Source of the DNA: a virus
Virus record (IMG/VR): IMGVR_UViG_3300031746_000024
Coordinates: 1 to 56,344 of that record
Strand: one strand, 5' to 3'
DNA length: 56,344 bases
Shown: positions 1 through 56,344 of the stretch, piece after piece
How positions within the stretch are numbered: the first letter of the stretch is position 1
How the letters are laid out: each line of letters starts with the position of its first letter
Notes under the pieces: model-generated
Told to the model about the DNA's origin: nothing
Seen by the model: only the letters and a program-made list of their open reading frames with translations
Database searches by the model: none
Made by a program: the position numbers and the translations under genes

Positions 1-84
1 AGGCGTGGTCGTGCCTGAACCCGAGGTGCCAGCGGGTCGAGGTGGTCGGCCGCGGGGCGCGGGGCCGTGTTGGGGGGGATTTCC

Positions 85-645
85 ATGGCGGGACTGGGGA
101 AGTTCAGGATCGAGGAGAGGTCGCTTGACTCCCTCTCCCCGGCGGACTGGAACCCGAGGGAGATAGACGACGCGTCCCTCGACGGGCTGGAGAGGTGCAT
201 CCTCAGGTACGGGCTCGTCCAGCCGATCGTGTGGAACGAGAGGTCCGGGAGGGTCGTCGGGGGCCACCAGCGGCTGAAGGTGCTGAGGAGGAACGGGGAG
301 GACAGGACACAGGTCGTGGTCGTGGACCTGTCCGACGACGAGGAGAAGGCCCTGTCCGTCTCGCTGAACAACGAGATGATCCAGGGCCGGTGGACGGACG
401 GGCTCCAGTCGCTGATCGCGAGCATCCGGGACGGGTCCGCGGTGGAGGGGCTGATGACGGACGAGCTCGTCGAGTCCCTCGCGGGGTCGGGGGCCGGGGA
501 GGTCGGGCCCCTCGACGCGTCGAGGCCGCCGAGGATGGTGTGGACCGTCGTCGGGGTGCCGGAGGGCAGGGAGGGGGAGGCGGCGCCGTACGTCGAGGCG
601 ATAGCGAGGATCGAGGGGGCCTTCGTGGAGACGGCGAGGCGATGA
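85..645 (+). CDS. ParB-like nuclease-domain protein
   Basis: Small ParB/Srx-fold protein of 186 residues. The N-terminal half has the family pattern: a LSPADWNPRE stretch, then a regulator-type helix ending in GLVQPIV and the signature GGHQRLKVL, where ParB proteins bind nucleotide. The C-terminal half is acidic and unassigned. Phage copies often sit beside terminase genes and are proposed to act as DNA-binding or nicking factors in packaging or DNA modification, which fits its place before terS and terL. The ATG at 85 was chosen over the in-frame ATG at 67 because the conserved domain starts after it and a G-rich ribosome site lies just upstream. The stop overlaps the next ATG (ATGA). The fold is fairly certain; the role is inferred from position. 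Confidence 0.8.
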   Translation: MAGLGKFRIEERSLDSLSPADWNPREIDDASLDGLERCILRYGLVQPIVWNERSGRVVGGHQRLKVLRRNGEDRTQVVVVDLSDDEEKALSVSLNNEMIQGRWTDGLQSLIASIRDGSAVEGLMTDELVESLAGSGAGEVGPLDASRPPRMVWTVVGVPEGREGEAAPYVEAIARIEGAFVETARR

Positions 646-1271
646 CCGCGTGGGACGCCCAGGTCGAGGTCCGGCGGAGCCTCTTCGGCCGCCACCACGG
701 GTTCGGGCACGTCGTCGTCGTGGACCTGGCCGGGAACTGGCCCGTGTGGGAGAGGCTGTGCGGGCCGAGGATGAGGTACGTCGGGTACACGGGAGACGAC
801 CCGTCCGGGGCCGCGGGGGCGATCCTGGCGGCCGAGAGGGACGTGGACGTCGTGGACGTCGGGGGGCGCGACCCGTGGGGCCTGTACGCCGACGTCCTCT
901 CCGGGTTCCGGGGGAGGGCGGTGACGGTCTTCATGTCCGTCCCGTCGTCGGCCCTGCGGCTCGACGGGGGGATGCCGAGGTACGTCTGGGAGAGGGCGGG
1001 GGTCCCGTTCGACTGGGGGAGGTGGAACGGCCCGGCCTTCGACGCGCTCGTCCTGCGCGCCGGGCTGTCCTACGCCTGGGACCGGGGGTTCTCCGTGGAG
1101 GAGGCGGTGGCGGTTAGGTTCTTGGGCAAACCGTTCCCCTGGCGTTACAATCATGTGGGATTGCGGCTTCGTTCAGAGTGGGGTGAGAATGACGGACAAG
1201 GAGACGGCGGTCCTGGAGTTCAAGGCCAGGGAGCAGACGCGGGCGGAGAACCTCCACCCGCTCGTCCGTGA
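642..1271 (+). CDS. Unknown protein, possible Rossmann-like fold, coupled to the ParB-like gene
   Basis: The ATG overlaps the stop of the ParB-like gene, so the two are translationally coupled. The product is up to 209 residues. Residues about 20-110 alternate hydrophobic strands (HVVVVDLAG, VDVVDVGG, RAVTVFMSV) with helices, which suggests a Rossmann-type fold. Together with a ParB-like partner this hints at a degenerate DNA methyltransferase, but no catalytic NPPY-type motif is seen. The last 28 or so codons overlap the next gene and look unlike coding sequence of the same style. Coding style also changes at about 1110, where a promoter-like sequence begins, so the true C-terminus may have been altered by a frameshift. 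I do not recognise the family. Confidence 0.55.
   Translation: MTAWDAQVEVRRSLFGRHHGFGHVVVVDLAGNWPVWERLCGPRMRYVGYTGDDPSGAAGAILAAERDVDVVDVGGRDPWGLYADVLSGFRGRAVTVFMSVPSSALRLDGGMPRYVWERAGVPFDWGRWNGPAFDALVLRAGLSYAWDRGFSVEEAVAVRFLGKPFPWRYNHVGLRLRSEWGENDGQGDGGPGVQGQGADAGGEPPPARP
1122..1151 (+). promoter_or_regulatory. Candidate sigma70-type promoter
   Basis: TTGGGC (1122-1127) and TACAAT (1146-1151) are separated by 18 bases inside the 3' end of the preceding gene, in a short AT-richer patch of otherwise GC-rich DNA. It would drive the unknown gene at 1189 and the terminase genes. This is motif matching only. Confidence 0.45.
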
Positions 1272-1605
1272 CCCGGTGCTCCGAAATCTCGTGACGGCGT
1301 GGTCCATGTTCCCCGTGGCCTTCGGGGACCCGGCCGGGGCGATGCCGGGGGACGAGAAGGCCCGGTGGAAGTGGCTCTGGTCGAACGTCCGCTTCGACTC
1401 CGAGGACCTCGCCGACATCCTGCGGATCGACTCCCTCAAGGTCGGCAAGCTCGTCAACAGGGCGGCGGCCTTCCGGCTGATCTACCCCGACGGGACGTCC
1501 AGCGCCCTCGCCCTCCAGTTCGTCAGGAACGAGATCCAGAAGGCCGTCTCGAAGAGGGCCGGGCGGCCGAGGAACGAGGAGGCCGAGGACAGGAAGGAGA
1601 AGTGA
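1189..1605 (+). CDS. Unknown protein before the small terminase subunit
   Basis: 138-residue, charged, mostly helical protein ending in a Lys/Glu/Arg-rich tail (RPRNEEAEDRKEK). The stretch DILRIDSLKVGKLVNRAAAF resembles a helix-turn-helix pair, and YPDGT follows as a possible wing. A DNA-binding accessory to packaging is therefore possible, but I do not recognise the family. ATG 1189 was chosen over the in-frame ATG at 1153 because GGGTGAG lies just upstream and the residues between look non-conserved. It ends one base before the terS start, in the same transcription unit. Confidence 0.65.
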   Translation: MTDKETAVLEFKAREQTRAENLHPLVRDPVLRNLVTAWSMFPVAFGDPAGAMPGDEKARWKWLWSNVRFDSEDLADILRIDSLKVGKLVNRAAAFRLIYPDGTSSALALQFVRNEIQKAVSKRAGRPRNEEAEDRKEK

Positions 1606-1606
1606 G

Positions 1607-2110
1607 ATGTACGCGACGAAGCCGTCGACGCAGGAGACCTACGAGCGGAGGATCAAGGTCTTCCGCATGAAGATGCGGGGCCTGAACCACACCGCGATCG
1701 CGAGGGAGCTGAACGTCACCCGCAACGCGATCGTCCGGGACTCGAAGTGGATCAAGGAGCACTTCACCCAGCTCGCGGCCCAGGCCGACCGCAACACCGA
1801 GATGGGGGAGGCGATGGCCCACCTGGAGGAGATCGAGAAGGAGGCCATGTTCAACTACTCCGAGACGGAGAACCCGAAGGCGAAGAACGACTTCCTCCTC
1901 ACCGCCATCACGGCCTGCGAGAAGAGGGTCAAGCTGATGATGGACGCTGGGATCATCTCGAAGGCGCCGGTGGACCTGAACCTGACGGTCGACCTGTCGA
2001 GGATGTCGACGGAGGAGCTCATCCAGCGCAGGCGGGATGTCGTGAACCGCCTCACGCAGGTCGGCGCGGCGTCCGCCATGGGGGTGACGGGTGAGCCGAA
2101 CCAAAACTAA
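1607..2110 (+). CDS. Terminase small subunit
   Basis: Putative small terminase subunit of 167 residues, which recognises phage DNA and hands it to the ATPase/nuclease subunit. An N-terminal helix-turn-helix is visible at about residues 25-50 (LNHTAIARELNVTRNAIVRDS). A central acidic helical part (EEIEKEAMFNY) and a C-terminal helix with MSTEELIQRRRDVVNRL resemble the oligomerisation and tail segments of phage TerS proteins. AGGAG lies upstream of the ATG, and its 3' end overlaps the GTG of terL by 20 bases. Size, HTH and position directly before terL all support the call. The sequence is not a close match to a TerS I can name. Confidence 0.8.
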   Translation: MYATKPSTQETYERRIKVFRMKMRGLNHTAIARELNVTRNAIVRDSKWIKEHFTQLAAQADRNTEMGEAMAHLEEIEKEAMFNYSETENPKAKNDFLLTAITACEKRVKLMMDAGIISKAPVDLNLTVDLSRMSTEELIQRRRDVVNRLTQVGAASAMGVTGEPNQN

Positions 2111-5100
2111 GGCGCCGCAGCTGGACATGGCGGCGATGCGGAACGACCTCACCTACCTCGCCCGCATCGACGCGGAGCTCGACGGGAGGGCCAAGTCCCA
2201 GGACCCGAGGTCGTACGGGCTCCCGGACCTCCTGCGCCCCGCGGCCGAGGGGGAGACGGAGGCCCAGCTCGCCGAGAGGCAGGACCGGGAGATCCGGGAC
2301 CTGATCGAGAAGAAGCTATGGGTCCTGAAGGACGCGAGGCGGCTCGCGATCAAGCTCTCGCCCCCGATGGTGGAGTTCATCTCCACGATGTTCTACCGGA
2401 GGGCGAACCAGGCGATCCTGTGGAAGGGGCGCGGGTCGGGCGGGACGCTGTGCGCGGCCATCCTCGTTTGGCTCTGCCTCGTCTACCACCGGATGTCGTT
2501 CACCAGCATGGCCGGATCCACTGAACAAGCTAAGCTGATCTACCAGTACACGAAGTCCTTCTGGGAGTGCTTCCCGGTCCTGTCGGCGTCCCTCCTCGAG
2601 GTGGAGCCGCTCATGACCGAGACGCGGCTGAAGAACGGGGTGCTGCTGAAGATCATCTCCGCGTCGGAGAAGCAGACCCGAGGCAAGCACAACCCTGGGT
2701 TCATCGTCGACGAGTCCTGCCAGTCCAGCCAGAACGTCGACTACCTCATCCAGACCGCCATGCAGGGCGCGATGTCCGAGCCCAACTCGATGGTGGTCGT
2801 CCTCTCCACCTTCCACTACCCGATCGGCCTGTTCCAGGAGATCTGGGACTACGCGGAGGAGCGCGGGTTCAGGCGGTTCAACTGGAACTGCTACGACTCC
2901 ATGGCGCCATGCTCCGAGGGGATCGTGACGGCGACGCCGGGGGACCCGGAGGCCCTGGAGTTCTGCCGGACGCAGTGCCCGCTCACCGAGAAGAGGCCGA
3001 GCCTCGACCCCGAGGGGAACCAGGTCGGGTGGAGGTACGCCGGGTGCGACGGGAAGGGGAGGCACACGCGGGGGTTCCAGAAGAGGGAGAACCTGATCCT
3101 CGCGAAGAAGATGAATCGGGGGACGGACGTCTTCGAGAACGAGTACGAGAACAACCGGCCCAAGTGGATGCGCCCGATCTACGACCCGACCCTCGTCGAC
3201 GGGATCCTCGTCCCGGAGTCGTGGCCGGTCGTCGCCCCGGTCGACGCGGAGGACCCGGAGGCCGTGGCGGAGAGCCTGTCCGGGGACAGGAGGTACGAGA
3301 TCGCGGAGAAGTCCGTGGGGATCGACTGGGGGCTGGAGGGGCAGACGGCCCTCGTCCTGTCGGTCCTCGTGCGGTTCACGAGGCCGCCGTCGGACCCGAA
3401 GAAGGGGCTGCCGGACGGGCCGCCGGTCGACTGGTGCATCGGGGTCCTGGAGTCCGAGTTCCTGTCGGGCAAGCTCACGTCCGAGGCCATCAAGGTCCTC
3501 ATGATGTGGCAGGAGATGTACGGGGACAAGGACTTCTTCGTCTACGGCGACGCGAGCCACCCGTTCAACAACCTGGAGGTGGACCAGGCCGGGTTCAACC
3601 TCATGAACGTGCAGTTCGCCAAGTGGAAGGACTACGGGGTGGGGAACTGCGTGAAGTACCTCGTGACCCCCGGCAAGCTGTTCATCCGGGAGAACCTCCA
3701 CACGCTCCTGGACCAGATCAAGCGGTACCGCCGGGACAAGTACGGGAAGCCGATCAAGAAGGACGACCACGGGCCTGACGCCTTCATGTCCTATCTCGAT
3801 GCCAAGACGAGAGTTATGACACGCTCGGGGTGGGCACCGGTGGGAAGGCTGGGTGTCGGGGTTGAAGTTCTGACGCATGCCGGAAGATTTCGTCCGATCG
3901 TCAAGTACGAGCCCGCTCTCTACACGAAAGGGAGATGCGTGGAGGTGAACTTCGCCGGGCGAACGCATCCTGTTGATGCGCATCGTGTCACCCTTGAGCA
4001 TCCTTTCCAGATTGAGGATGGTTCATGGGTCGAGGCCGAGAACCTGAAGCCGGGGATGAGGGTCCAGTGCCTGGCCTCTCGATGCGTCAGGTGCGGGATG
4101 AAGATCCTCTGGTCGCGCAAGTTTTGTGACGGGTGCGTCGGGAAGGGGCGAAACGCGAGATGGAAAAACCCTGGGGAGCGCGAGCGGGTAGAGGCCGAGG
4201 GGAAGGCGGAGGTTCTCCGGTCAGAATACGTGACGGGGGTGCGAGACGCTACCACGAACGCAAGGGCGGCGACAGCGGCTCGTGCCGACATGATCAGGTC
4301 GAATCCTGGGGAGAGGGAGAAGGTAAGAGAGCATCTGAGGACAATTCTTCCGTTGGTGAACACGCCCGAGAAGAGGGGGCGGCAGTCACGTCTGATGAAG
4401 ATGCTCCACGCACGGGAAGGATTCTTCGATCATCTTCGCACCCCGGAAGGGAGGGAGAGGGCTCGTCGGCAGGTTATCGCACGGATGATTGCCGATCGTC
4501 AGGTCCCCTTCAACTGCCGTTTGAGGCACTTCACCGACATCGAGCGGGAGATGTTCGACTCGTTCGTGGGGGCGGGATTCGAGCCGGTTCATAATCTTCG
4601 GGTTGGACGATGGTTCCTTGATATCGCTCTCCCGGAGTTGATGGTCGCGGTGGAGTGCGACGGGGGGAACTGGCACAACTCGAAGGAGGCGCGGGAGAGG
4701 GACGCCAAGAAGGACGCCTACTTGAGGGGACACGGATGGGAGGTGTTCCGGTTTTCAGGGAAACGGATCAAGGACGGCGTAGATGGGTGCCGGGACGAGG
4801 TTCTGCGGGTTGTGGCCAACCACGAGGGTCTCTACGAGTTCACCTCGATCGAGGTCGTCTCGGTGAAGATCGTCGAGATGAAGCGGCCACGGACGGCGTA
4901 CCACTTCGAGGTGGAGGAGGACAGGAGCTACGTCGCCAGGGGAATCGTGTCCCACAACTGCTCGATGCTCCACTACCGGTTCGAGGAGCGGTTTCACGGG
5001 GAGGATGCGGGTATCGCGTCGCCGGAGGCTGGCAGGCCGAGGGCGGCCAGGCAGCCCGCCGCCCCGCCGGAGGCGCCGCCGCCGTCCGTGGCGTTCGGCG

Positions 5101-5264
5101 TGTCGCCCCCGGTGAGGTCGCCCGAGTTCGGGGGCGACGCCTTCATGCAGCCGGTCGTCGGGGGCGGCCTGGTGATGCCGCTGTCGGTCAACCAGGAGCG
5201 GTCGCCTATTGACAATGCGGGGAGGTCGAGGAAGACTGGTGGTAAGGGCGTCATCGTCTTCTGA
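2091..5264 (+). CDS. Terminase large subunit, interrupted by an intein
   Basis: ATP-driven DNA packaging motor and headful/cos nuclease; precursor of 1057 residues, about 667 after removal of the intein (residues about 567-956). ATPase motifs: a deviant Walker A (WKGRGSGGT) in which the usual Lys of GKT is Gly and a Lys stands near the start of the loop, as in some terminases; Walker B FIVDES; coupling motif LSTF. RNase H-like nuclease: VGIDWG, FVYGDASH and DDHGPDAF supply the three Asp. The intein sits directly after that last motif, a highly conserved site. The C-terminus is a Pro/Ala-rich tail. It starts with GTG overlapping terS; an in-frame ATG further in would remove the N-terminal helix. 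Confidence 0.93.
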   Translation: MSRTKTKAPQLDMAAMRNDLTYLARIDAELDGRAKSQDPRSYGLPDLLRPAAEGETEAQLAERQDREIRDLIEKKLWVLKDARRLAIKLSPPMVEFISTMFYRRANQAILWKGRGSGGTLCAAILVWLCLVYHRMSFTSMAGSTEQAKLIYQYTKSFWECFPVLSASLLEVEPLMTETRLKNGVLLKIISASEKQTRGKHNPGFIVDESCQSSQNVDYLIQTAMQGAMSEPNSMVVVLSTFHYPIGLFQEIWDYAEERGFRRFNWNCYDSMAPCSEGIVTATPGDPEALEFCRTQCPLTEKRPSLDPEGNQVGWRYAGCDGKGRHTRGFQKRENLILAKKMNRGTDVFENEYENNRPKWMRPIYDPTLVDGILVPESWPVVAPVDAEDPEAVAESLSGDRRYEIAEKSVGIDWGLEGQTALVLSVLVRFTRPPSDPKKGLPDGPPVDWCIGVLESEFLSGKLTSEAIKVLMMWQEMYGDKDFFVYGDASHPFNNLEVDQAGFNLMNVQFAKWKDYGVGNCVKYLVTPGKLFIRENLHTLLDQIKRYRRDKYGKPIKKDDHGPDAFMSYLDAKTRVMTRSGWAPVGRLGVGVEVLTHAGRFRPIVKYEPALYTKGRCVEVNFAGRTHPVDAHRVTLEHPFQIEDGSWVEAENLKPGMRVQCLASRCVRCGMKILWSRKFCDGCVGKGRNARWKNPGERERVEAEGKAEVLRSEYVTGVRDATTNARAATAARADMIRSNPGEREKVREHLRTILPLVNTPEKRGRQSRLMKMLHAREGFFDHLRTPEGRERARRQVIARMIADRQVPFNCRLRHFTDIEREMFDSFVGAGFEPVHNLRVGRWFLDIALPELMVAVECDGGNWHNSKEARERDAKKDAYLRGHGWEVFRFSGKRIKDGVDGCRDEVLRVVANHEGLYEFTSIEVVSVKIVEMKRPRTAYHFEVEEDRSYVARGIVSHNCSMLHYRFEERFHGEDAGIASPEAGRPRAARQPAAPPEAPPPSVAFGVSPPVRSPEFGGDAFMQPVVGGGLVMPLSVNQERSPIDNAGRSRKTGGKGVIVF
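3789..4958 (+). mobile_element. Intein with Vsr-like (EDxHD-type) homing endonuclease domain inside terL
   Basis: Protein-splicing element of about 390 residues. Splicing blocks seen: A-like LDAKTRVMTRSGW, B-like VTLEHPF, F-like YHFEVEEDRSYVARG and C-terminal VSHN followed by Cys(+1) at 4959. The position normally held by Cys1 is Tyr (TAT, 3792-3794), preceded by Ser (3789-3791), so the exact N-terminal junction is uncertain. Between the blocks lie a possible zinc knuckle (CVRC..CDGC, residues about 665-683), Arg-rich helices and a Vsr/DUF559-like nuclease at residues about 813-911 (FLDIALPEL, VECDGGNWH, ERDAKKDAYL, WEVFRF) instead of LAGLIDADG. Third codon positions are more AT-rich than in the exteins, which suggests transfer. 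Confidence 0.85.
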
Positions 5265-5276
5265 AGGAGACCCGAG

Positions 5277-5576
5277 ATGAAGAACGTCTACGTGTCGTTC
5301 CCGCAGGTCGGCGTCCCCGGGTCCGAGGCCGAGTTCCTCCAGCCGATCGCCGAGGAGCTGAGCGCGGCCCTCCAGGGCCCGAAGCCCTTCTCCATGTTCT
5401 ACCGCGACCAGGTCGGCGCGGTGCGCGCCCTCATCGAGGACGTGGACGACTCCAACGCCGCGGCCCTCGCGGTCGCCACCGGGGTCTCCTCCGTCACGAG
5501 GGGGACCGCCTTCAAGGCCGTCGAGATCGACTCGGCGGGGACGAGGACGGAGCTCGCAGACCCCGTCATCGTGTAG
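5277..5576 (+). CDS. Unknown 99-residue protein
   Basis: Short protein after terL with a clear AAGGAG site before its ATG. The N-terminus is strand-rich (MKNVYVSFPQVG), followed by Ala-rich helices and a C-terminal strand pattern (KAVEIDSAGTRTEL). No signal peptide, membrane segment or known motif is seen. It lies in the same run as the terminase and head-associated genes, so a virion or assembly role is possible but not shown. Not recognised. Confidence 0.7.
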   Translation: MKNVYVSFPQVGVPGSEAEFLQPIAEELSAALQGPKPFSMFYRDQVGAVRALIEDVDDSNAAALAVATGVSSVTRGTAFKAVEIDSAGTRTELADPVIV

Positions 5577-5617
5577 GGACGGCGGTCGAGATGGTCGTTT
5601 CCCGACAGGAGGTCCGC

Positions 5618-6319
5618 ATGGCTCCATCGAGGGGCGGGGACGGGCTGTCCGTCCTGAAGTCTGCCACCGGCGGCCTGCTCAAGTTCAACCCCCACCACGA
5701 CGCCCACGGCAGGTTCTCCGAGGCCGAGGAAGCCGTCATCAGCACCATGGCGAACGTCCCCGAGGACGACCTCCGGCAGAGGGACGAGGACTTCATCCAC
5801 CAGGCCGAGAAGGTCGGGCTCGTCGGGAAGCGCGGCTACTTCCTCAACTACGTCCCCAAGGCCAACTGGACGGGGGAGGAGCCGAAGGAGTGGTCGGAGA
5901 TGAACCGCGAGATCGGGACCCTCGAGGGGAGGGCCAACGCCAACGTCAAGAAGTCCGAGAACAAGGACTTCTCCCGCGCGGACCAGGTGTTCTTCCTCTC
6001 CAGGGCGGCCGTCCACCGCGCCGCCGCCATCCAGATCGCGAAGAGGCGGGACAAGGTCTGGTCCAAGGCGCCCGCCGCGGAGCCCGCCGCCCCAGCCCCC
6101 GCGGCGCCCGAGAAGGACATGGGGGCCAAGGTCAAGATCCCCCGCGCCCTGGCCGAGGAGATGGCGAGCGCCACGGAGGCGTTCGGCTGGAGCGAGGAGG
6201 AGGAGTACAAGCTCGACCCGAAGAAGGTCAAGCAGTTCAAGGTCGGGGCCGTCCGCGACGCGGCGGCCGCGGGCCTCATCACGCAGGAAGAGGCGGGCGA
6301 TATCATCGCCGGCCTGTGA
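5618..6319 (+). CDS. Unknown head-associated protein with an HGRF-type tag
   Basis: 233-residue protein. Near the N-terminus it has FNPHHDAHGRFSE, a version of the 'NP..H...GRF' segment often found in phage proteins close to head maturation genes. Charged helices follow, then an Ala/Pro-rich linker (PAAPAPAAPE) and a C-terminal helical domain (VRDAAAAGLITQEEAGDII). ATG 5618 has AGGAGGT at 5607-5613. An in-frame ATG at 5591 would add nine residues with a weaker site. Function is unknown; the tag and neighbourhood suggest a virion protein. Confidence 0.7.
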   Translation: MAPSRGGDGLSVLKSATGGLLKFNPHHDAHGRFSEAEEAVISTMANVPEDDLRQRDEDFIHQAEKVGLVGKRGYFLNYVPKANWTGEEPKEWSEMNREIGTLEGRANANVKKSENKDFSRADQVFFLSRAAVHRAAAIQIAKRRDKVWSKAPAAEPAAPAPAAPEKDMGAKVKIPRALAEEMASATEAFGWSEEEEYKLDPKKVKQFKVGAVRDAAAAGLITQEEAGDIIAGL

Positions 6320-6330
6320 GGAGCCACTCC

Positions 6331-7563
6331 ATGGACAAGAACCCCTGGACCGGCCGACTCGCGGTCGAGGTGACCGGGAAGATGGGCGGGTGCTGCGTCG
6401 GGACGATCGTCAAGTGGCGCCCCCAGAACATCGGCGAGAAGAGGACCTGCTCCTACTGCGAGTCCTACCTCAAGACGATCCGGGCGGGAGAGGTCCTGTC
6501 CCCCGTCTTCACGGGAGGGATCCTGGAGCACCACCGCGAGGTGGCGGAGCCGGAGCTGACCATCGGGGGGCTCTACTTCGCCTCCGGCAGGTTCGCCTCC
6601 GAGGAGGCCGTGAGGAAGTGGATGGCCGACCGGGACATGGCAGGGGACGTCGCCAAGGTGGATGAGCACGCCTTCTACCTCCCCGTCGACGGCTCCCTCA
6701 TGGCCGACTCCGTGCGGCTGGTCTGGGTCGCCCCCGGGGTCGTGGGCGAGATCGGGGTGTCGGAGAAGCAGGTCGCCGTTGGCGGCGGCCAGGCGTCCAT
6801 GTCCTCCCCCGGGATCACGACCACGTCCATCGCGTCGGGAGGGGACCTCTTCCCGGCGCAGGGGCCCGCGGCCTCCGCGGCCGTGGTAGAGGGGGTGCCC
6901 TCCCTCATCCAGGGGATCACCGACGCGCAGGACGGGCACCAGCACGAGTACTTCCTGACGCCCGTGCCCGAGGTGGCCGGGTGGCGGGTCAAGTCCTTCA
7001 CCTCCTTCAACAACGGGCACGCCCACATGATCGAGTGCGCCGTCGGGTCGGGCGGGGAGATCGACACCAGGACTGCCCCGGACCAGACACCGGTCGGGGG
7101 GCACGCGCACTCGCACCGGGTGGCGTGGCCGATCGGGAAGTCCGACGGGGGGGAGCCCGAGGGGCAGGACGCCGACTTCGTCCACAAGACCATGGGGGCC
7201 GTCGACGGCTTCTGCAAGGACGTGCTCGGCGGCGGGGCCATGCAGGCGATGAGCGACTTCAGGGCCAAGATGGACGGGGCGATCGAGCGCGCGAGGGGCG
7301 CGTCCCCCGGAGTCGCGCCGAGCGGGGAGGTCATCGACGCGGTCTCCGACGCGGCCGGGATGGGGAACCCCGGGAACGTCGAGTCCCTGGTCGAGTGGGT
7401 GGGGGAGAAGGGGTTCGACGGGTGCGTCGCGGCCATCAAGGGGAGCAGGCGCGCGAGCGAGGAGGTCGACGACCCCGTGAAGGTCTGCGGCTGGCTCAAG
7501 GGCCAGGCCAAGAAGAAGGGGAAGCTGGCCCCCGAGCACGCGTACGGGAAGAAGAAGGAGTGA
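6331..7563 (+). CDS. Unknown virion-type protein with repeated HxH metal-binding pairs
   Basis: 410-residue protein. The N-terminus has Cys pairs (GGCC, CSYC), a possible zinc site. The segment SGRFASEEAVRKWMAD and a following strand-rich part resemble XkdF-like phage proteins in style. The middle carries three His clusters (DGHQHEY, NNGHAHM, GGHAHSHR) that look like metal-binding turns in beta hairpins; the gene at 9402 has the same type. The C-terminus (FDGCVAAIKG...VCGWLKGQ...KKKGK) matches a short basic module, 'F..CV..I....C.W.K', frequent in phage head genes. ATG 6331 follows GAGGAG. Biochemical role unknown. Confidence 0.7.
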   Translation: MDKNPWTGRLAVEVTGKMGGCCVGTIVKWRPQNIGEKRTCSYCESYLKTIRAGEVLSPVFTGGILEHHREVAEPELTIGGLYFASGRFASEEAVRKWMADRDMAGDVAKVDEHAFYLPVDGSLMADSVRLVWVAPGVVGEIGVSEKQVAVGGGQASMSSPGITTTSIASGGDLFPAQGPAASAAVVEGVPSLIQGITDAQDGHQHEYFLTPVPEVAGWRVKSFTSFNNGHAHMIECAVGSGGEIDTRTAPDQTPVGGHAHSHRVAWPIGKSDGGEPEGQDADFVHKTMGAVDGFCKDVLGGGAMQAMSDFRAKMDGAIERARGASPGVAPSGEVIDAVSDAAGMGNPGNVESLVEWVGEKGFDGCVAAIKGSRRASEEVDDPVKVCGWLKGQAKKKGKLAPEHAYGKKKE

Positions 7564-7567
7564 CCAG

Positions 7568-8920
7568 ATGAACGAGGGACGCGACGTCTGGAGCGGCGGG
7601 AACATGTCGGAGAAGGGCGTCCAGGTCAACAAGTCCCTCCGCAGGGGCCTGGACATCCACCGCGGCTTCGAGCTCTTCCCGAAGAAGGTGAGGGCGTCCG
7701 AGGTCGACGGGGACCTGGCGGCGATCGGGGAGGCGCAGGAGTACGTCGACAAGGAGCGCAGGCTCCGCGCCGTCGGCGGCCCCTTCGCGTCCGGCGAGGC
7801 CGTCGAGAAGTCCATCGACCTCGACAAGGAAGGCAAGTTCCGCGAGGAGCTGCACCCCAGGCGCTCGGGAAAGTTCGCTCCGAAGGGGTCCGCATCCGTT
7901 GGCGCGAAGAAGCCGGAGGCGAAGAAGGTCGGGCACATGGGCATCCAGGACCCGAACTCCTCCGGGCAGGGATTCCACCCCGACCACGACAAGCACCCGT
8001 ACCACCAGGCGCTCACCGACGCGGGGTTCAAGTACTCGCATTCGGTGACCGTGGTGCATCCGGGCGGGGACAGGGTTCTCCACCACGCCTACGGGGGCCC
8101 AGGCGACCTCGACGTCGGCGTCCACCAGGCTCTCGACGGCGGGAACTGGATGTGGGAGGGGGAGAAGGGCGGATCTGGCCGGATGACGAACGGCGGGGAC
8201 GCCGAGTCCCTCGGGGAGTACCTCAAGCGCGGCAAGAGGTCGGTCGGGAAGGGCGTCGACGGGGGGGAGCCCTTCGGCAAGGAATGGTTGGCCGGGGTCG
8301 TCGGGGACATCGAGAAGGCCGCCAGCCCTTTCGTCGTTAGCCCCTCCGAGGGACCGGGACGGGAGGGGCGCGTCTCCAAGGACGAGATCGAGAAGGTCCT
8401 GAAGGACGCGGGGTGGGACAAGCTCCCGATCCCCGACAAGGCGAAGGAGGCCCTGGAGGACCTGATCTCCAACGGGGCGAGGCCCGCCTCGGAGTACACT
8501 GGGAAGATCATGGTCGAGCACGGCGTCGCCGAGGAGCCGCCCTCGTTCGTCAGGCCGAAGAAGATCAGCGTCGGGGACACCGTGATCCCCCTCGACTGGC
8601 GCGGGGTGTGCCTCCAGGGCGCGAAGTTCGACATGCCCTACGTGCCGAAAGCCGCCAAGGTCAAGAAGGTCTACATGGGGCCCGTGAAGGTGTCGAAGAA
8701 CCCCTACCCGTTCGGCAGGATGCCGTCCGACATATCCAAGGTCGAGACGGTCACCGAGGACCGGATGTGGGGCCTGGACCTGGAGGGCGACGAGGTGGGG
8801 AAGGACGACGACACTTTTCCCTCCACGTTCCCGACGCGGGACACTACAATGGTACTTCGGATGGAGGCGCTGGCCTCCCCGGGTGGGGAAGTCAATCCGG
8901 GAGAGATGCAGCCCCGTTGA
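7568..8920 (+). CDS. Unknown protein with a SGKFAPKG tag
   Basis: 450-residue protein starting four bases after the previous stop. Residues about 60-80 include GPFASGEAVEKS, and residues about 95-105 contain HPRRSGKFAPKG, the basic tag found at the edge of many head-maturation proteins. A central part has HPDHDKHPYHQALTDAGFKYSHSVTVVH, cut here into short pieces: HPDHDKHPYH, then a strand with SHSVTVVH and LHHAYGG. The C-terminal half is globular with repeated KVKKVYMGPVKVSK-like strands. There is no enzyme motif I can trust. Its stop lies directly before the 17-base palindrome at 8922. Confidence 0.65.
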   Translation: MNEGRDVWSGGNMSEKGVQVNKSLRRGLDIHRGFELFPKKVRASEVDGDLAAIGEAQEYVDKERRLRAVGGPFASGEAVEKSIDLDKEGKFREELHPRRSGKFAPKGSASVGAKKPEAKKVGHMGIQDPNSSGQGFHPDHDKHPYHQALTDAGFKYSHSVTVVHPGGDRVLHHAYGGPGDLDVGVHQALDGGNWMWEGEKGGSGRMTNGGDAESLGEYLKRGKRSVGKGVDGGEPFGKEWLAGVVGDIEKAASPFVVSPSEGPGREGRVSKDEIEKVLKDAGWDKLPIPDKAKEALEDLISNGARPASEYTGKIMVEHGVAEEPPSFVRPKKISVGDTVIPLDWRGVCLQGAKFDMPYVPKAAKVKKVYMGPVKVSKNPYPFGRMPSDISKVETVTEDRMWGLDLEGDEVGKDDDTFPSTFPTRDTTMVLRMEALASPGGEVNPGEMQPR

Positions 8921-8921
8921 C

Positions 8922-8938
8922 GCGCATACGGTATGCGC
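8922..8938 (+). repeat. 17-base palindrome, copy 1
   Basis: GCGCATACGGTATGCGC, a perfect dyad of 8-base arms around one central base. It starts two bases after the stop codon of the gene at 7568 and lies 15 bases before the ATG at 8954. The same 17-mer recurs at 38263 and a one-base variant at 29374. It may be an operator, an RNA hairpin (6-bp stem, 5-base loop) or a recombination or modification site. Confidence 0.75.
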
Positions 8939-8953
8939 ATTTCGGAGGGACCC

Positions 8954-9373
8954 ATGAGCCTGAGCAGCTACGCGAGATCGGGGGCCGGGAAGGTGTCCAA
9001 GTCCCAGAGGGCGCGGGAGGGGGACGTCAACAAGCAGTTCACCCCGACCGGGCAGCCCCGCGTCCCGTCCAACATCCCCGGGTCCGGGCCGCAGGGCGTG
9101 CCCCCGGCGGAGCGGGACCAGATGGCCGCCTTCGCCAGGACCGGGAACGCGGACATGATCCCGAAGGTGGTCGCCGCCCAGACGGGCGAGGCCACCCACG
9201 GGCCCGCGCTGGCCGCCTCGCTCGCCAGGATGGGCGGGCAGGTCCGGCTGGCCCCCGGGCAGTTCCGCGCCTGGGCGCACCCGCAGGACCCGGCGCCGAC
9301 GGCCTCGGACCAGGTCACGAGCAACCCGAAGAAGCCGGGATCGCTGCCGCCTCCGGCCCCGCCGGTGTACTAA
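8954..9373 (+). CDS. Unknown Pro/Gln-rich protein
   Basis: 139-residue low-complexity protein. It has a basic Ser-rich N-terminus (MSLSSYARSGAGKVSKSQ), a Pro/Gly-rich linker (TPTGQPRVPSNIPGSGPQG), a short helical part (AAFARTGNADMIPKVVAAQ) and a Pro-rich end (PPPAPPVY). ATG 8954 is preceded by GGAGGGA; an ATG at 8933 lies inside the palindrome and is not favoured. Likely disordered virion-associated or linker protein; not recognised. Confidence 0.6.
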   Translation: MSLSSYARSGAGKVSKSQRAREGDVNKQFTPTGQPRVPSNIPGSGPQGVPPAERDQMAAFARTGNADMIPKVVAAQTGEATHGPALAASLARMGGQVRLAPGQFRAWAHPQDPAPTASDQVTSNPKKPGSLPPPAPPVY

Positions 9374-9401
9374 CCGGGGGGACGGTTCGGAGGGAAGCGC
9401 G

Positions 9402-9956
9402 ATGCAGCGATACCTGCACAAGATCCTGTTGGCGTCCAACGTCGACGCGGCCGCCCTGAACTCCCTGGGGAAGGAGGGGTGGTGCCTCACGACCTCGGCG
9501 GGGGACCGCCTCTTCCTCGTGAAGATCGTCAACGAGGAGCCGGTCGGGGCGGCCCACGTCTGCTCGAACTGCGGGTCCTTCGGGGCCCTGAAGGACGTGG
9601 AGGGGGTGGGTCGGTGCCCCTCGTGGAACCTTCTCATGGCGGCCGGGGGCACGTGCAGCAAGTGGAGCCTCCGGGGGGACACCGAGAAGTCGGTCCCCGA
9701 CGAGGTGAGCGCGTGGCACTGGATGCCGAGGACGGAGGTCGGGGAGAAGCGGATCGAGGCGGTCACGAGCCAGGTGGCCGGGATCGCCGCCCCGGAGCAC
9801 AAGCACAGGGTCATGGTGATCCGCGCCAAGGACGGCTCCGTCGTGAGGGGCAAGACCGACGTGGTGAACGGGCACGACCACCCCGTCCTGGTCATGGGGA
9901 TGGTCGAGGAGTCTGACGGGCACACCCACACATTCCTGCTTCCGCAGGAGTCGTGA
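9402..9956 (+). CDS. Unknown zinc-ribbon protein with HxH pairs
   Basis: 184-residue protein. The N-terminal part (YLHKILLASNVD...LGKEGWCLTT) looks like a short DUF4177-type fold. CSNC and two later Cys (GRCPSW, GTCSKW) form a probable zinc ribbon. The C-terminal third has three metal-like pairs, EHKHRV, NGHDHPV and DGHTHTF, closely matching those of the gene at 6331. CGGAGGGA lies before the ATG. The shared His pairs suggest that both proteins bind metal in the same structure, perhaps on the capsid. No known family is assigned. Confidence 0.65.
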   Translation: MQRYLHKILLASNVDAAALNSLGKEGWCLTTSAGDRLFLVKIVNEEPVGAAHVCSNCGSFGALKDVEGVGRCPSWNLLMAAGGTCSKWSLRGDTEKSVPDEVSAWHWMPRTEVGEKRIEAVTSQVAGIAAPEHKHRVMVIRAKDGSVVRGKTDVVNGHDHPVLVMGMVEESDGHTHTFLLPQES

Positions 9957-9969
9957 AGGAGGGAGTGAG

Positions 9970-10329
9970 ATGGGCAACTTCACCGGAAGCATGCAGGCCG
10001 GTCTCTCGACGAGCGACGGGATCAGCCTCTCGAAGACATCGAACGGGGTGGCCCTCGACGCCAAGGTCCTGCTCGACGACAACTTCGGGCCCGGGCCGGT
10101 GGTGGTGGACCTGGCCCCCCTGATCGCGTCCATCGCGGCCCCGAAGATGTTCCTCCTCCTCTGCGAGGGGGACGGGGCGCTGGTCGACATCGACAGCGTC
10201 GGGCCCTCGACCAAGGCGTTCAAGACGCTGCTCGGGGAGTTCTCCGCCACCCCCACGGGCGTGGGCGACATCGAGATCACGGCGAACGGGGCCTCGCAGA
10301 GGATCAGGTTCCTCTGCATGGGCGACTAA
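9970..10329 (+). CDS. Small structural-type protein, paralogue A
   Basis: 119-residue strand-rich protein with N-terminal LSTSDGISLSK, central LLDDNFGPGPVVVDLAPL and C-terminal GASQRIRFLCMGD. The next gene has the same three landmarks, so the two arose by tandem duplication. The beta-rich design, small size and very similar start and end suggest a capsid decoration or fibre component, by analogy only. AGGAGGGAG precedes the ATG. Confidence 0.7.
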   Translation: MGNFTGSMQAGLSTSDGISLSKTSNGVALDAKVLLDDNFGPGPVVVDLAPLIASIAAPKMFLLLCEGDGALVDIDSVGPSTKAFKTLLGEFSATPTGVGDIEITANGASQRIRFLCMGD

Positions 10330-10378
10330 CGCCCGTTCCCTGAAGGCAGTCCGTTTCCCAAAGATGGGAGGATCAGAG

Positions 10379-10750
10379 ATGGGAACCTTCACTTCGAGCG
10401 GAACGATGGGCCTGTCGACGAGCGACGGGATCTCCCTGTCAAGGGTCGTCAACGGCGACGCCATGAACGCGAAGGCGCTGCTCGACGACAACTTCGGGGC
10501 CCCGGTGAGCGTCGACCTCGCCCCCCTCTGCGCCAGCATCGCGGACCCGAAGTGGGCGCTGCTGGTCTGCGACGGCGAGGGGGCGCAGATGAAGTTCGAC
10601 GGAGCGGTCGCCTTCACGGTGAAGGCGGTCAAGGGGGCGATGTTCCAGTTCACGCCCAACAGCCCCGGCCCGTCGGGCGTCCTCGACCTGGAGCTCCAGA
10701 CGAACGGGACCTCGACCCAGAGGATCCGGTTCCTCTGCACGGGCGACTAA
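10379..10750 (+). CDS. Small structural-type protein, paralogue B
   Basis: 123-residue paralogue of the preceding protein: LSTSDGISLSR, LLDDNFGAPVSVDLAPL and STQRIRFLCTGD line up, with divergence in the middle. ATG 10379 was chosen over 10364 because GGGAGGA (10366-10372) sits at proper distance and the alignment with paralogue A begins there. Two copies often mean two positions in one virion structure or dose adjustment. Function unknown. Confidence 0.7.
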   Translation: MGTFTSSGTMGLSTSDGISLSRVVNGDAMNAKALLDDNFGAPVSVDLAPLCASIADPKWALLVCDGEGAQMKFDGAVAFTVKAVKGAMFQFTPNSPGPSGVLDLELQTNGTSTQRIRFLCTGD

Positions 10751-10769
10751 TGCCGGGCGGTGATGGAGC

Positions 10770-11672
10770 ATGCGGACCCCCGAGTCTGCCAGGATGCGGC
10801 TCTTCACGGGGGGCCTGCGGTCCGATGAACGGGCCTCAGGCTCCCCGCTTGGTATTGGCCTCCTCGCCAACATGAGGTCCACCGCGGGGGGCCCCTCGTG
10901 GCCTACGGCCGAGCCCAAGGACGCCGACGCCGGGACGTGCGACATGATGTGCCGGTCGCTCCTCGGGGGCGAGGAGACACTGGTCGAGCCCATCGGGGTG
11001 GGGATCCACCGGCCGTACCGGGTGGAGTTCATGACGGGGATGGACTCCGGGCCGGTGACCACGAGGCGGGCGGCCCTCAAGACGATCCACTGCCAGTACG
11101 AGAACAAGAGGTACTGCGAGTCGGTCGACCTGGACGTGACGGGGCCGGAGAGGGAGCTGGTATCCTTCGAGCTGGACCGCCTGTTCGGGTTCGACCTCGT
11201 CCCGCCGACGGTGGGGAGGGAGATCTCCAAGGTCGGGTACGGGAGCGTCCAGGCCTGGGTGGACCGCCCGACGGCGTGGAAGTGGATCGACAAGGGGTAC
11301 GACTACCGGGAGGACAGGACGAACCCGTGGCTGCACCGCCTGGCGGCGTTCGACTTCATCCGGGGCGAGATCGACCGCCACGCGAACAACTGGATCATGG
11401 ACGAGCAGCGCCGGGTCTACGCGATCGACAACGGCTACTCCATCGTGAAGGGCGACGACAGGAAGTGGCTCCGGTCGAGCGCCGGGAAGCACCTGGTGGG
11501 GACGCCGGTACACCCGGGGGTCGCGGTGGAGATCAAGGCGATCGACGAGGACGCGGCCTTCGACATCGTGGACAGGAGGCGGTTCAAGAGCGGGGAGGCC
11601 GACGGCGTCGTCAAGAGGATCAGGGAGCTGAAGGGCCTGACGGAATGGCGGAAGCTCGGCGAGAAGTGGTAG
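10770..11672 (+). CDS. PI3/4-kinase-like or HipA-like protein kinase
   Basis: 300-residue putative kinase. The catalytic-loop pattern is clear: FDFIRGEIDRHANNW with D202, H204 and N207, followed by the metal-binding AIDNGYS (D220), as in PI3/4K-like, HipA and FAM20-type kinases. Upstream strands (RRAALKTIHC) would hold the ATP Lys near residue 103. The first 60 or so residues are low-complexity and may be a targeting tail or mis-started; the ATG has only a weak ribosome site. It is followed, with a 7-base overlap, by a HAD phosphatase gene, making a kinase-phosphatase pair. The substrate could be virion or host protein; unknown. Confidence 0.75.
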   Translation: MRTPESARMRLFTGGLRSDERASGSPLGIGLLANMRSTAGGPSWPTAEPKDADAGTCDMMCRSLLGGEETLVEPIGVGIHRPYRVEFMTGMDSGPVTTRRAALKTIHCQYENKRYCESVDLDVTGPERELVSFELDRLFGFDLVPPTVGREISKVGYGSVQAWVDRPTAWKWIDKGYDYREDRTNPWLHRLAAFDFIRGEIDRHANNWIMDEQRRVYAIDNGYSIVKGDDRKWLRSSAGKHLVGTPVHPGVAVEIKAIDEDAAFDIVDRRRFKSGEADGVVKRIRELKGLTEWRKLGEKW

Positions 11673-12256
11673 GGCGGAAGAGGCCCGTGGTGGCCGTCGA
11701 CCTGGACGGAACGGTCCTGTCCGAGGACGACGAGTCGCCCCTCCCAGGCGCCACGGAGGCCCTGCGGTACCTGATGAAGGCCGGGTGGCGGGTCGTCGTC
11801 TGGACCCACAGGTCCGACCTCGGGGAGGTCAGGCGGCTGCTCGAGAAGAACAGGATCCCGTTCGACCACATCAACGAGGACCCGGAGACGGACGCCGAGG
11901 GGTACTCCAGGAAGGTCTTCTTCGACGCGACGGTGGACGACAAGGCGGTCCCGTTCGCCGGGAACTGGGCGGCCACCGTGGAGGAGCTCGAGGGGAGGAG
12001 GAGGGGGCTGGGGCTCGGGGGGGAGGCGAAGGTGCGGATCATGTCCGCGGGGTCGGAGGAGCCGGTCGCCGTGTTCTCCCTGCGGGGCGGGGTGGCGGTG
12101 GAGGAAACTGGCACGACGAGCAGGGTCGTCTTGGGTATGATGAAGGACGGCATCATGTCGGAGGACGGTAAGGTGGTTCGCCCCGGCGACGGGGAGATGT
12201 TCCTGAAGGCGCTCTCGGCCGTTCGAGGCACGTACCTCTGGGCCGAGGCACATTGA
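11666..12256 (+). CDS. HAD-superfamily phosphatase
   Basis: 196 residues from GTG 11666, overlapping the kinase stop. The HAD motifs are plain: VAVDLDGTV (D12 nucleophile, D14), VVVWTHR (motif II Thr), then KVFFDATVDDKAV with the Lys and acidic pair of motifs III/IV. The size of the core and the short cap resemble small phage 5'-nucleotidase or polynucleotide 3'-phosphatase-like HADs. About 60 extra C-terminal residues (from KVRIMSAG) form a separate beta-rich piece. Coupling with the kinase suggests opposing activities or a shared substrate; this is inference. A second in-frame GTG at 11687 is possible. Confidence 0.8.
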   Translation: MVGRKRPVVAVDLDGTVLSEDDESPLPGATEALRYLMKAGWRVVVWTHRSDLGEVRRLLEKNRIPFDHINEDPETDAEGYSRKVFFDATVDDKAVPFAGNWAATVEELEGRRRGLGLGGEAKVRIMSAGSEEPVAVFSLRGGVAVEETGTTSRVVLGMMKDGIMSEDGKVVRPGDGEMFLKALSAVRGTYLWAEAH

Positions 12257-12272
12257 GCAAGAGGAGGTCACC

Positions 12273-12518
12273 ATGCCTGCTGGCGGCGGCGATCCGAAGG
12301 TCATCGGGGACGGGAACGTCGTGAAGATCCGTCCCGAGTTCACCCGGGGCAACTGCGACGTGTGGGACCTGCGCGACGTGGTCGTGGCGCTGCTCGAGGA
12401 GCGCGAGGATCTCCGGGCGGCGGTCGCGGCGAACATGAACTACGCCGACTTCCAGACGGCGGTCGCGGCCCTGCCCCGCTGGGTGCAGATCATCGACTCC
12501 CTCAACAACAACCCGTAG
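12273..12518 (+). CDS. Unknown 81-residue protein
   Basis: Small acidic protein with a strong AGAGGAGG site. It contains a charged helix (RDVVVALLEEREDLRAAVAA) and a C-terminal helix ending in IDSLNNNP. No membrane segment or zinc site. It lies between the phosphatase and a baseplate-type gene. Not recognised. Confidence 0.65.
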   Translation: MPAGGGDPKVIGDGNVVKIRPEFTRGNCDVWDLRDVVVALLEEREDLRAAVAANMNYADFQTAVAALPRWVQIIDSLNNNP

Positions 12519-12544
12519 CACGGGGGCGTCGGGGGGAGGCCGAG

Positions 12545-14741
<2,197 letters not shown>

Positions 14742-14742
<1 letters not shown>

Positions 14743-15782
14743 TGGCAAGAAGTATCATCTTCGTGAACGACAGCGGCTCTCCTTGGAACCTTATGAGGTT
14801 CGGGGGAATCGTCGTTCCCGCCACGGGAATCTACAACGCGACCGAGGTGGTTACAGATGACGAGCTGATCAACGCGATCCAGAAGGGGCTGGGGGCGGAG
14901 TTCGACTCGACTCACTACCTCAGGATCAATGGGGTCGACAAAACCGCTGCGGAGTCTCAGGGTTATGGGTCGCCGGATCAGCCGGGAGGGTACCCAACCC
15001 TCAACTCCTCGACGAATATCACGGACGGCCAGCATGGAAGCAGGGGTGGGGGATCTCTCCATACGGTAGCCGTGGCCGGTGTCTCGCCCGGTTTCCTCGG
15101 GGCCGATGACAAGACCAAGCTGGACGCGACAGGGGTTTTGACCAGTACGGCTCCGGTCAATGTTACGAAAGCCACCGCTGACAAGGGAGTGTCGATAGAG
15201 GCTTCGCGGCAGGATCACAAGCACGACATCACCACGGCAGCGGCGGTGGAGCTCACGGATTCGACTAACGCTGAGGGTGGCGCGACATCACTGGCCCGCT
15301 CGAACCATACGCACGGCCACGGGAACAGGGGCGGGGGAAGCCTTCATGCCGCAGCCACGGGGTCTGTCAACGGCTTCATGTCGGCGGCGGACAAGGCGAA
15401 GATGGACACGGTCGTTGCCGGAGCTCGCCCACAGATCTCGGTGTCGATGGGCGACAGCAACGGTCCTGGGGTGAACACGTCCAGCCAAACCCCGACGATC
15501 ATTCGCTACGCCATCTACCGTGGGACGGGGGCATGGACTCCAACCTCGTTCAAGATCATCGCACAAACGTCGAACACGCAGCTCGGGTACTGCGACCTCT
15601 ACGACGTGACCAACGGCAACGTCCTCGCGACGCTCTCGTTCTCGGGGAACACCGTGCAGTTGATCTCGGGAACGACCTTCGCAAACCTCCCCGCTGGGGA
15701 GGTGATGCTCGCTATCCGGGCATATCGCGGCGGTAGCGCGACCACCGTTTCGATCTATTTCGCATTGATGACTTCCAACTGA
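14742..15782 (+). CDS. Fibre or receptor-binding protein
   Basis: 346 residues starting one base inside the previous stop. Two copies of a fibre repeat are visible: GGGSLHTVAVAGVSPGFL..ADDKTKLD and GGGSLHAAATGSVNGFMSAADKAKMD, separated by HKHDIT and HTHGHGN, His motifs that bind metal in trimeric phage fibres. The N-terminal 70 residues are a separate attachment-like part; the C-terminal 130 are a beta-rich head with small aromatic-poor strands. Codon use is less GC-extreme than in the head genes. Target unknown. Confidence 0.8.
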
Positions 15783-15797
15783 TAGAGGGGCAGACCG

Positions 15798-16604
15798 ATG
15801 ATTCTTCACAAGTACTATATGTACTGCGACGACTGCGACTCGGCGAGGTACACGGAATTCAAGCCCGAGGAAGAGGGTCTGCCTACGGTCTGCCCCTACA
15901 ACGCGGCCCACACGAACATCCGAGATGTCTCCATCGTGGCGACGGAGACCACAGACCCCATGCCGGTCAGGATCCAGGACGTGGAAGACCTCGATCCGAC
16001 TCTCGCCAGGTCGAAGGTCAAGGGGATCAACTTCGACGCCCCGGCGGGGTGGACGAAGCATGGGGTGTCGTTCCCGTACCAGACCAACATCCTGTGCGGC
16101 AAGGGCTATGGGGGGTTCTGCGAGGACGGGGACATCGTCGAGTTCTCCATCGACCCCCAGCAAGTCGGGGCGATGACCGCCCCAGCAGTTCAGGGTGCCA
16201 AGGTCCTCAACGTCTACCTCCCCGACGAGGCGTGGGCGGTGCTTCTGAGGGGCATGTGGCTCCAGTTCGACCGGAACCCTGGAGCGGAGCCTGCGCCCGA
16301 CTCCACGCATCCCGGCGATGACGAGTACGAGATCGCGGACTTCGACTCCGTGGCCGGGACGATCACCCTGCGGACGGGGCTGGCGACGGCCCTCTCCGGC
16401 GGGGACGCGGTGTTCATGGTCGTGAAGTACGCGGAGGACATCGAGATCCAGAACAAGGAGCTGGTGGATGTCGGTGCGGACACCGCTGGTTCCGCGTCCC
16501 TCCCCGCGAACGCGGTATTCAACGTGTGGTTCTACAACGCTGGGCTCGCGCAGAAGCGGGTGAGGTTCCGCCTCTCCTTCAAGTACGGCCCGGTGGCGCA
16601 GTGA
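15798..16604 (+). CDS. Unknown zinc-binding structural-type protein
   Basis: 268 residues. The N-terminus has YYMYCDDCDSARYTEF and a later Cys (TVCPYNAAHTN), a likely zinc ribbon. The body is strand-rich (VEFSIDPQQVG, DAVFMVVKYAED, VRFRLSFKYGP), like phage fibre-associated proteins. AGAGGGG precedes the ATG. Its place after two fibre genes suggests a tail-fibre accessory. No enzyme motif is seen. Confidence 0.65.
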   Translation: MILHKYYMYCDDCDSARYTEFKPEEEGLPTVCPYNAAHTNIRDVSIVATETTDPMPVRIQDVEDLDPTLARSKVKGINFDAPAGWTKHGVSFPYQTNILCGKGYGGFCEDGDIVEFSIDPQQVGAMTAPAVQGAKVLNVYLPDEAWAVLLRGMWLQFDRNPGAEPAPDSTHPGDDEYEIADFDSVAGTITLRTGLATALSGGDAVFMVVKYAEDIEIQNKELVDVGADTAGSASLPANAVFNVWFYNAGLAQKRVRFRLSFKYGPVAQ

Positions 16605-16606
16605 CG

Positions 16607-16623
16607 GGGCGTAGGTTACGCCC
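16607..16623 (+). terminator. Perfect 7-bp hairpin, possible attenuator
   Basis: GGGCGTA-GGT-TACGCCC directly after the stop at 16604, with no T run behind it. It could slow polymerase or protect the 3' end of the fibre mRNA, separating the fibre genes from the modification genes. Confidence 0.4.
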
Positions 16624-16648
16624 TACAACGTCCGAGTGAGAGGACGGC

Positions 16649-18475
16649 ATGAGCAACGTCATGTTGCACGTTCACCCCTGTTGCCTCGATCGAGGCTCGG
16701 TACCCTTCTTCGTTGTGGAAATGTCCGCCGCCTTCCCGCAGTTCTTCCATACTTTCCTTTGCCTCGAAGACCGGGAGGATCGGGGCGCGGTTCAGATGCT
16801 CAACGACGCGGGGATTCGGGTCTTCCACGGCCCCCTGACCAGGGAGGTTGTCGAGTCCATCGACCCCTCCATCGTCGTTCTGCATGATGTCGGAGGCGAC
16901 GCGGCGGAGGGCAAGCCCCCGTGGGGCTGGCTGCGGAGGTGGCCGACGATCAGTTGGCACCACAGCGCGGTCAGGCCGACGATCCCATGCGACCTCCATG
17001 TCTTCGCATCCGAGGCCGTGAGGGGCCGCTACGAGAACCTCGTCAAGAGCGGCTTCGTCTCACGGTGGGCTACCATCCCGGTCGACGTCCACGACACGGC
17101 GGGGCCGTGGTTCCACAGGAAGACGGACGCCGGGAACATCTCGGCGGTGAGGGACGGGCTTTCGCCGTGGGTCATCGGCACCATCCTGAACTCGGCCTCC
17201 TTCCCCGCTATTCCCTCCAGGGAATCTGTTCTGTCGTCCGTATGGGATGGACGCAGACCGTCCCTGCCGATGGGGGTGGTCGTCGGGTGCGGAAGTGAAC
17301 AGGAATGGATGCTTCCATGGTGGTGGGAGCACTACTCCAGGCACAACCCCCTGCCTGTTCTGTTCATCGACATGGGCTTTGGCGAGAAGGCCATGACCGA
17401 CCGGGCGCGGGAGTGGTGCGCGAGCAAGGGAATCTTGGGGGAGCTGCATGTCCCCATGGATGGGTGGTTCCAGAAGCCATTCGCCCTCGCTCAGACCATA
17501 TTCGAGGAGAGCGTCTGGACAGATGTGGATGTAGAGATCCGGGGGTCACTGGACCCCATCTTCCACCAATGCAAGCACGGCCTCGCGGCGGCAGAAGACC
17601 CCTACTATCGCTTCAGCAAGGGTCCGGTATCCCTCAACTCTGGCGTCCTGGCCTTCAAGTTCGGGAACAAGATGATCTCCGAATGGTGCTCGACGATTTC
17701 ACGGGAAGGGAAGAACTACCGGGACGACCAAGTCATCCTCAATGTCCTGGCGCACCGGAACCCCGGCAGCGTGGGCTTCATGCCCAGGGAGTTCAACTGG
17801 CTCCGCCTCGACGGGGACGCCAACCCCGATGCTGTATGCGTCCATTGGACGGGCGGCAGGGGCAAGGAGATCATCAGGGCCAAGATGGACGGGAAGTACC
17901 TCCGGGAGCACTTCATCGCGGATCTTGCCAACACCCTTGGGTGGAAGTCTGGTCTGGAGATCGGAACTTGGAGAGGGCGGACCTTCCTCTACCTTTTGAA
18001 GACATGCCCCAAGTTGACCATGACCACCATCGACCTCTGGGAGCCCCAGCCCGATAACCATGGGCCGGAGAAGTACACGCTGGAAGAGGGTGAGCGGTGG
18101 GATCACGTGAAGAACGAGGAGTTCGTCCGATCCGAGGCCGCGAAGTATGGGGCGCGGGCGGTGATCCTCAAGGGCAACAGCCGAGAGATTGTCCCGATTC
18201 TGGACGGAGGATTCGACTTCGCTTTTGTGGATGGGGACCACGGATCCGAGGCGGTAGAGGCCGATATCCGAAACGCTCTGTGGAAGTTGAATCTCAATGG
18301 GATTTTGTTTGGGCACGACATCAACTGGCCGTCGGTCAAGACGGTGGTGACGAAGATGTTCCCGAGATTCCTGTTGGGACCGGACAACGTCTGGTACGTT
18401 CGGGTCAGGGATGTCTTCGGACCCCAGGGATGCCCGGTTGGAGCCGCCGGTGTTGACGGCCCCGCTGTGGCGTGA
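16649..18475 (+). CDS. Three-domain glycosyltransferase/methyltransferase
   Basis: 608 residues. Residues about 1-190 resemble a Rossmann GT part (LHDVGG, WHHSAVRP, LHVFASEAVRGRYE). Residues about 209-407 look GT-A/GT8-like: VVGCGSEQEW, a DVDVE acidic metal motif, LNSGVLAFK, DDQVI and a C-terminal CVHWTGG. Residues about 434-575 are a class I methyltransferase of the Methyltransf_24 type: LEIGTWRGRTF, TTIDLW, DFAFVDGDH and ILFGHDI. One protein could transfer and then methylate a sugar. It sits after the fibre genes, so Thr-rich fibre decoration is a reasonable guess, with host surface change as the alternative. GAGAGGA precedes the ATG. Confidence 0.8.
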   Translation: MSNVMLHVHPCCLDRGSVPFFVVEMSAAFPQFFHTFLCLEDREDRGAVQMLNDAGIRVFHGPLTREVVESIDPSIVVLHDVGGDAAEGKPPWGWLRRWPTISWHHSAVRPTIPCDLHVFASEAVRGRYENLVKSGFVSRWATIPVDVHDTAGPWFHRKTDAGNISAVRDGLSPWVIGTILNSASFPAIPSRESVLSSVWDGRRPSLPMGVVVGCGSEQEWMLPWWWEHYSRHNPLPVLFIDMGFGEKAMTDRAREWCASKGILGELHVPMDGWFQKPFALAQTIFEESVWTDVDVEIRGSLDPIFHQCKHGLAAAEDPYYRFSKGPVSLNSGVLAFKFGNKMISEWCSTISREGKNYRDDQVILNVLAHRNPGSVGFMPREFNWLRLDGDANPDAVCVHWTGGRGKEIIRAKMDGKYLREHFIADLANTLGWKSGLEIGTWRGRTFLYLLKTCPKLTMTTIDLWEPQPDNHGPEKYTLEEGERWDHVKNEEFVRSEAAKYGARAVILKGNSREIVPILDGGFDFAFVDGDHGSEAVEADIRNALWKLNLNGILFGHDINWPSVKTVVTKMFPRFLLGPDNVWYVRVRDVFGPQGCPVGAAGVDGPAVA

Positions 18476-18484
18476 GGGAGAGAC

Positions 18485-19255
18485 ATGTTTTACCGATTCG
18501 GGAAGAACGACGTTCGGCTGGCGATAGACATCGACGATCTGTTCCTGGGAGAGGAGTGCGTCATCGCAGGGGGAGCCCCTTCGCTCGCGGACTTCGCGGC
18601 GAAGGCGATCGGCCTGCGGGTGCGCGTTCCTGTGCTCGCGATCAACAACGCGGCCACGGTCATCCGGTCGACCATGTGGGTAGGCGGGGACAAGCCCGTA
18701 TGCTATGATCCGAGCATCTTGATTGACCCGACGATCATGAAGTTCGGTATCATCAGCAGGCGGAAGTTCGAGGTTCTCGAACGCCCCTGGCAGGAGTGGC
18801 CTAACACGTTCTTCTTCGGGACCAAGGAAGGATTCAATTCATCCAACCTACTGAACCGAGACCGAGACCTGGTGTGGTGGAAGAACACCTTCTTCATCGC
18901 CCTCCAGCTCGCGTACAGGCTGGGGTTCCGAACGGTGTACCTGGCCGGGTGCGGGTTCAAGATGTCCAAGGAGCAGCAATACGCGTGGGAGACGAACTTG
19001 GACGACGGCGAGGTGAGCCAGAACCGGAGGCTGTACGGGGATTCGGTGCGGCAGTTGAAGGGTCTCCTCCCCCATTTCCAAGAGAGGGGTCTCCGGGTGG
19101 TCAGCGCAACGCCCGAGTCCCTTGCGAACGAGTTCCTGCCATACGAGAGCGCGGACACGGTCTTGAAGCGATTCGAGGATCGGTATCCGAAGGTCGATAC
19201 CAAGGTTCTACCCCACAGTTCCAAGGTGACAGACGTGAAGGCCAGTTTAGGTTAG
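18485..19255 (+). CDS. DUF115/sialyltransferase-like protein
   Basis: 256 residues. CVIAGGAPSLADF followed by VLAINNAA and later LGFRTVYLAGCGFKM is the pattern of DUF115-type Rossmann proteins, which include sugar-transfer and flagellin-modification enzymes. Conserved acidic or His catalytic residues cannot be fixed by eye. It follows the glycosyltransferase with a 9-base gap and shares its less GC-rich codon use, so the two probably form one surface-modification unit. Confidence 0.6.
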   Translation: MFYRFGKNDVRLAIDIDDLFLGEECVIAGGAPSLADFAAKAIGLRVRVPVLAINNAATVIRSTMWVGGDKPVCYDPSILIDPTIMKFGIISRRKFEVLERPWQEWPNTFFFGTKEGFNSSNLLNRDRDLVWWKNTFFIALQLAYRLGFRTVYLAGCGFKMSKEQQYAWETNLDDGEVSQNRRLYGDSVRQLKGLLPHFQERGLRVVSATPESLANEFLPYESADTVLKRFEDRYPKVDTKVLPHSSKVTDVKASLG

Positions 19256-19290
19256 ATAACTTGTTATCCATCTACCCGCTGCGGTAGAAT
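19255..19290 (+). promoter_or_regulatory. Promoter with overlapping dyads
   Basis: TTGTTA (19261-19266) and TAGAAT (19285-19290) with 18 bases between them. The -35 lies inside the dyad GATAAC-TT-GTTATC (19255-19268), and a second dyad, CTACC..GGTAG, fills the spacer. This looks like a regulated promoter for the downstream membrane-protein gene, with a repressor-like site over the -35. Confidence 0.55.
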
Positions 19291-19312
19291 TGGAGAAGAT
19301 TCGGAGGGCGAG

Positions 19313-19633
19313 ATGGCAGCGAAAGAGATGCGGTTGACGAGGGAGGAAATTCTGGGAGAGCTCCAACGCATCCACCGCCTCTTCGACGCATGGGTGGAGA
19401 TGGAAAGCAATGGGTCAGGAAGACATTCTGAAGCAGATTTTGGAGGCGTTGAGGCGTCTGGAGCGGGGTCTTCCCCAGGACGATCCTCAATCCCGATCTG
19501 CTTCTTCACGACCGGTAGACCCCCGGGTAACGGAACAGTTTCCGAAGATCGAGCTGGCGATCAAGGCGGAGATCGAGAGGCATTCCGAAAAGTGCGCTAC
19601 GGCCACGAAGGAAAGAACGGCGGACAGGATTAA
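19313..19633 (+). CDS. Possible short helical protein, overlapping frame
   Basis: An open frame of 106 residues begins with a strong GGAGGGCGAG site. Its first 33 residues form an amphipathic helix (LTREEILGELQRIHRLF), but from about 19410 its sequence looks like the shadow of the next gene. Either a small gene overlaps the next one, or a frameshift joins this N-terminus to the protein starting at 19410. Confidence 0.3.
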   Translation: MAAKEMRLTREEILGELQRIHRLFDAWVEMESNGSGRHSEADFGGVEASGAGSSPGRSSIPICFFTTGRPPGNGTVSEDRAGDQGGDREAFRKVRYGHEGKNGGQD

Positions 19634-19976
19634 CCCCCTGATCGAGAGCATCAAGACGATTGAGGGAAGGCTTGTTGAACTGAAGAAGGACTTGGGCATC
19701 AAGATCAACGGGGTGAGGGACGACGCGACCAAGACTGCCACCGGTTCCGTTTCTTCTATCACGGAGAAGGTCGATACCCTCATGGAAGCCATGATCGGTA
19801 CGGACAAGGAGCCGGGCTTATCGGAGAAGGTCAGAGATCTGGGGCAGTGGGTGGAGGCGGAGGAGAAGCGGAGGGAGAACGAGAAGGAGAAGTCAAGGTT
19901 CAACATCGGAACCTGGCTCACGGTCATCGGGATCTTGGTGGCGATTGGATTGGGTCTCTGGGCCGGTCTTAAGTAG
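19410..19976 (+). CDS. Coiled-coil protein with C-terminal membrane anchor
   Basis: 188 residues. A short N-terminal helix (EDILKQILEALRRLERG) is followed by a disordered Pro/Ser part, a long charged coiled coil, and one hydrophobic segment at the very end (WLTVIGILVAIGLGLWAGL) that should span the membrane. This layout resembles XhlA/haemolysin-type accessory holins and phage stalk proteins, but no such family is certain. It is probably a membrane-attached lysis or superinfection factor. The ribosome site for ATG 19410 is weak. Confidence 0.6.
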   Translation: MGQEDILKQILEALRRLERGLPQDDPQSRSASSRPVDPRVTEQFPKIELAIKAEIERHSEKCATATKERTADRINPLIESIKTIEGRLVELKKDLGIKINGVRDDATKTATGSVSSITEKVDTLMEAMIGTDKEPGLSEKVRDLGQWVEAEEKRRENEKEKSRFNIGTWLTVIGILVAIGLGLWAGLK

Positions 19977-19983
19977 GTGAAGC

Positions 19984-20619
19984 ATGGCTGGAGTAGACCC
20001 CGCTTTCGTCGGAAGTGTCTTCAACGCCCTCCCCCTCGACCGGATGATCACCATCCCCTTGATGGCGATGGTGCAGGCCCAGGTCCAGGCGAGCAAAGCC
20101 TACGTGGACTTCCTCCTGGCCGTCTGCATCAAGGACGGGAAGGCCGTCGCGGTCCAGTTCGACTACGACGAGACCCTGACCGACGCGCAGGGGAACATCA
20201 CGGGGGTCGCGAAGCGGACGATCCGGGTGCCCCTCATGGCGGCCGTGGTCCACCCCTGCATCTGCATCGAGGAGGGGACCATCGACTTCGAGCTGACGGT
20301 CTCCCAGGCGGAGGAGGAGAAGTCCGCGACGGCCGGGGAGGCGACCCTCGAAGCCACGGTGGGGTGGGGGCCGTTCAAGGTGAGCGTCCACGGGTCCCTC
20401 TCCCACAAGAGCGAGCAGACCCGGAAGACCGACACGCGGGCCAAGTACACCATCCACATCACGGCCAAGCGCCAGCCCGCGCCAGAGGGCCTCCAGAGGG
20501 TGATCGACCACCTGGTGGACGCGGCGACGAGGCCGGGGACCCTGCCCGCGAACGCGGAGCCCAAGAAGCCGGAGAGCCTCGTGAACGAGGTCCCCCCGCC
20601 GGAGGCTCCGAAGCCGTAG
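19984..20619 (+). CDS. DUF2589-like protein 1
   Basis: 211 residues with the DUF2589 design: an N-terminal helix (DPAFVGSVFNALPLDRMITIPL), central strands VPLMAAVVHP, IDFELTVSQ, a segment FKVSVHGSLSH, then TDTRAKYTIHITAK and APEGLQRVI. A Pro-rich tail follows. The family has no known reaction. The next gene has the same core, so the pair derives from a duplication. Predicted cytoplasmic, with no membrane segment. Confidence 0.65.
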   Translation: MAGVDPAFVGSVFNALPLDRMITIPLMAMVQAQVQASKAYVDFLLAVCIKDGKAVAVQFDYDETLTDAQGNITGVAKRTIRVPLMAAVVHPCICIEEGTIDFELTVSQAEEEKSATAGEATLEATVGWGPFKVSVHGSLSHKSEQTRKTDTRAKYTIHITAKRQPAPEGLQRVIDHLVDAATRPGTLPANAEPKKPESLVNEVPPPEAPKP

Positions 20620-20629
20620 AAGGTGATCC

Positions 20630-21151
20630 TTGGGGATCTTCGACTGGTTCAAGGGGGAGCCCGCCCGCAGGCACAACCTGACGGACATCACCCGTGGGAT
20701 GCAGCACGCCGCGAGCACCACGACGGCGATGCTGGGCGAGCAGTTCCTGCACCTCATCAACCAGTACTTCGACAAGGAGAGGGACGGCACCCTCCGGGCC
20801 AAGGTCGCGAAGATCGAGGTGTCGCCGGGCCAGGAGATCCAGGTCCCCCTCATATCCCTCGTCCAGCCAAGCGCGATCGTCCTCAAGAAGCTCCGCCTCC
20901 GCATGTCGGTGAGGATCGAGGACGCCGAGGTCAAGATGGCGGCGAGGGACCTGATGGGAAACTCCGAGGCGACCCGCCTCTCCTTCAAGGTGAGCATGGC
21001 CCCGCAGACGGGGTTCCTGGGAAGGCGCTCCGACATCACGGACATCGAGATGACGTTCGAGGGTGTCGACGCCCCCGAGGGCATCATGCGCCTGATCGAG
21101 GAGCACACGAACTCCATCGTCCCGAGGAGGAAGTCGGAGGCCAAGCCGTGA
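20630..21151 (+). CDS. DUF2589-like protein 2
   Basis: 173 residues from a TTG start preceded by AAGGTGAT; no better start is seen. Landmarks shared with the preceding protein: VPLISLVQPS, RMSVRIEDAEV, FKVSMAPQTG and APEGIMRLIEE. The N-terminus MGIFDWFKGEP is a short amphipathic helix. It may pair with protein 1 as a heteromer. The stop overlaps the next start (GTGA). Confidence 0.6.
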   Translation: MGIFDWFKGEPARRHNLTDITRGMQHAASTTTAMLGEQFLHLINQYFDKERDGTLRAKVAKIEVSPGQEIQVPLISLVQPSAIVLKKLRLRMSVRIEDAEVKMAARDLMGNSEATRLSFKVSMAPQTGFLGRRSDITDIEMTFEGVDAPEGIMRLIEEHTNSIVPRRKSEAKP

Positions 21152-21768
21152 GAGTGCGACTCGTGTTCGCCAGGAAGGACGACTCGATCATCTCCAGGGC
21201 GATCTGCTGGTTCAGCCAGCGGAGGCGGGCGCCCGAGCGGAGGTGCTCCCATGTCATGGTGAAGTTCCAGCCGGGCGGGGTCTACGAGGGGGACTGGGCC
21301 TGCTTCGAGGCGATGGAACGAGGGGTGTGGGCGAGCCCCTACGACGTGGCCCTTGGGAAGCAGACCGTGGTGGCGGAGTTCGAGGCCGTGGTCTCGGACG
21401 ACGCTGCCTACAAGGCCATGCGGGTCGCGCTCAACCGCTACCTCTCCTGGTACTACGACTTCTACGGGATCGGCCTCTGGGCCGTCTGGATCCTGGCGAG
21501 GCGGTGGTTCTGGACGCCCCTCCACTGGCTCGGGGTAACCTTCCGGCCGGGGACGGCGAGCAAGGCGCTGTTCTGCTCCGGGCTCGCCCTCCAGGTCGTC
21601 AAACTCATGGAGCAGATGGACCCGTCGGCCGACCTCGGGATGAGGGGCCTGACCGCCAGGACGTCCACACCGCAGAACGAGATCGACGTCTGCTTCGACA
21701 GCCCGAAGGGGTGGAGGGAGGTCAAGACGGAGGAGAGGCTCCAGGAGGCCCTCTCCGCCAAACCTTGA
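21148..21768 (+). CDS. Permuted papain-like (YiiX/NlpC-type) hydrolase
   Basis: 206 residues from GTG. The permuted papain pattern is present: a first His in CSHVMVKF (H35), a second core helix, and the Cys nucleophile in LFCSGLALQVV (C143), as in YiiX/YebB-type enzymes. These cleave peptide, amide or ester bonds; in phages they occur as virion or lysis-associated hydrolases. The third catalytic residue is not clear. A Trp-rich stretch (GLWAVWILARRWFW) may be a membrane-touching loop. The stop overlaps the -35 of a promoter for the next unit. Confidence 0.65.
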   Translation: MRVRLVFARKDDSIISRAICWFSQRRRAPERRCSHVMVKFQPGGVYEGDWACFEAMERGVWASPYDVALGKQTVVAEFEAVVSDDAAYKAMRVALNRYLSWYYDFYGIGLWAVWILARRWFWTPLHWLGVTFRPGTASKALFCSGLALQVVKLMEQMDPSADLGMRGLTARTSTPQNEIDVCFDSPKGWREVKTEERLQEALSAKP

Positions 21769-21793
21769 CGCAAACGACGCGGGGGGATACGTT
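21765..21793 (+). promoter_or_regulatory. Candidate promoter for the head module
   Basis: TTGACG (21765-21770), 17 bases, TACGTT (21788-21793). It overlaps the stop codon of the papain-like gene and lies 25 bases before the ATG at 21819. The -35 is near consensus and the -10 is weaker. Confidence 0.5.
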
Positions 21794-21818
21794 AGGATTG
21801 TCTTTTGGGGAGTCGACG

Positions 21819-22172
21819 ATGGGAGCCTCCGAAGGGACCTACCAGCCGGAACGCGGCTTCATGAGCGGGGCCGGGGACTTCGAGATCGTGGCGGGGGCGC
21901 GGTACCACCCCTACCGCCTCGCCACGATCCTCTGGGAGCGCAAGAATGTCACCCCGGTCGACATCTTCATCGAGGTGCTCGACGGGGACAAGGTCTACGG
22001 GGTCGACCAGGTGCTCGGCTGCGCCTGCAAGCTCTACGCGTGGCCGAACTCCGCGAGTCCCTTTCATGTCTGTCTCGTGCCTGACATGCGGGTGCGGTTC
22101 CGAGTGACCGGGGCCGTTGCCGGTGAGGTGCAGTCCGCCGTCATCGTGTGGGCGGAGCTGGGGGCCATCTGA
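21819..22172 (+). CDS. Unknown 117-residue strand-rich protein
   Basis: First gene after the candidate promoter. Strand-rich (DIFIEVLDGDKVYGV, MRVRFRVTG, QSAVIVWAEL) and without helix-rich parts, which fits a beta-sandwich decoration or adaptor protein. It lies 21 bases before the portal gene. Not recognised. Confidence 0.65.
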   Translation: MGASEGTYQPERGFMSGAGDFEIVAGARYHPYRLATILWERKNVTPVDIFIEVLDGDKVYGVDQVLGCACKLYAWPNSASPFHVCLVPDMRVRFRVTGAVAGEVQSAVIVWAELGAI

Positions 22173-22192
22173 CCCAAGGTTTGGGGGATACC

Positions 22193-24256
22193 ATGGAAGA
22201 AGGGATCAAGGAGACGCTCGGGGAGGCCCTGGTGGCCAAGGACGTCGGGCCCGAGAGCCTGGAGAGCATGGTGAAGGTTCTCCTCATCGGGGGCAACGAC
22301 GTCGAGAAGGCGCGGAAGGAGGGCGGAGGCGACGAGGCCACGCCGGTCTCGAAGCAGCTCGGGGACTTCCAGCAGATAGTCGGGGAGTTCGTCCCGCCGC
22401 CGTTCAACCCCGGAATCTGGGCGCAGACACTCAAGATCAACACACGCCTCGCCAGGTGCATCCGGTCGTTCGCGAGGAACACCGTCGGGCTCGGGTGGGC
22501 CATCGAGCCGGTCCACACGATCACGGAGGAGACGCCGGAGGAGGACAAGAAGGCGGTCGCGGAGCAGACCGAGGCCCTCCGGAAGTTCTTCGGCTACCCG
22601 AACCCGCTGATGCCGCTCACCGAGATCTTCTACCTGGAGAAGGTGGACGAGGAGGCGACGGGCAACGGGTACGTCGAGGTGGTGAGGAACAACGCGGGAA
22701 GGATCGTCCGGATGTTCCACGTGCCGTCGGTGACCATCCGCAAGCGGATCATCAAGGAGGGGAACCAGAGCGTGGTCTCCGGCTTCGTCCAGATCCGCGG
22801 GAGCCAGAAGAGGTACTTCAAGGACTTCGGGGACAAAAAGGTCGTGGACGCGTTCTCGGGTAAGGCCTACGAGGGCCAGGGCGCGCTCCCGGCAGAAAAG
22901 CGGGCCACCGAGATCCTGCACTTCCTCATCTACGACCCGGGCAGCTCCTACTACGGGGCCCCGAGGTACACGCCCGCGGCGACGGCCATCGCCGGGAACC
23001 GACAGGCGGCCATCAGGAACGTCAACTTCTTCGAGAACGACGCGGTCCCGCGCATGGCCCTCCTCGTGTCCGGCGGCAGGGTCAGCGGCGAGTCCATGCA
23101 GCAGATCGAGGACTTCGTCCGGGCCAAGGGGCGCGGGGTGGAGAACGCGCACCGCGTCATGATCGTCCAGGTCGAGCCCCTCAAGGTCGGGTTCCAGCAG
23201 CAGAACAAGGTCCAGGTCGAGCTGAAGCCCCTGACCGTCGGGGTCACCGAGGACGCCTCCTTCTCGCAGTACCGAGAGGCGAACGACGAGGAGGTCCGCG
23301 AGATCTTCGGGCTCGGGCAGATCTTCTTCAAGGCCGAGGGCGCGAACAGGGCGAACGCCCAGGTGTCGAGGGAGATCACCAACGAGCAGGAGCTGGAGCC
23401 GGACCGCCTGTCGAAGGAGTACGTGATCAACCAGACCATCGTCGAGGACATCCTCTTCCAGCTCATGGGGGCGACGGGCGACGAGACGGACGAGGAGGTC
23501 GAGGAGTTCAGGAAGAAGGTCCACGTCCGGTTCCGCTTCGCCAGGCTCACGCTGACCGACCCGCTCGACGAGGCGAGGATGAACCAGATCTACGCATCCC
23601 TCGGCGCCATCACGCCGAACGAGATGCGGGAGAGCATGGGCAAGGCACCGTACCCGAAGGACTACTTCTTCGCGGACAAGCCCCTCGCCATCGCCATGGC
23701 CGAGCTCACCGCGGGGCTCGCCCTGGCGATCTCGCAGAAGGAGGAGGAGGCGCCGCCGCAGCAGGGGATGCCCGGCATGGCCCCCGGCATGGAGGAGCAG
23801 CCCGGGGGGGAGCCCGCGCCCGACTGGTACGACGAGGGAGGGGAGGAGGGCGGGGAGCCCGCCGAGGAGGGCGGGGAGCCGCTGCCGGACTGGTGGGAGG
23901 GGCAGAGGAGGGAGCGGCTCGGGTCGGTCCCGCCCGCCGCGGGGCAGCCGCCGGTTCCTGGGACGCTGCCGCTGCCGCCGCCGACCGGGCTGCCCGGGGC
24001 GCAGAACGCCCCCGGCATGGAGACGCTCCCCCAGCCGGGCTCCTTCCAGAAGCCGCCGAGGAAGCCGAGGGTGCCGAAACCAACGAAGGGTATTGCGTCC
24101 CTCCACGGGGCGCGGGTATCATCGAGGAAGTACAAGTCTCTTACGCCGGATCCCCGAGCGATGGGGATCCTGATGGAGCTCATGAGCGACGTGCGGAGGT
24201 TCGCCCTCTCCTGGGCGGGCCTCTCGGGGGGAGAAGGAAATGGACAAGACCGCTGA
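22193..24256 (+). CDS. Portal protein
   Basis: 687 residues; dodecameric DNA gate at the capsid vertex. Portal features of the PBSX/SPP1-like type: LARCIRSFARNTVGLGW near the N-terminus, GNGYVEVVR, the stem-like YYGAPRYTPA and FFENDAVPRM, then YVINQTIVEDILF. Residues about 516-575 are an unusual Glu/Pro/Gly-rich linker (GGEEGGEPAEEGGEPLPDWW) and the C-terminal tail is basic. The order portal, protease-scaffold, capsid confirms the call. ATG 22193 follows TTGGGGGA. The end overlaps the protease gene by 17 bases. Confidence 0.92.
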   Translation: MEEGIKETLGEALVAKDVGPESLESMVKVLLIGGNDVEKARKEGGGDEATPVSKQLGDFQQIVGEFVPPPFNPGIWAQTLKINTRLARCIRSFARNTVGLGWAIEPVHTITEETPEEDKKAVAEQTEALRKFFGYPNPLMPLTEIFYLEKVDEEATGNGYVEVVRNNAGRIVRMFHVPSVTIRKRIIKEGNQSVVSGFVQIRGSQKRYFKDFGDKKVVDAFSGKAYEGQGALPAEKRATEILHFLIYDPGSSYYGAPRYTPAATAIAGNRQAAIRNVNFFENDAVPRMALLVSGGRVSGESMQQIEDFVRAKGRGVENAHRVMIVQVEPLKVGFQQQNKVQVELKPLTVGVTEDASFSQYREANDEEVREIFGLGQIFFKAEGANRANAQVSREITNEQELEPDRLSKEYVINQTIVEDILFQLMGATGDETDEEVEEFRKKVHVRFRFARLTLTDPLDEARMNQIYASLGAITPNEMRESMGKAPYPKDYFFADKPLAIAMAELTAGLALAISQKEEEAPPQQGMPGMAPGMEEQPGGEPAPDWYDEGGEEGGEPAEEGGEPLPDWWEGQRRERLGSVPPAAGQPPVPGTLPLPPPTGLPGAQNAPGMETLPQPGSFQKPPRKPRVPKPTKGIASLHGARVSSRKYKSLTPDPRAMGILMELMSDVRRFALSWAGLSGGEGNGQDR

Positions 24257-25985
24257 GGCGACGGACGTCCGCAACGACGTGCAGTTCTCCTTCGACGCGG
24301 TGTGCGAGAAGGCGTGGCAGGACGACAAGGGAAAGATGTTCGTCAGGGCCGTGGCCTCCGACGACCGTCTCGACCTCCAGCGCGACCGCATGAGCAACAC
24401 CGCCCTGAGGAAGATGGCCGACGCGGCCAAGGCCGGCGTCCCCTTCCTGGAGACGCACCGCTCCGTGTTCGAGTTCGGGCGCACGGTGGGCGGGGACGTG
24501 GTGGACTTCGAGGAGGGCGGGAAGAAGGTCCAGAAGTTCGTGGTGGACGTGGAGCTGGACGGGGACTTCCCCCAGGCCAGGAAGCTCTTCAAGGAGGTGG
24601 CCGGGAAGACCTGCAAGCGCCAGCTCTCCATCGGCGGGAAGCTGAACCTCAAGAACAAGGAGTCCGTCCACGTCGAGATGACGCCGACCGGGCTCGCCCG
24701 CACGATCAACGACCTCGACCTCGACCACATCGCCTCGACGCGGGAGAGCCAGGCGGCCAACCCGAGGACCTCCTTCACCGAGGCGATCTCGAAGGCGATC
24801 GACGAACATGAAAAAGGTCTTGCAAAAGAAATTGGGGGCGATCACAATGTACCGCAGATCCAGTTTTCACCTGAGGTGCTGGCTGCTTTCAAGCAGGTGG
24901 TCGAGATGGCCAAAGTTGGAGGCATGAACATGGATAAGGTTCCGGAGACCCCGGCCACTCCGGCGACGCCCATGACGCCCGCCGAAACTCCCACGACTCC
25001 CGCGACCCCCGCGACCCCGAGCGAGACGGCCCCGGCCACCGAGGTCGCCTCCGAGAAGTGCGCGAAGGCCGCGACTCCCCGTAACACCGAGACCCCGAAG
25101 TCCCCGAAGACCCAGCCGGAGCAGGAGGCAGCCATGCCCGAGTCCAAGAAGTACGGACAGATGAAGGGCAGGGACGCCGCGACCGCCTGCGACCTCGCCA
25201 ACGACATCGCGATCCTTCTCGCGAAGAAGAAGCCCTTCCCCGGCGCGGCCACCCCGTTCGGGTCCGAGGGGGAGAGCTCCGAGGACTCCGAGGAGATGAC
25301 CGAGGAGGAGAAGGCGGTCGTCGACTCCCTGTGGGCGACGCGCTTCGTCCTCGCGAAGGCCGTCTCCGGGGCGAGGCTCGGCGACGGGGAGAAGGCGTCC
25401 GTCTCCGACATCGTCGGTGCGGGCCCGTACGCCCCGCGCTCCGGCGCGAAGGGAACCAAGGGCCCGTTCATCCCCGACAAGGCCCCGAAGTCCGACACCA
25501 CGGACATGGGCACGAGCGGGGTGACCGACCACCGCAGGAACATCCAGGTCGGGGGCGAGATCAAGCCGACCGCCCCCACGGCGAAGTCGGCGCTGGACTT
25601 CACCCTCGACCAGCTCGAGGCGGCGAAGAAGATCCCGGCCGACCTCTCCACCTTCGGGAAGGCCCTGGGCGAGGAGATCGTCTCCAGGAACACCGAGATC
25701 ACGAAGTCCATCATCGAGATGGTCGTCGAGAAGATGGCCACCGAGAGCGCGAGGTCCTCCACCGAGATCCAGAAGTCGGTCGAGGGGCTCGGGGACGTGG
25801 TCAACGACACCGCCAGGAAGATGGCCGCGATGGAGTCCCGGATCTCCAGGGTGGAGAAGGCCGGGGGCGTGAGCCAGAGCGGGCCGAAGGGCAAGGAAGA
25901 CGTCGCCCCCGAGCGCGGGCGCAGGGGCGGAGTGTGGGGCGGCCTCTTCAACAGGGCCGCCGGGGACGCGCTGGCGAGGTACTAA
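24240..25985 (+). CDS. Prohead protease fused to scaffold
   Basis: 581 residues. Residues about 1-180 are an XkdF/HK97-type serine protease: catalytic His in FLETHRSVF (H73) and Ser in KRQLSIGGK (S130). Next comes a linker of TPATP-like repeats at residues about 235-300, then an acidic, helix-rich scaffold ending in the coiled coil TEIQKSVEGL..DTARKMAAMESRISRVEKAG. Protease and scaffold in one chain would self-cleave after assembly of the procapsid. The N-terminus overlaps portal. An internal ATG within the linker could also yield scaffold alone (not proven). The overall call is firm. Confidence 0.88.
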   Translation: MDKTAEATDVRNDVQFSFDAVCEKAWQDDKGKMFVRAVASDDRLDLQRDRMSNTALRKMADAAKAGVPFLETHRSVFEFGRTVGGDVVDFEEGGKKVQKFVVDVELDGDFPQARKLFKEVAGKTCKRQLSIGGKLNLKNKESVHVEMTPTGLARTINDLDLDHIASTRESQAANPRTSFTEAISKAIDEHEKGLAKEIGGDHNVPQIQFSPEVLAAFKQVVEMAKVGGMNMDKVPETPATPATPMTPAETPTTPATPATPSETAPATEVASEKCAKAATPRNTETPKSPKTQPEQEAAMPESKKYGQMKGRDAATACDLANDIAILLAKKKPFPGAATPFGSEGESSEDSEEMTEEEKAVVDSLWATRFVLAKAVSGARLGDGEKASVSDIVGAGPYAPRSGAKGTKGPFIPDKAPKSDTTDMGTSGVTDHRRNIQVGGEIKPTAPTAKSALDFTLDQLEAAKKIPADLSTFGKALGEEIVSRNTEITKSIIEMVVEKMATESARSSTEIQKSVEGLGDVVNDTARKMAAMESRISRVEKAGGVSQSGPKGKEDVAPERGRRGGVWGGLFNRAAGDALARY

Positions 25986-26047
25986 GAGTCCGGCACGAGG
26001 AAGGTCGCCCCCGTTCGGGGCATCAGATTTAGAAAAGAGGAGGATTC

Positions 26048-27448
26048 ATGGAGACGGCCGCTCAGGGAAGAGGGGTCGGCGGGCTGAACGAGGAGATGAT
26101 CGAGAAGACGATCACCACGGGCGACCTGCTGACAGGCGGTTTGCTGAACCCGATCCAGCAGACCCAGTTCATCACCCTCGTCAAGAAGTTCTCGGTGCTC
26201 CTGCCCATCAGCCGCTTCATCCGGATGCCGCGGCCGCTGATGGACGTGGACAAGCTCTGGATCGGGGAACCGGTCACGGAGTCCGTGGACGAGGCGACGG
26301 ACACTGGCAACCTGGCCCGCGCCAAGTTCCAGCGCATCGTCCTCCGCGCCCAGAAGGTGCGGAGCGCCTGGAACATCACCACCGAGGTGCTCCAGGGGAA
26401 CATCGAGCAGAACGAGTTCGAGCAGACCGTGATGAACACCATGGTCGAGAGGATCTCGACCGACCTCGAAGACCTCGCCATCAACGGCGACACCACCACG
26501 GTCGGGACCACGCCCCGCGACCGCCTGCTCCGCCGCCTCAACGGCTGGAACGTGGCGTCCGAGGGGGCGCACATCCTGGACGCCAAGGGGTCGAGCATCC
26601 AGAAGGGGCTCTTCTCCGAGATGAAGCGCCGGATGCCGAAGCAGTACAAGAACGACCCCGGCCTGCGCTGGCTGGTGGGCGACGCCATCGCCACCGACTG
26701 GGCGGACGTGGTCTCCGACCGCGGCACGATCCTCGGCGACGCCGCCCTCCAGGGCGCCGAGATGGCCCCGCTGGGCACCCCGATGATCCGCGTCCCGCTG
26801 ATCCCGGACGACGCCCCGATCACCATCCTCCAGGCGACCCGCGGCGAGTTCCTGGGCGCGGAGTTCGGCCCGTTCGTCATCTCCTCGACGAACGACACGA
26901 TCAAGATGCAGGTGGACGGCGCCCCGGGCCCCGGAGTCACGATCGTGCTGACCCACGGGACGCTGAACACGGTCGAGGTCGCCAGGCAGATCAACGCCGC
27001 CCTGAAGGCCGCGATCGCCACCCTCGTCCAGGACGTGGCCCGCGACGACCGCGAAGGCCGCCTCCTGATGGAGAGCCCGGTGGTGGGTGCCGCGAGCTCG
27101 ATCACCCTCATGTCGGTGGCGACGGGCGTGCAGGCCTACACCACGCTCGGCCTCCTCGGCGCTCCCCCGTTCCCCGGACCGCCGCCGTTCTGGCCGGTGG
27201 CGAACGTCACCCACAGCGGCGCGGCGGCCGGCACGGCCAACACGGTGTACGAGGGGTCGTACATCTGGCTGGTGAACCCGAAGAACTTCGTGTGGGGCAT
27301 CCTCGACGGGACCCGCATCTTCACGGAGTTCAACAAGAACACCGACCAGATCGAGACGATCGTGTACAACCAGGTGGACGCCCAGGTCGAGAACGTCGAC
27401 GCCTGCGTCAAGGCGAAGAACATCCGGCGCCGCACGCTGGTCATCTGA
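26048..27448 (+). CDS. Major capsid protein (HK97 fold)
   Basis: 466 residues, preceded by AGAGGAGG. HK97-like parts: the N-terminal arm, the P-domain helix LEDLAINGDTTT, GLRWLVGDA, and the A-domain strand YIWLVNPKNFVWGILDG through TIVYNQVDAQVEN. An extra domain at about residues 277-372 (NDTIKMQVDG, LTHGTLNTVEVARQINAAL, LLMESPVVGAASSITL) lies between A-domain strands; its style matches the flagellin/hook IN motif. A Pro/Gly linker (PPFPGPPPFWP) follows it. Codons shift to CGC and GGC, unlike the neighbours, as expected for the most translated gene. Confidence 0.93.
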   Translation: METAAQGRGVGGLNEEMIEKTITTGDLLTGGLLNPIQQTQFITLVKKFSVLLPISRFIRMPRPLMDVDKLWIGEPVTESVDEATDTGNLARAKFQRIVLRAQKVRSAWNITTEVLQGNIEQNEFEQTVMNTMVERISTDLEDLAINGDTTTVGTTPRDRLLRRLNGWNVASEGAHILDAKGSSIQKGLFSEMKRRMPKQYKNDPGLRWLVGDAIATDWADVVSDRGTILGDAALQGAEMAPLGTPMIRVPLIPDDAPITILQATRGEFLGAEFGPFVISSTNDTIKMQVDGAPGPGVTIVLTHGTLNTVEVARQINAALKAAIATLVQDVARDDREGRLLMESPVVGAASSITLMSVATGVQAYTTLGLLGAPPFPGPPPFWPVANVTHSGAAAGTANTVYEGSYIWLVNPKNFVWGILDGTRIFTEFNKNTDQIETIVYNQVDAQVENVDACVKAKNIRRRTLVI

Positions 27449-27474
27449 TCGGCCACGGACACCATGAATCCGAG

Positions 27475-27516
27475 ACGGCAGGTCGGCCCCGGAAGGGGTT
27501 GGCCTGCCGTTTTTGT
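27475..27516 (+). terminator. Strong rho-independent terminator after the capsid gene
   Basis: ACGGCAGGTCGGCCCC - GGAA - GGGGTTGGCCTGCCGT, a 16-bp stem with GU pairs, followed by TTTTTGTTT. It would end or thin transcription after the major capsid gene, so capsid mRNA is more abundant than that of the following connector genes. Confidence 0.92.
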
Positions 27517-27523
27517 TTCGGTC

Positions 27524-27552
27524 TGGACGGTCCCCGGCGCGGCGTGTAGGAT
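27524..27552 (+). promoter_or_regulatory. Promoter restarting transcription after the terminator
   Basis: TGGACG (27524-27529), 17 bases, TAGGAT (27547-27552), placed 8-36 bases behind the terminator T run and 20 bases before the gene at 27572. It lets the connector and tail genes be transcribed separately from capsid. Confidence 0.6.
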
Positions 27553-27571
27553 GGGGTGAGGAGGTCCTTAC

Positions 27572-27955
27572 ATGCCGAGGTACTTCGTGTACCGGTACGG
27601 AGGGGTCCGCCAGGTCATAGGGCCGGGCAGCGGACTCGCGTACACCTTCTCGATGGACACCGTCACCACGGTGGGCGACGAGAGGGACGCGGAGATATTC
27701 CTGCACATGGGGTCCCCGGACAGCGGGTTCTACCTGTTCCGGGAGACGGACCAGTACGGGAACCCGGTCGGGCCGTTCCCCCCGGTGGACCCGGCGAGGC
27801 GCCAGAGCATGATCGACCCGAAGAGGTTCCCGTCGGACAGGATGTCGGGGAGCGTGAGGGCGTGGAGGGTGGCGACCGAGGACATGGCGGACCCAACCCT
27901 CTATTTCCACTTCGTCCGCAGGAAGATGAACTTCGGGCGGGGGGAGCAGTCGTAG
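27572..27955 (+). CDS. Unknown protein after the capsid gene
   Basis: 127 residues preceded by GAGGAGG. Strand-rich N-terminus (MPRYFVYRYGGVRQVIG) with AEIFLHMGSPDSGFYLF and YFHFVRRKMNFG near the end. Its place between capsid and connector genes suggests a head-decoration or completion protein; no family recognised. Confidence 0.65.
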   Translation: MPRYFVYRYGGVRQVIGPGSGLAYTFSMDTVTTVGDERDAEIFLHMGSPDSGFYLFRETDQYGNPVGPFPPVDPARRQSMIDPKRFPSDRMSGSVRAWRVATEDMADPTLYFHFVRRKMNFGRGEQS

Positions 27956-27965
27956 GAGGGGCCTC

Positions 27966-28925
27966 ATGCCCGCAGGATTCGCCTCTGGGCTCCACACGGC
28001 CTTCGCCTACGTCACCATCGAGCAGGTGAGGGCGAACGGCATCCCGGACACCCTCATCGGGGACAACAAGCTCCGGTCCCTCATCCGGCTGGTGAGCCAC
28101 TGGATCAACAAGATCACCGACCAATGGTTCCTCCCCGTCAGGCTGCGCGAGAGGACGGACGGGTCCGACAGCGCCGTCGCCAGGATCCCCAACCTCATCC
28201 CCATCCTGGAGCTCTTCAACCTGATCCTGGAGAAGCCGGGGCTCTTCTCGATGGTCATGCCCGACGTGGCGTACATGGTGAAGCAGCGGTACGTCATGAT
28301 GCTCGACCGGCACATCAGGCTGCCCATGCAGCCGCACTTCGTCGTGCTGGACGGGGTGTTCGGGTGGCTGGTCGACGACTACGTGAAGGCGAAGACGAGG
28401 ACGGTCCAGCCCCTGGTCGTGTCCAACGCTGACATCACGGGAATCCCCGACCCGAAGGAGATCTTCGTGGACAGCGTGGACGGGTTCGCCGTGGGGGACG
28501 CCATCCTTATCGGTAACGACCCGGAGCCGAAGTCCTACCCAGGCATCGTGACCGGCGTCATCGACACGCCCCCGCTCAAGGTGGTCTTCGAGCCCATCGT
28601 CCCCTTCAGCCTCCCCGCCGGGGTGGCGGTGTCGAGGTACGGGAGGGTGCCGGACCTGATCCAGTACGCGGCCATGCTCCTCATCAGGGACAAGATCCAG
28701 GGAGGGTGGGGGAACGTCGGGAGCTACGACACATCCGAGTCCCCCGGGGGGATCGGGACCAGGCTGAACAGCGAGTCGGTCGAGGGGTACTCCTACTCCC
28801 TGTCGCCCCTGAAGGCGATCAACGGGCCGGGAGGGGGGGCCATGACGACGGGCAACGCAGAGGTGGACGACATCCTCTACCAGTTCACCTCCAGCTCCGG
28901 CGGACTCTACGTGGGGTACGCGTAA
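27966..28925 (+). CDS. Head-tail connector (gp6/adaptor-type) protein
   Basis: 319 residues. The N-terminal helical part (VTIEQVRANGIPDTLIGDNK...LIRLVSHWINKITDQWF) resembles phage head-tail adaptors. It is split from a C-terminal helical part (DLIQYAAMLLIRDKIQG) by an inserted beta domain containing FVDSVDGFAVGDAILIGND, which also occurs in sheath-like proteins. The final Gly/Ser-rich tail is typical. Placed between capsid and tail-terminator genes, it likely joins the portal to the tail. Confidence 0.7.
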   Translation: MPAGFASGLHTAFAYVTIEQVRANGIPDTLIGDNKLRSLIRLVSHWINKITDQWFLPVRLRERTDGSDSAVARIPNLIPILELFNLILEKPGLFSMVMPDVAYMVKQRYVMMLDRHIRLPMQPHFVVLDGVFGWLVDDYVKAKTRTVQPLVVSNADITGIPDPKEIFVDSVDGFAVGDAILIGNDPEPKSYPGIVTGVIDTPPLKVVFEPIVPFSLPAGVAVSRYGRVPDLIQYAAMLLIRDKIQGGWGNVGSYDTSESPGGIGTRLNSESVEGYSYSLSPLKAINGPGGGAMTTGNAEVDDILYQFTSSSGGLYVGYA

Positions 28926-28926
28926 G

Positions 28927-29370
28927 ATGCTTCCCTTCACCTCGGGGAACCCGGTGAGGATCAACCGGATCAAGGTGGGGATCCGGGTGCTCTCCGTGTC
29001 TAACACGGTGAAGGACGCGGACTACCGCGAGGCCAAGGAGAACCGCGTCTACTCCGACCCCGTAGAGGTCATCGGGCAGTGGGTGGGGGGCGAGTCCTCG
29101 TTCAAGCTGGAGCGCACCATGACGGGCGACTCCCTCCCGACCACGGGGCACATCGTCTTCCGGTTCAAGGAGCTCGACGCCGTCCAGCCCGGCTTCCTCC
29201 CGAAGAAGGGGGACCGGGTCGTGTCGGTCAACGGGATCCCGTCGGAGTGGACCATCATCAAGGCCTCGAAGGGCAGCCCCCTCTACGGGAACCGCACCAA
29301 GTCCTTCGCGAGGCCGATCCTGCTCCACGTCGACCTGGAGCAGACGAGGAAGAAGTTCGGGTCCATCTGA
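28927..29370 (+). CDS. Probable head-closure (stopper) protein
   Basis: 147 residues, strand-rich (RINRIKVGIRVLSVSNTV, HIVFRFKELD, GDRVVSVNG). The GDRVVSVNG and WTIIKAS elements and the position after the adaptor agree with small head-closure proteins of the gp16/FII type. The family is not certain. It starts two bases after the adaptor stop, so coupling is likely. It ends just before palindrome copy 2. Confidence 0.55.
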   Translation: MLPFTSGNPVRINRIKVGIRVLSVSNTVKDADYREAKENRVYSDPVEVIGQWVGGESSFKLERTMTGDSLPTTGHIVFRFKELDAVQPGFLPKKGDRVVSVNGIPSEWTIIKASKGSPLYGNRTKSFARPILLHVDLEQTRKKFGSI

Positions 29371-29373
29371 GGC

Positions 29374-29390
29374 GCGCATGCCGTATGCGC
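29374..29390 (+). repeat. 17-base palindrome, copy 2 (one mismatch)
   Basis: GCGCATGCCGTATGCGC, with one arm mismatch relative to copies 1 and 3. It begins four bases after the stop at 29370 and covers the ATG at 29378, so protein binding or RNA folding here would directly affect translation of the next gene. Confidence 0.7.
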
Positions 29391-29947
29391 GTAAGGCCGT
29401 GGCGTTCTCCATCAGGATCGCCCCGAGGGGCAAGTACGAGAAGCTCATCCGGGACCTCGGGAAGGTCGAGAAGATCCTGGAGGGGGAGAGGACGGACGCG
29501 GCCCTCCGGGAGCTGGCGACGGCCGGGAAGGACTTCATCGTCGACGGCATCAAGAACGGGCGGGAGGGCTGGCACCAACTGAACGAGATCACGAAGAGGC
29601 TGAAGGGCGGGGGGGACGTCCTGATCGACTCCGGCTCGTTCATGGGCGCGATGTCGGTCTGGAAGGAGGGGAAGAGGTGGTTCGGGGGGCTCCCCAGCGG
29701 GGTCAAGGGGGACAAGGGGCAGGACCTGAACCTCGTGGGCCTGGTGCACGAGTGGGGCGCGACGGTGCCGGTAACGGACGCGATGAGGGGCTTCTTCCTG
29801 GCCAACGGGGTCCCGCTCCGGCCGGAGACGACCCACCTCACCATCCCGCCGAGGCCGTGGTTCGCCCCCGCGGTCGTCGAGCTCCACGCGTTCGCGGGGG
29901 AGGTGCTGCGGCCCCTGATCGACTCCCTTCTTGAGGAGATAGGGTAG
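29378..29947 (+). CDS. HK97 gp10-like / virion morphogenesis protein
   Basis: 189 residues. The region LVHEWGATVPVTDAMRGFF and the closing IPPRPWFAPAVVE are the signature of phage virion morphogenesis or minor tail Z proteins, which help complete the tail or connect it to the head. The N-terminus is helical and basic. The ATG lies in the palindrome with GAGG five bases before it. The stop shares a base with the next GTG. The call is good for family and less so for the exact role. Confidence 0.8.
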   Translation: MPYARKAVAFSIRIAPRGKYEKLIRDLGKVEKILEGERTDAALRELATAGKDFIVDGIKNGREGWHQLNEITKRLKGGGDVLIDSGSFMGAMSVWKEGKRWFGGLPSGVKGDKGQDLNLVGLVHEWGATVPVTDAMRGFFLANGVPLRPETTHLTIPPRPWFAPAVVELHAFAGEVLRPLIDSLLEEIG

Positions 29948-31290
29948 TGCCGGTCCACGTCTACTGCATGAGGGGCGGGGTGGGGACCCCGGCGCCGGTA
30001 CTCCCGGCGACGGTGTCGAGGGCCTTCGTCGACCCCGAGGTGGGGACCATGCTGCGCAAGCTGAACCCGGACGAGACGGCCTACGACGCCGGTGGGGCGT
30101 ACTACGAGGCCGAGGTCTCGTCGCCCAACCTGGTGGGGGAGAAGATCACGGAGCTGTTCGCCTTCCAGGCGTTCTGGGGCGTGGAGCCCGCCATACCGGG
30201 CCTGCCGCCGTCCCAGGCGGCCGCCGTCGCGTTCCAGGTGTCGAACGACGGCGGGGCCACGTGGCTGGTGTGGCAGGACTCCGTCTCGTCGTGGGTCCCG
30301 GCCGCCGGGCCCCTGCTCGGGTTCTTCAACGACGCCCTCACGGTGGACCGGAGGATCCCCCTGCTCCCGTGGGGGGACCCGCACCAGGTGCGGTTCCGCG
30401 TCAGGATGACCCCCGGGGCGGGTGGGCTCCAGAGGCCGGTGGTGTACGGGCTCGCCCTGTTCAACCGGCACGACATGGACATCTCCGAGGACTGCGCGAG
30501 GTCCGTCAAGAGGCACCTCGACGACGTCGTCAAGGTGCCCATGTACTACATGGCCGAGCTGGCCGTCCCCTCCGCGACGATAACCATCGAGAGCGGGATC
30601 GGGCTCGACGTCAGCGTGCGGGAGCCCATCAAGGTCTACAACCTCACGGCGGACCCGGCCAGGAACGTCAACCTATTCTCCTCCCTCGGGGGGCCGGACG
30701 GGAGGACCATCTCGATGGTGGCCGTGCAGGCCGGGCCGGTCGAGGTCCAGTTCACCGGGGTGCCGGACGTCTTCATCGGGGCCGAGGAGTTCTTCCAGGT
30801 CAGCAAGATGCCGTCGGTGGTGGTCTTCACGCCGAGCATGTCCCAGTACAACCCCACGAGGCACTGGTGGCCCGAGCCGGAGGTGTCGCAGTCGAGGGGG
30901 GTTGGGAGGCTGATGCGCCCCCGGCAGTTCTACAAGATCGACATGTCCATCCGGGTCCAGTCCTCCCTGAACAGGGAGGCGAGGCAGATGACGGACGCGG
31001 TGGTCCGCGTCCTCGACGTGGGGATGTACTTCGACTCGGTGGCGAACGGGGAGAGGTACTGCGTATTCGCCCAGGAGAGCAGCGTCAGGGAGGACCGGGT
31101 GGCGCAGGGGATCTGGATCGGGGCCGTGAACATCGTCGTCTTCGGGAAGATGTGGATCGCCGAGGAGGCGGGCGAGGTGGAGACCGTCAGGCAGATCGTG
31201 GCCTCGGTGGGGGCCCAGCACACTTGCAACTTGCTTTTGCCGGAGCACCTCCGTAGAGTATACCGGGAGAGGATCGAGGTCTCCGAATAG
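29947..31290 (+). CDS. Unknown large tail or neck protein
   Basis: 447 residues from GTG, with GAGGAGAT upstream. Strand-rich and without coiled coils. A region with VAFQVSNDGGATWLVW and later RVRMTPGAGGLQRPVVYG suggests beta-sandwich domains; the C-terminal 130 residues (RQFYKIDMSIRVQSSLNREARQM, then IWIGAVNIVVFGKMW) resemble tail-terminator proteins in outline. Possibly a tail-completion protein fused to a decoration domain. It precedes the sheath gene in the same unit. Not firmly recognised. Confidence 0.55.
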   Translation: MPVHVYCMRGGVGTPAPVLPATVSRAFVDPEVGTMLRKLNPDETAYDAGGAYYEAEVSSPNLVGEKITELFAFQAFWGVEPAIPGLPPSQAAAVAFQVSNDGGATWLVWQDSVSSWVPAAGPLLGFFNDALTVDRRIPLLPWGDPHQVRFRVRMTPGAGGLQRPVVYGLALFNRHDMDISEDCARSVKRHLDDVVKVPMYYMAELAVPSATITIESGIGLDVSVREPIKVYNLTADPARNVNLFSSLGGPDGRTISMVAVQAGPVEVQFTGVPDVFIGAEEFFQVSKMPSVVVFTPSMSQYNPTRHWWPEPEVSQSRGVGRLMRPRQFYKIDMSIRVQSSLNREARQMTDAVVRVLDVGMYFDSVANGERYCVFAQESSVREDRVAQGIWIGAVNIVVFGKMWIAEEAGEVETVRQIVASVGAQHTCNLLLPEHLRRVYRERIEVSE

Positions 31291-31300
31291 GGGATTTCCA

Positions 31301-31516
31301 ATGCCGGAAGCCCAGAAGAAGCGGGTCCTCATGAGCATCAGCCGGAGCATGGTCTCGATGGACGCCCCCGGAGGGGGGATCCATTTCATGCCCTCCCAGC
31401 GCCTGGAGGTCTCCGAGGCGGACTTCGCCAGCCCCCAGGTCCAGAAGCTGCTGCGGTCGAAGTTCCTGGTGGACGTGACCGCGGCCGGGGAGAGGCGGAG
31501 GGCCGGGGCGAGGTGA
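31301..31516 (+). CDS. Unknown 71-residue protein before the sheath
   Basis: Small basic protein with AGGGGA before the ATG. It has ISRSMVSMDAPGGGIHFM and a helix with FASPQVQKLLRSKFLVDV. Sheath operons often have a small basic factor here, but no family is seen. The gap of 67 bases to the sheath gene is one of the longer ones in this module. Confidence 0.55.
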   Translation: MPEAQKKRVLMSISRSMVSMDAPGGGIHFMPSQRLEVSEADFASPQVQKLLRSKFLVDVTAAGERRRAGAR

Positions 31517-31583
31517 CCGCCCCCTGTCCACGGAGTCAGGTCGCCCGAGTGACGGGGCAGAGATCCGATGAAAGGACGGCCAC

Positions 31584-33572
31584 ATGCCTCTTGCCGGAAT
31601 TGAGACACTGCATCCCGACGTGTTCGTCATCGAGCAGGCCGGGATCCCGCGCATCGTCGGCGTCAGCGTCAACACGGGCGGGTTCGTCGGGATCACCGAG
31701 AAGGGGCCCACGGACAGGGCCGACCTCGTCACCAGCACGACCCAGTTCGTCGAGAAGTACGGGGACTACTACCTGGGGTCCCTCCTACGCCCCTCCGTCC
31801 AGGCCTTCTTCGACCAGGGCGGCGCGCGGTGCTTCGTAGCCAGGGTGGTCGGGCAGGGCGCGACCATCGCGGACACGATGCTCGTGAACCACGAGGGCAA
31901 CGCCGCGATCGACGCGAACGCCATCTCCGAGGGCGCGTGGGGGAACAACGTCTCCCTCTCCACGGAGCGGTGGAGGGCGACGATCGCCGCGGCCACGGTC
32001 GGATTCGGCTCGACCCAGATCCCGGTGTCCTCGCTCCGCAACGCGAAGCTCGGCGACCTCGTCCGGGTCTACGACCCTGTGAGCCTGAACGTCGCCTACG
32101 CGTTCGTGGTCTCCATCGACGTGGCGAACCGGTTCCTGAACGTCAGGCCCGTCCAGGGACTCCCCGCCGGGTTCACCTTCCCGGTAGGGAGCCTGGTCCA
32201 CTGCGCGACCGACCACCGCCTGGTGACGGCGACCGCCGAGGCCCTGGCGAACGGGGCCACCTCGGTGGTCCTGGCCAACACCGGGAACCTGGCCGTCGGG
32301 GCGCGGGTGTACTTCGACGACGGATTCAACTACGCGTCGGTCATCGTGGACAGGATCGACGGGAAGCAGATCCGGTTCCAGCCCATTTCCATCACGGCGG
32401 GCGCGACTCTCCCCTCGGGGACCCTCGCGGCCTCGATGGAGTTCAACCTCAAGGTCTACGAGAAGGGGAAGTTCCGCGAGTCCTTCGAGGGGCTCTCGAT
32501 GGAGAGCACCTGCACGAGGGACTACTTCGGCATCCGGCTCGCCGGGCAGTCGAACGAGTCCAAGATGATCTCGGTCGTCGACCTGTTCCCGGCCCTCGCG
32601 GACCTGAACATGGCGGTCCCGATGCCGGTGGTGAACCAGGGGTTCAACGGGGGGACCGAGGGCGCGGTGGTCACGGACAACGACTACATCGGGTCCGACA
32701 CGAGCCCGAAGAGCGGGATGTTCCTGCTCAGCGAGTCGCCGGACCTCAACTTCTTCTCGATCCCCGGCGTGGCGACGGTGGCGGTCTCGAAGGCCGCGGC
32801 GGACTGGGCCGACCTCATGCAGAGGTTCGTGGCGGTCCTCGACGCCCCGCTGGCCTACGACGAGCCGATGGAGGTCATCAACTTCCGCAACATCGAGGCC
32901 AACTTCGACACCTCCTACGCCGCCCTGTACTACCCGTGGGTGATCGTGCGGGACCCGAACAACGCGAACGCCAGGATGGCCCTCCCGCCGTCCGGGTTCG
33001 TCCAGGGCGTGTACGCGAACATCGGGGCGACCAGGGGCGTCCACTACGCCCCCGCCAACGTCGCCCTGCGCGGGGTCCTCGACCTGACCTACAACGTGAG
33101 CGACGGGGAGCAGGACCTCCTGAACCCCATCGGGATCAACGTCATCCGGTCCTTCCAGGGGGAGGGGATCCGGGTGTGGGGGGCGAGGACGCTGACATCG
33201 TACAAGGACGGGCGGCACTACGTGAACGTCCGGCGCCTCCTGAACTACATCAAGGAGTCGCTCCGCACCGGGCTCCGGTTCGCCATCTTCGAGCTGAACG
33301 AGCAGAGGACCTGGCAGACCGTGGAGCAGGCGGTGTCCGAGTTCCTCGGCTCCATGTTCCAGAGGGGGATGCTCTTCTCCCCGGACGGGACGCCGGACCG
33401 GGCGTTCTTCTGCAAGTGCGACTCCGAGATCAACCCCGACTCCGAGAGGCGCGAGGGGCGCATGAACATCGAGATCGGGGTCAACCCTCCGCTGCCCGCC
33501 GAGTTCATCGTCTGCCGGATCGGCCTCTGGGACGGCGGGAGCACGGTCGAGGAGGAGCTGGCCCGGAGGTAG
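31584..33572 (+). CDS. Tail sheath protein
   Basis: 662 residues. Contractile sheath subunit. The N-terminal core (HPDVFVIEQ, GVSVNTGGFVGITEKGP) and the C-terminal core (GIRVWGARTLT, YVNVRRLLNYIKESL, FLGSMFQRGMLF, EFIVCRIGLWDGG) are family landmarks. An inserted domain at about residues 135-285 made of short beta repeats (KLGDLVRVYDPVS, NLAVGARVYFDDGF) would project from the sheath surface. AAGGA lies before the ATG. The next genes are the tube proteins. Very secure. Confidence 0.95.
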   Translation: MPLAGIETLHPDVFVIEQAGIPRIVGVSVNTGGFVGITEKGPTDRADLVTSTTQFVEKYGDYYLGSLLRPSVQAFFDQGGARCFVARVVGQGATIADTMLVNHEGNAAIDANAISEGAWGNNVSLSTERWRATIAAATVGFGSTQIPVSSLRNAKLGDLVRVYDPVSLNVAYAFVVSIDVANRFLNVRPVQGLPAGFTFPVGSLVHCATDHRLVTATAEALANGATSVVLANTGNLAVGARVYFDDGFNYASVIVDRIDGKQIRFQPISITAGATLPSGTLAASMEFNLKVYEKGKFRESFEGLSMESTCTRDYFGIRLAGQSNESKMISVVDLFPALADLNMAVPMPVVNQGFNGGTEGAVVTDNDYIGSDTSPKSGMFLLSESPDLNFFSIPGVATVAVSKAAADWADLMQRFVAVLDAPLAYDEPMEVINFRNIEANFDTSYAALYYPWVIVRDPNNANARMALPPSGFVQGVYANIGATRGVHYAPANVALRGVLDLTYNVSDGEQDLLNPIGINVIRSFQGEGIRVWGARTLTSYKDGRHYVNVRRLLNYIKESLRTGLRFAIFELNEQRTWQTVEQAVSEFLGSMFQRGMLFSPDGTPDRAFFCKCDSEINPDSERREGRMNIEIGVNPPLPAEFIVCRIGLWDGGSTVEEELARR

Positions 33573-33575
33573 CAG

Positions 33576-34073
33576 GTGGCCGACAACATCGCCCCCCCTA
33601 CGAGGCAGCTGAAGCCCCTTGGAGGGGAGACGGGGCAGGAAGACCCGAGGTTCGGCTTCAGGTACAGCTTCAACGTGCTCACGAGGCCGATCCGGGGGCA
33701 GTTCTCGAAGGTGAGTGGGCTCAGCGAGGAGATCGAGGTCGTGGAGATGCGGGACGGGACCGACCCGTTCCAGGTCAGGAAGATCGCTGGGACGAACCAG
33801 GGGGGCCAGATCACGCTGGAGAGGGGGATCGTTTCCCAGAGGGACCACCTCATCCGGTGGTTCGGGGACGTGAAGAAGAAGAGCGGACAGTACTGGGCGG
33901 ACGTGACCGTGGGGGTTTGGGGGCGGCCGGAGGACAAGGATACGGTCATGGACGTGAAGATCAGGTCCGGGTGGCCCAGCAGGTACGAGATCGGCGACCT
34001 TGACGCGAAGTCCTCGGAGATAGCCGTGGAGGTTCTCACGGTCGTCCACGAGGGTCTCGAATACGTGAGGTGA
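33576..34073 (+). CDS. Tail tube protein 1 (gp19-like)
   Basis: 165 residues from GTG. Tube subunit of the gp19/TIGR02241 family: FGFRYSFNVL, FSKVSGLSEEIEVVEMRDGT, ITLERGIV, then PSRYEIGDLDAKSSEIAVEVLTVVHEGLEYV split by short linkers. It forms the inner channel of the contractile tail. The N-terminal 20 residues (NIAPPTRQLKPLG) are a flexible extension not shared with the second tube protein. It starts four bases after the sheath stop. Confidence 0.9.
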   Translation: MADNIAPPTRQLKPLGGETGQEDPRFGFRYSFNVLTRPIRGQFSKVSGLSEEIEVVEMRDGTDPFQVRKIAGTNQGGQITLERGIVSQRDHLIRWFGDVKKKSGQYWADVTVGVWGRPEDKDTVMDVKIRSGWPSRYEIGDLDAKSSEIAVEVLTVVHEGLEYVR

Positions 34074-34076
34074 GCA

Positions 34077-34541
34077 ATGGCAGAGACAAGGCTTTCCGAC
34101 CCCGTCGCCAACTTCCGCTTCATCGTGGTCTCGACGCGGTGCCGGGCGGGGTTCTCGAAGGTCACGGGGATGAAGGAGGAGAGCGAGGTCATCGAGTACC
34201 GCGAGGGGACGGACAGCGCGTTCCTCCAGAAGTACCCCGGGATGCGCAAGTACCCGGAGGCGACGTTCGAGCGCGGGCTGACGCAGGAGGCGATGGCCCT
34301 CGTCGAGTGGCGGAACGCCGTCATCAGGGGGAAGAACTACAAGGACCGCATCCAGGTCGACATCCAGACGTGCCCGGGGACCATGGCCAGGTCCGTCGTC
34401 TTCCCGAAGTCGTGGCCGAGCGGTCTGGAGATCTCGGACATGGACGCGAAGGCGAGCGAGATCGCCATCGAGACCATGACGATCCAGCACGAGGGCAACG
34501 AGGACCTGGCGGTCATCCCGACGATCTTCAAGAACGTGTAG
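34077..34541 (+). CDS. Tail tube protein 2 (gp19-like)
   Basis: 154 residues, a diverged paralogue of tube protein 1 with the same core: FRFIVVSTRCRAGFSKVTGM, EVIEYREGTD, ATFERGL, LEISDMDAKASEIAIETM. Two gp19-type genes in tandem occur in phages and in PVC/Afp-like injection systems, where one forms the main tube and the other the tube-baseplate initiator. Which does what cannot be told here. Confidence 0.88.
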   Translation: MAETRLSDPVANFRFIVVSTRCRAGFSKVTGMKEESEVIEYREGTDSAFLQKYPGMRKYPEATFERGLTQEAMALVEWRNAVIRGKNYKDRIQVDIQTCPGTMARSVVFPKSWPSGLEISDMDAKASEIAIETMTIQHEGNEDLAVIPTIFKNV

Positions 34542-34544
34542 CCT

Positions 34545-34565
34545 CCCGCCGAGTGGGTCGGCGGG
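34545..34565 (+). terminator. 8-bp hairpin after the tube gene
   Basis: CCCGCCGA - GTGGG - TCGGCGGG, perfect stem, followed only by TGAGAACGTGTTT. Probably a weak terminator or mRNA stabiliser that lowers expression of the chaperone and tape measure compared with sheath and tube. Confidence 0.55.
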
Positions 34566-34604
34566 TGAGAACGTGTTTACGGGGCGGTGCCCCAGGAGGA
34601 AACC

Positions 34605-35399
34605 ATGCCGGAGGACAACCCCACCACGCCCGCGCCGGACGCCCCTCCCGTCAACGGCATCGTGGTCAGCCTGCCATGCGGGTACCTCAGGGACGGCCGG
34701 GTCCACCGCGAGGCGGAGATCGTCCCGATGACCGGGCTGACGAGGAAGGCCATCGCGAGGGAGGACGTCAGGAACAACCCCATCAAGGTCACGGACGTCA
34801 TCCTCTCCCACTGCCTCAAGCGCGTCGGGGACGCCACCTCGATCACCTCCCGGCTCCTCGGAGACCTCGTCATCGGAGACCGCGACTTCCTGATCCTGGA
34901 GATCAGGCGCGTCTCGATGGGCGAGGCGATCGTCGCGAACGTCGAGTGCGACTCCTGCAAGGCGAAGGTCGAGGTGACGTTCCACATCAAGGAGATCGAG
35001 ACCATACGGCTGGGGGACCCGAAGGACTACCCGGAGCGGGACGGCAGCCTCACGTTCGCCGTGAGGGGCGACGGGTTCGAGGCCGTGAGCCGGTTCCCGA
35101 AGGGGGCCGACCAGGCCCTCATCATGCCGGGGGCGACCAAGAACCCCGTGGCGGCGAGCTACGGGCTGTACGCGGCGTGCCTCCTGGAGTGGAACGGGAA
35201 GAGGGGGCCCTTCGACACCGCCTTCTTCGAGTCGCTCCCGCTCTCCGTCCTCGACGTGTTCGAGGAGGAGTTCATGGCGCTCCAGCCGGGCCCGGTCATG
35301 AAGCAGGACGCCTCCTGCCCCTCGTGCGGGGCGTCCATCGACTTCACGTTCAGAGGGTCGGATTTTTTGTTCCGGGTCCCGAAGCGTGGGAGGCTGTGA
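34605..35399 (+). CDS. Tail assembly chaperone with zinc-ribbon domain
   Basis: 264 residues; ATG 34605 follows CAGGAGGAA. Just before the tape measure, where assembly chaperones always lie. N-terminal part VVSLPCGYLRDGRVHREAEIVPMTG is typical of gp26/chaperone-like proteins; a central CDSCKAKVE and a C-terminal CPSCGASI form a zinc ribbon. An acidic helical core with LSVLDVFEEEFMAL lies between them. A slip site T TTT TTG (35363-35369) near the 3' end probably gives a longer product. Without the slip the protein ends with VPKRGRL. Function is by position and family outline. Confidence 0.75.
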   Translation: MPEDNPTTPAPDAPPVNGIVVSLPCGYLRDGRVHREAEIVPMTGLTRKAIAREDVRNNPIKVTDVILSHCLKRVGDATSITSRLLGDLVIGDRDFLILEIRRVSMGEAIVANVECDSCKAKVEVTFHIKEIETIRLGDPKDYPERDGSLTFAVRGDGFEAVSRFPKGADQALIMPGATKNPVAASYGLYAACLLEWNGKRGPFDTAFFESLPLSVLDVFEEEFMALQPGPVMKQDASCPSCGASIDFTFRGSDFLFRVPKRGRL

Positions 35400-35560
35400 A
35401 AGACCAGGCGTGGCTCATTGTCATGACCACGGAGGGCGGGATCACGCTCCGGGACGTGCTGGAGATGGAGGACTCCGAGAGGCTCTCCTGGTACGAGAGG
35501 TGCCTCTCCCACAACGAGAGGGTCCAGTCCGACGTCGAGTCCGCCAAGCGGCGGAGGTAG
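35363..35560 (+). other. -1 ribosomal frameshift and extension of the chaperone
   Basis: The heptamer T TTT TTG is in the correct frame (codons GAT TTT TTG). A -1 slip yields FFVPGPEAWEAVKDQAW and continues to 35560, giving a fusion of about 318 residues, in the manner of lambda G/GT. The extension (TEGGITLRDVLEMEDSERL...) is acidic and helical. The six-T run stands out in this GC-rich DNA. Alternatively a separate 54-residue protein starts at GTG 35396 (GTGA overlap). Confidence 0.75.
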
Positions 35561-35563
35561 ACC

Positions 35564-38263
35564 GTGGCTACCGGAGAGACGAGGTCGTTCCTCATCCAGT
35601 TCCTGGCCGAGACGGGCGACGCCGTAACGGCGATGAACTTCCTCGGCCGCTCCATGCAGAAGTTCCCCTCCCAGGCGATCAACGCCGCCGCCCAGACCGA
35701 GGTCGCGATGGCTGAGGTCGACACGGCGCTCAGGCAGGCCGGGGTCTCGGCCTCCCACCTCTCCGACGCGTTCACCTCCATGGGACGCGACGCCACAGCC
35801 ATGCTCAAGGCCGCCGGGGCCGCCGCCAAGATAGGGTTCGAGGGCGAGGACAACCTCAAGGCCTTCGCCGAGACGGCGCGCAGGTTCGGGTTCGTCACGA
35901 AGACGAGCACGGAGCAGGCCGGGCAGGCCCTCTCTGACCTCGGCGTCGCCATGGGGTACAAGACGCCGGAGCAGATCGAGAGGCTGGCGTCGGGGATGAC
36001 CGAGCTGTCCAGGCGGACCAACGTCACCTACGACGACCTCACCGCGCTGATGAAGCGGACCGGCCCCCTGTCCAACGCGATCGGGGTGTCGGAGTCGGCG
36101 GTCATGGCCCTGGCCGCCTCCTTCTCCCAGCAGAACATGTCGGCCAAGGCGGCGGCCGGGCCGATCAGCAACCTGATGGAGATGATGCAGTATTCGGCGC
36201 TCAGCGGGCACCAGCTCGGGAAGGCCGTGGGGCTGTCGGGGGACAAGTTCGACGAGTTTGCGAAGGCGATACCGGACAAGCAGATCGAGATGTTCATGGG
36301 CCAGATCGGGAAGATGGGGAAGATCCAGGCCGAGCAGACCCTCCACGGGCTCGGGATCGCCTCGGGGCTCTCGGCGACCCAGATATGGCTGGCGGCGAAG
36401 CAGACGCAGAACTTCACGAAGTACATCGGGTGGGCCTCCGAGGGGATGAAGAAGAACACGGCCCTGAAGAGGGAGGCCTACAAGGTCGAGAGGACCCTGA
36501 CGTTCCAGATGAAGGAGCTGGGGAAGCAGTCCCTGGCGTTCCTCCAGATGACGGGGAAGATGCTGGTCCCCGTCGTGAGGGTGTTCGTGCAGGCGCTCCG
36601 GGGCCTCCTCTTCGTGCTCATGGTGATCCCGAGGCCGGTGCTGGCGCTCGCGGCGGCCTTCGCGGCCCTCGGGGCGGCCATCCTGGCGGGGACGTGGGCG
36701 GCGAAGACGAAGCTGGTCGCCGGGTCGGTCACGCTCATCGCGACCATCTACAGGGAGATAGCGGCGGTCGGGGGGCTCGCGGGGGCCTACAAGGTCCTCA
36801 CCTCGGCGCAGGCTGCCCAGGCGCTGGTACAGGCAGCCGCGGACAGGAGGAGAACTATAGCGGGCCTGAAAGAGGCGAAGCTGCCGCTGCCCACTAAGTC
36901 GGTGGGGATGGGGTTCGGGGTGGCGGGGGCCCCGACCGGGGCGATGGGGGCCATGGTCACCGTGTCCGCCGCCCTCGGGATCTCCGTGGCGGCCCTCATC
37001 GGGATCGTCCTCGCTCTGGTCGCGGTGTTCATCCTCATGGGGGTGATGATCTACAAGGGCGTGAAGATGATGCAGGAGGGGACGGCCAAGGCCAAGGTGT
37101 TCGGGGCCGCGCTCCTCCTGATGACGGGGCCCATCGGCCTGTTCGTGCTCGGGATGATGGCGCTCGCGAAGCCGATCCGGGACTTCAAGGACCAGGTCGT
37201 GGCGGCGTTCGAGCCCATCATCCCCATCCTGGAGCAGATCGCGCCCCTCCTGTACGCCATCGGGGCGGCACTCGCGGTGGTGATGCTCATAATGAGCCCG
37301 ATCACCTATGCCATCCTGTTCATCCTCGGGTTCATCTACGCGATCATGCCGATCATCGTCGGGTTCATCGAGGGGTTCGCCGAGGTCCTCGCGTTCGCGA
37401 TCGAGCCGTTCCTGCCGGGGCTGAAGGCCCTCGGGGACCTGTTCGAGTGGGTCGGGGAGAAGATCGGTATGACGGGGGTCTCCGCGGGCTGGCTGACGAC
37501 CCTGCTGAAGATCGTGGGGAAGACCATCGCGTACTCGATCATCGGCCCGTTCGCCCTGGCGGTCAGGTTCATCGCGGTCATATTCGACGGGATCAGGGCG
37601 TACGTGGACGACTTCTGGGGGTCTATCAGCCTGCTCGGCGAGGCGATCGAGATGGTCTGGGAGGGGGTGGTCGCCGCCTTCCAATGGGCCGTCGGCAAGA
37701 TGGTGGCGGCGTTCGCGTGGGTCCTGTCCCCCATCGTCAAGATCAAGGTCTTCTTCACCTCCATGATCGGGGCGATGGTGGCCGGGATAGCGAGGATCGT
37801 GGGGCCGCTCAAGGCGGTCGCCGGGTTCTTCTACTCCATCTACCAGGCCGCGAGCAGCGTCAAGACGGCCCTGGTCGGGTCCTCGCCGTGGCACGTCGAG
37901 GAGAGCATGGGCGGGGAGGTGATCCCGGCCCTCGAGAGGACGCGCGGGGCGTTCGACGACGTAGCCGAGGCCTCGTTCGGGGCGACGCCCCAGGTGGCCC
38001 GCGTGAGGGAAGGGGCGGAGGGGGCGAGGGCGGCGGCCTCGGTGGCCGCGGCGTCGGCGATGCGGGTCCCGGCCCAGGCGCCCCAGGCGCCCCAGGCGGC
38101 GGGCGGGGGGGCGAGGGAGGTCCGGGTCTCGATCCCCGTGGTCGTCCAGCTCGACGGGGTGACCCTCGGTAGGACGGTGATAGAGCAGATCATCGAGCTC
38201 AACGAGCGAAACATGAACCCGCCGGGCTTCCCCATGAGGGGGGTGGAGCCCGCCTTCGGTTAG
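35564..38263 (+). CDS. Tape measure protein
   Basis: 899 residues, the longest tail protein before the fibres; sets tail length. The N-terminal third is helical and Ala-rich (AINAAAQTEVAMAEVD, LKAAGAAAKIGFEGEDNL) with a segment SQQNMSAKAAAGPISNLM. Four hydrophobic clusters between residues about 340 and 620 (LLFVLMVIPRPVLALAAAF, VAALIGIVLALVAVFILMG, LLLMTGPIGLFVLGMMAL, ALAVVMLIMSPITYAILF) could insert into the host membrane during DNA entry. An Ala/Pro tail (PAQAPQAPQAAGGG) ends in an RVSIPVVVQLDG domain. GTG start. The stop overlaps palindrome copy 3. Confidence 0.93.
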   Translation: MATGETRSFLIQFLAETGDAVTAMNFLGRSMQKFPSQAINAAAQTEVAMAEVDTALRQAGVSASHLSDAFTSMGRDATAMLKAAGAAAKIGFEGEDNLKAFAETARRFGFVTKTSTEQAGQALSDLGVAMGYKTPEQIERLASGMTELSRRTNVTYDDLTALMKRTGPLSNAIGVSESAVMALAASFSQQNMSAKAAAGPISNLMEMMQYSALSGHQLGKAVGLSGDKFDEFAKAIPDKQIEMFMGQIGKMGKIQAEQTLHGLGIASGLSATQIWLAAKQTQNFTKYIGWASEGMKKNTALKREAYKVERTLTFQMKELGKQSLAFLQMTGKMLVPVVRVFVQALRGLLFVLMVIPRPVLALAAAFAALGAAILAGTWAAKTKLVAGSVTLIATIYREIAAVGGLAGAYKVLTSAQAAQALVQAAADRRRTIAGLKEAKLPLPTKSVGMGFGVAGAPTGAMGAMVTVSAALGISVAALIGIVLALVAVFILMGVMIYKGVKMMQEGTAKAKVFGAALLLMTGPIGLFVLGMMALAKPIRDFKDQVVAAFEPIIPILEQIAPLLYAIGAALAVVMLIMSPITYAILFILGFIYAIMPIIVGFIEGFAEVLAFAIEPFLPGLKALGDLFEWVGEKIGMTGVSAGWLTTLLKIVGKTIAYSIIGPFALAVRFIAVIFDGIRAYVDDFWGSISLLGEAIEMVWEGVVAAFQWAVGKMVAAFAWVLSPIVKIKVFFTSMIGAMVAGIARIVGPLKAVAGFFYSIYQAASSVKTALVGSSPWHVEESMGGEVIPALERTRGAFDDVAEASFGATPQVARVREGAEGARAAASVAAASAMRVPAQAPQAPQAAGGGAREVRVSIPVVVQLDGVTLGRTVIEQIIELNERNMNPPGFPMRGVEPAFG

Positions 38264-38279
38264 CGCATACGGTATGCGC
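38263..38279 (+). repeat. 17-base palindrome, copy 3
   Basis: GCGCATACGGTATGCGC, identical to copy 1 at 8922. It shares the last G of the tape measure stop codon and ends 11 bases before the ATG at 38291, just upstream of GGGAGAGGGG. Confidence 0.75.
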
Positions 38280-38290
38280 GGGAGAGGGGC

Positions 38291-38878
38291 ATGGGCGTCT
38301 GGAGCATAGGGAAGATCCGGGGGAGGTTCCAGCCGGAGGACTTCACCGAGACCCAGGACATGAAGGTCAAGGACCTGGTCTGCTTCGGGTCGGTGACGCG
38401 GCTCATGTTCGCCGGGTGGTCCCCGAGGGAGGTCTCCATCTCCTTCGTCGTGGACTCCGTGCAGAAGGGGGCTGGGGAGCAGGACGCCGACAGCTTCATG
38501 AAGACGACCACGTTCATGAACATGAACGGCGAGATGGGGGAGGTGGAGACGGTGGGGGACTGCCCCGTCTACGACCCAGAGAGGGTCTGGGCGTACATCC
38601 AGGCGCTCCAGCGGCCCAAGGCGATGCGGGCCCTCATGGAGCCCATCGTGGTAATGATCCCCGGGTGGGGGGACCGTGGGGACGACGTGAAGTACGCGTA
38701 CATCACGCACGCCCAGGTCAAGAGGACGCACATCTCCTCCAAGGGGGCGGAGGACTACTCGTCCGAGCCGGGGGCGATCCGGGCGGTGAGGGCGACGTTC
38801 ACGCTGACGCTGAAGGAGGCCGCGATCTTCTCGTCCGAGAAGGAGGCCGAGAAGGCGGGCCAGTCCGTGGTGAAGTGA
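38291..38878 (+). CDS. Baseplate protein
   Basis: 195 residues; first gene after the tape measure. It has a strand-rich N-terminus (MKVKDLVCFGSVTRLMFAGWSP) and a C-terminal helical tail. Proteins in this position in contractile phages bind the tape measure and begin the baseplate hub, sometimes with a LysM-linked partner, as here (next gene). No motif identifies it by itself. Confidence 0.65.
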   Translation: MGVWSIGKIRGRFQPEDFTETQDMKVKDLVCFGSVTRLMFAGWSPREVSISFVVDSVQKGAGEQDADSFMKTTTFMNMNGEMGEVETVGDCPVYDPERVWAYIQALQRPKAMRALMEPIVVMIPGWGDRGDDVKYAYITHAQVKRTHISSKGAEDYSSEPGAIRAVRATFTLTLKEAAIFSSEKEAEKAGQSVVK

Positions 38879-38888
38879 GGGCGGAGGG

Positions 38889-39194
38889 ATGATCTTCAGG
38901 GGCTCCAGGTACGAGGGGTGCATGTTCACCGGCGTCCTCGGCAGGGACGGCAAGGTGCGGAAGTTCCTCCACGCCAGGGAGCCGCTCCAGGCCAGGGACA
39001 TGGCGGACCCCGTCGTCGTCCACTCCCTCCAGAGGGGGGAGGTGATCGACGAGCTGGCGTGGCGGGCCGTAGGCAAGCCGCGCCTGTGGTGGGTCATCGC
39101 CGACGTGAGCGGCGTCATGTTCCCCCTGGAGATCGAGCCCGGGACGGAGCTCGTGGTGCCGATGGCGGAGCTCATGAAGAGGAGGGAGTCCTGA
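38889..39194 (+). CDS. LysM-like baseplate wedge/gp53-like protein
   Basis: 101 residues. Pattern DELAWRAVGKPRLWWVIAD followed by PLEIEPGTELVVP matches gp53/tail protein X and LysM-type phage proteins, which connect the baseplate to the hub or to peptidoglycan. No catalytic residues. Its stop overlaps the next ATG. Confidence 0.8.
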   Translation: MIFRGSRYEGCMFTGVLGRDGKVRKFLHAREPLQARDMADPVVVHSLQRGEVIDELAWRAVGKPRLWWVIADVSGVMFPLEIEPGTELVVPMAELMKRRES

Positions 39195-40459
39195 TGGGCC
39201 GTGGCGCCCCGTGCTTCCCCGTGGTCGGCCTGGGGGTGGGCCTTCCGGCCCCCGTGGTGGTCCCGGACGTCGGGATCGTCGGGGTCCCGTCGCTCCCCGG
39301 GGGCGTCGCCCTCGCGTCGAGGCCCGTCAGCCGCAACAGGAAGTTCAGGGCGGCGCCGAACTTCAGCGTACTCGGGTTCACGGCGGACAGCGGGGTGGTG
39401 AGGGGGCTGAGGCTCGACGAGGTGGCGGGGTTCGGGCTGTCCGTCGTCAGGGTCGTGCTCAACAACCTCAACAACCGGCTCGGGAAGACGATCCTCGCGA
39501 AGGAGCAGTCCAGCTTCGTAGTGTCCCTCGGGTACGACAACCCCGGCCAGTTCCCGCACGGGACTTTCGTCGTCCAGCGGCCGAAGTTCCGGTACGCCGC
39601 CGGGGGCGGGCCCATGACCGTCGAGATCGTCGCCTACGGGGAGGCGGTCAAGCTGGGGGCCACCGAGCGCCGCGAGGCCTACCGGAAGATGGCGGACTCC
39701 GACATCGTCTCGGCGATCGCCTCCAGGAACGGGATGGCGGCGGACGTCGAGGCGACGACCCCGATCTACGACCAGGTCATCCAGGCGAACGAGAGCGACT
39801 GGAAGTTCCTGGAGAGGCGGGCGAAGCTCTACGGGTACGTGCTCTACGTGGACGCCGGGACCCTCCACTTCCACAAGGTGAGGCCGAGGGAGAGCGGGAT
39901 CTCCGTCATGGGCGGGTCGGAGCCGGGCGTGCTCCAGGACTTCATGGTGCAGTCCAGGACGTTCATGAGGGGCCTGTCCCTCACCATGACGCAGATCGAC
40001 CCGGTCACGAAGGACGAGGTCCTCGCGGTGTCCACGGAGTCCCCCGACGCCGTCCAGTCGACGATGGACTTCCGGAACTGGTCCGAGCTGGTGAGCATCC
40101 CCGGCGTGGGGCAGCCGAAGCGGTTCGTCGTGGGGGAGGGCCACCGGCAGTCCAGCACGGAGCTCGCGAGCATGGTGGACCAGATGGCGAAGTCAACGCG
40201 GTACGTGATCGCCGGGAGCGGGCTCCTCCACGGGATCGAGCAGCTCCGGGCGAACGACGTCATCGAGATCAACGGGGTGGGCCGGTCGAGCGGGAGGTAC
40301 TTCGTCACCAGGGCCCTGCACGAGATCGAGGCCGAGGAGGGGTCGACCGGGGGAGGGTACAGGGTCAGGTTCGACGTCGTGAGGTGCGGCGCCGGGCCGC
40401 TGTCGGCGGCCTCGGGGACGCCGGTGGAGCCGCAGAGCGCCGGGACCGTGGCGCTGTAG
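39194..40459 (+). CDS. Baseplate hub protein (gpD/gp27-like)
   Basis: 421 residues. Late control D-type hub: LGATERREAYRKMADSDIVSAIA, a turn ESDWKFLERRAKLYGYVLYVDAGTLHF (cut here to its parts WKFLERRAKLYGY and GTLHFHK) and later FVVGEGHRQSSTELASMVD. It forms the ring at the tip of the tube on which the spike sits. The first 50 residues are Gly/Val/Pro-rich. The gene directly precedes a zinc-ribbon gene and the interrupted region, while the gp5-like spike lies 1.6 kb further on. Confidence 0.88.
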   Translation: MGRGAPCFPVVGLGVGLPAPVVVPDVGIVGVPSLPGGVALASRPVSRNRKFRAAPNFSVLGFTADSGVVRGLRLDEVAGFGLSVVRVVLNNLNNRLGKTILAKEQSSFVVSLGYDNPGQFPHGTFVVQRPKFRYAAGGGPMTVEIVAYGEAVKLGATERREAYRKMADSDIVSAIASRNGMAADVEATTPIYDQVIQANESDWKFLERRAKLYGYVLYVDAGTLHFHKVRPRESGISVMGGSEPGVLQDFMVQSRTFMRGLSLTMTQIDPVTKDEVLAVSTESPDAVQSTMDFRNWSELVSIPGVGQPKRFVVGEGHRQSSTELASMVDQMAKSTRYVIAGSGLLHGIEQLRANDVIEINGVGRSSGRYFVTRALHEIEAEEGSTGGGYRVRFDVVRCGAGPLSAASGTPVEPQSAGTVAL

Positions 40460-40469
40460 GAGGTGTGGG

Positions 40470-40751
40470 GTGGGGTGCTGCGGAAGGAAGTCGAGGGTGG
40501 AGGCGAGCCCGGTGCCGAGGGGGCACGCCGTCAGGGAGATCGCCGTGCGGCCGGTCGCCATGCCGATGACGCCGCCCGCCCCGCCCAGGCCGCCCGCCGG
40601 GTCGCCGGGGTTCTCCGCGACCATCCAGCCGACCAAGACAGTCGTCTGCAAGAGGTGCGGGGCGCGGCTCGCGCTGAAGCACGTGTGGAGCGGGCGCCTC
40701 CGGCGGTACTACGACGTCTCGTGGTGCCCCGGATGCGGGAAGGGGGGGTAG
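40470..40751 (+). CDS. Unknown zinc-ribbon protein
   Basis: 93 residues from GTG with AGGAGGT five bases upstream. The Pro-rich middle (MTPPAPPRPPAGSPG) is disordered; the C-terminus has CKRCGARLALKH and WCPGCGKGG, a four-Cys zinc ribbon. Its stop overlaps the start of the truncated gene at 40752. Confidence 0.65.
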   Translation: MGCCGRKSRVEASPVPRGHAVREIAVRPVAMPMTPPAPPRPPAGSPGFSATIQPTKTVVCKRCGARLALKHVWSGRLRRYYDVSWCPGCGKGG

Positions 40752-40908
40752 GTGGTCCTGAGGTTCGTCGTCGCCGTCGCCCTCGTCGAGGCCGTGGTGG
40801 AGATCACGTCCACGGCGGAAGTGTTCGAGGGCGTCCGGGCATGGCTGGCGGGCAGGGGAGAAAAGCCCCGGAAACTGGGGATTTTCGCCCGGTGTGGCTA
40901 CTGCCAAA
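40752..40908 (+). pseudogene. Truncated copy of a DUF1360-like gene, broken by the homing endonuclease
   Basis: From GTG 40752 the frame reads ALVEAVVEITSTAEVF, RAWLAGRGEKPRKLG and FARCGYC. It lines up with the first 56 or so residues of the complete gene at 41709 (IVLVEAVVEICAEGEIF, RAWLAGRGDKPRKIG, FVRCPYC), then stops being related where the endonuclease insertion begins. The frame runs on to 41384 through unrelated endonuclease DNA. It keeps the GC-rich codon style of the phage. Confidence 0.75.
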
Positions 40909-40932
40909 AAAGTCCTTGCGGTTATTGCCAAA
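40893..40932 (+). repeat. Imperfect direct repeat at the insertion junction
   Basis: TGTGGCTACTGCCAAA (40893-40908) and TGCGGTTATTGCCAAA (40917-40932) match at 13 of 16 bases, and both encode CGYCQ. The pair marks the left border of the endonuclease insert, in the CxYC codons of the target gene. Confidence 0.7.
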
Positions 40933-40944
40933 CAGTAGTATTAT
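40916..40944 (+). promoter_or_regulatory. Promoter of the homing endonuclease gene
   Basis: TTGCGG (40916-40921), 17 bases, TATTAT (40939-40944), in a short AT-rich patch just before the ATG at 40951. A selfish gene with its own promoter can be expressed independently of the phage late unit. Confidence 0.6.
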
Positions 40945-40950
40945 GGGGAC

Positions 40951-41739
40951 ATGAAGAAGATCAGCGAAAGCACTGCGGCCAGGATCGCGGACCTCTACAG
41001 GGAGGGGCACTCCTCCTACAAGATAGCCGAGATGCTGGGGGTGGGGCACAGTGCCGCGAGCAAGTACGCGAGGTGGCTCAGGATCTCCAGGACGAGAAGC
41101 GCGGCAAGCGTCCTCGCCCGGTTGAGGGACACGGAGATCAACGTCGAGTTCTTCAAGGAGTGGAGTCCCAACCTCGCATATCTTCTCGGAATCATCTGGA
41201 CAGACGGATGCCTCGGGAAGACTACTCGGGGGGAACAGGTGATCCTCTCGATGAAGGAGTCGGAACTCCTTGGGAAGATCGGGGAAGCCACGGGGGCCAA
41301 GGTCTCGCAGCACAGGAATCGAAAGGAGTGGATCTGGACGATTCGATTCAGCCTTTTGACGGTCGTTTCCTGGTTCAAGGATAGGGGACTCACGGGCAGG
41401 AAATCCTTCACGGTCGAATGGCCGAAGGGGTTGCCGGAGGGCCTGGAGATTTCTTTCGTTCGGGGGCTCATAGATGGGGACGGGTCGTTCGGGATCGACA
41501 AGAGGAACGGGTCTCTGATGTTCGGGTTCGTCTCGGCCTCGGAGGTCTTCGCAAGGCAGATGAGGGAGTGGCTCGGGGCGCGGGTTGCCGGAGGGAGCTT
41601 CTTCTGCGAAAAGGGTAGGTACTGGAGAATACGGTACGGCGGTCGGGGGGCAGAGAAGATCCAAGAGATGCTGTCTCCGAAGGATGGGGAGTGGGGGCTC
41701 GATAGGAAATGGAAGATGTCCTCTGGAAGTTGCCGATAG
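40951..41739 (+). CDS. LAGLIDADG homing endonuclease
   Basis: 262 residues. The N-terminal helix-turn-helix (SSYKIAEMLGVGHSAASKYARWL) would bind DNA. Two LAGLIDADG helices follow: LAYLLGIIWTDGCLG (from residue 75) and FVRGLIDGDGSFG (from residue 169), each with the catalytic acidic residue. The two-motif design acts as a monomer on a long asymmetric site. Codons are clearly less GC-rich than in the flanking baseplate genes, and the gene brings its own promoter. It ends inside the restored copy of the target gene. Confidence 0.93.
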   Translation: MKKISESTAARIADLYREGHSSYKIAEMLGVGHSAASKYARWLRISRTRSAASVLARLRDTEINVEFFKEWSPNLAYLLGIIWTDGCLGKTTRGEQVILSMKESELLGKIGEATGAKVSQHRNRKEWIWTIRFSLLTVVSWFKDRGLTGRKSFTVEWPKGLPEGLEISFVRGLIDGDGSFGIDKRNGSLMFGFVSASEVFARQMREWLGARVAGGSFFCEKGRYWRIRYGGRGAEKIQEMLSPKDGEWGLDRKWKMSSGSCR

Positions 41740-42119
41740 CGATTGTGCTCGTAGAGGCGGTCGTTGAGATCTGCGCCGAGGGGGAGATTTTCGAGCCCCT
41801 CAGAGCATGGCTCGCCGGGAGGGGAGATAAGCCCCGCAAGATCGGTGTGTTCGTGCGTTGCCCCTACTGCATGTCGGTTTGGATGGCAGTCGGAGCGGCC
41901 TACCTGCTCCAGGTCATGGGGGTCTTCGGGTGGATGGGGTGGTTCGAGCCGGTCCTGTGGGGATTTTTGATCCACCGGGCGTCGAATCTGTGGCACGAGG
42001 TCGTGTCGAGGCATCTGGGGCGGGTGCCTTTCACCCTCTTCATGCGGACCTGGAGGCACGAGGAGGTCGAGGCGAAGCCGGAGGAGAGGAAGGGGGATGG
42101 TGGAGCCGCTACAGGGTAA
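41709..42119 (+). CDS. DUF1360-like small membrane protein, intact copy
   Basis: 136 residues overlapping the endonuclease by 31 bases. Membrane-like N-terminal helix (LWKLPIAIVLVEAVVEI), the charged RAWLAGRGDKPRKIGVFV, then RCPYCMSVWMAVGAAYLLQVMG, where CPYCxSxW is the family signature, and a second hydrophobic segment. The tail is Glu-rich. The first half uses codons like the endonuclease; from about 41890 the codons look like the phage again. This suggests a chimera from donor and recipient. Role unknown; possibly a late membrane protein. Confidence 0.75.
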   Translation: MEDVLWKLPIAIVLVEAVVEICAEGEIFEPLRAWLAGRGDKPRKIGVFVRCPYCMSVWMAVGAAYLLQVMGVFGWMGWFEPVLWGFLIHRASNLWHEVVSRHLGRVPFTLFMRTWRHEEVEAKPEERKGDGGAATG

Positions 42120-43248
42120 CTCGATGCCGTTCTCCGAGCGGCGATATTACGGATGCTACCGTGGCACGGTCGCGGACAACCTCGACCCCCTGCGCCTCGG
42201 GCGGGTGAAGTGCAGGTGCCACGAGGTCCTGGGGCTGGAGATGACGACGGACTGGGCGGCCTACAAGGGGGGGCCGTTCGGGGGCGACCTGGACTGCGGG
42301 GTCTTCGCCCCGCCGGACGTCGGCGCGGCGGTGTTCGTCGAGTTCGAGAGCGGGGACGTGAACCGGCCCCTCTTCACGGGTACCTGGTGGGGGCAGAGGA
42401 AGGGGATGCCGCCGGAGACCCCGGCCCTGGCGAGGGCCGACGGGCAGACGTGCTGGAAGACAGACCCGAGCACCTCGGCCCCGAAGGGAATCGACCAGTT
42501 CAGGAGCGCGACCAACGAGGACCAATGCCAGCCCATCTCGCCCCTGCGGGCGAAGGGGCCGCCGCAGTACCCGTGCAACAAGGTCCTCAAGACGAAGAAC
42601 AACGGGATCACGGTCGAGATCGACGACACGCCGGGGAGGGGCAGGATCCACATCTGGCACGGCCCGTCGAAGTCGTGGGTCGAGATCGACTCCGGGGGCG
42701 AGCTCTCGGTCAGGGTGGCCGGGAAGTCCTACGTCCTCGTGGAGGCGGACGACCGGCACCACGTGAAGGGGGGTCGCCACGCCCTGGTCGAGGGGGACGA
42801 GACGGTCCGCGTCGGGAAGGACCGGTGGCTGAGGGTCAAGGCGAACGAGACGCGGGAGGTCGGGGGCCTGCGTGACACGTTCGTCACGGGCAAGGAGCAG
42901 AGGGTGAACCAGGCGGGGCTCGACGGGTTCGTCGTGGGGGAGGAGCAGAGGGTGGACCAGGGGGGGCTGAAGCACTGGACCATCGGGGACCGGGTGGACG
43001 TCGTGGTCGGGAACTGGACGCAGTGGGTCGTCGGGAACCTCCAGACCAACGTGTTCGGGAACTACGACCGCATCGCGGCGGGCAACATCAGCGACGTCGC
43101 CAGCGCGATCGCCCACTCGAAGGGGACCCCGACGGGGGCGCCTCCGGTCCCGCCGGTCCAGCCCCAGCCCCCGCAGCCGGTCCAGCCCCCGGGGTGCCCG
43201 GTCACCCCGCCCGACTTCACGTGCCCCCCGACGCCCCCGGCCCCGTAG
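42097..43248 (+). CDS. Baseplate spike protein (gp5/gpV-like)
   Basis: 383 residues. An OB-fold begins with YYGCYRGTVADNLDPLRLGRVK, written here as YYGCYRGTVADN and DPLRLGRVKCRC, typical of gp5/VgrG proteins. After a linker, a series of short beta-helix steps such as VGKDRWLRVKANETREVGG and VVGNWTQWVVGNLQTNVFGN builds the spike needle. The Pro-rich tail (PPVQPQPPQPVQPP) is unusual for the family. The start is ATG 42097, inside the previous gene's end. The PAAR tip gene is two genes later. Confidence 0.9.
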   Translation: MVEPLQGNSMPFSERRYYGCYRGTVADNLDPLRLGRVKCRCHEVLGLEMTTDWAAYKGGPFGGDLDCGVFAPPDVGAAVFVEFESGDVNRPLFTGTWWGQRKGMPPETPALARADGQTCWKTDPSTSAPKGIDQFRSATNEDQCQPISPLRAKGPPQYPCNKVLKTKNNGITVEIDDTPGRGRIHIWHGPSKSWVEIDSGGELSVRVAGKSYVLVEADDRHHVKGGRHALVEGDETVRVGKDRWLRVKANETREVGGLRDTFVTGKEQRVNQAGLDGFVVGEEQRVDQGGLKHWTIGDRVDVVVGNWTQWVVGNLQTNVFGNYDRIAAGNISDVASAIAHSKGTPTGAPPVPPVQPQPPQPVQPPGCPVTPPDFTCPPTPPAP

Positions 43249-43258
43249 GAGGATTACC

Positions 43259-43783
43259 ATGCCGGTGTCGCCGATCTCTAACGCCCAGGAGTGGAGGGCG
43301 GTCGTGGCCGACAGGGAGGCCCGCGCCTGCCTGCGGAGGATCGCGCTCACTGTCCTCTCCGACCTCGACCCGTCCAGGGTGAGGGCGTACAGGCTGACGG
43401 TCGAGGCGTCGAGGTCCCTCCAGAGGAGGCAGGGGGCCCGCATCGCGGCCATCGACTCGGAGGTCGGGTGCATCGTGTCCCTCATGGAGCGGCTCCCCGA
43501 CTCTGGCGAGCCAAAGGAGTTCCGCCGTATGATGGAGGAGCGGCGCAACGCCCTCCTGGCGGAGCGCGGGGAGGTAGTCCAGGCCCTGGAGAAGCTCCCG
43601 ACGATGATCTCGGGGTCGGAGCGCATCCTGAGGGAGGTCGAGGGGCAGGTCGCCAACGCGGCCTTCCTCAAGGGGGTCATAGAGGAGGCGGACAGTGCCG
43701 AAGGTGGCGTTCCTGGGGTCGCCGACCAGCCACGGGGCCCCGGTGATAACGGGCCCCCTCCCGACGCCGCACGTGGCGTGTGA
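43259..43783 (+). CDS. Unknown helical protein
   Basis: 174 residues; strong GTAGGAGG site. Long charged helices (DREARACLRRIALTVLSDL, EFRRMMEERRNALLAERGEVVQ) predict a coiled-coil protein. The last 30 residues overlap the PAAR gene and are low-complexity. It lies between spike and tip, so perhaps an assembly factor. Not recognised. Confidence 0.65.
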   Translation: MPVSPISNAQEWRAVVADREARACLRRIALTVLSDLDPSRVRAYRLTVEASRSLQRRQGARIAAIDSEVGCIVSLMERLPDSGEPKEFRRMMEERRNALLAERGEVVQALEKLPTMISGSERILREVEGQVANAAFLKGVIEEADSAEGGVPGVADQPRGPGDNGPPPDAARGV

Positions 43784-43931
43784 CTGCGGGGTCATGGCGA
43801 AGGCGACGGACATGGTGGCCGGGCACTACCACGGCCTGGTCTGGGTGCCGCCGAACCCCTTCCCGGCGGGGTCGCTGGTGGCGGCGATAGAGGGGCTGGG
43901 AGTGCTGAGGGTGGGCGACACGGCGGGCTGA
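43695..43931 (+). CDS. PAAR-like spike tip, cut short by an in-frame TGA
   Basis: 78 residues from GTG, with GAGGAGG upstream. PAAR landmarks: FLGSPTSHGAPVITG, a second His cluster GHYHGL, then LRVGDTAG, after which the family normally continues with a metal-binding Cys and a 'GG.I..G' turn. Here TGA stands at the Cys position. The tip sharpens the gp5 spike and carries a metal ion. The last part of the protein follows in the same frame (see next entry). Confidence 0.7.
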   Translation: MPKVAFLGSPTSHGAPVITGPLPTPHVACDCGVMAKATDMVAGHYHGLVWVPPNPFPAGSLVAAIEGLGVLRVGDTAG

Positions 43932-43982
43932 GGGGCGCAGATAATCCCGGGGCCGTGCGTCCCGAACACCGAGAGCGACTGA
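43929..43982 (+). other. In-frame TGA and the missing PAAR C-terminus
   Basis: After TGA (43929-43931) the same frame encodes GAQIIPGPCVPNTESD and ends with a second TGA (43980-43982). That end lies 12 bases before the ATG of the next gene, a normal spacing here, whereas the gap from the first TGA is 63 bases. Readthrough, a nonsense mutation, or selenocysteine/Cys insertion would explain it. Confidence 0.65.
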
Positions 43983-43994
43983 TCGGAGGTTCCG

Positions 43995-44468
43995 ATGTCC
44001 GGCATCTACGACTTCTTCCAGGGCCTGACGTCCTCGCAGTGGGACTCGATGGTCAGGGTGGTCCAGGACCTCCAGGACAGCGCGTCCGCGGAGAGGATGG
44101 ACAGCCTCCGCAACTTCCTGGCGTCCCTCACCAGGGAGATCGACGCCGTGAACCGGAGGAGGGACGCCCTCGGGCAGAAGGTCGAGAACATCGAGGTCAT
44201 CCTGACGCACCTCGACGCCCACATCAGGGCGAACCCCGGCAACATGGAGGCCACCCTCCTCCGGTCCATCCTGATCCTGTGGAAGAGCCAGCTCAAGATC
44301 GAGGTGGCGGACCTCCGCCCGTCGGAGAAGCTGGACAAGAAGTACGACACGGAGCGGAAGCGGGAGCTCCTGGCCCAGCTCCAGGTCCTCGTCTCCTCGC
44401 TTAGCGTCGAGATGGGCGAGGCCAAGGCCGAGCGGGCGTCGGCGCCGCAGGAGGCGAGGGGGGCGTGA
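43995..44468 (+). CDS. Unknown coiled-coil baseplate-module protein
   Basis: 157 residues; CGGAGG before the ATG. The whole protein is helical, with a long coiled coil (LTREIDAVNRRRDALGQKVE, WKSQLKIEVADLRPSEKL). It ends in GTGA overlap with the gp25 gene. Its location between PAAR and wedge genes suggests a structural connector; no family recognised. Confidence 0.65.
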   Translation: MSGIYDFFQGLTSSQWDSMVRVVQDLQDSASAERMDSLRNFLASLTREIDAVNRRRDALGQKVENIEVILTHLDAHIRANPGNMEATLLRSILILWKSQLKIEVADLRPSEKLDKKYDTERKRELLAQLQVLVSSLSVEMGEAKAERASAPQEARGA

Positions 44469-44908
44469 GGAGGACGACGGACATCATCGGGCGCGGGTGG
44501 GGCTTCCCCTTCCGGTTCACCACCGTCGGCAGGGTGAGCAGGCTCGTGGGGGTCTCGGACGCGTCCTCTACCGAGAAGATCGGGATGGCGATCCGGCAGA
44601 TCCTCGGGACGAGGGTCGGAAGCCGGGTGGTCGACCGGGACTTCGGGTCCGACCTCCGGGGGATCCTCTTCATGCCCATCGACGAGGTTTCCATCGCCAG
44701 GGTGCGGTTCGCGGTCACCTCGGCGATCCAGACCTGGGAGAAGAGGGTGGACGTCCTGGGAGTGGACGTGAACGCCGACCGGGTGAAGGATGGGGTCATC
44801 GACGTGACGGTGTACTACAAGATCATCTCCACCCAGAAGGAGGGGAACCTCGTCTATCCTCTGTATATTTCGGAAGAAATGCGCGTGACCGGGCAGATAA
44901 ACGTGTAG
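44465..44908 (+). CDS. Baseplate wedge protein gp25/GpW-like
   Basis: 147 residues from GTG. The gp25 signature is plain: KIGMAIRQILGTRVGSRV followed by RDFGSDLRGILF, then IQTWEKRVDVLGVDV. It is part of the wedge that links the sheath to the hub; sheath polymerisation starts on it. Acidic residues of the gp25 core (D63-like region VVDRDFGSD) are present. Coupled to the preceding gene. Confidence 0.92.
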   Translation: MRRTTDIIGRGWGFPFRFTTVGRVSRLVGVSDASSTEKIGMAIRQILGTRVGSRVVDRDFGSDLRGILFMPIDEVSIARVRFAVTSAIQTWEKRVDVLGVDVNADRVKDGVIDVTVYYKIISTQKEGNLVYPLYISEEMRVTGQINV

Positions 44909-44918
44909 GAGGCGTCCC

Positions 44919-46685
44919 TTGACCACGATCAGCAAGGTCACGAACAGGATCCCCCCGATCGACTACACCTCCCGCGACTTCGAGGCGATCGCGCAGGACA
45001 TGGTGCGGGCGATCCCGTTCATGGCCCCGGAGTGGACGGACAACAACCTCTCCGACTTCGGGATCGTCCTCCAGAGGCTCGTGGCCATGGTGTCCGACTG
45101 CCTCCACTTCTACCTGGACCGCACGGCGAACGAGGCGTTCCTGCCCACGGCGATCACGAGGAGGAGCGTCATCAACCTCCTCCAGCTCATCAACTTCACC
45201 CTGAACAGCGCGGCCCCGGCCTCGGTGGACGTCCGGTTCCACATGGCGAACGCGCTCCCCGGCGACCTCCTGATCCCGAAGGGGACGGAGAGCCAGACCA
45301 CGGCGGACGCGACGGACGGCCCGATCTACTTCGAGACGTCGGCGGACGCGGTGATCCCCGCCGGGGACCTGGAGGTGACGGCGCCCGCGGTGGAGGGCCG
45401 GACCAGGACGGAGACCCTCGGGGTGAGCCTCGGGATCGCCCGCCAGAGGTTCGATGTCTCCGGGTCGCCCGTCATCGACGGGAGCCTCGCCATCGCGATC
45501 GACGAGGGGGTCGGGCCGGAGGCGTGGTCCGAGGTGGAGTCGTTCGCCTACGCCGGGCCGGACGACAAGGTGTTCACGACCATCCGGGACGAGAACGACA
45601 AGATCACGGTCCTGTTCGGGGACAACGCCCAGGGGAAGATCCCGGACAACGGGGCGATCATCGAGTCCGAGTACCGGGTGGGAGGGGGGCTGCGGGGGAA
45701 CGTGCCGGAGGGGACGATCGTCACGGTGAACGACGTGCCCACCTACAACGCGGTGCCGGTCAGCCTGGCGGTCACGAACGACCTGGCCGCGAGCGGCGGC
45801 GAGGACGCCATGACCATCGAGGAGGCGAAGGTCCTCGGGCCCCAGAGCCTCCTGGCCCTCAACAGGGCGGTGACGGCCCTCGACTTCAAGACGCTGGCGG
45901 AGGCCTTTCCCGGCGTCGCCAGGGCGTCCGTCGTGGTCGGGGCCTACCCCGTGGACGTGTCGACGGGGTGCTGCTGCCTCGTCAGGCTCATCATCGCCCC
46001 CACCGGAGGGGGGACGCCGTCGTCCCAGCTCAAGTCCGACCTCGCGGACTACCTCGAGGCCCGGAAGATGATAGGGACGTGCCTGGAGATCGTGGACCCG
46101 ACCTACCAGCCGGTGGACGGGGCCGGTACGATCTACATGGCCGGGAACTTCTCCACGGAGCAGGGGGCGCAGGACGTGGAGGACTCCCTCTCCGCCTTCT
46201 TCGACCTGGGGAGCGAGTACGTCGGGTTCGGGCAGTCCCTCTACCTGTCCGACTTCTACCACCTCCTGGAGTCCATCTCCGGGGTGGACCACGTCGACCT
46301 GACGGAGCTGACCCGGAGGCCGGTGCCCGTATGCTCGCCATGGACGTCGGACTGCGGGCTGACGAACTTCGTGGTCGGGCCCTCCGCCAAGAACGAGGGG
46401 TGGACGGTGACCGCGACCTCCCCGACGACCTTCTCCGTGGTGGGGTCGGTCAGCGGGCCCCAGAACCCCGGGACGGTAGGGGTGGGCTACACGACCAACG
46501 GCGGGGAGGTGTCGTTCAAGATGGAGTGCACGAGCGGGACCCTGGTGGTGGGCGAGAAGTGCCAGTTCACTACCAGCCCGAAGGTCGCCAACGTGCCGAT
46601 GAAGCCGCTGGAGGTCATGACCAAGGGCGTCTTCACGTTCAGCTTCGTCGGAGGGGCCAGGCCCCAGAGGGTGTGCCCGGTATGA
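44919..46685 (+). CDS. Baseplate J/gp47-like wedge protein
   Basis: 588 residues from TTG, preceded by AGGAGG. Baseplate J pattern: PPIDYTSRDFEAIAQDM, DNNLSDFGIVLQRLVAM, FLPTAITRRSVINLLQL, EYRVGGGLRGNVPEGTI, and the C-terminal ALDFKTLAEAFPGVARA. The protein forms the outer wedge arm. The final 120 residues (from about CSPWTSDC) form an extra beta domain that is not in the usual gpJ. The stop overlaps the next ATG. Confidence 0.92.
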   Translation: MTTISKVTNRIPPIDYTSRDFEAIAQDMVRAIPFMAPEWTDNNLSDFGIVLQRLVAMVSDCLHFYLDRTANEAFLPTAITRRSVINLLQLINFTLNSAAPASVDVRFHMANALPGDLLIPKGTESQTTADATDGPIYFETSADAVIPAGDLEVTAPAVEGRTRTETLGVSLGIARQRFDVSGSPVIDGSLAIAIDEGVGPEAWSEVESFAYAGPDDKVFTTIRDENDKITVLFGDNAQGKIPDNGAIIESEYRVGGGLRGNVPEGTIVTVNDVPTYNAVPVSLAVTNDLAASGGEDAMTIEEAKVLGPQSLLALNRAVTALDFKTLAEAFPGVARASVVVGAYPVDVSTGCCCLVRLIIAPTGGGTPSSQLKSDLADYLEARKMIGTCLEIVDPTYQPVDGAGTIYMAGNFSTEQGAQDVEDSLSAFFDLGSEYVGFGQSLYLSDFYHLLESISGVDHVDLTELTRRPVPVCSPWTSDCGLTNFVVGPSAKNEGWTVTATSPTTFSVVGSVSGPQNPGTVGVGYTTNGGEVSFKMECTSGTLVVGEKCQFTTSPKVANVPMKPLEVMTKGVFTFSFVGGARPQRVCPV

Positions 46686-46900
46686 GCGACACGCGGAGGA
46701 TCTCCGAGATCGAGGCCAGGATGATGGCGTCGGAGCGGCTCGGGTGGAGGGTCCACACCGTCGAGGAGAGCGCCAGGAGGATCTCGGCGGAGATCCCGAA
46801 CTTCGTCGACGAGGCGGACCTGCAGAAGTTCACGAGGTACCTCGACGAGATCGTCAAGGCCGTCCAGGACGCCTTCATGAAGGAGACGGGGGCGAAGTGA
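46682..46900 (+). CDS. Small helical protein between gpJ and gpI genes
   Basis: 72 residues; ATG overlaps the gpJ stop and its own stop overlaps the next GTG. Charged helices (IEARMMASERLGWRV, DLQKFTRYLDEIVKAVQDAF) suggest a coiled-coil linker. Not recognised. Confidence 0.6.
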   Translation: MSDTRRISEIEARMMASERLGWRVHTVEESARRISAEIPNFVDEADLQKFTRYLDEIVKAVQDAFMKETGAK

Positions 46901-48096
46901 CCAGCCCTTCGGTGATAATCAGCGACCCCAGGCTCGTCCAGGGAGTCACGATCCGCAGGGGCCTGGAGGGCCCGCAGATCGTCGTGGAGTGGGAGGCCCC
47001 GGAGGCGCCCCCGCTCGGGGGGATCGTCCGCGTCCTGAGGAAGACGTACGAGTTCGCCAGCGACGCCTACGACACGGCGGCGGTGAACGTCTACGAGGGG
47101 GACGTGGGGGCCGGGCACGTGTCCGACCTCGACCTGGACCCCTGCTCCTGCTACTACTACACGGTCTTCACCTTCGACCCCCTCACCTACGAGTGGGTCT
47201 ACTCCGTCGGGACCCAGGCGAGCCTGCTCGCCATCGAGAGCGGGTACTTCACGGACCGCCTCTTCGGGCTCCTGCCGGAGGTGTACGTCCTCGGGGACAA
47301 GCTCATGGGCGAGGTGGACGCGTCGAGCGCGGTGGTCCCCCTGCACCCGGAGTTCGACGCGGGGTCGAACGAGTGGTTCAACATCCACGAGAACCCGACG
47401 GACCCGGCGACGGGGGATCTCCTGGCGGAGGAGAGGAAGAGGGGGCCGCTCAGCCGGTTCCTGAAGAACATCGCGATCGAGCTCGACATCGTCAAGGGCC
47501 TGATCGACTGCATGCCCACCCTGTGGGACGTGGACGAGGCGTGCTGCTCGGCCCTCCCGGCGCTGGGGGAGCTGGTCGGGCTCGACGTGAACCGGGAGTT
47601 CCCCTGCAACAAGCAGCGGGAGGAGATCCGCCAGCAGGCCGCGATCCTCAAGATCAAGGGCACGATCCAGGCGGTGGCGGCCCGGGCGCGGCTGGTCTCC
47701 GGCCTGCGGGTGGGCGTCCACGAGTGGTGCAAGAACATCCTGATCTCCAACCGGCTGGACCGGACGAGCGTCTACATCCCCAACCCGGGCCTGGCCCTGA
47801 AGTACAAGCGGTGCGGGGACGACACGGACTTCACCCCCGGCCAGGGGATCACGTTCCAGTCGTTCCTGGTGTGCTTCTACCTGGAGTGCGACGACTGCCT
47901 CTCGGAGCAGGTGGTCGAGAAGCTGGCCCGGGTGATGCCGCCGGAGTGGCCGGTCTGCCGGAGCGGCTATTTCCTCTTCGAGGACTGCCGCCACCAGGAG
48001 GTCTACCCGGGCCCGATCGACAACTGGTGGGACGTGGTCGAGACGGGCGGGAGCAGGATCAACCAGGCGCGGATCAACCTCGGACGCGTAACGTAG
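46897..48096 (+). CDS. Tail protein I (gpI/TIGR02242-like)
   Basis: 399 residues from GTG. A fibronectin-like domain comes first (VTIRRGLEGPQIVVEWEAP), then the family core: RLFGLLPEVYVLGD, LSRFLKNIAIELDIVKGLIDCM, PALGELVGLDVN and REEIRQQAAILKIKGTIQAV. This subunit caps the wedge and holds the tail fibres. Many Cys pairs (CSCYYY, CDDC) suggest a metal or disulfide site. The first domain may be an acquired fibre-binding part. Confidence 0.85.
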   Translation: MTSPSVIISDPRLVQGVTIRRGLEGPQIVVEWEAPEAPPLGGIVRVLRKTYEFASDAYDTAAVNVYEGDVGAGHVSDLDLDPCSCYYYTVFTFDPLTYEWVYSVGTQASLLAIESGYFTDRLFGLLPEVYVLGDKLMGEVDASSAVVPLHPEFDAGSNEWFNIHENPTDPATGDLLAEERKRGPLSRFLKNIAIELDIVKGLIDCMPTLWDVDEACCSALPALGELVGLDVNREFPCNKQREEIRQQAAILKIKGTIQAVAARARLVSGLRVGVHEWCKNILISNRLDRTSVYIPNPGLALKYKRCGDDTDFTPGQGITFQSFLVCFYLECDDCLSEQVVEKLARVMPPEWPVCRSGYFLFEDCRHQEVYPGPIDNWWDVVETGGSRINQARINLGRVT

Positions 48097-48108
48097 CCGG
48101 AGGAGAGC

Positions 48109-49161
48109 ATGTCGTACAACGCCTCGTGGGACGAATGGACCAACCTCGCCCTGCTCCTCGACGAGAGGGTCTCCGGGTTCCTCCGCCGGGAGAAGAACTT
48201 CGTCATGGACGGGTTCCAGCTGTCCACGGGGTTCGGGCTCTTCGCCCAGGTGGGGCAGGTGGGCCTCAACGTCGCCTACTGCAACGGGTACGAGCTGAAG
48301 CAGACCTACCCCATCGCGCCGCCGCTGGTCCCCGTCGCGCCAGCCACGCTGGGCCAGCCGGTCTACCTGGAGTTCACGAAGACCGTGGACCCGGGCGGCG
48401 GGTACCTGTCCATCGCGATCTTCCTCACGGTCGGGCCCCCGGCCACCCCGTCCGACTGGATCAAGCTCGGGGAGGTGGACACGGACGCGGTGGGGGTCAT
48501 CGCGGTCAGGAACGAGGACAACCGGTACCACCTCCACTCGGCCCAGATGGACGACGTCCTGGAGGGCAACCTCCAGCACATCAGCCGCCTGACCCTCCAG
48601 CGCGGGGCGGCCTTCCCGGTGGCCCCGGCCCCCGTCCAGTCGGAGCTGTTCTGGAGGACGGACCTCCTCCAGCTCTACGTGTACGACGGGGGGATCTGGC
48701 AGCCTCTGACGCCGGGGGCTCCCCCGGGTGCGGTGATCTTCACGGCGAACCCCCTCGGCCCCCCGATCCTGCCGGGGGAGGTGGCGTACGTGGGTCCGAA
48801 CCCCCCGGCGGCGCCGGGGACGGTGACCCAGGCCATCGCGCTCGCCATGGCGACGGCGGAGGTGGTCGGGGCGGCCATGGGGCCGGTCCTCCCCGGCCTC
48901 CCCGGCCCGTTCATGACGTGGCACGGGACGACGGGGACGGCGTACTACGAGATCGCGGCCCCGCCGGTCGTCCCCCCGGTCCCCGGGAGGAAGGTGTGGC
49001 TCTCCAAGATCACGCCGGGGGCGGTGACCACGCTGGCCCCCGCGAACCCGTGCGCCAGGAAGGTCTTGGGGGTGATCACGGACAACTCCGTGTTCGCCTG
49101 GCCGGGCAACCCCTACCTCACGGTCGTGTGGGCGCCCGAGCCGACGATCTGGGTGCCGTAG
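48109..49161 (+). CDS. Baseplate-linked fibre protein
   Basis: 350 residues after the gpI gene. The N-terminal part (EWTNLALLLDERVSGFLRREKNFVMDGF) and a strand-rich middle (YLEFTKTVDPGGGYLSIAIFL, cut to SIAIFLTVG) suggest a fibre stem. Pro-rich parts (PGAPPGA, GPNPPAAPG) separate the stem from a C-terminal domain with KVWLSKITPGAVTT, a pattern often found at phage fibre ends. GGAGGAGAG precedes the ATG. Receptor unknown. Confidence 0.65.
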   Translation: MSYNASWDEWTNLALLLDERVSGFLRREKNFVMDGFQLSTGFGLFAQVGQVGLNVAYCNGYELKQTYPIAPPLVPVAPATLGQPVYLEFTKTVDPGGGYLSIAIFLTVGPPATPSDWIKLGEVDTDAVGVIAVRNEDNRYHLHSAQMDDVLEGNLQHISRLTLQRGAAFPVAPAPVQSELFWRTDLLQLYVYDGGIWQPLTPGAPPGAVIFTANPLGPPILPGEVAYVGPNPPAAPGTVTQAIALAMATAEVVGAAMGPVLPGLPGPFMTWHGTTGTAYYEIAAPPVVPPVPGRKVWLSKITPGAVTTLAPANPCARKVLGVITDNSVFAWPGNPYLTVVWAPEPTIWVP

Positions 49162-49184
49162 GCATTCCATGGCGTCCGGCCCCG

Positions 49185-49193
49185 TGGTATACT
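49185..49193 (+). promoter_or_regulatory. Extended -10 promoter
   Basis: TGGTATACT: TG-N-TATACT, an extended -10, 22 bases before the ATG at 49216, with no good -35. It would drive the terminal fibre genes. Confidence 0.45.
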
Positions 49194-49215
49194 CGGGGAG
49201 ACGTGGGGAGGCGTG

Positions 49216-49653
49216 ATGGGCTACCCGGCAAGAGTCATCGCGGTCATGGAGGACGGGAGTCTTGAGGCCCTCTCCCCCGACCAGTTCGAGATGCAGTCGG
49301 ACGTGGAGATGCTCCAGGGTCCGACCCTTCCCGGGCTCCTCGACGCGGTGTACCTCTCCTCCTCGGGGACAGTGGACATAGCCACGGGGTACGTTTCGAC
49401 GAGCCCCTGCATCGGGTTCGTCTCCGCTCTCCTACCGCTGGGGAAGTGCCTGGTACGAAGGGAGGAGGAGATCGACGGTTTCGTGGGGCTTACCCCGGGG
49501 AGCATCTACTTCATGGATCCGGCGACGCCCGGCGGGATCACGAAGAACCCCCCAACCGGGGGCGTCGGGAAGGTTCTCCAGGACGTTGGGGTGGCTCTCA
49601 CGACGAGCAAGCTCGGAATCTTCATAGACATGGACTACGTGGTGCTCGGATAA
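49216..49653 (+). CDS. Fibre tip domain protein
   Basis: 145 residues. The C-terminal GLTPGSIYFMDPATPGGIT and KVLQDVGVALTTSKLGIFID form the 'G.v..G..Y.l.p.tpGG.t' beta domain found at the tips of many phage fibres, usually as part of a larger chain; here it stands alone. ATG 49216 is preferred over the adjoining GTG 49213. Confidence 0.7.
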   Translation: MGYPARVIAVMEDGSLEALSPDQFEMQSDVEMLQGPTLPGLLDAVYLSSSGTVDIATGYVSTSPCIGFVSALLPLGKCLVRREEEIDGFVGLTPGSIYFMDPATPGGITKNPPTGGVGKVLQDVGVALTTSKLGIFIDMDYVVLG

Positions 49654-49665
49654 GGAGGACGTACG

Positions 49666-52600
49666 ATGGGTCTTCTTGCCCTTGTCAACAACCAAGGTTT
49701 CAACACCCCGGTAGGGTACGCGGAACCGGGTGGTGTGGCTACCGTTACCATCCTCGCCGGTGACATTCTCGACGTCAACGGAAACCTCGACATCAGCGGA
49801 GGAACCCTCACCCTCCCCGTGGGATACCTCGCGACCCTCGACGCCGCAGACCTTGGATCCGGCGCGGCCACGGTCGGACAGGTCCTCACGGCTGACGGGG
49901 CGGGCAACTCCTCGTGGGCAGCCGTGCCCGGGGCCTCCGAGTCCCTGGACGACGCCTACGTGTTCGGGAACACCATCAACGTCAAGGCGGCAGACGGGGC
50001 CGTCACCATCCAGAACAACACGAACGCCGACACGACAAACACCCTCACGGTGGGCCGTGCCCCTTCCGGGGCCACGGCTGGCGTGGGCATCTCCCTTTCC
50101 ATGGGTGCCAACACGACCGGGGTCGGGTTTAGCGAGACGGCCTCCGGTTCCGGAGACGCCGCCGTCTTCAACAACATCGGCACGGGGAAGGCCATCTCCA
50201 TCCAGGACAATGGTACGCCGGTCATCGAGGTCGCGGCGAGCGGGGCGGCAGCGGTCACCCCGACGAGCGGCACGAACCTGACCCTCACCACGGCAGGGGC
50301 GGGCGTCGTGGACATCAACTCCGCCGCCGGGGTTACGGTCGATTCCGCGACCCTCACGGCGACCACGACTGGGGTGATGGACCTCGACGCCTCGGGAGTC
50401 ATGAGCCTCAACACCACTGGGGCCAACGCGATCAACATCGGAAACGATGCCACCACGGGAACCATCAGCATCGGCACCGGAGCCGCAGCCCGCACGGTCA
50501 CCGTGGGGAATACCACGGGGGCCTCGGCAACAGACATCAAGTCCGGAACCAACGGCGTCAACATCGCGGACGCCGTATCTTCCATCGACCTGAGCGGAGC
50601 GGGAGTCCTCACGGAAGCCGGGCTGGTGAGCGCGGACCTCACGCCATCCGGAACACTCACCTTGCAGGGTGGCGGACTCAGCAAGTTCGGCGACGACACG
50701 GGGGTCTGGAGCTTCGACGGGGTGGGGGCTCTCTCGACTTCGGGAATCACCACGGCGGATGTCCAGACCTCGGGAGCGATCACCATCGACTCCTCGGGTG
50801 GTTCGATCGGCGTCGGAACCGACGCCAACGCGCAGGCCATCAACCTCGGCACCGGAGCTGCGGCCCGCACCATCACTATGGGAAACATCACGGGGGCCAC
50901 GGCCCTGGTCCTCAACTCCGGAACGGGAAACGTGGACATCAACGCGACCGGGGCCGGGGGCGTCACGGTCGATGCAGGGGCGACCGGGCTTGTCTCGATC
51001 CAGGGAAACGCGAACTCCGACTTCTCGGTCGCTGGCGCGGGAGTGGACCTGAGCCTTCTCGCCGTGGGCGGGTCGGTCGCCATCTCGGCCTCCGAGGCCA
51101 TCGCCACGGCCTTCAACGTCACCGCCTCGGCTGGCGGGATCGAGATGGACTCTGCTTTGACAACGGACATCGAGGTTGCTGCCGGGCAAACCCTCAAGCT
51201 CGGAGCCGACACGGTCGCCCAGACGGTCAACCTCGGCACGGGAGCGGCGGCCAAGACCGTGGCCATCGGAAGCACGAACACCACGTCGGCTACCGACATC
51301 TACTCCGGGTCGAACGGGCTTACCCTGAACGACGCCGTGTCAAACCTCGACCTGACGGCGGGAGCCCTCACGGAGGTGGGCCTTGCCAGCGTGAACCTCA
51401 CGCCTTCGGGGGCCATGACCCTGCAGGGCGGAGGGATCAGCAAGTTCGGAGATGACACCGGGTACTTCAACTACGACGGGGCCGGAGCCCTTACGACTGT
51501 CGGGATCACCACGGCGGACCTGGACGCCTCGGGAGCCATTACCATCGGCGGGACGAGCGCCACGGCGGTGAACCTCGGGAGGACGGGCAAGGAGACCCTG
51601 GTCAACGGCAACCTGACCGTGACGCAGAACCTGACGGTGAACGGGACGACCACGACCGTCCACTCGGAAGAAGTCAACATGGCGGATAGCACCCTGTTCC
51701 TAAACGACGGGAACACGGTGAGCGCGACGGGGGAGCCGGGCGGGTTCGTGGTGAACTTCAAGGCGACGCCGGTGAACACGAACACCGTGGCTACGGGCGT
51801 GTTCACACCGGGCAACGCCGGGGCGAACGCCAAGGTCACGGTGGCCGCGAGCGTGTTCTCGGCGGGCGACCTGATCAACATCAAGGGATCGACATACAAC
51901 GACGGCCTCTTCGAGGTCAAGATCGACGCCGCAGGGGTGCTGACCATCCAGAGCGTCCCCGGCCTGACGGGACCGAACCAGTCCTTCGTTCAGAACCAGT
52001 TCGTGACCGAGACGAACACGGCGGTCACCATCACGGGGGCCAACGTCTCCGTGATGCGGTGCGACGCGAGCGGCGACATGCAGATGGGCAAGGGCAACAC
52101 CACCACGGGCTGGACGTGGGCGGCGGTCGGATCCACGACCGGAACGACCCTCCAGGTCGCCTACAACAACTCCGGATCGCCCGCGACGATCACCACGGCG
52201 GGGGGCAAGAACGTCCAGCTTGCCGGGACCGAGAGCCTCGACTCGAACATCCCGGTCTCGATCGACAAGGCCAACACCGCATCTCTCTTGACGGTCGGAA
52301 ACGGGGCCAACAACGAACTGGTCGTGTCCTCCACGACCGGAGCCGAGGCCCTGACGATCGGCGGTGCGGCCCTCGGCGTGAACACCGAGATCAACACCAA
52401 GGACAACAACGCGAACGGCTTCGTGGTCCAGACCCCGGACGGGAACGACTACATCAACGTGAACACCACGAACGCCGGACCCACGGTAACCCTCTGCAAC
52501 GGGGCCGACAACGCGGCCCTGACCCAGGCCGGTTCCGGACAGGTCACGCTCAACGGAAACGTGAACGCCGTCAGCGGCGTCGATGTGACAGGGGCGGACC

Positions 52601-53265
52601 TGACGGTCGGCGGGAAGACCACCATCGCCCAGGCGACCGGAAGCATCGAGACGACCGCCGGGGCCGACCTCACCATGAAACAGGCGGGTGGGGCCACGGT
52701 GCTCGACATCGACGGGGCCACGGGCGACCTGAACCTCCGCGAGAGCGCGGACTTCAGCATGTTCAAGGCCGGTGGGGCGGCTGCGTTCTCGGTGGACGGG
52801 GCCACGGGAAATACCATCGCCAAGGGGACGGTCACGGTCGGGGCGAACGGGGAGATCAGGGTGAACGAGTTCGGGGTGCAGGTGCTATGCACCGCCGTGG
52901 CGGTCACGGGGGTCACGGCCAACCTTCCCGCGAAGTTCACCGGGACGTACATCGTGAGCAACGCCGTGGGCTGCACCGCCGAGAACGATTTGACGGTTCT
53001 TGTCACGACGCAGACCGTGGGTCCCGGGCTCCCCGTCTGGTGCACCTGCCCGGGATCGCTCGCCATCGTCAAGTACAACGGCGTGGCTGCGGCTGCGGTA
53101 GGGATGCTGGTGGCGACGGACCCGGCGGTGAACGGGGTGGTCCCCTACGACGAGATGGTCACGGTGGGGAAGAAGCTCCAGAAGATCGGATGGATCACGA
53201 AGGTCGTGGGCGACGGGAACGCCCACATCATGTTCCAGCCTTCGACCGACAACACCAAGCTGTAA
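49666..53265 (+). CDS. Long repetitive fibre protein
   Basis: 1199 residues, the longest gene. It is beta-rich and poor in charge, with repeated units: INLGTGAAARTVTVGN, INLGTGAAARTITMGN and VNLGTGAAAKTVAIGS; LTPSGTLTLQGGGLSKFGDD and LTPSGAMTLQGGGISKFGDD; single steps such as LVNGNLTVTQNLTVNG. This is the look of a trimeric beta-helix shaft. The last 150 residues (from about VTVGANGEIRVNEFGVQV, then LPVWCTCPGSLAIVKYNG) form a head domain. The N-terminus MGLLALVNNQG resembles that of the spike at 53926. AAGGAGGA precedes the ATG. Confidence 0.85.
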   Translation: MGLLALVNNQGFNTPVGYAEPGGVATVTILAGDILDVNGNLDISGGTLTLPVGYLATLDAADLGSGAATVGQVLTADGAGNSSWAAVPGASESLDDAYVFGNTINVKAADGAVTIQNNTNADTTNTLTVGRAPSGATAGVGISLSMGANTTGVGFSETASGSGDAAVFNNIGTGKAISIQDNGTPVIEVAASGAAAVTPTSGTNLTLTTAGAGVVDINSAAGVTVDSATLTATTTGVMDLDASGVMSLNTTGANAINIGNDATTGTISIGTGAAARTVTVGNTTGASATDIKSGTNGVNIADAVSSIDLSGAGVLTEAGLVSADLTPSGTLTLQGGGLSKFGDDTGVWSFDGVGALSTSGITTADVQTSGAITIDSSGGSIGVGTDANAQAINLGTGAAARTITMGNITGATALVLNSGTGNVDINATGAGGVTVDAGATGLVSIQGNANSDFSVAGAGVDLSLLAVGGSVAISASEAIATAFNVTASAGGIEMDSALTTDIEVAAGQTLKLGADTVAQTVNLGTGAAAKTVAIGSTNTTSATDIYSGSNGLTLNDAVSNLDLTAGALTEVGLASVNLTPSGAMTLQGGGISKFGDDTGYFNYDGAGALTTVGITTADLDASGAITIGGTSATAVNLGRTGKETLVNGNLTVTQNLTVNGTTTTVHSEEVNMADSTLFLNDGNTVSATGEPGGFVVNFKATPVNTNTVATGVFTPGNAGANAKVTVAASVFSAGDLINIKGSTYNDGLFEVKIDAAGVLTIQSVPGLTGPNQSFVQNQFVTETNTAVTITGANVSVMRCDASGDMQMGKGNTTTGWTWAAVGSTTGTTLQVAYNNSGSPATITTAGGKNVQLAGTESLDSNIPVSIDKANTASLLTVGNGANNELVVSSTTGAEALTIGGAALGVNTEINTKDNNANGFVVQTPDGNDYINVNTTNAGPTVTLCNGADNAALTQAGSGQVTLNGNVNAVSGVDVTGADLTVGGKTTIAQATGSIETTAGADLTMKQAGGATVLDIDGATGDLNLRESADFSMFKAGGAAAFSVDGATGNTIAKGTVTVGANGEIRVNEFGVQVLCTAVAVTGVTANLPAKFTGTYIVSNAVGCTAENDLTVLVTTQTVGPGLPVWCTCPGSLAIVKYNGVAAAAVGMLVATDPAVNGVVPYDEMVTVGKKLQKIGWITKVVGDGNAHIMFQPSTDNTKL

Positions 53266-53285
53266 CCGTGAACGGTTCAGAGGCC

Positions 53286-53308
53286 GGGGGCTCGGTGAGC
53301 CCCCCTTT
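53286..53308 (+). terminator. Hairpin terminator after the long fibre gene
   Basis: GGGGGCTC - GGT - GAGCCCCC, 8-bp stem, then CTTTC. A short ACCGT-GA-ACGGT dyad lies just before it. A likely terminator of moderate strength, close to the ATG at 53323. Confidence 0.65.
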
Positions 53309-53322
53309 CGGAGGACGGGTGA

Positions 53323-53850
53323 ATGTCCAAGCACACGAAGATGGCAAGGGCGGCGGTGCCGCCGCCACAGTCCAGGGGGATCAGGCAGATGCCGGTGGCT
53401 CCTGGATCTCCTCCGGTGGCTGTGCGCCAGGAGATCGGGGAGATGGACGCGCTCAAGTACCGGCTCGCGATCCAGAAGGACAACAATCTCAAGGAGAAGC
53501 TGAAGAACATCGAGGGGCAGAAGGCCCTTCTCGCCAAGGACGAGGACAACGTCCGCCTGCGGATCGAGCTCGTCCGCATGGAGAACCGCAGGGACATCGG
53601 GCACCTGGACATCGGGCAGGGGGACAACTTGGCCGAGGAGAACGGGAGGTTCTACATCCTCCGCGCCCCGAGGCAGGGGTCGCTCCCCACGATCAAGATC
53701 CCGCCCAAGGCGGGGCCGACAGCGCCGGAGCCTCCCGCCGCTCCCCCGGCGGAGGTGCCCCCGGCGAATCCCGAGGGGGAGGAGGAAGAGGAAGAAGAGG
53801 ACGGGGCCACGGAGGGGAACGGCGCGGAAGCCTCCCCGGAGAAAGAGTGA
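53323..53850 (+). CDS. Unknown protein with coiled coil and acidic tail
   Basis: 175 residues. A basic N-terminus, a charged helical part (KYRLAIQKDNNLKEKLKNIE), a short strand part and a Pro/Ala-rich then Glu-rich tail (NPEGEEEEEEEDG). Between two fibre genes, it may be a chaperone for their trimerisation. Not recognised. CGGAGG precedes the ATG. Confidence 0.6.
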   Translation: MSKHTKMARAAVPPPQSRGIRQMPVAPGSPPVAVRQEIGEMDALKYRLAIQKDNNLKEKLKNIEGQKALLAKDEDNVRLRIELVRMENRRDIGHLDIGQGDNLAEENGRFYILRAPRQGSLPTIKIPPKAGPTAPEPPAAPPAEVPPANPEGEEEEEEEDGATEGNGAEASPEKE

Positions 53851-53861
53851 ACGCGGCAACC

Positions 53862-53907
53862 AGACCGGCGGGCGTTCTCCACTCGGGGGAACGCCCCCGG
53901 TCTTTTT
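53862..53907 (+). terminator. Strong rho-independent terminator
   Basis: AGACCGG-C-GGGCGTTC pairs with GAACGCCC-CCGGTCT (one bulged C), then TTTTTC. It follows the stop at 53850 by 11 bases and lies before the ATG at 53926. Confidence 0.85.
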
Positions 53908-53925
53908 CATTCCAGGGGGTGACCT

Positions 53926-56139
53926 ATGGGCGTCGCCCTAATCAACAATGCGCTTGAAATCGAGGGGAACAGCTCAGGGAATAGGTTCTCCGGCACGGAG
54001 TATTTCACCAGCCTTGACGCCTCCACCAGCGTGACGGTCGGGACACTCGTTCTTACTAACACCAGGGTCAACCCTGGGGTGCAGGGCACCCTCGACATCG
54101 GCACGACGAGCGTCATGCCCACGGGGATCGGCGGAAACAGCATCACCATCACTGGGCAATCCGGAGGCCCTTCCGCCAATCCAATCGGGGCGGGCAGGGG
54201 CGGAGGAACCACGCTGAAGGGGGGGACGGGGGGTCTGGGAGATGCGGTACAACTGGGGGGCGATGGAGGTGACGCCTACATAGAGGGTGGAATCGCCGGG
54301 GGGAGCGGAGGAGCGGGGGTGGGGACCAAGGGCAAGGTCTACCTCGGGCAGAACGACACCTTGTCGATCGTCGTGGGGACGGACGTCCTGCCGTCGGGGG
54401 CCTCCCTGGACATCGGCAGCTCCGCCAGCCCGTTCGACTATGGCTACTTCAACGACGTGAGGATGACGGGGGCAAGCGGGTCGGATCTCCTTTGGGTCAC
54501 GAACGGGGGAGGTGACATCGGGGCGGCAGGCCCAGCCAACGCTCCGGCCAACATCTACGCCACGACCTTGATGAAGGTCGGAGCGTCCACCGCCCTGAAG
54601 TCCGACCGCCTCTCTATCACCGGGGCGGCGGGAGACCCCGGGTCTCAAGTGGCAGGGGACTTCTGGTACAACACCACATCCAAGAAGCTCAAATACTACG
54701 ACGGGACCACGGCGTATGAGTTGGCGACGTCGTCGGCGGCGTCGAACTCGACCCTCGTGGACCTCGCGACCGCGACCGCCGCCAGCCTCACAACGGCCCT
54801 CTCGAACTACTCCATCGTCTATGTGAAGGGGACCAGCGGTTCGGACATGACGGCGGACGTGACGATCCCCGCCGGGAGATGGATCATAGGGGTCGAGACA
54901 GCCCTCCCCGAGATGAAGTTCGACGCGAGCCATAAGCTGATCGTGAACGGGTACCTCTACAACGTCCAGGTGACGGGTGCCTATAGCTCCAGGAGCCAGC
55001 ATGTCATTACCACGGACGGCGGAGGGATCCTGGAGGACGTCAGGGCCTACACCGCAGGGAACCTGGCGTCGGCGTCCTACTACGGGATCTACGGGGCCTT
55101 CCTGCGGATCAACAACTGCCAGGTTTACAACCTGAACGGCGTGTACCTGTCGAACTATGGGACCTACACCAGGGGAAACCAGAGCATCACGAACGTCTAC
55201 TGCAACGGGACGGCTGGGGGATTCTCTACGCAGGGGATCTACCTCGGGGGGTCATACTGCTACGCGGCCAACCTTTACGCGACGAACTACACGACCGGAA
55301 TCACTGCTGCGGGCTCTACCAGCACGTACACCAATCTCAACTCGTACGCATGCAAGTCCGGCGGGGTCGGGGTGAACCTTGGCTGCTCCTACTCCCACGT
55401 CTTCGGGGTCTACAGTAATTCGGACGTCGGGACGTATGGAGTGTACATGGGCGCGTACTCCATGACCGTCAAGGATGTCGTGGTGGTCGGCTGCACGGGG
55501 ATCGGCGTCTACTCGGCGACCTTGTACGAGTGCGTCATCGACGGCATCTCGGTGAAGAACAACACCGGGGTCTCGATCTACTTCACCGGCTCGGGCGGGA
55601 CCATCTACAGGAGCGTGTTCTCCAACTTCACGGTCTACAACGGGACGAACATCGGACTTCTTTACAACGCGATCTACGAATGCAATCTCACGAACGTGAG
55701 GGTCTACTACTGCCGTGGGACGAACATCGACGGGATCGAGTTCGTGGTCTACGGTGGGGCCGTCTCGAACATTGCGGTGTACGACTGCTCCCGTTATGGC
55801 ATGAGAATCAACGGGTGCTCTCAGGTCTCATTCTCCTCGCTGGAGGCCCAGGCGAACGACAACATCGGGGTCTACTTCGTTAGGGGAAACTGCTATTCCG
55901 CTTCCAGCATCATGTCGTACGGGAACGGGGGAGCGGGGGTCTATATCGACGGGACGAGCTGCTACGCGGTGGAGATCGGGGACATCTCTGCGGCTTACAA
56001 TACAGGATATGGGGTCCAGGAGGCGGGCAACGCGACCGACGGATGCCAGATCTGCGGTCTGTCGGGACGCAGCAACACGTCGGGAAGGGATAACGTCCCA
56101 GGGGCTAACTGGGCCATCTCCAATAACACCGGGAGCTGA
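53926..56139 (+). CDS. Right-handed beta-helix tail spike
   Basis: 737 residues. The first 270 are a stalk with Gly-rich repeats (LKGGTGGLGDAVQLGGDGGDA, here cut to GGTGGLGDAVQLGG) and FWYNTTSKKLKYYDGT. From about residue 290 the chain shows a regular beta-helix: short strands and turns of about 20-25 residues (GVYLSNYGT, GIYLGGSYC, GVNLGCSYS, GVYMGAYS, GIGVYSATL), the pectin-lyase-like fold of spike depolymerases. Tyr, Cys and Asn are common in the turns. Catalytic acids cannot be placed by eye. Receptor is likely a surface polysaccharide. Confidence 0.85.
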   Translation: MGVALINNALEIEGNSSGNRFSGTEYFTSLDASTSVTVGTLVLTNTRVNPGVQGTLDIGTTSVMPTGIGGNSITITGQSGGPSANPIGAGRGGGTTLKGGTGGLGDAVQLGGDGGDAYIEGGIAGGSGGAGVGTKGKVYLGQNDTLSIVVGTDVLPSGASLDIGSSASPFDYGYFNDVRMTGASGSDLLWVTNGGGDIGAAGPANAPANIYATTLMKVGASTALKSDRLSITGAAGDPGSQVAGDFWYNTTSKKLKYYDGTTAYELATSSAASNSTLVDLATATAASLTTALSNYSIVYVKGTSGSDMTADVTIPAGRWIIGVETALPEMKFDASHKLIVNGYLYNVQVTGAYSSRSQHVITTDGGGILEDVRAYTAGNLASASYYGIYGAFLRINNCQVYNLNGVYLSNYGTYTRGNQSITNVYCNGTAGGFSTQGIYLGGSYCYAANLYATNYTTGITAAGSTSTYTNLNSYACKSGGVGVNLGCSYSHVFGVYSNSDVGTYGVYMGAYSMTVKDVVVVGCTGIGVYSATLYECVIDGISVKNNTGVSIYFTGSGGTIYRSVFSNFTVYNGTNIGLLYNAIYECNLTNVRVYYCRGTNIDGIEFVVYGGAVSNIAVYDCSRYGMRINGCSQVSFSSLEAQANDNIGVYFVRGNCYSASSIMSYGNGGAGVYIDGTSCYAVEIGDISAAYNTGYGVQEAGNATDGCQICGLSGRSNTSGRDNVPGANWAISNNTGS

Positions 56140-56141
56140 TG

Positions 56142-56344
56142 ATGAATAGATACCTTGTTGTCTACGACACCACGACGGGGGAGATCCTGCGGGCCAGCCC
56201 CAGGCCGAACACGTTCACGACCGTCGTCTCGGGGAACGGAACCCTGGACGGCGACTCCCTCGTCGGGACGGACTTCTCCGGGGTCGCCACGGGGGATATG
56301 GTGGTCATGCAGACAGCGATCAGAGAAGTCCGCTGCGGCGTGGC
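56142..56344 (+). CDS. Partial gene, fibre-related (cut by the window end)
   Basis: Begins with ATG after GGGAG, at the stop of the spike gene. The visible 67 residues start MNRYLVVYDTTTGEILRA and are strand-rich. It could be a small fibre accessory or a neck or assembly protein; the 3' end is outside the window. The ATG at 56139 is an equal alternative start. Confidence 0.5.
   Translation, partial: MNRYLVVYDTTTGEILRASPRPNTFTTVVSGNGTLDGDSLVGTDFSGVATGDMVVMQTAIREVRCGV

Follow-up and report, generated by a model that had tools for sequence, protein, structure and literature searches.

The window analysed here is the whole 56,344-nucleotide stretch of IMGVR_UViG_3300031746_000024, the record of an uncultivated tailed phage. 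Its tail operon carries, in order, a zinc-ribbon gene (40470-40751), a 5' fragment of a DUF1360-like gene, a LAGLIDADG gene, a complete DUF1360-like gene and a gp5-like baseplate gene (42097-43248), and the last four of these lie on the plus strand. The fragment (40752-40908; GTG start, 52 codons) is the native beginning of the interrupted gene. The LAGLIDADG homing endonuclease gene (40951-41739) encodes 262 amino acids and matches Pfam LAGLIDADG_3 above the cut-off (E=5.5e-8). The complete gene (41709-42119) encodes 136 amino acids; its DUF1360 match (E=4.8e-4) falls slightly short of the curated cut-off, and phrog_781 is matched with E=4e-7. A preliminary description of this DNA had reported the fragment and the complete copy at these positions, separated by the LAGLIDADG gene, and had aligned the starts of the two DUF1360-like proteins, RAWLAGRGEKPRK and RAWLAGRGDKPRK. 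The alignment holds over about 51 residues with a score of 178, against a maximum of 59 among 876 mismatched flank pairs. The reading frame of the complete copy is intact and conserved, and its product should be expressed and functional.

The endonuclease combines an N-terminal helix-turn-helix with two LAGLIDADG motifs (LLGIIWTDG and RGLIDGDG) in which the acidic residues are present. AlphaFold models it (mean pLDDT 89) as two LAGLIDADG domains built of helices and sheets, and the best Foldseek match in the PDB is I-Tsp061I (2dch, E=2.7e-9). Pfam, the two motifs, the AlphaFold model and Foldseek agree on the family, and the model suggests a two-motif enzyme whose fold is apparently intact. 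The gene is free-standing, with its own start and stop. A strict sigma-70 scan ahead of it found no promoter; the sequence TTGCGG-N17-TATTAT is weak, and we do not claim it as a promoter of the endonuclease. By contrast, one of the related cases described below (case iv) has TTGACA-N17-TATCTT and an AGGAGG.

The structure of the locus becomes clear from comparison with relatives, as the preliminary description had anticipated. These are contig g1 (L006), about 80% identical to the window, and five genomes yielded by a tail-sheath search (L040, L041, L043, L044 and L045). A single complete, uninterrupted DUF1360-like gene, with no endonuclease there, is found in L006, L041, L043, L044 and L045. 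The L040 contig ends inside the gene, but the copy is uninterrupted as far as it is present and no endonuclease precedes it. Further afield, annotated phages gave no match either to 6 kb of DNA surrounding the locus or, by tblastn, to the DUF1360 protein. Bacterial and archaeal genomes searched for DUF1360 and for the tail sheath gave none, so that no host was found.

Window positions 40771-40908 are identical to L041 19479-19616 over 138 bp, and the same 138 bp occur in L043; positions 41877-41905 are identical to L041 19619-19647 over 29 bp, and L043 also matches after the break. Elsewhere, exact matches between the window and L041 reach at most 57 bp (in the capsid gene). Because L041 and L043 match exactly up to the break and again beyond it, the boundaries of the inserted unit can be set at 40909-41876, that is, 968 bp standing in place of the 2 bp (GT) present at the empty site. 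The L041 site reads ...GGCTACTGCCAAA/GT/GTTTGGATGG... (empty-site sequence, GGCTACTGCCAAAGTGTTTGGATGG; restored site of the window, CCCTACTGCATGTCGGTTTGGATGG), and the single insertion point lies between the CGYCQ codons and the S-V-W codons. This refines the earlier account, which had taken CPYC for the native motif; the closest empty-site alleles have CGYC. The unit consists of a leader, the endonuclease gene and 56 codons (41709-41876; sequence, MEDVLWKLPIAIVLVEAVVEICAEGEIFEPLRAWLAGRGDK) that form a diverged version of the start of the interrupted gene. This replacement front overlaps the 3' end of the endonuclease gene by 31 nt and joins the native 3' part (41877-42119) to form one 136-amino-acid gene. 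Compared with L006, the replacement front is 68% identical in nucleotides and the downstream part 87%, and codons at shared residues are identical at 16/35 positions in the front and 46/58 downstream (p=0.001). The foreign front stops precisely at the insertion point and, as judged from this coincidence, behaves as part of a putative mobile unit. The same anatomy suggests that the predicted cleavage site coincides with the insertion point.

The flanks of the unit differ in affinity from their surroundings. Identity between the window and g1, its otherwise closest genome, is about 80% in the sequence left of the gene; in the left tract (40771-40908) the window is 100% identical to L041 versus 65-95% to g1. 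On the right, the sequence from 41877 to about 41990 (the end is approximate) resembles L041 and L045, with up to 97% identity, and from 42009 onward it is 85-97% identical to g1 and only about 40-70% to L041. Third-position GC is 0.85 in the fragment, 0.80-0.84 in L041 tail genes and 0.96-0.98 in the tail genes of the window, so that the fragment fits the former and not the latter. With both sides switching to L041/L045-like sequence, we read this pattern as the co-conversion footprint of homing; co-conversion at the site is a classical mark of that process (PMC2988022). The donor would have been L041-like and would already have held the unit, and conversion would also have covered some 138 bp of left flank and roughly 110 bp of right flank. 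A donor phage combining the endonuclease with L041-like flanks was not found, the L041-like genomes obtained all being endonuclease-free. The preliminary description had proposed that the endonuclease and the 5' half of the donor gene came from a related phage, and comparison with the relatives bears out the insertion site, the replacement and the transfer at base resolution.

Codon use had also been invoked, the complete copy being said to start in endonuclease-like codons and to return to phage-like ones. The first half of this statement stands: the endonuclease scores -0.03 bits per codon and the front half of the second copy -0.15, against a phage median of 0.93. The second half does not, since the back half (0.07) is atypical too, as is the 5' fragment (0.12), both lying within a tract that resembles a different phage. 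Codon use was too weak to locate the junction, for which it had been suggested together with identity; the junction is placed by identity to the relatives.

As noted earlier, CGYCQ is encoded twice. The second copy (CGYCQT, 40917-40936) lies within the insert, at its left end, and shares 15/20 bases with the native site, a level reached by none of 108 control 42-mers from the endonuclease gene and by 2 of 300 shuffles. This degenerate copy of the target site is probably the remnant of an earlier host gene.

The contigs of the window type that bear the insert are near-identical, so that the insert is known from a single independent occurrence. Near-identical contigs do differ elsewhere: a gene with collagen-like GPTGPTG repeats shows a difference of about 740 bp between the window (13033-14742) and G002 (20769-23219), and a large, repeat-rich probable tail-fibre gene (window 49666-53265, G002 58140-61640) is replaced between phages otherwise 99.8% identical.

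Contig g1 is without the window's unit but has three other LAGLIDADG genes (cases ii-iv, the window being case i), and in all three a 5' fragment of a structural gene precedes the endonuclease and a complete gene follows no more than 10 bases after it. In case ii (L006 5326-6268), the gp5 fragment MVEPLQPNSMPFAERRYFGTFGR precedes the endonuclease at 5438-6268, and a complete gp5 gene follows that has a different front and starts in an ATGA overlap. In case iii, the native tail sheath gene has its first eight codons (MALAGIET) joined in frame to the endonuclease, a 187-amino-acid ORF (g1 6237-6800, reverse complement of G001), and the complete sheath gene runs from 6811. Case iv has the fragment MGQSTAIITRRLFDEAKRYVQ from g1 30433, the endonuclease at 30559-31275 and the complete gene from 31277. 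The uninterrupted counterparts are supplied by the window for case ii (the gp5-like gene at 42097-43248) and case iii (the tail sheath gene at 31584-33572, plus strand), and by the sister contig g2 for case iv. Residues are mostly kept in cases i, iii and iv, with codons diverging much more strongly in the replaced part than beyond it: where a residue is shared, the codon is identical at 3/11 positions in the front versus 421/545 downstream in case iii (p=7e-4) and at 6/19 versus 433/586 in case iv (p=2e-4). In case ii it is mainly the protein sequence that has diverged (p=0.44 in the codon test). The restored starts in all four cases lie between 31 nt inside and 10 nt past the endonuclease stop, each with a Shine-Dalgarno-like sequence; the unit therefore appears to supply a new start signal as well, an anatomy that suggests coupling of the start to the endonuclease. 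As a separate observation, the G001 reverse complement has at 677-2176, between two structural genes, a 499-amino-acid frame that by eye could be an endonuclease; the window (27448-27572) is without it.

About 145 other viral LAGLIDADG genes were surveyed in two sets (~73 and 71), their flanks being compared only with each other. Among the ~73 genes of the first set, three on unrelated contigs have a significant pair of flanking gene ends: a nucleotidyltransferase in the N-terminal form with an antisense endonuclease (L139), a primase in the C-terminal form (L098) and an HNH-like gene in the C-terminal form, again with an antisense endonuclease (L067), these gene names resting on motifs rather than family searches. 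No clear case emerged from the flank scan of the 71 genes of the second set. The scan is blind to short fragments and missed g1 cases ii and iii, so that the frequency is a lower bound. Other candidates that scored (L206, L207/L208, L075 and L108) were set aside as tandem endonucleases or as repeats that do not form a pair of gene ends, and the related endonucleases of Taj, RcMrWorf, HGTV-1, Jenst, Jada and Lbo-JY46 have other arrangements, such as a domain within a methylase or a split polymerase. In Taj (L056 2339-4012) and RcMrWorf (L061 2249-3982) the LAGLIDADG domain lies within a DNA methylase gene beside the DPPY motif, with no obvious intein. LAGLIDADG matches in long frames of 939 and 936 amino acids (G002 89761-89928 and G009 61809-61967) are probably inteins.

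The observed anatomy, empty sites, sequence switches and recurrence make it highly probable, in our view, that the locus holds a self-rescuing, free-standing LAGLIDADG unit in a tail gene, and one can envision how its cutting, homing and repair would proceed. An endonuclease gene would have entered the tail gene without an intron or intein, the gene being kept whole because the unit brings a diverged substitute for the front end that it severs. In a mixed infection, the enzyme would cut the CGYCQ/SVW codons of an empty gene, and repair of the break would copy the endonuclease and the replacement front from the donor, together with some flank. The recipient would retain the upstream 5' fragment as a relic, the rebuilt gene would be read from the start that the 3' end of the endonuclease gene provides, and the altered left half-site of the rebuilt gene should make it resist cutting. 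The model of the preliminary description, which had much of this scheme, is supported and appears largely right.

Several other explanations deserve consideration. An older tandem duplication of the gene, followed by endonuclease invasion and decay of one copy, would account for two similar gene starts in such proximity, and the preliminary description had named relatives with both copies and no endonuclease as its expected sign. None of the relatives compared has two copies: five carry a single complete gene without the endonuclease, and the partial locus of L040 agrees. Moreover, the end of the fragment and the start of the native 3' part meet at one point of the L041 gene, 2 bp apart, which a duplication does not predict. 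The relatives largely refute this explanation, and we regard it as very improbable. Somewhat less so, but still unlikely, is a conventional intergenic endonuclease that cut the neighbouring gene at a distance, co-conversion bringing in the front of the donor gene and end joining sealing the left end to leave the relic; the replacement front would then be a one-time accident and not part of a mobile unit. Free-standing T4 endonucleases do cleave at distances of hundreds to thousands of bases (PMC2988022), and a first insertion and later rounds are indistinguishable from architecture alone. However, the L041-like flanks on both sides imply that homology-based copying from an L041-like donor brought in the entire unit together with its relic; the replacement stops exactly at the insertion point and not at a random crossover; the degenerate target copy at the left end suggests an earlier round; and the arrangement recurs at four genes.

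LAGLIDADG enzymes often reside in introns or inteins, and conserved motifs are where group I introns interrupt genes, so that an intron of this group, or an intein, with an incidental duplication of the gene front also comes to mind. Yet a search of 40500-42300 with the Rfam intron families, at E values up to 5, returned no match except a chance hit, the downstream copy is a complete gene that has a start of its own, and the frame of the fragment in case i continues out of frame with the endonuclease; we consider this explanation extremely improbable. Metagenomic contigs are sometimes chimeric, but an assembly artefact is hardly credible given that an identical 3.3-kb region occurs in three other contigs, and its last 2.9 kb in a fourth, from other samples.

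The self-rescuing unit inspires analogies with mobile elements of fungal mitochondria. In Glomus, endonuclease ORFs have a foreign C-terminus, which is expressed, on one side and the native C-terminus on the other; the pattern was first reported for atp6 of Allomyces macrogynus and is found in atp6, atp9, cox2 and nad3 of Glomus sp. (PMC3630166). As in these elements, the ORF here sits within a coding gene, between the native and the foreign version of one gene end, and the hybrid frame is open. The hybrid gene is expressed in Glomus; ours is predicted from an intact, conserved reading frame. Furthermore, the fungal ORFs replace the C-terminus, upstream of the ORF, whereas in the window the replaced end is the N-terminus, downstream; L098 and L067 have the C-terminal form. 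The fungal ORFs are organellar, whereas this one is in a phage and comes with a base-exact empty-site allele and flank co-conversion. By its sequence organization, we see in the unit a phage equivalent of the fungal elements in which the opposite gene end is replaced.

Among phages, the free-standing SegA-G and MobA-E of T4-like phages are likewise intronless endonuclease genes with flank co-conversion, but they are GIY-YIG or HNH enzymes rather than LAGLIDADG. They either occupy intergenic positions and cleave at some distance or, like mobE in nrdA of Aeh1 and mobA in gene 60, divide a gene into two parts that both work (PMC2988022). The endonucleases of introns and inteins share with ours the family, the fold and the insertion in a conserved coding motif; there, splicing removes the insertion, whereas here the gene is kept by replacement, with no splicing element. 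The review of phage homing covers introns, intergenic sites and split genes and describes no replacement gene ends (PMC2988022), and a 2023 survey of phage nucleases, in the portion available, treats interruption by introns and inteins (PMC10448857). We found no description of replaced-end homing units of phages in the open-access literature, though an earlier report may exist. The logic of cutting an essential gene while carrying a recoded working version is common to synthetic home-and-rescue and cleave-and-rescue drives (PMC7968924, PMC7951863); these being engineered CRISPR systems, the likeness is one of analogy only.

Whether viruses harbour a widespread class of self-rescuing endonucleases with diverged, cut-resistant replacements for gene ends, a third way beside introns and inteins of occupying essential genes, is a proposition for which we judge the chances evenly balanced. 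If it were true, the translation start of the gene would be tied to the endonuclease, making the unit hard to lose, and natural viral homing elements would use the home-and-rescue logic designed for gene drives, a reading behind which stand several independent examples, an exact empty site and a transfer footprint. For annotation, the lesson is that a gene copy found truncated next to an endonuclease can be what homing left behind. It is tempting to see in such units a route to the mosaic structural genes of phages.
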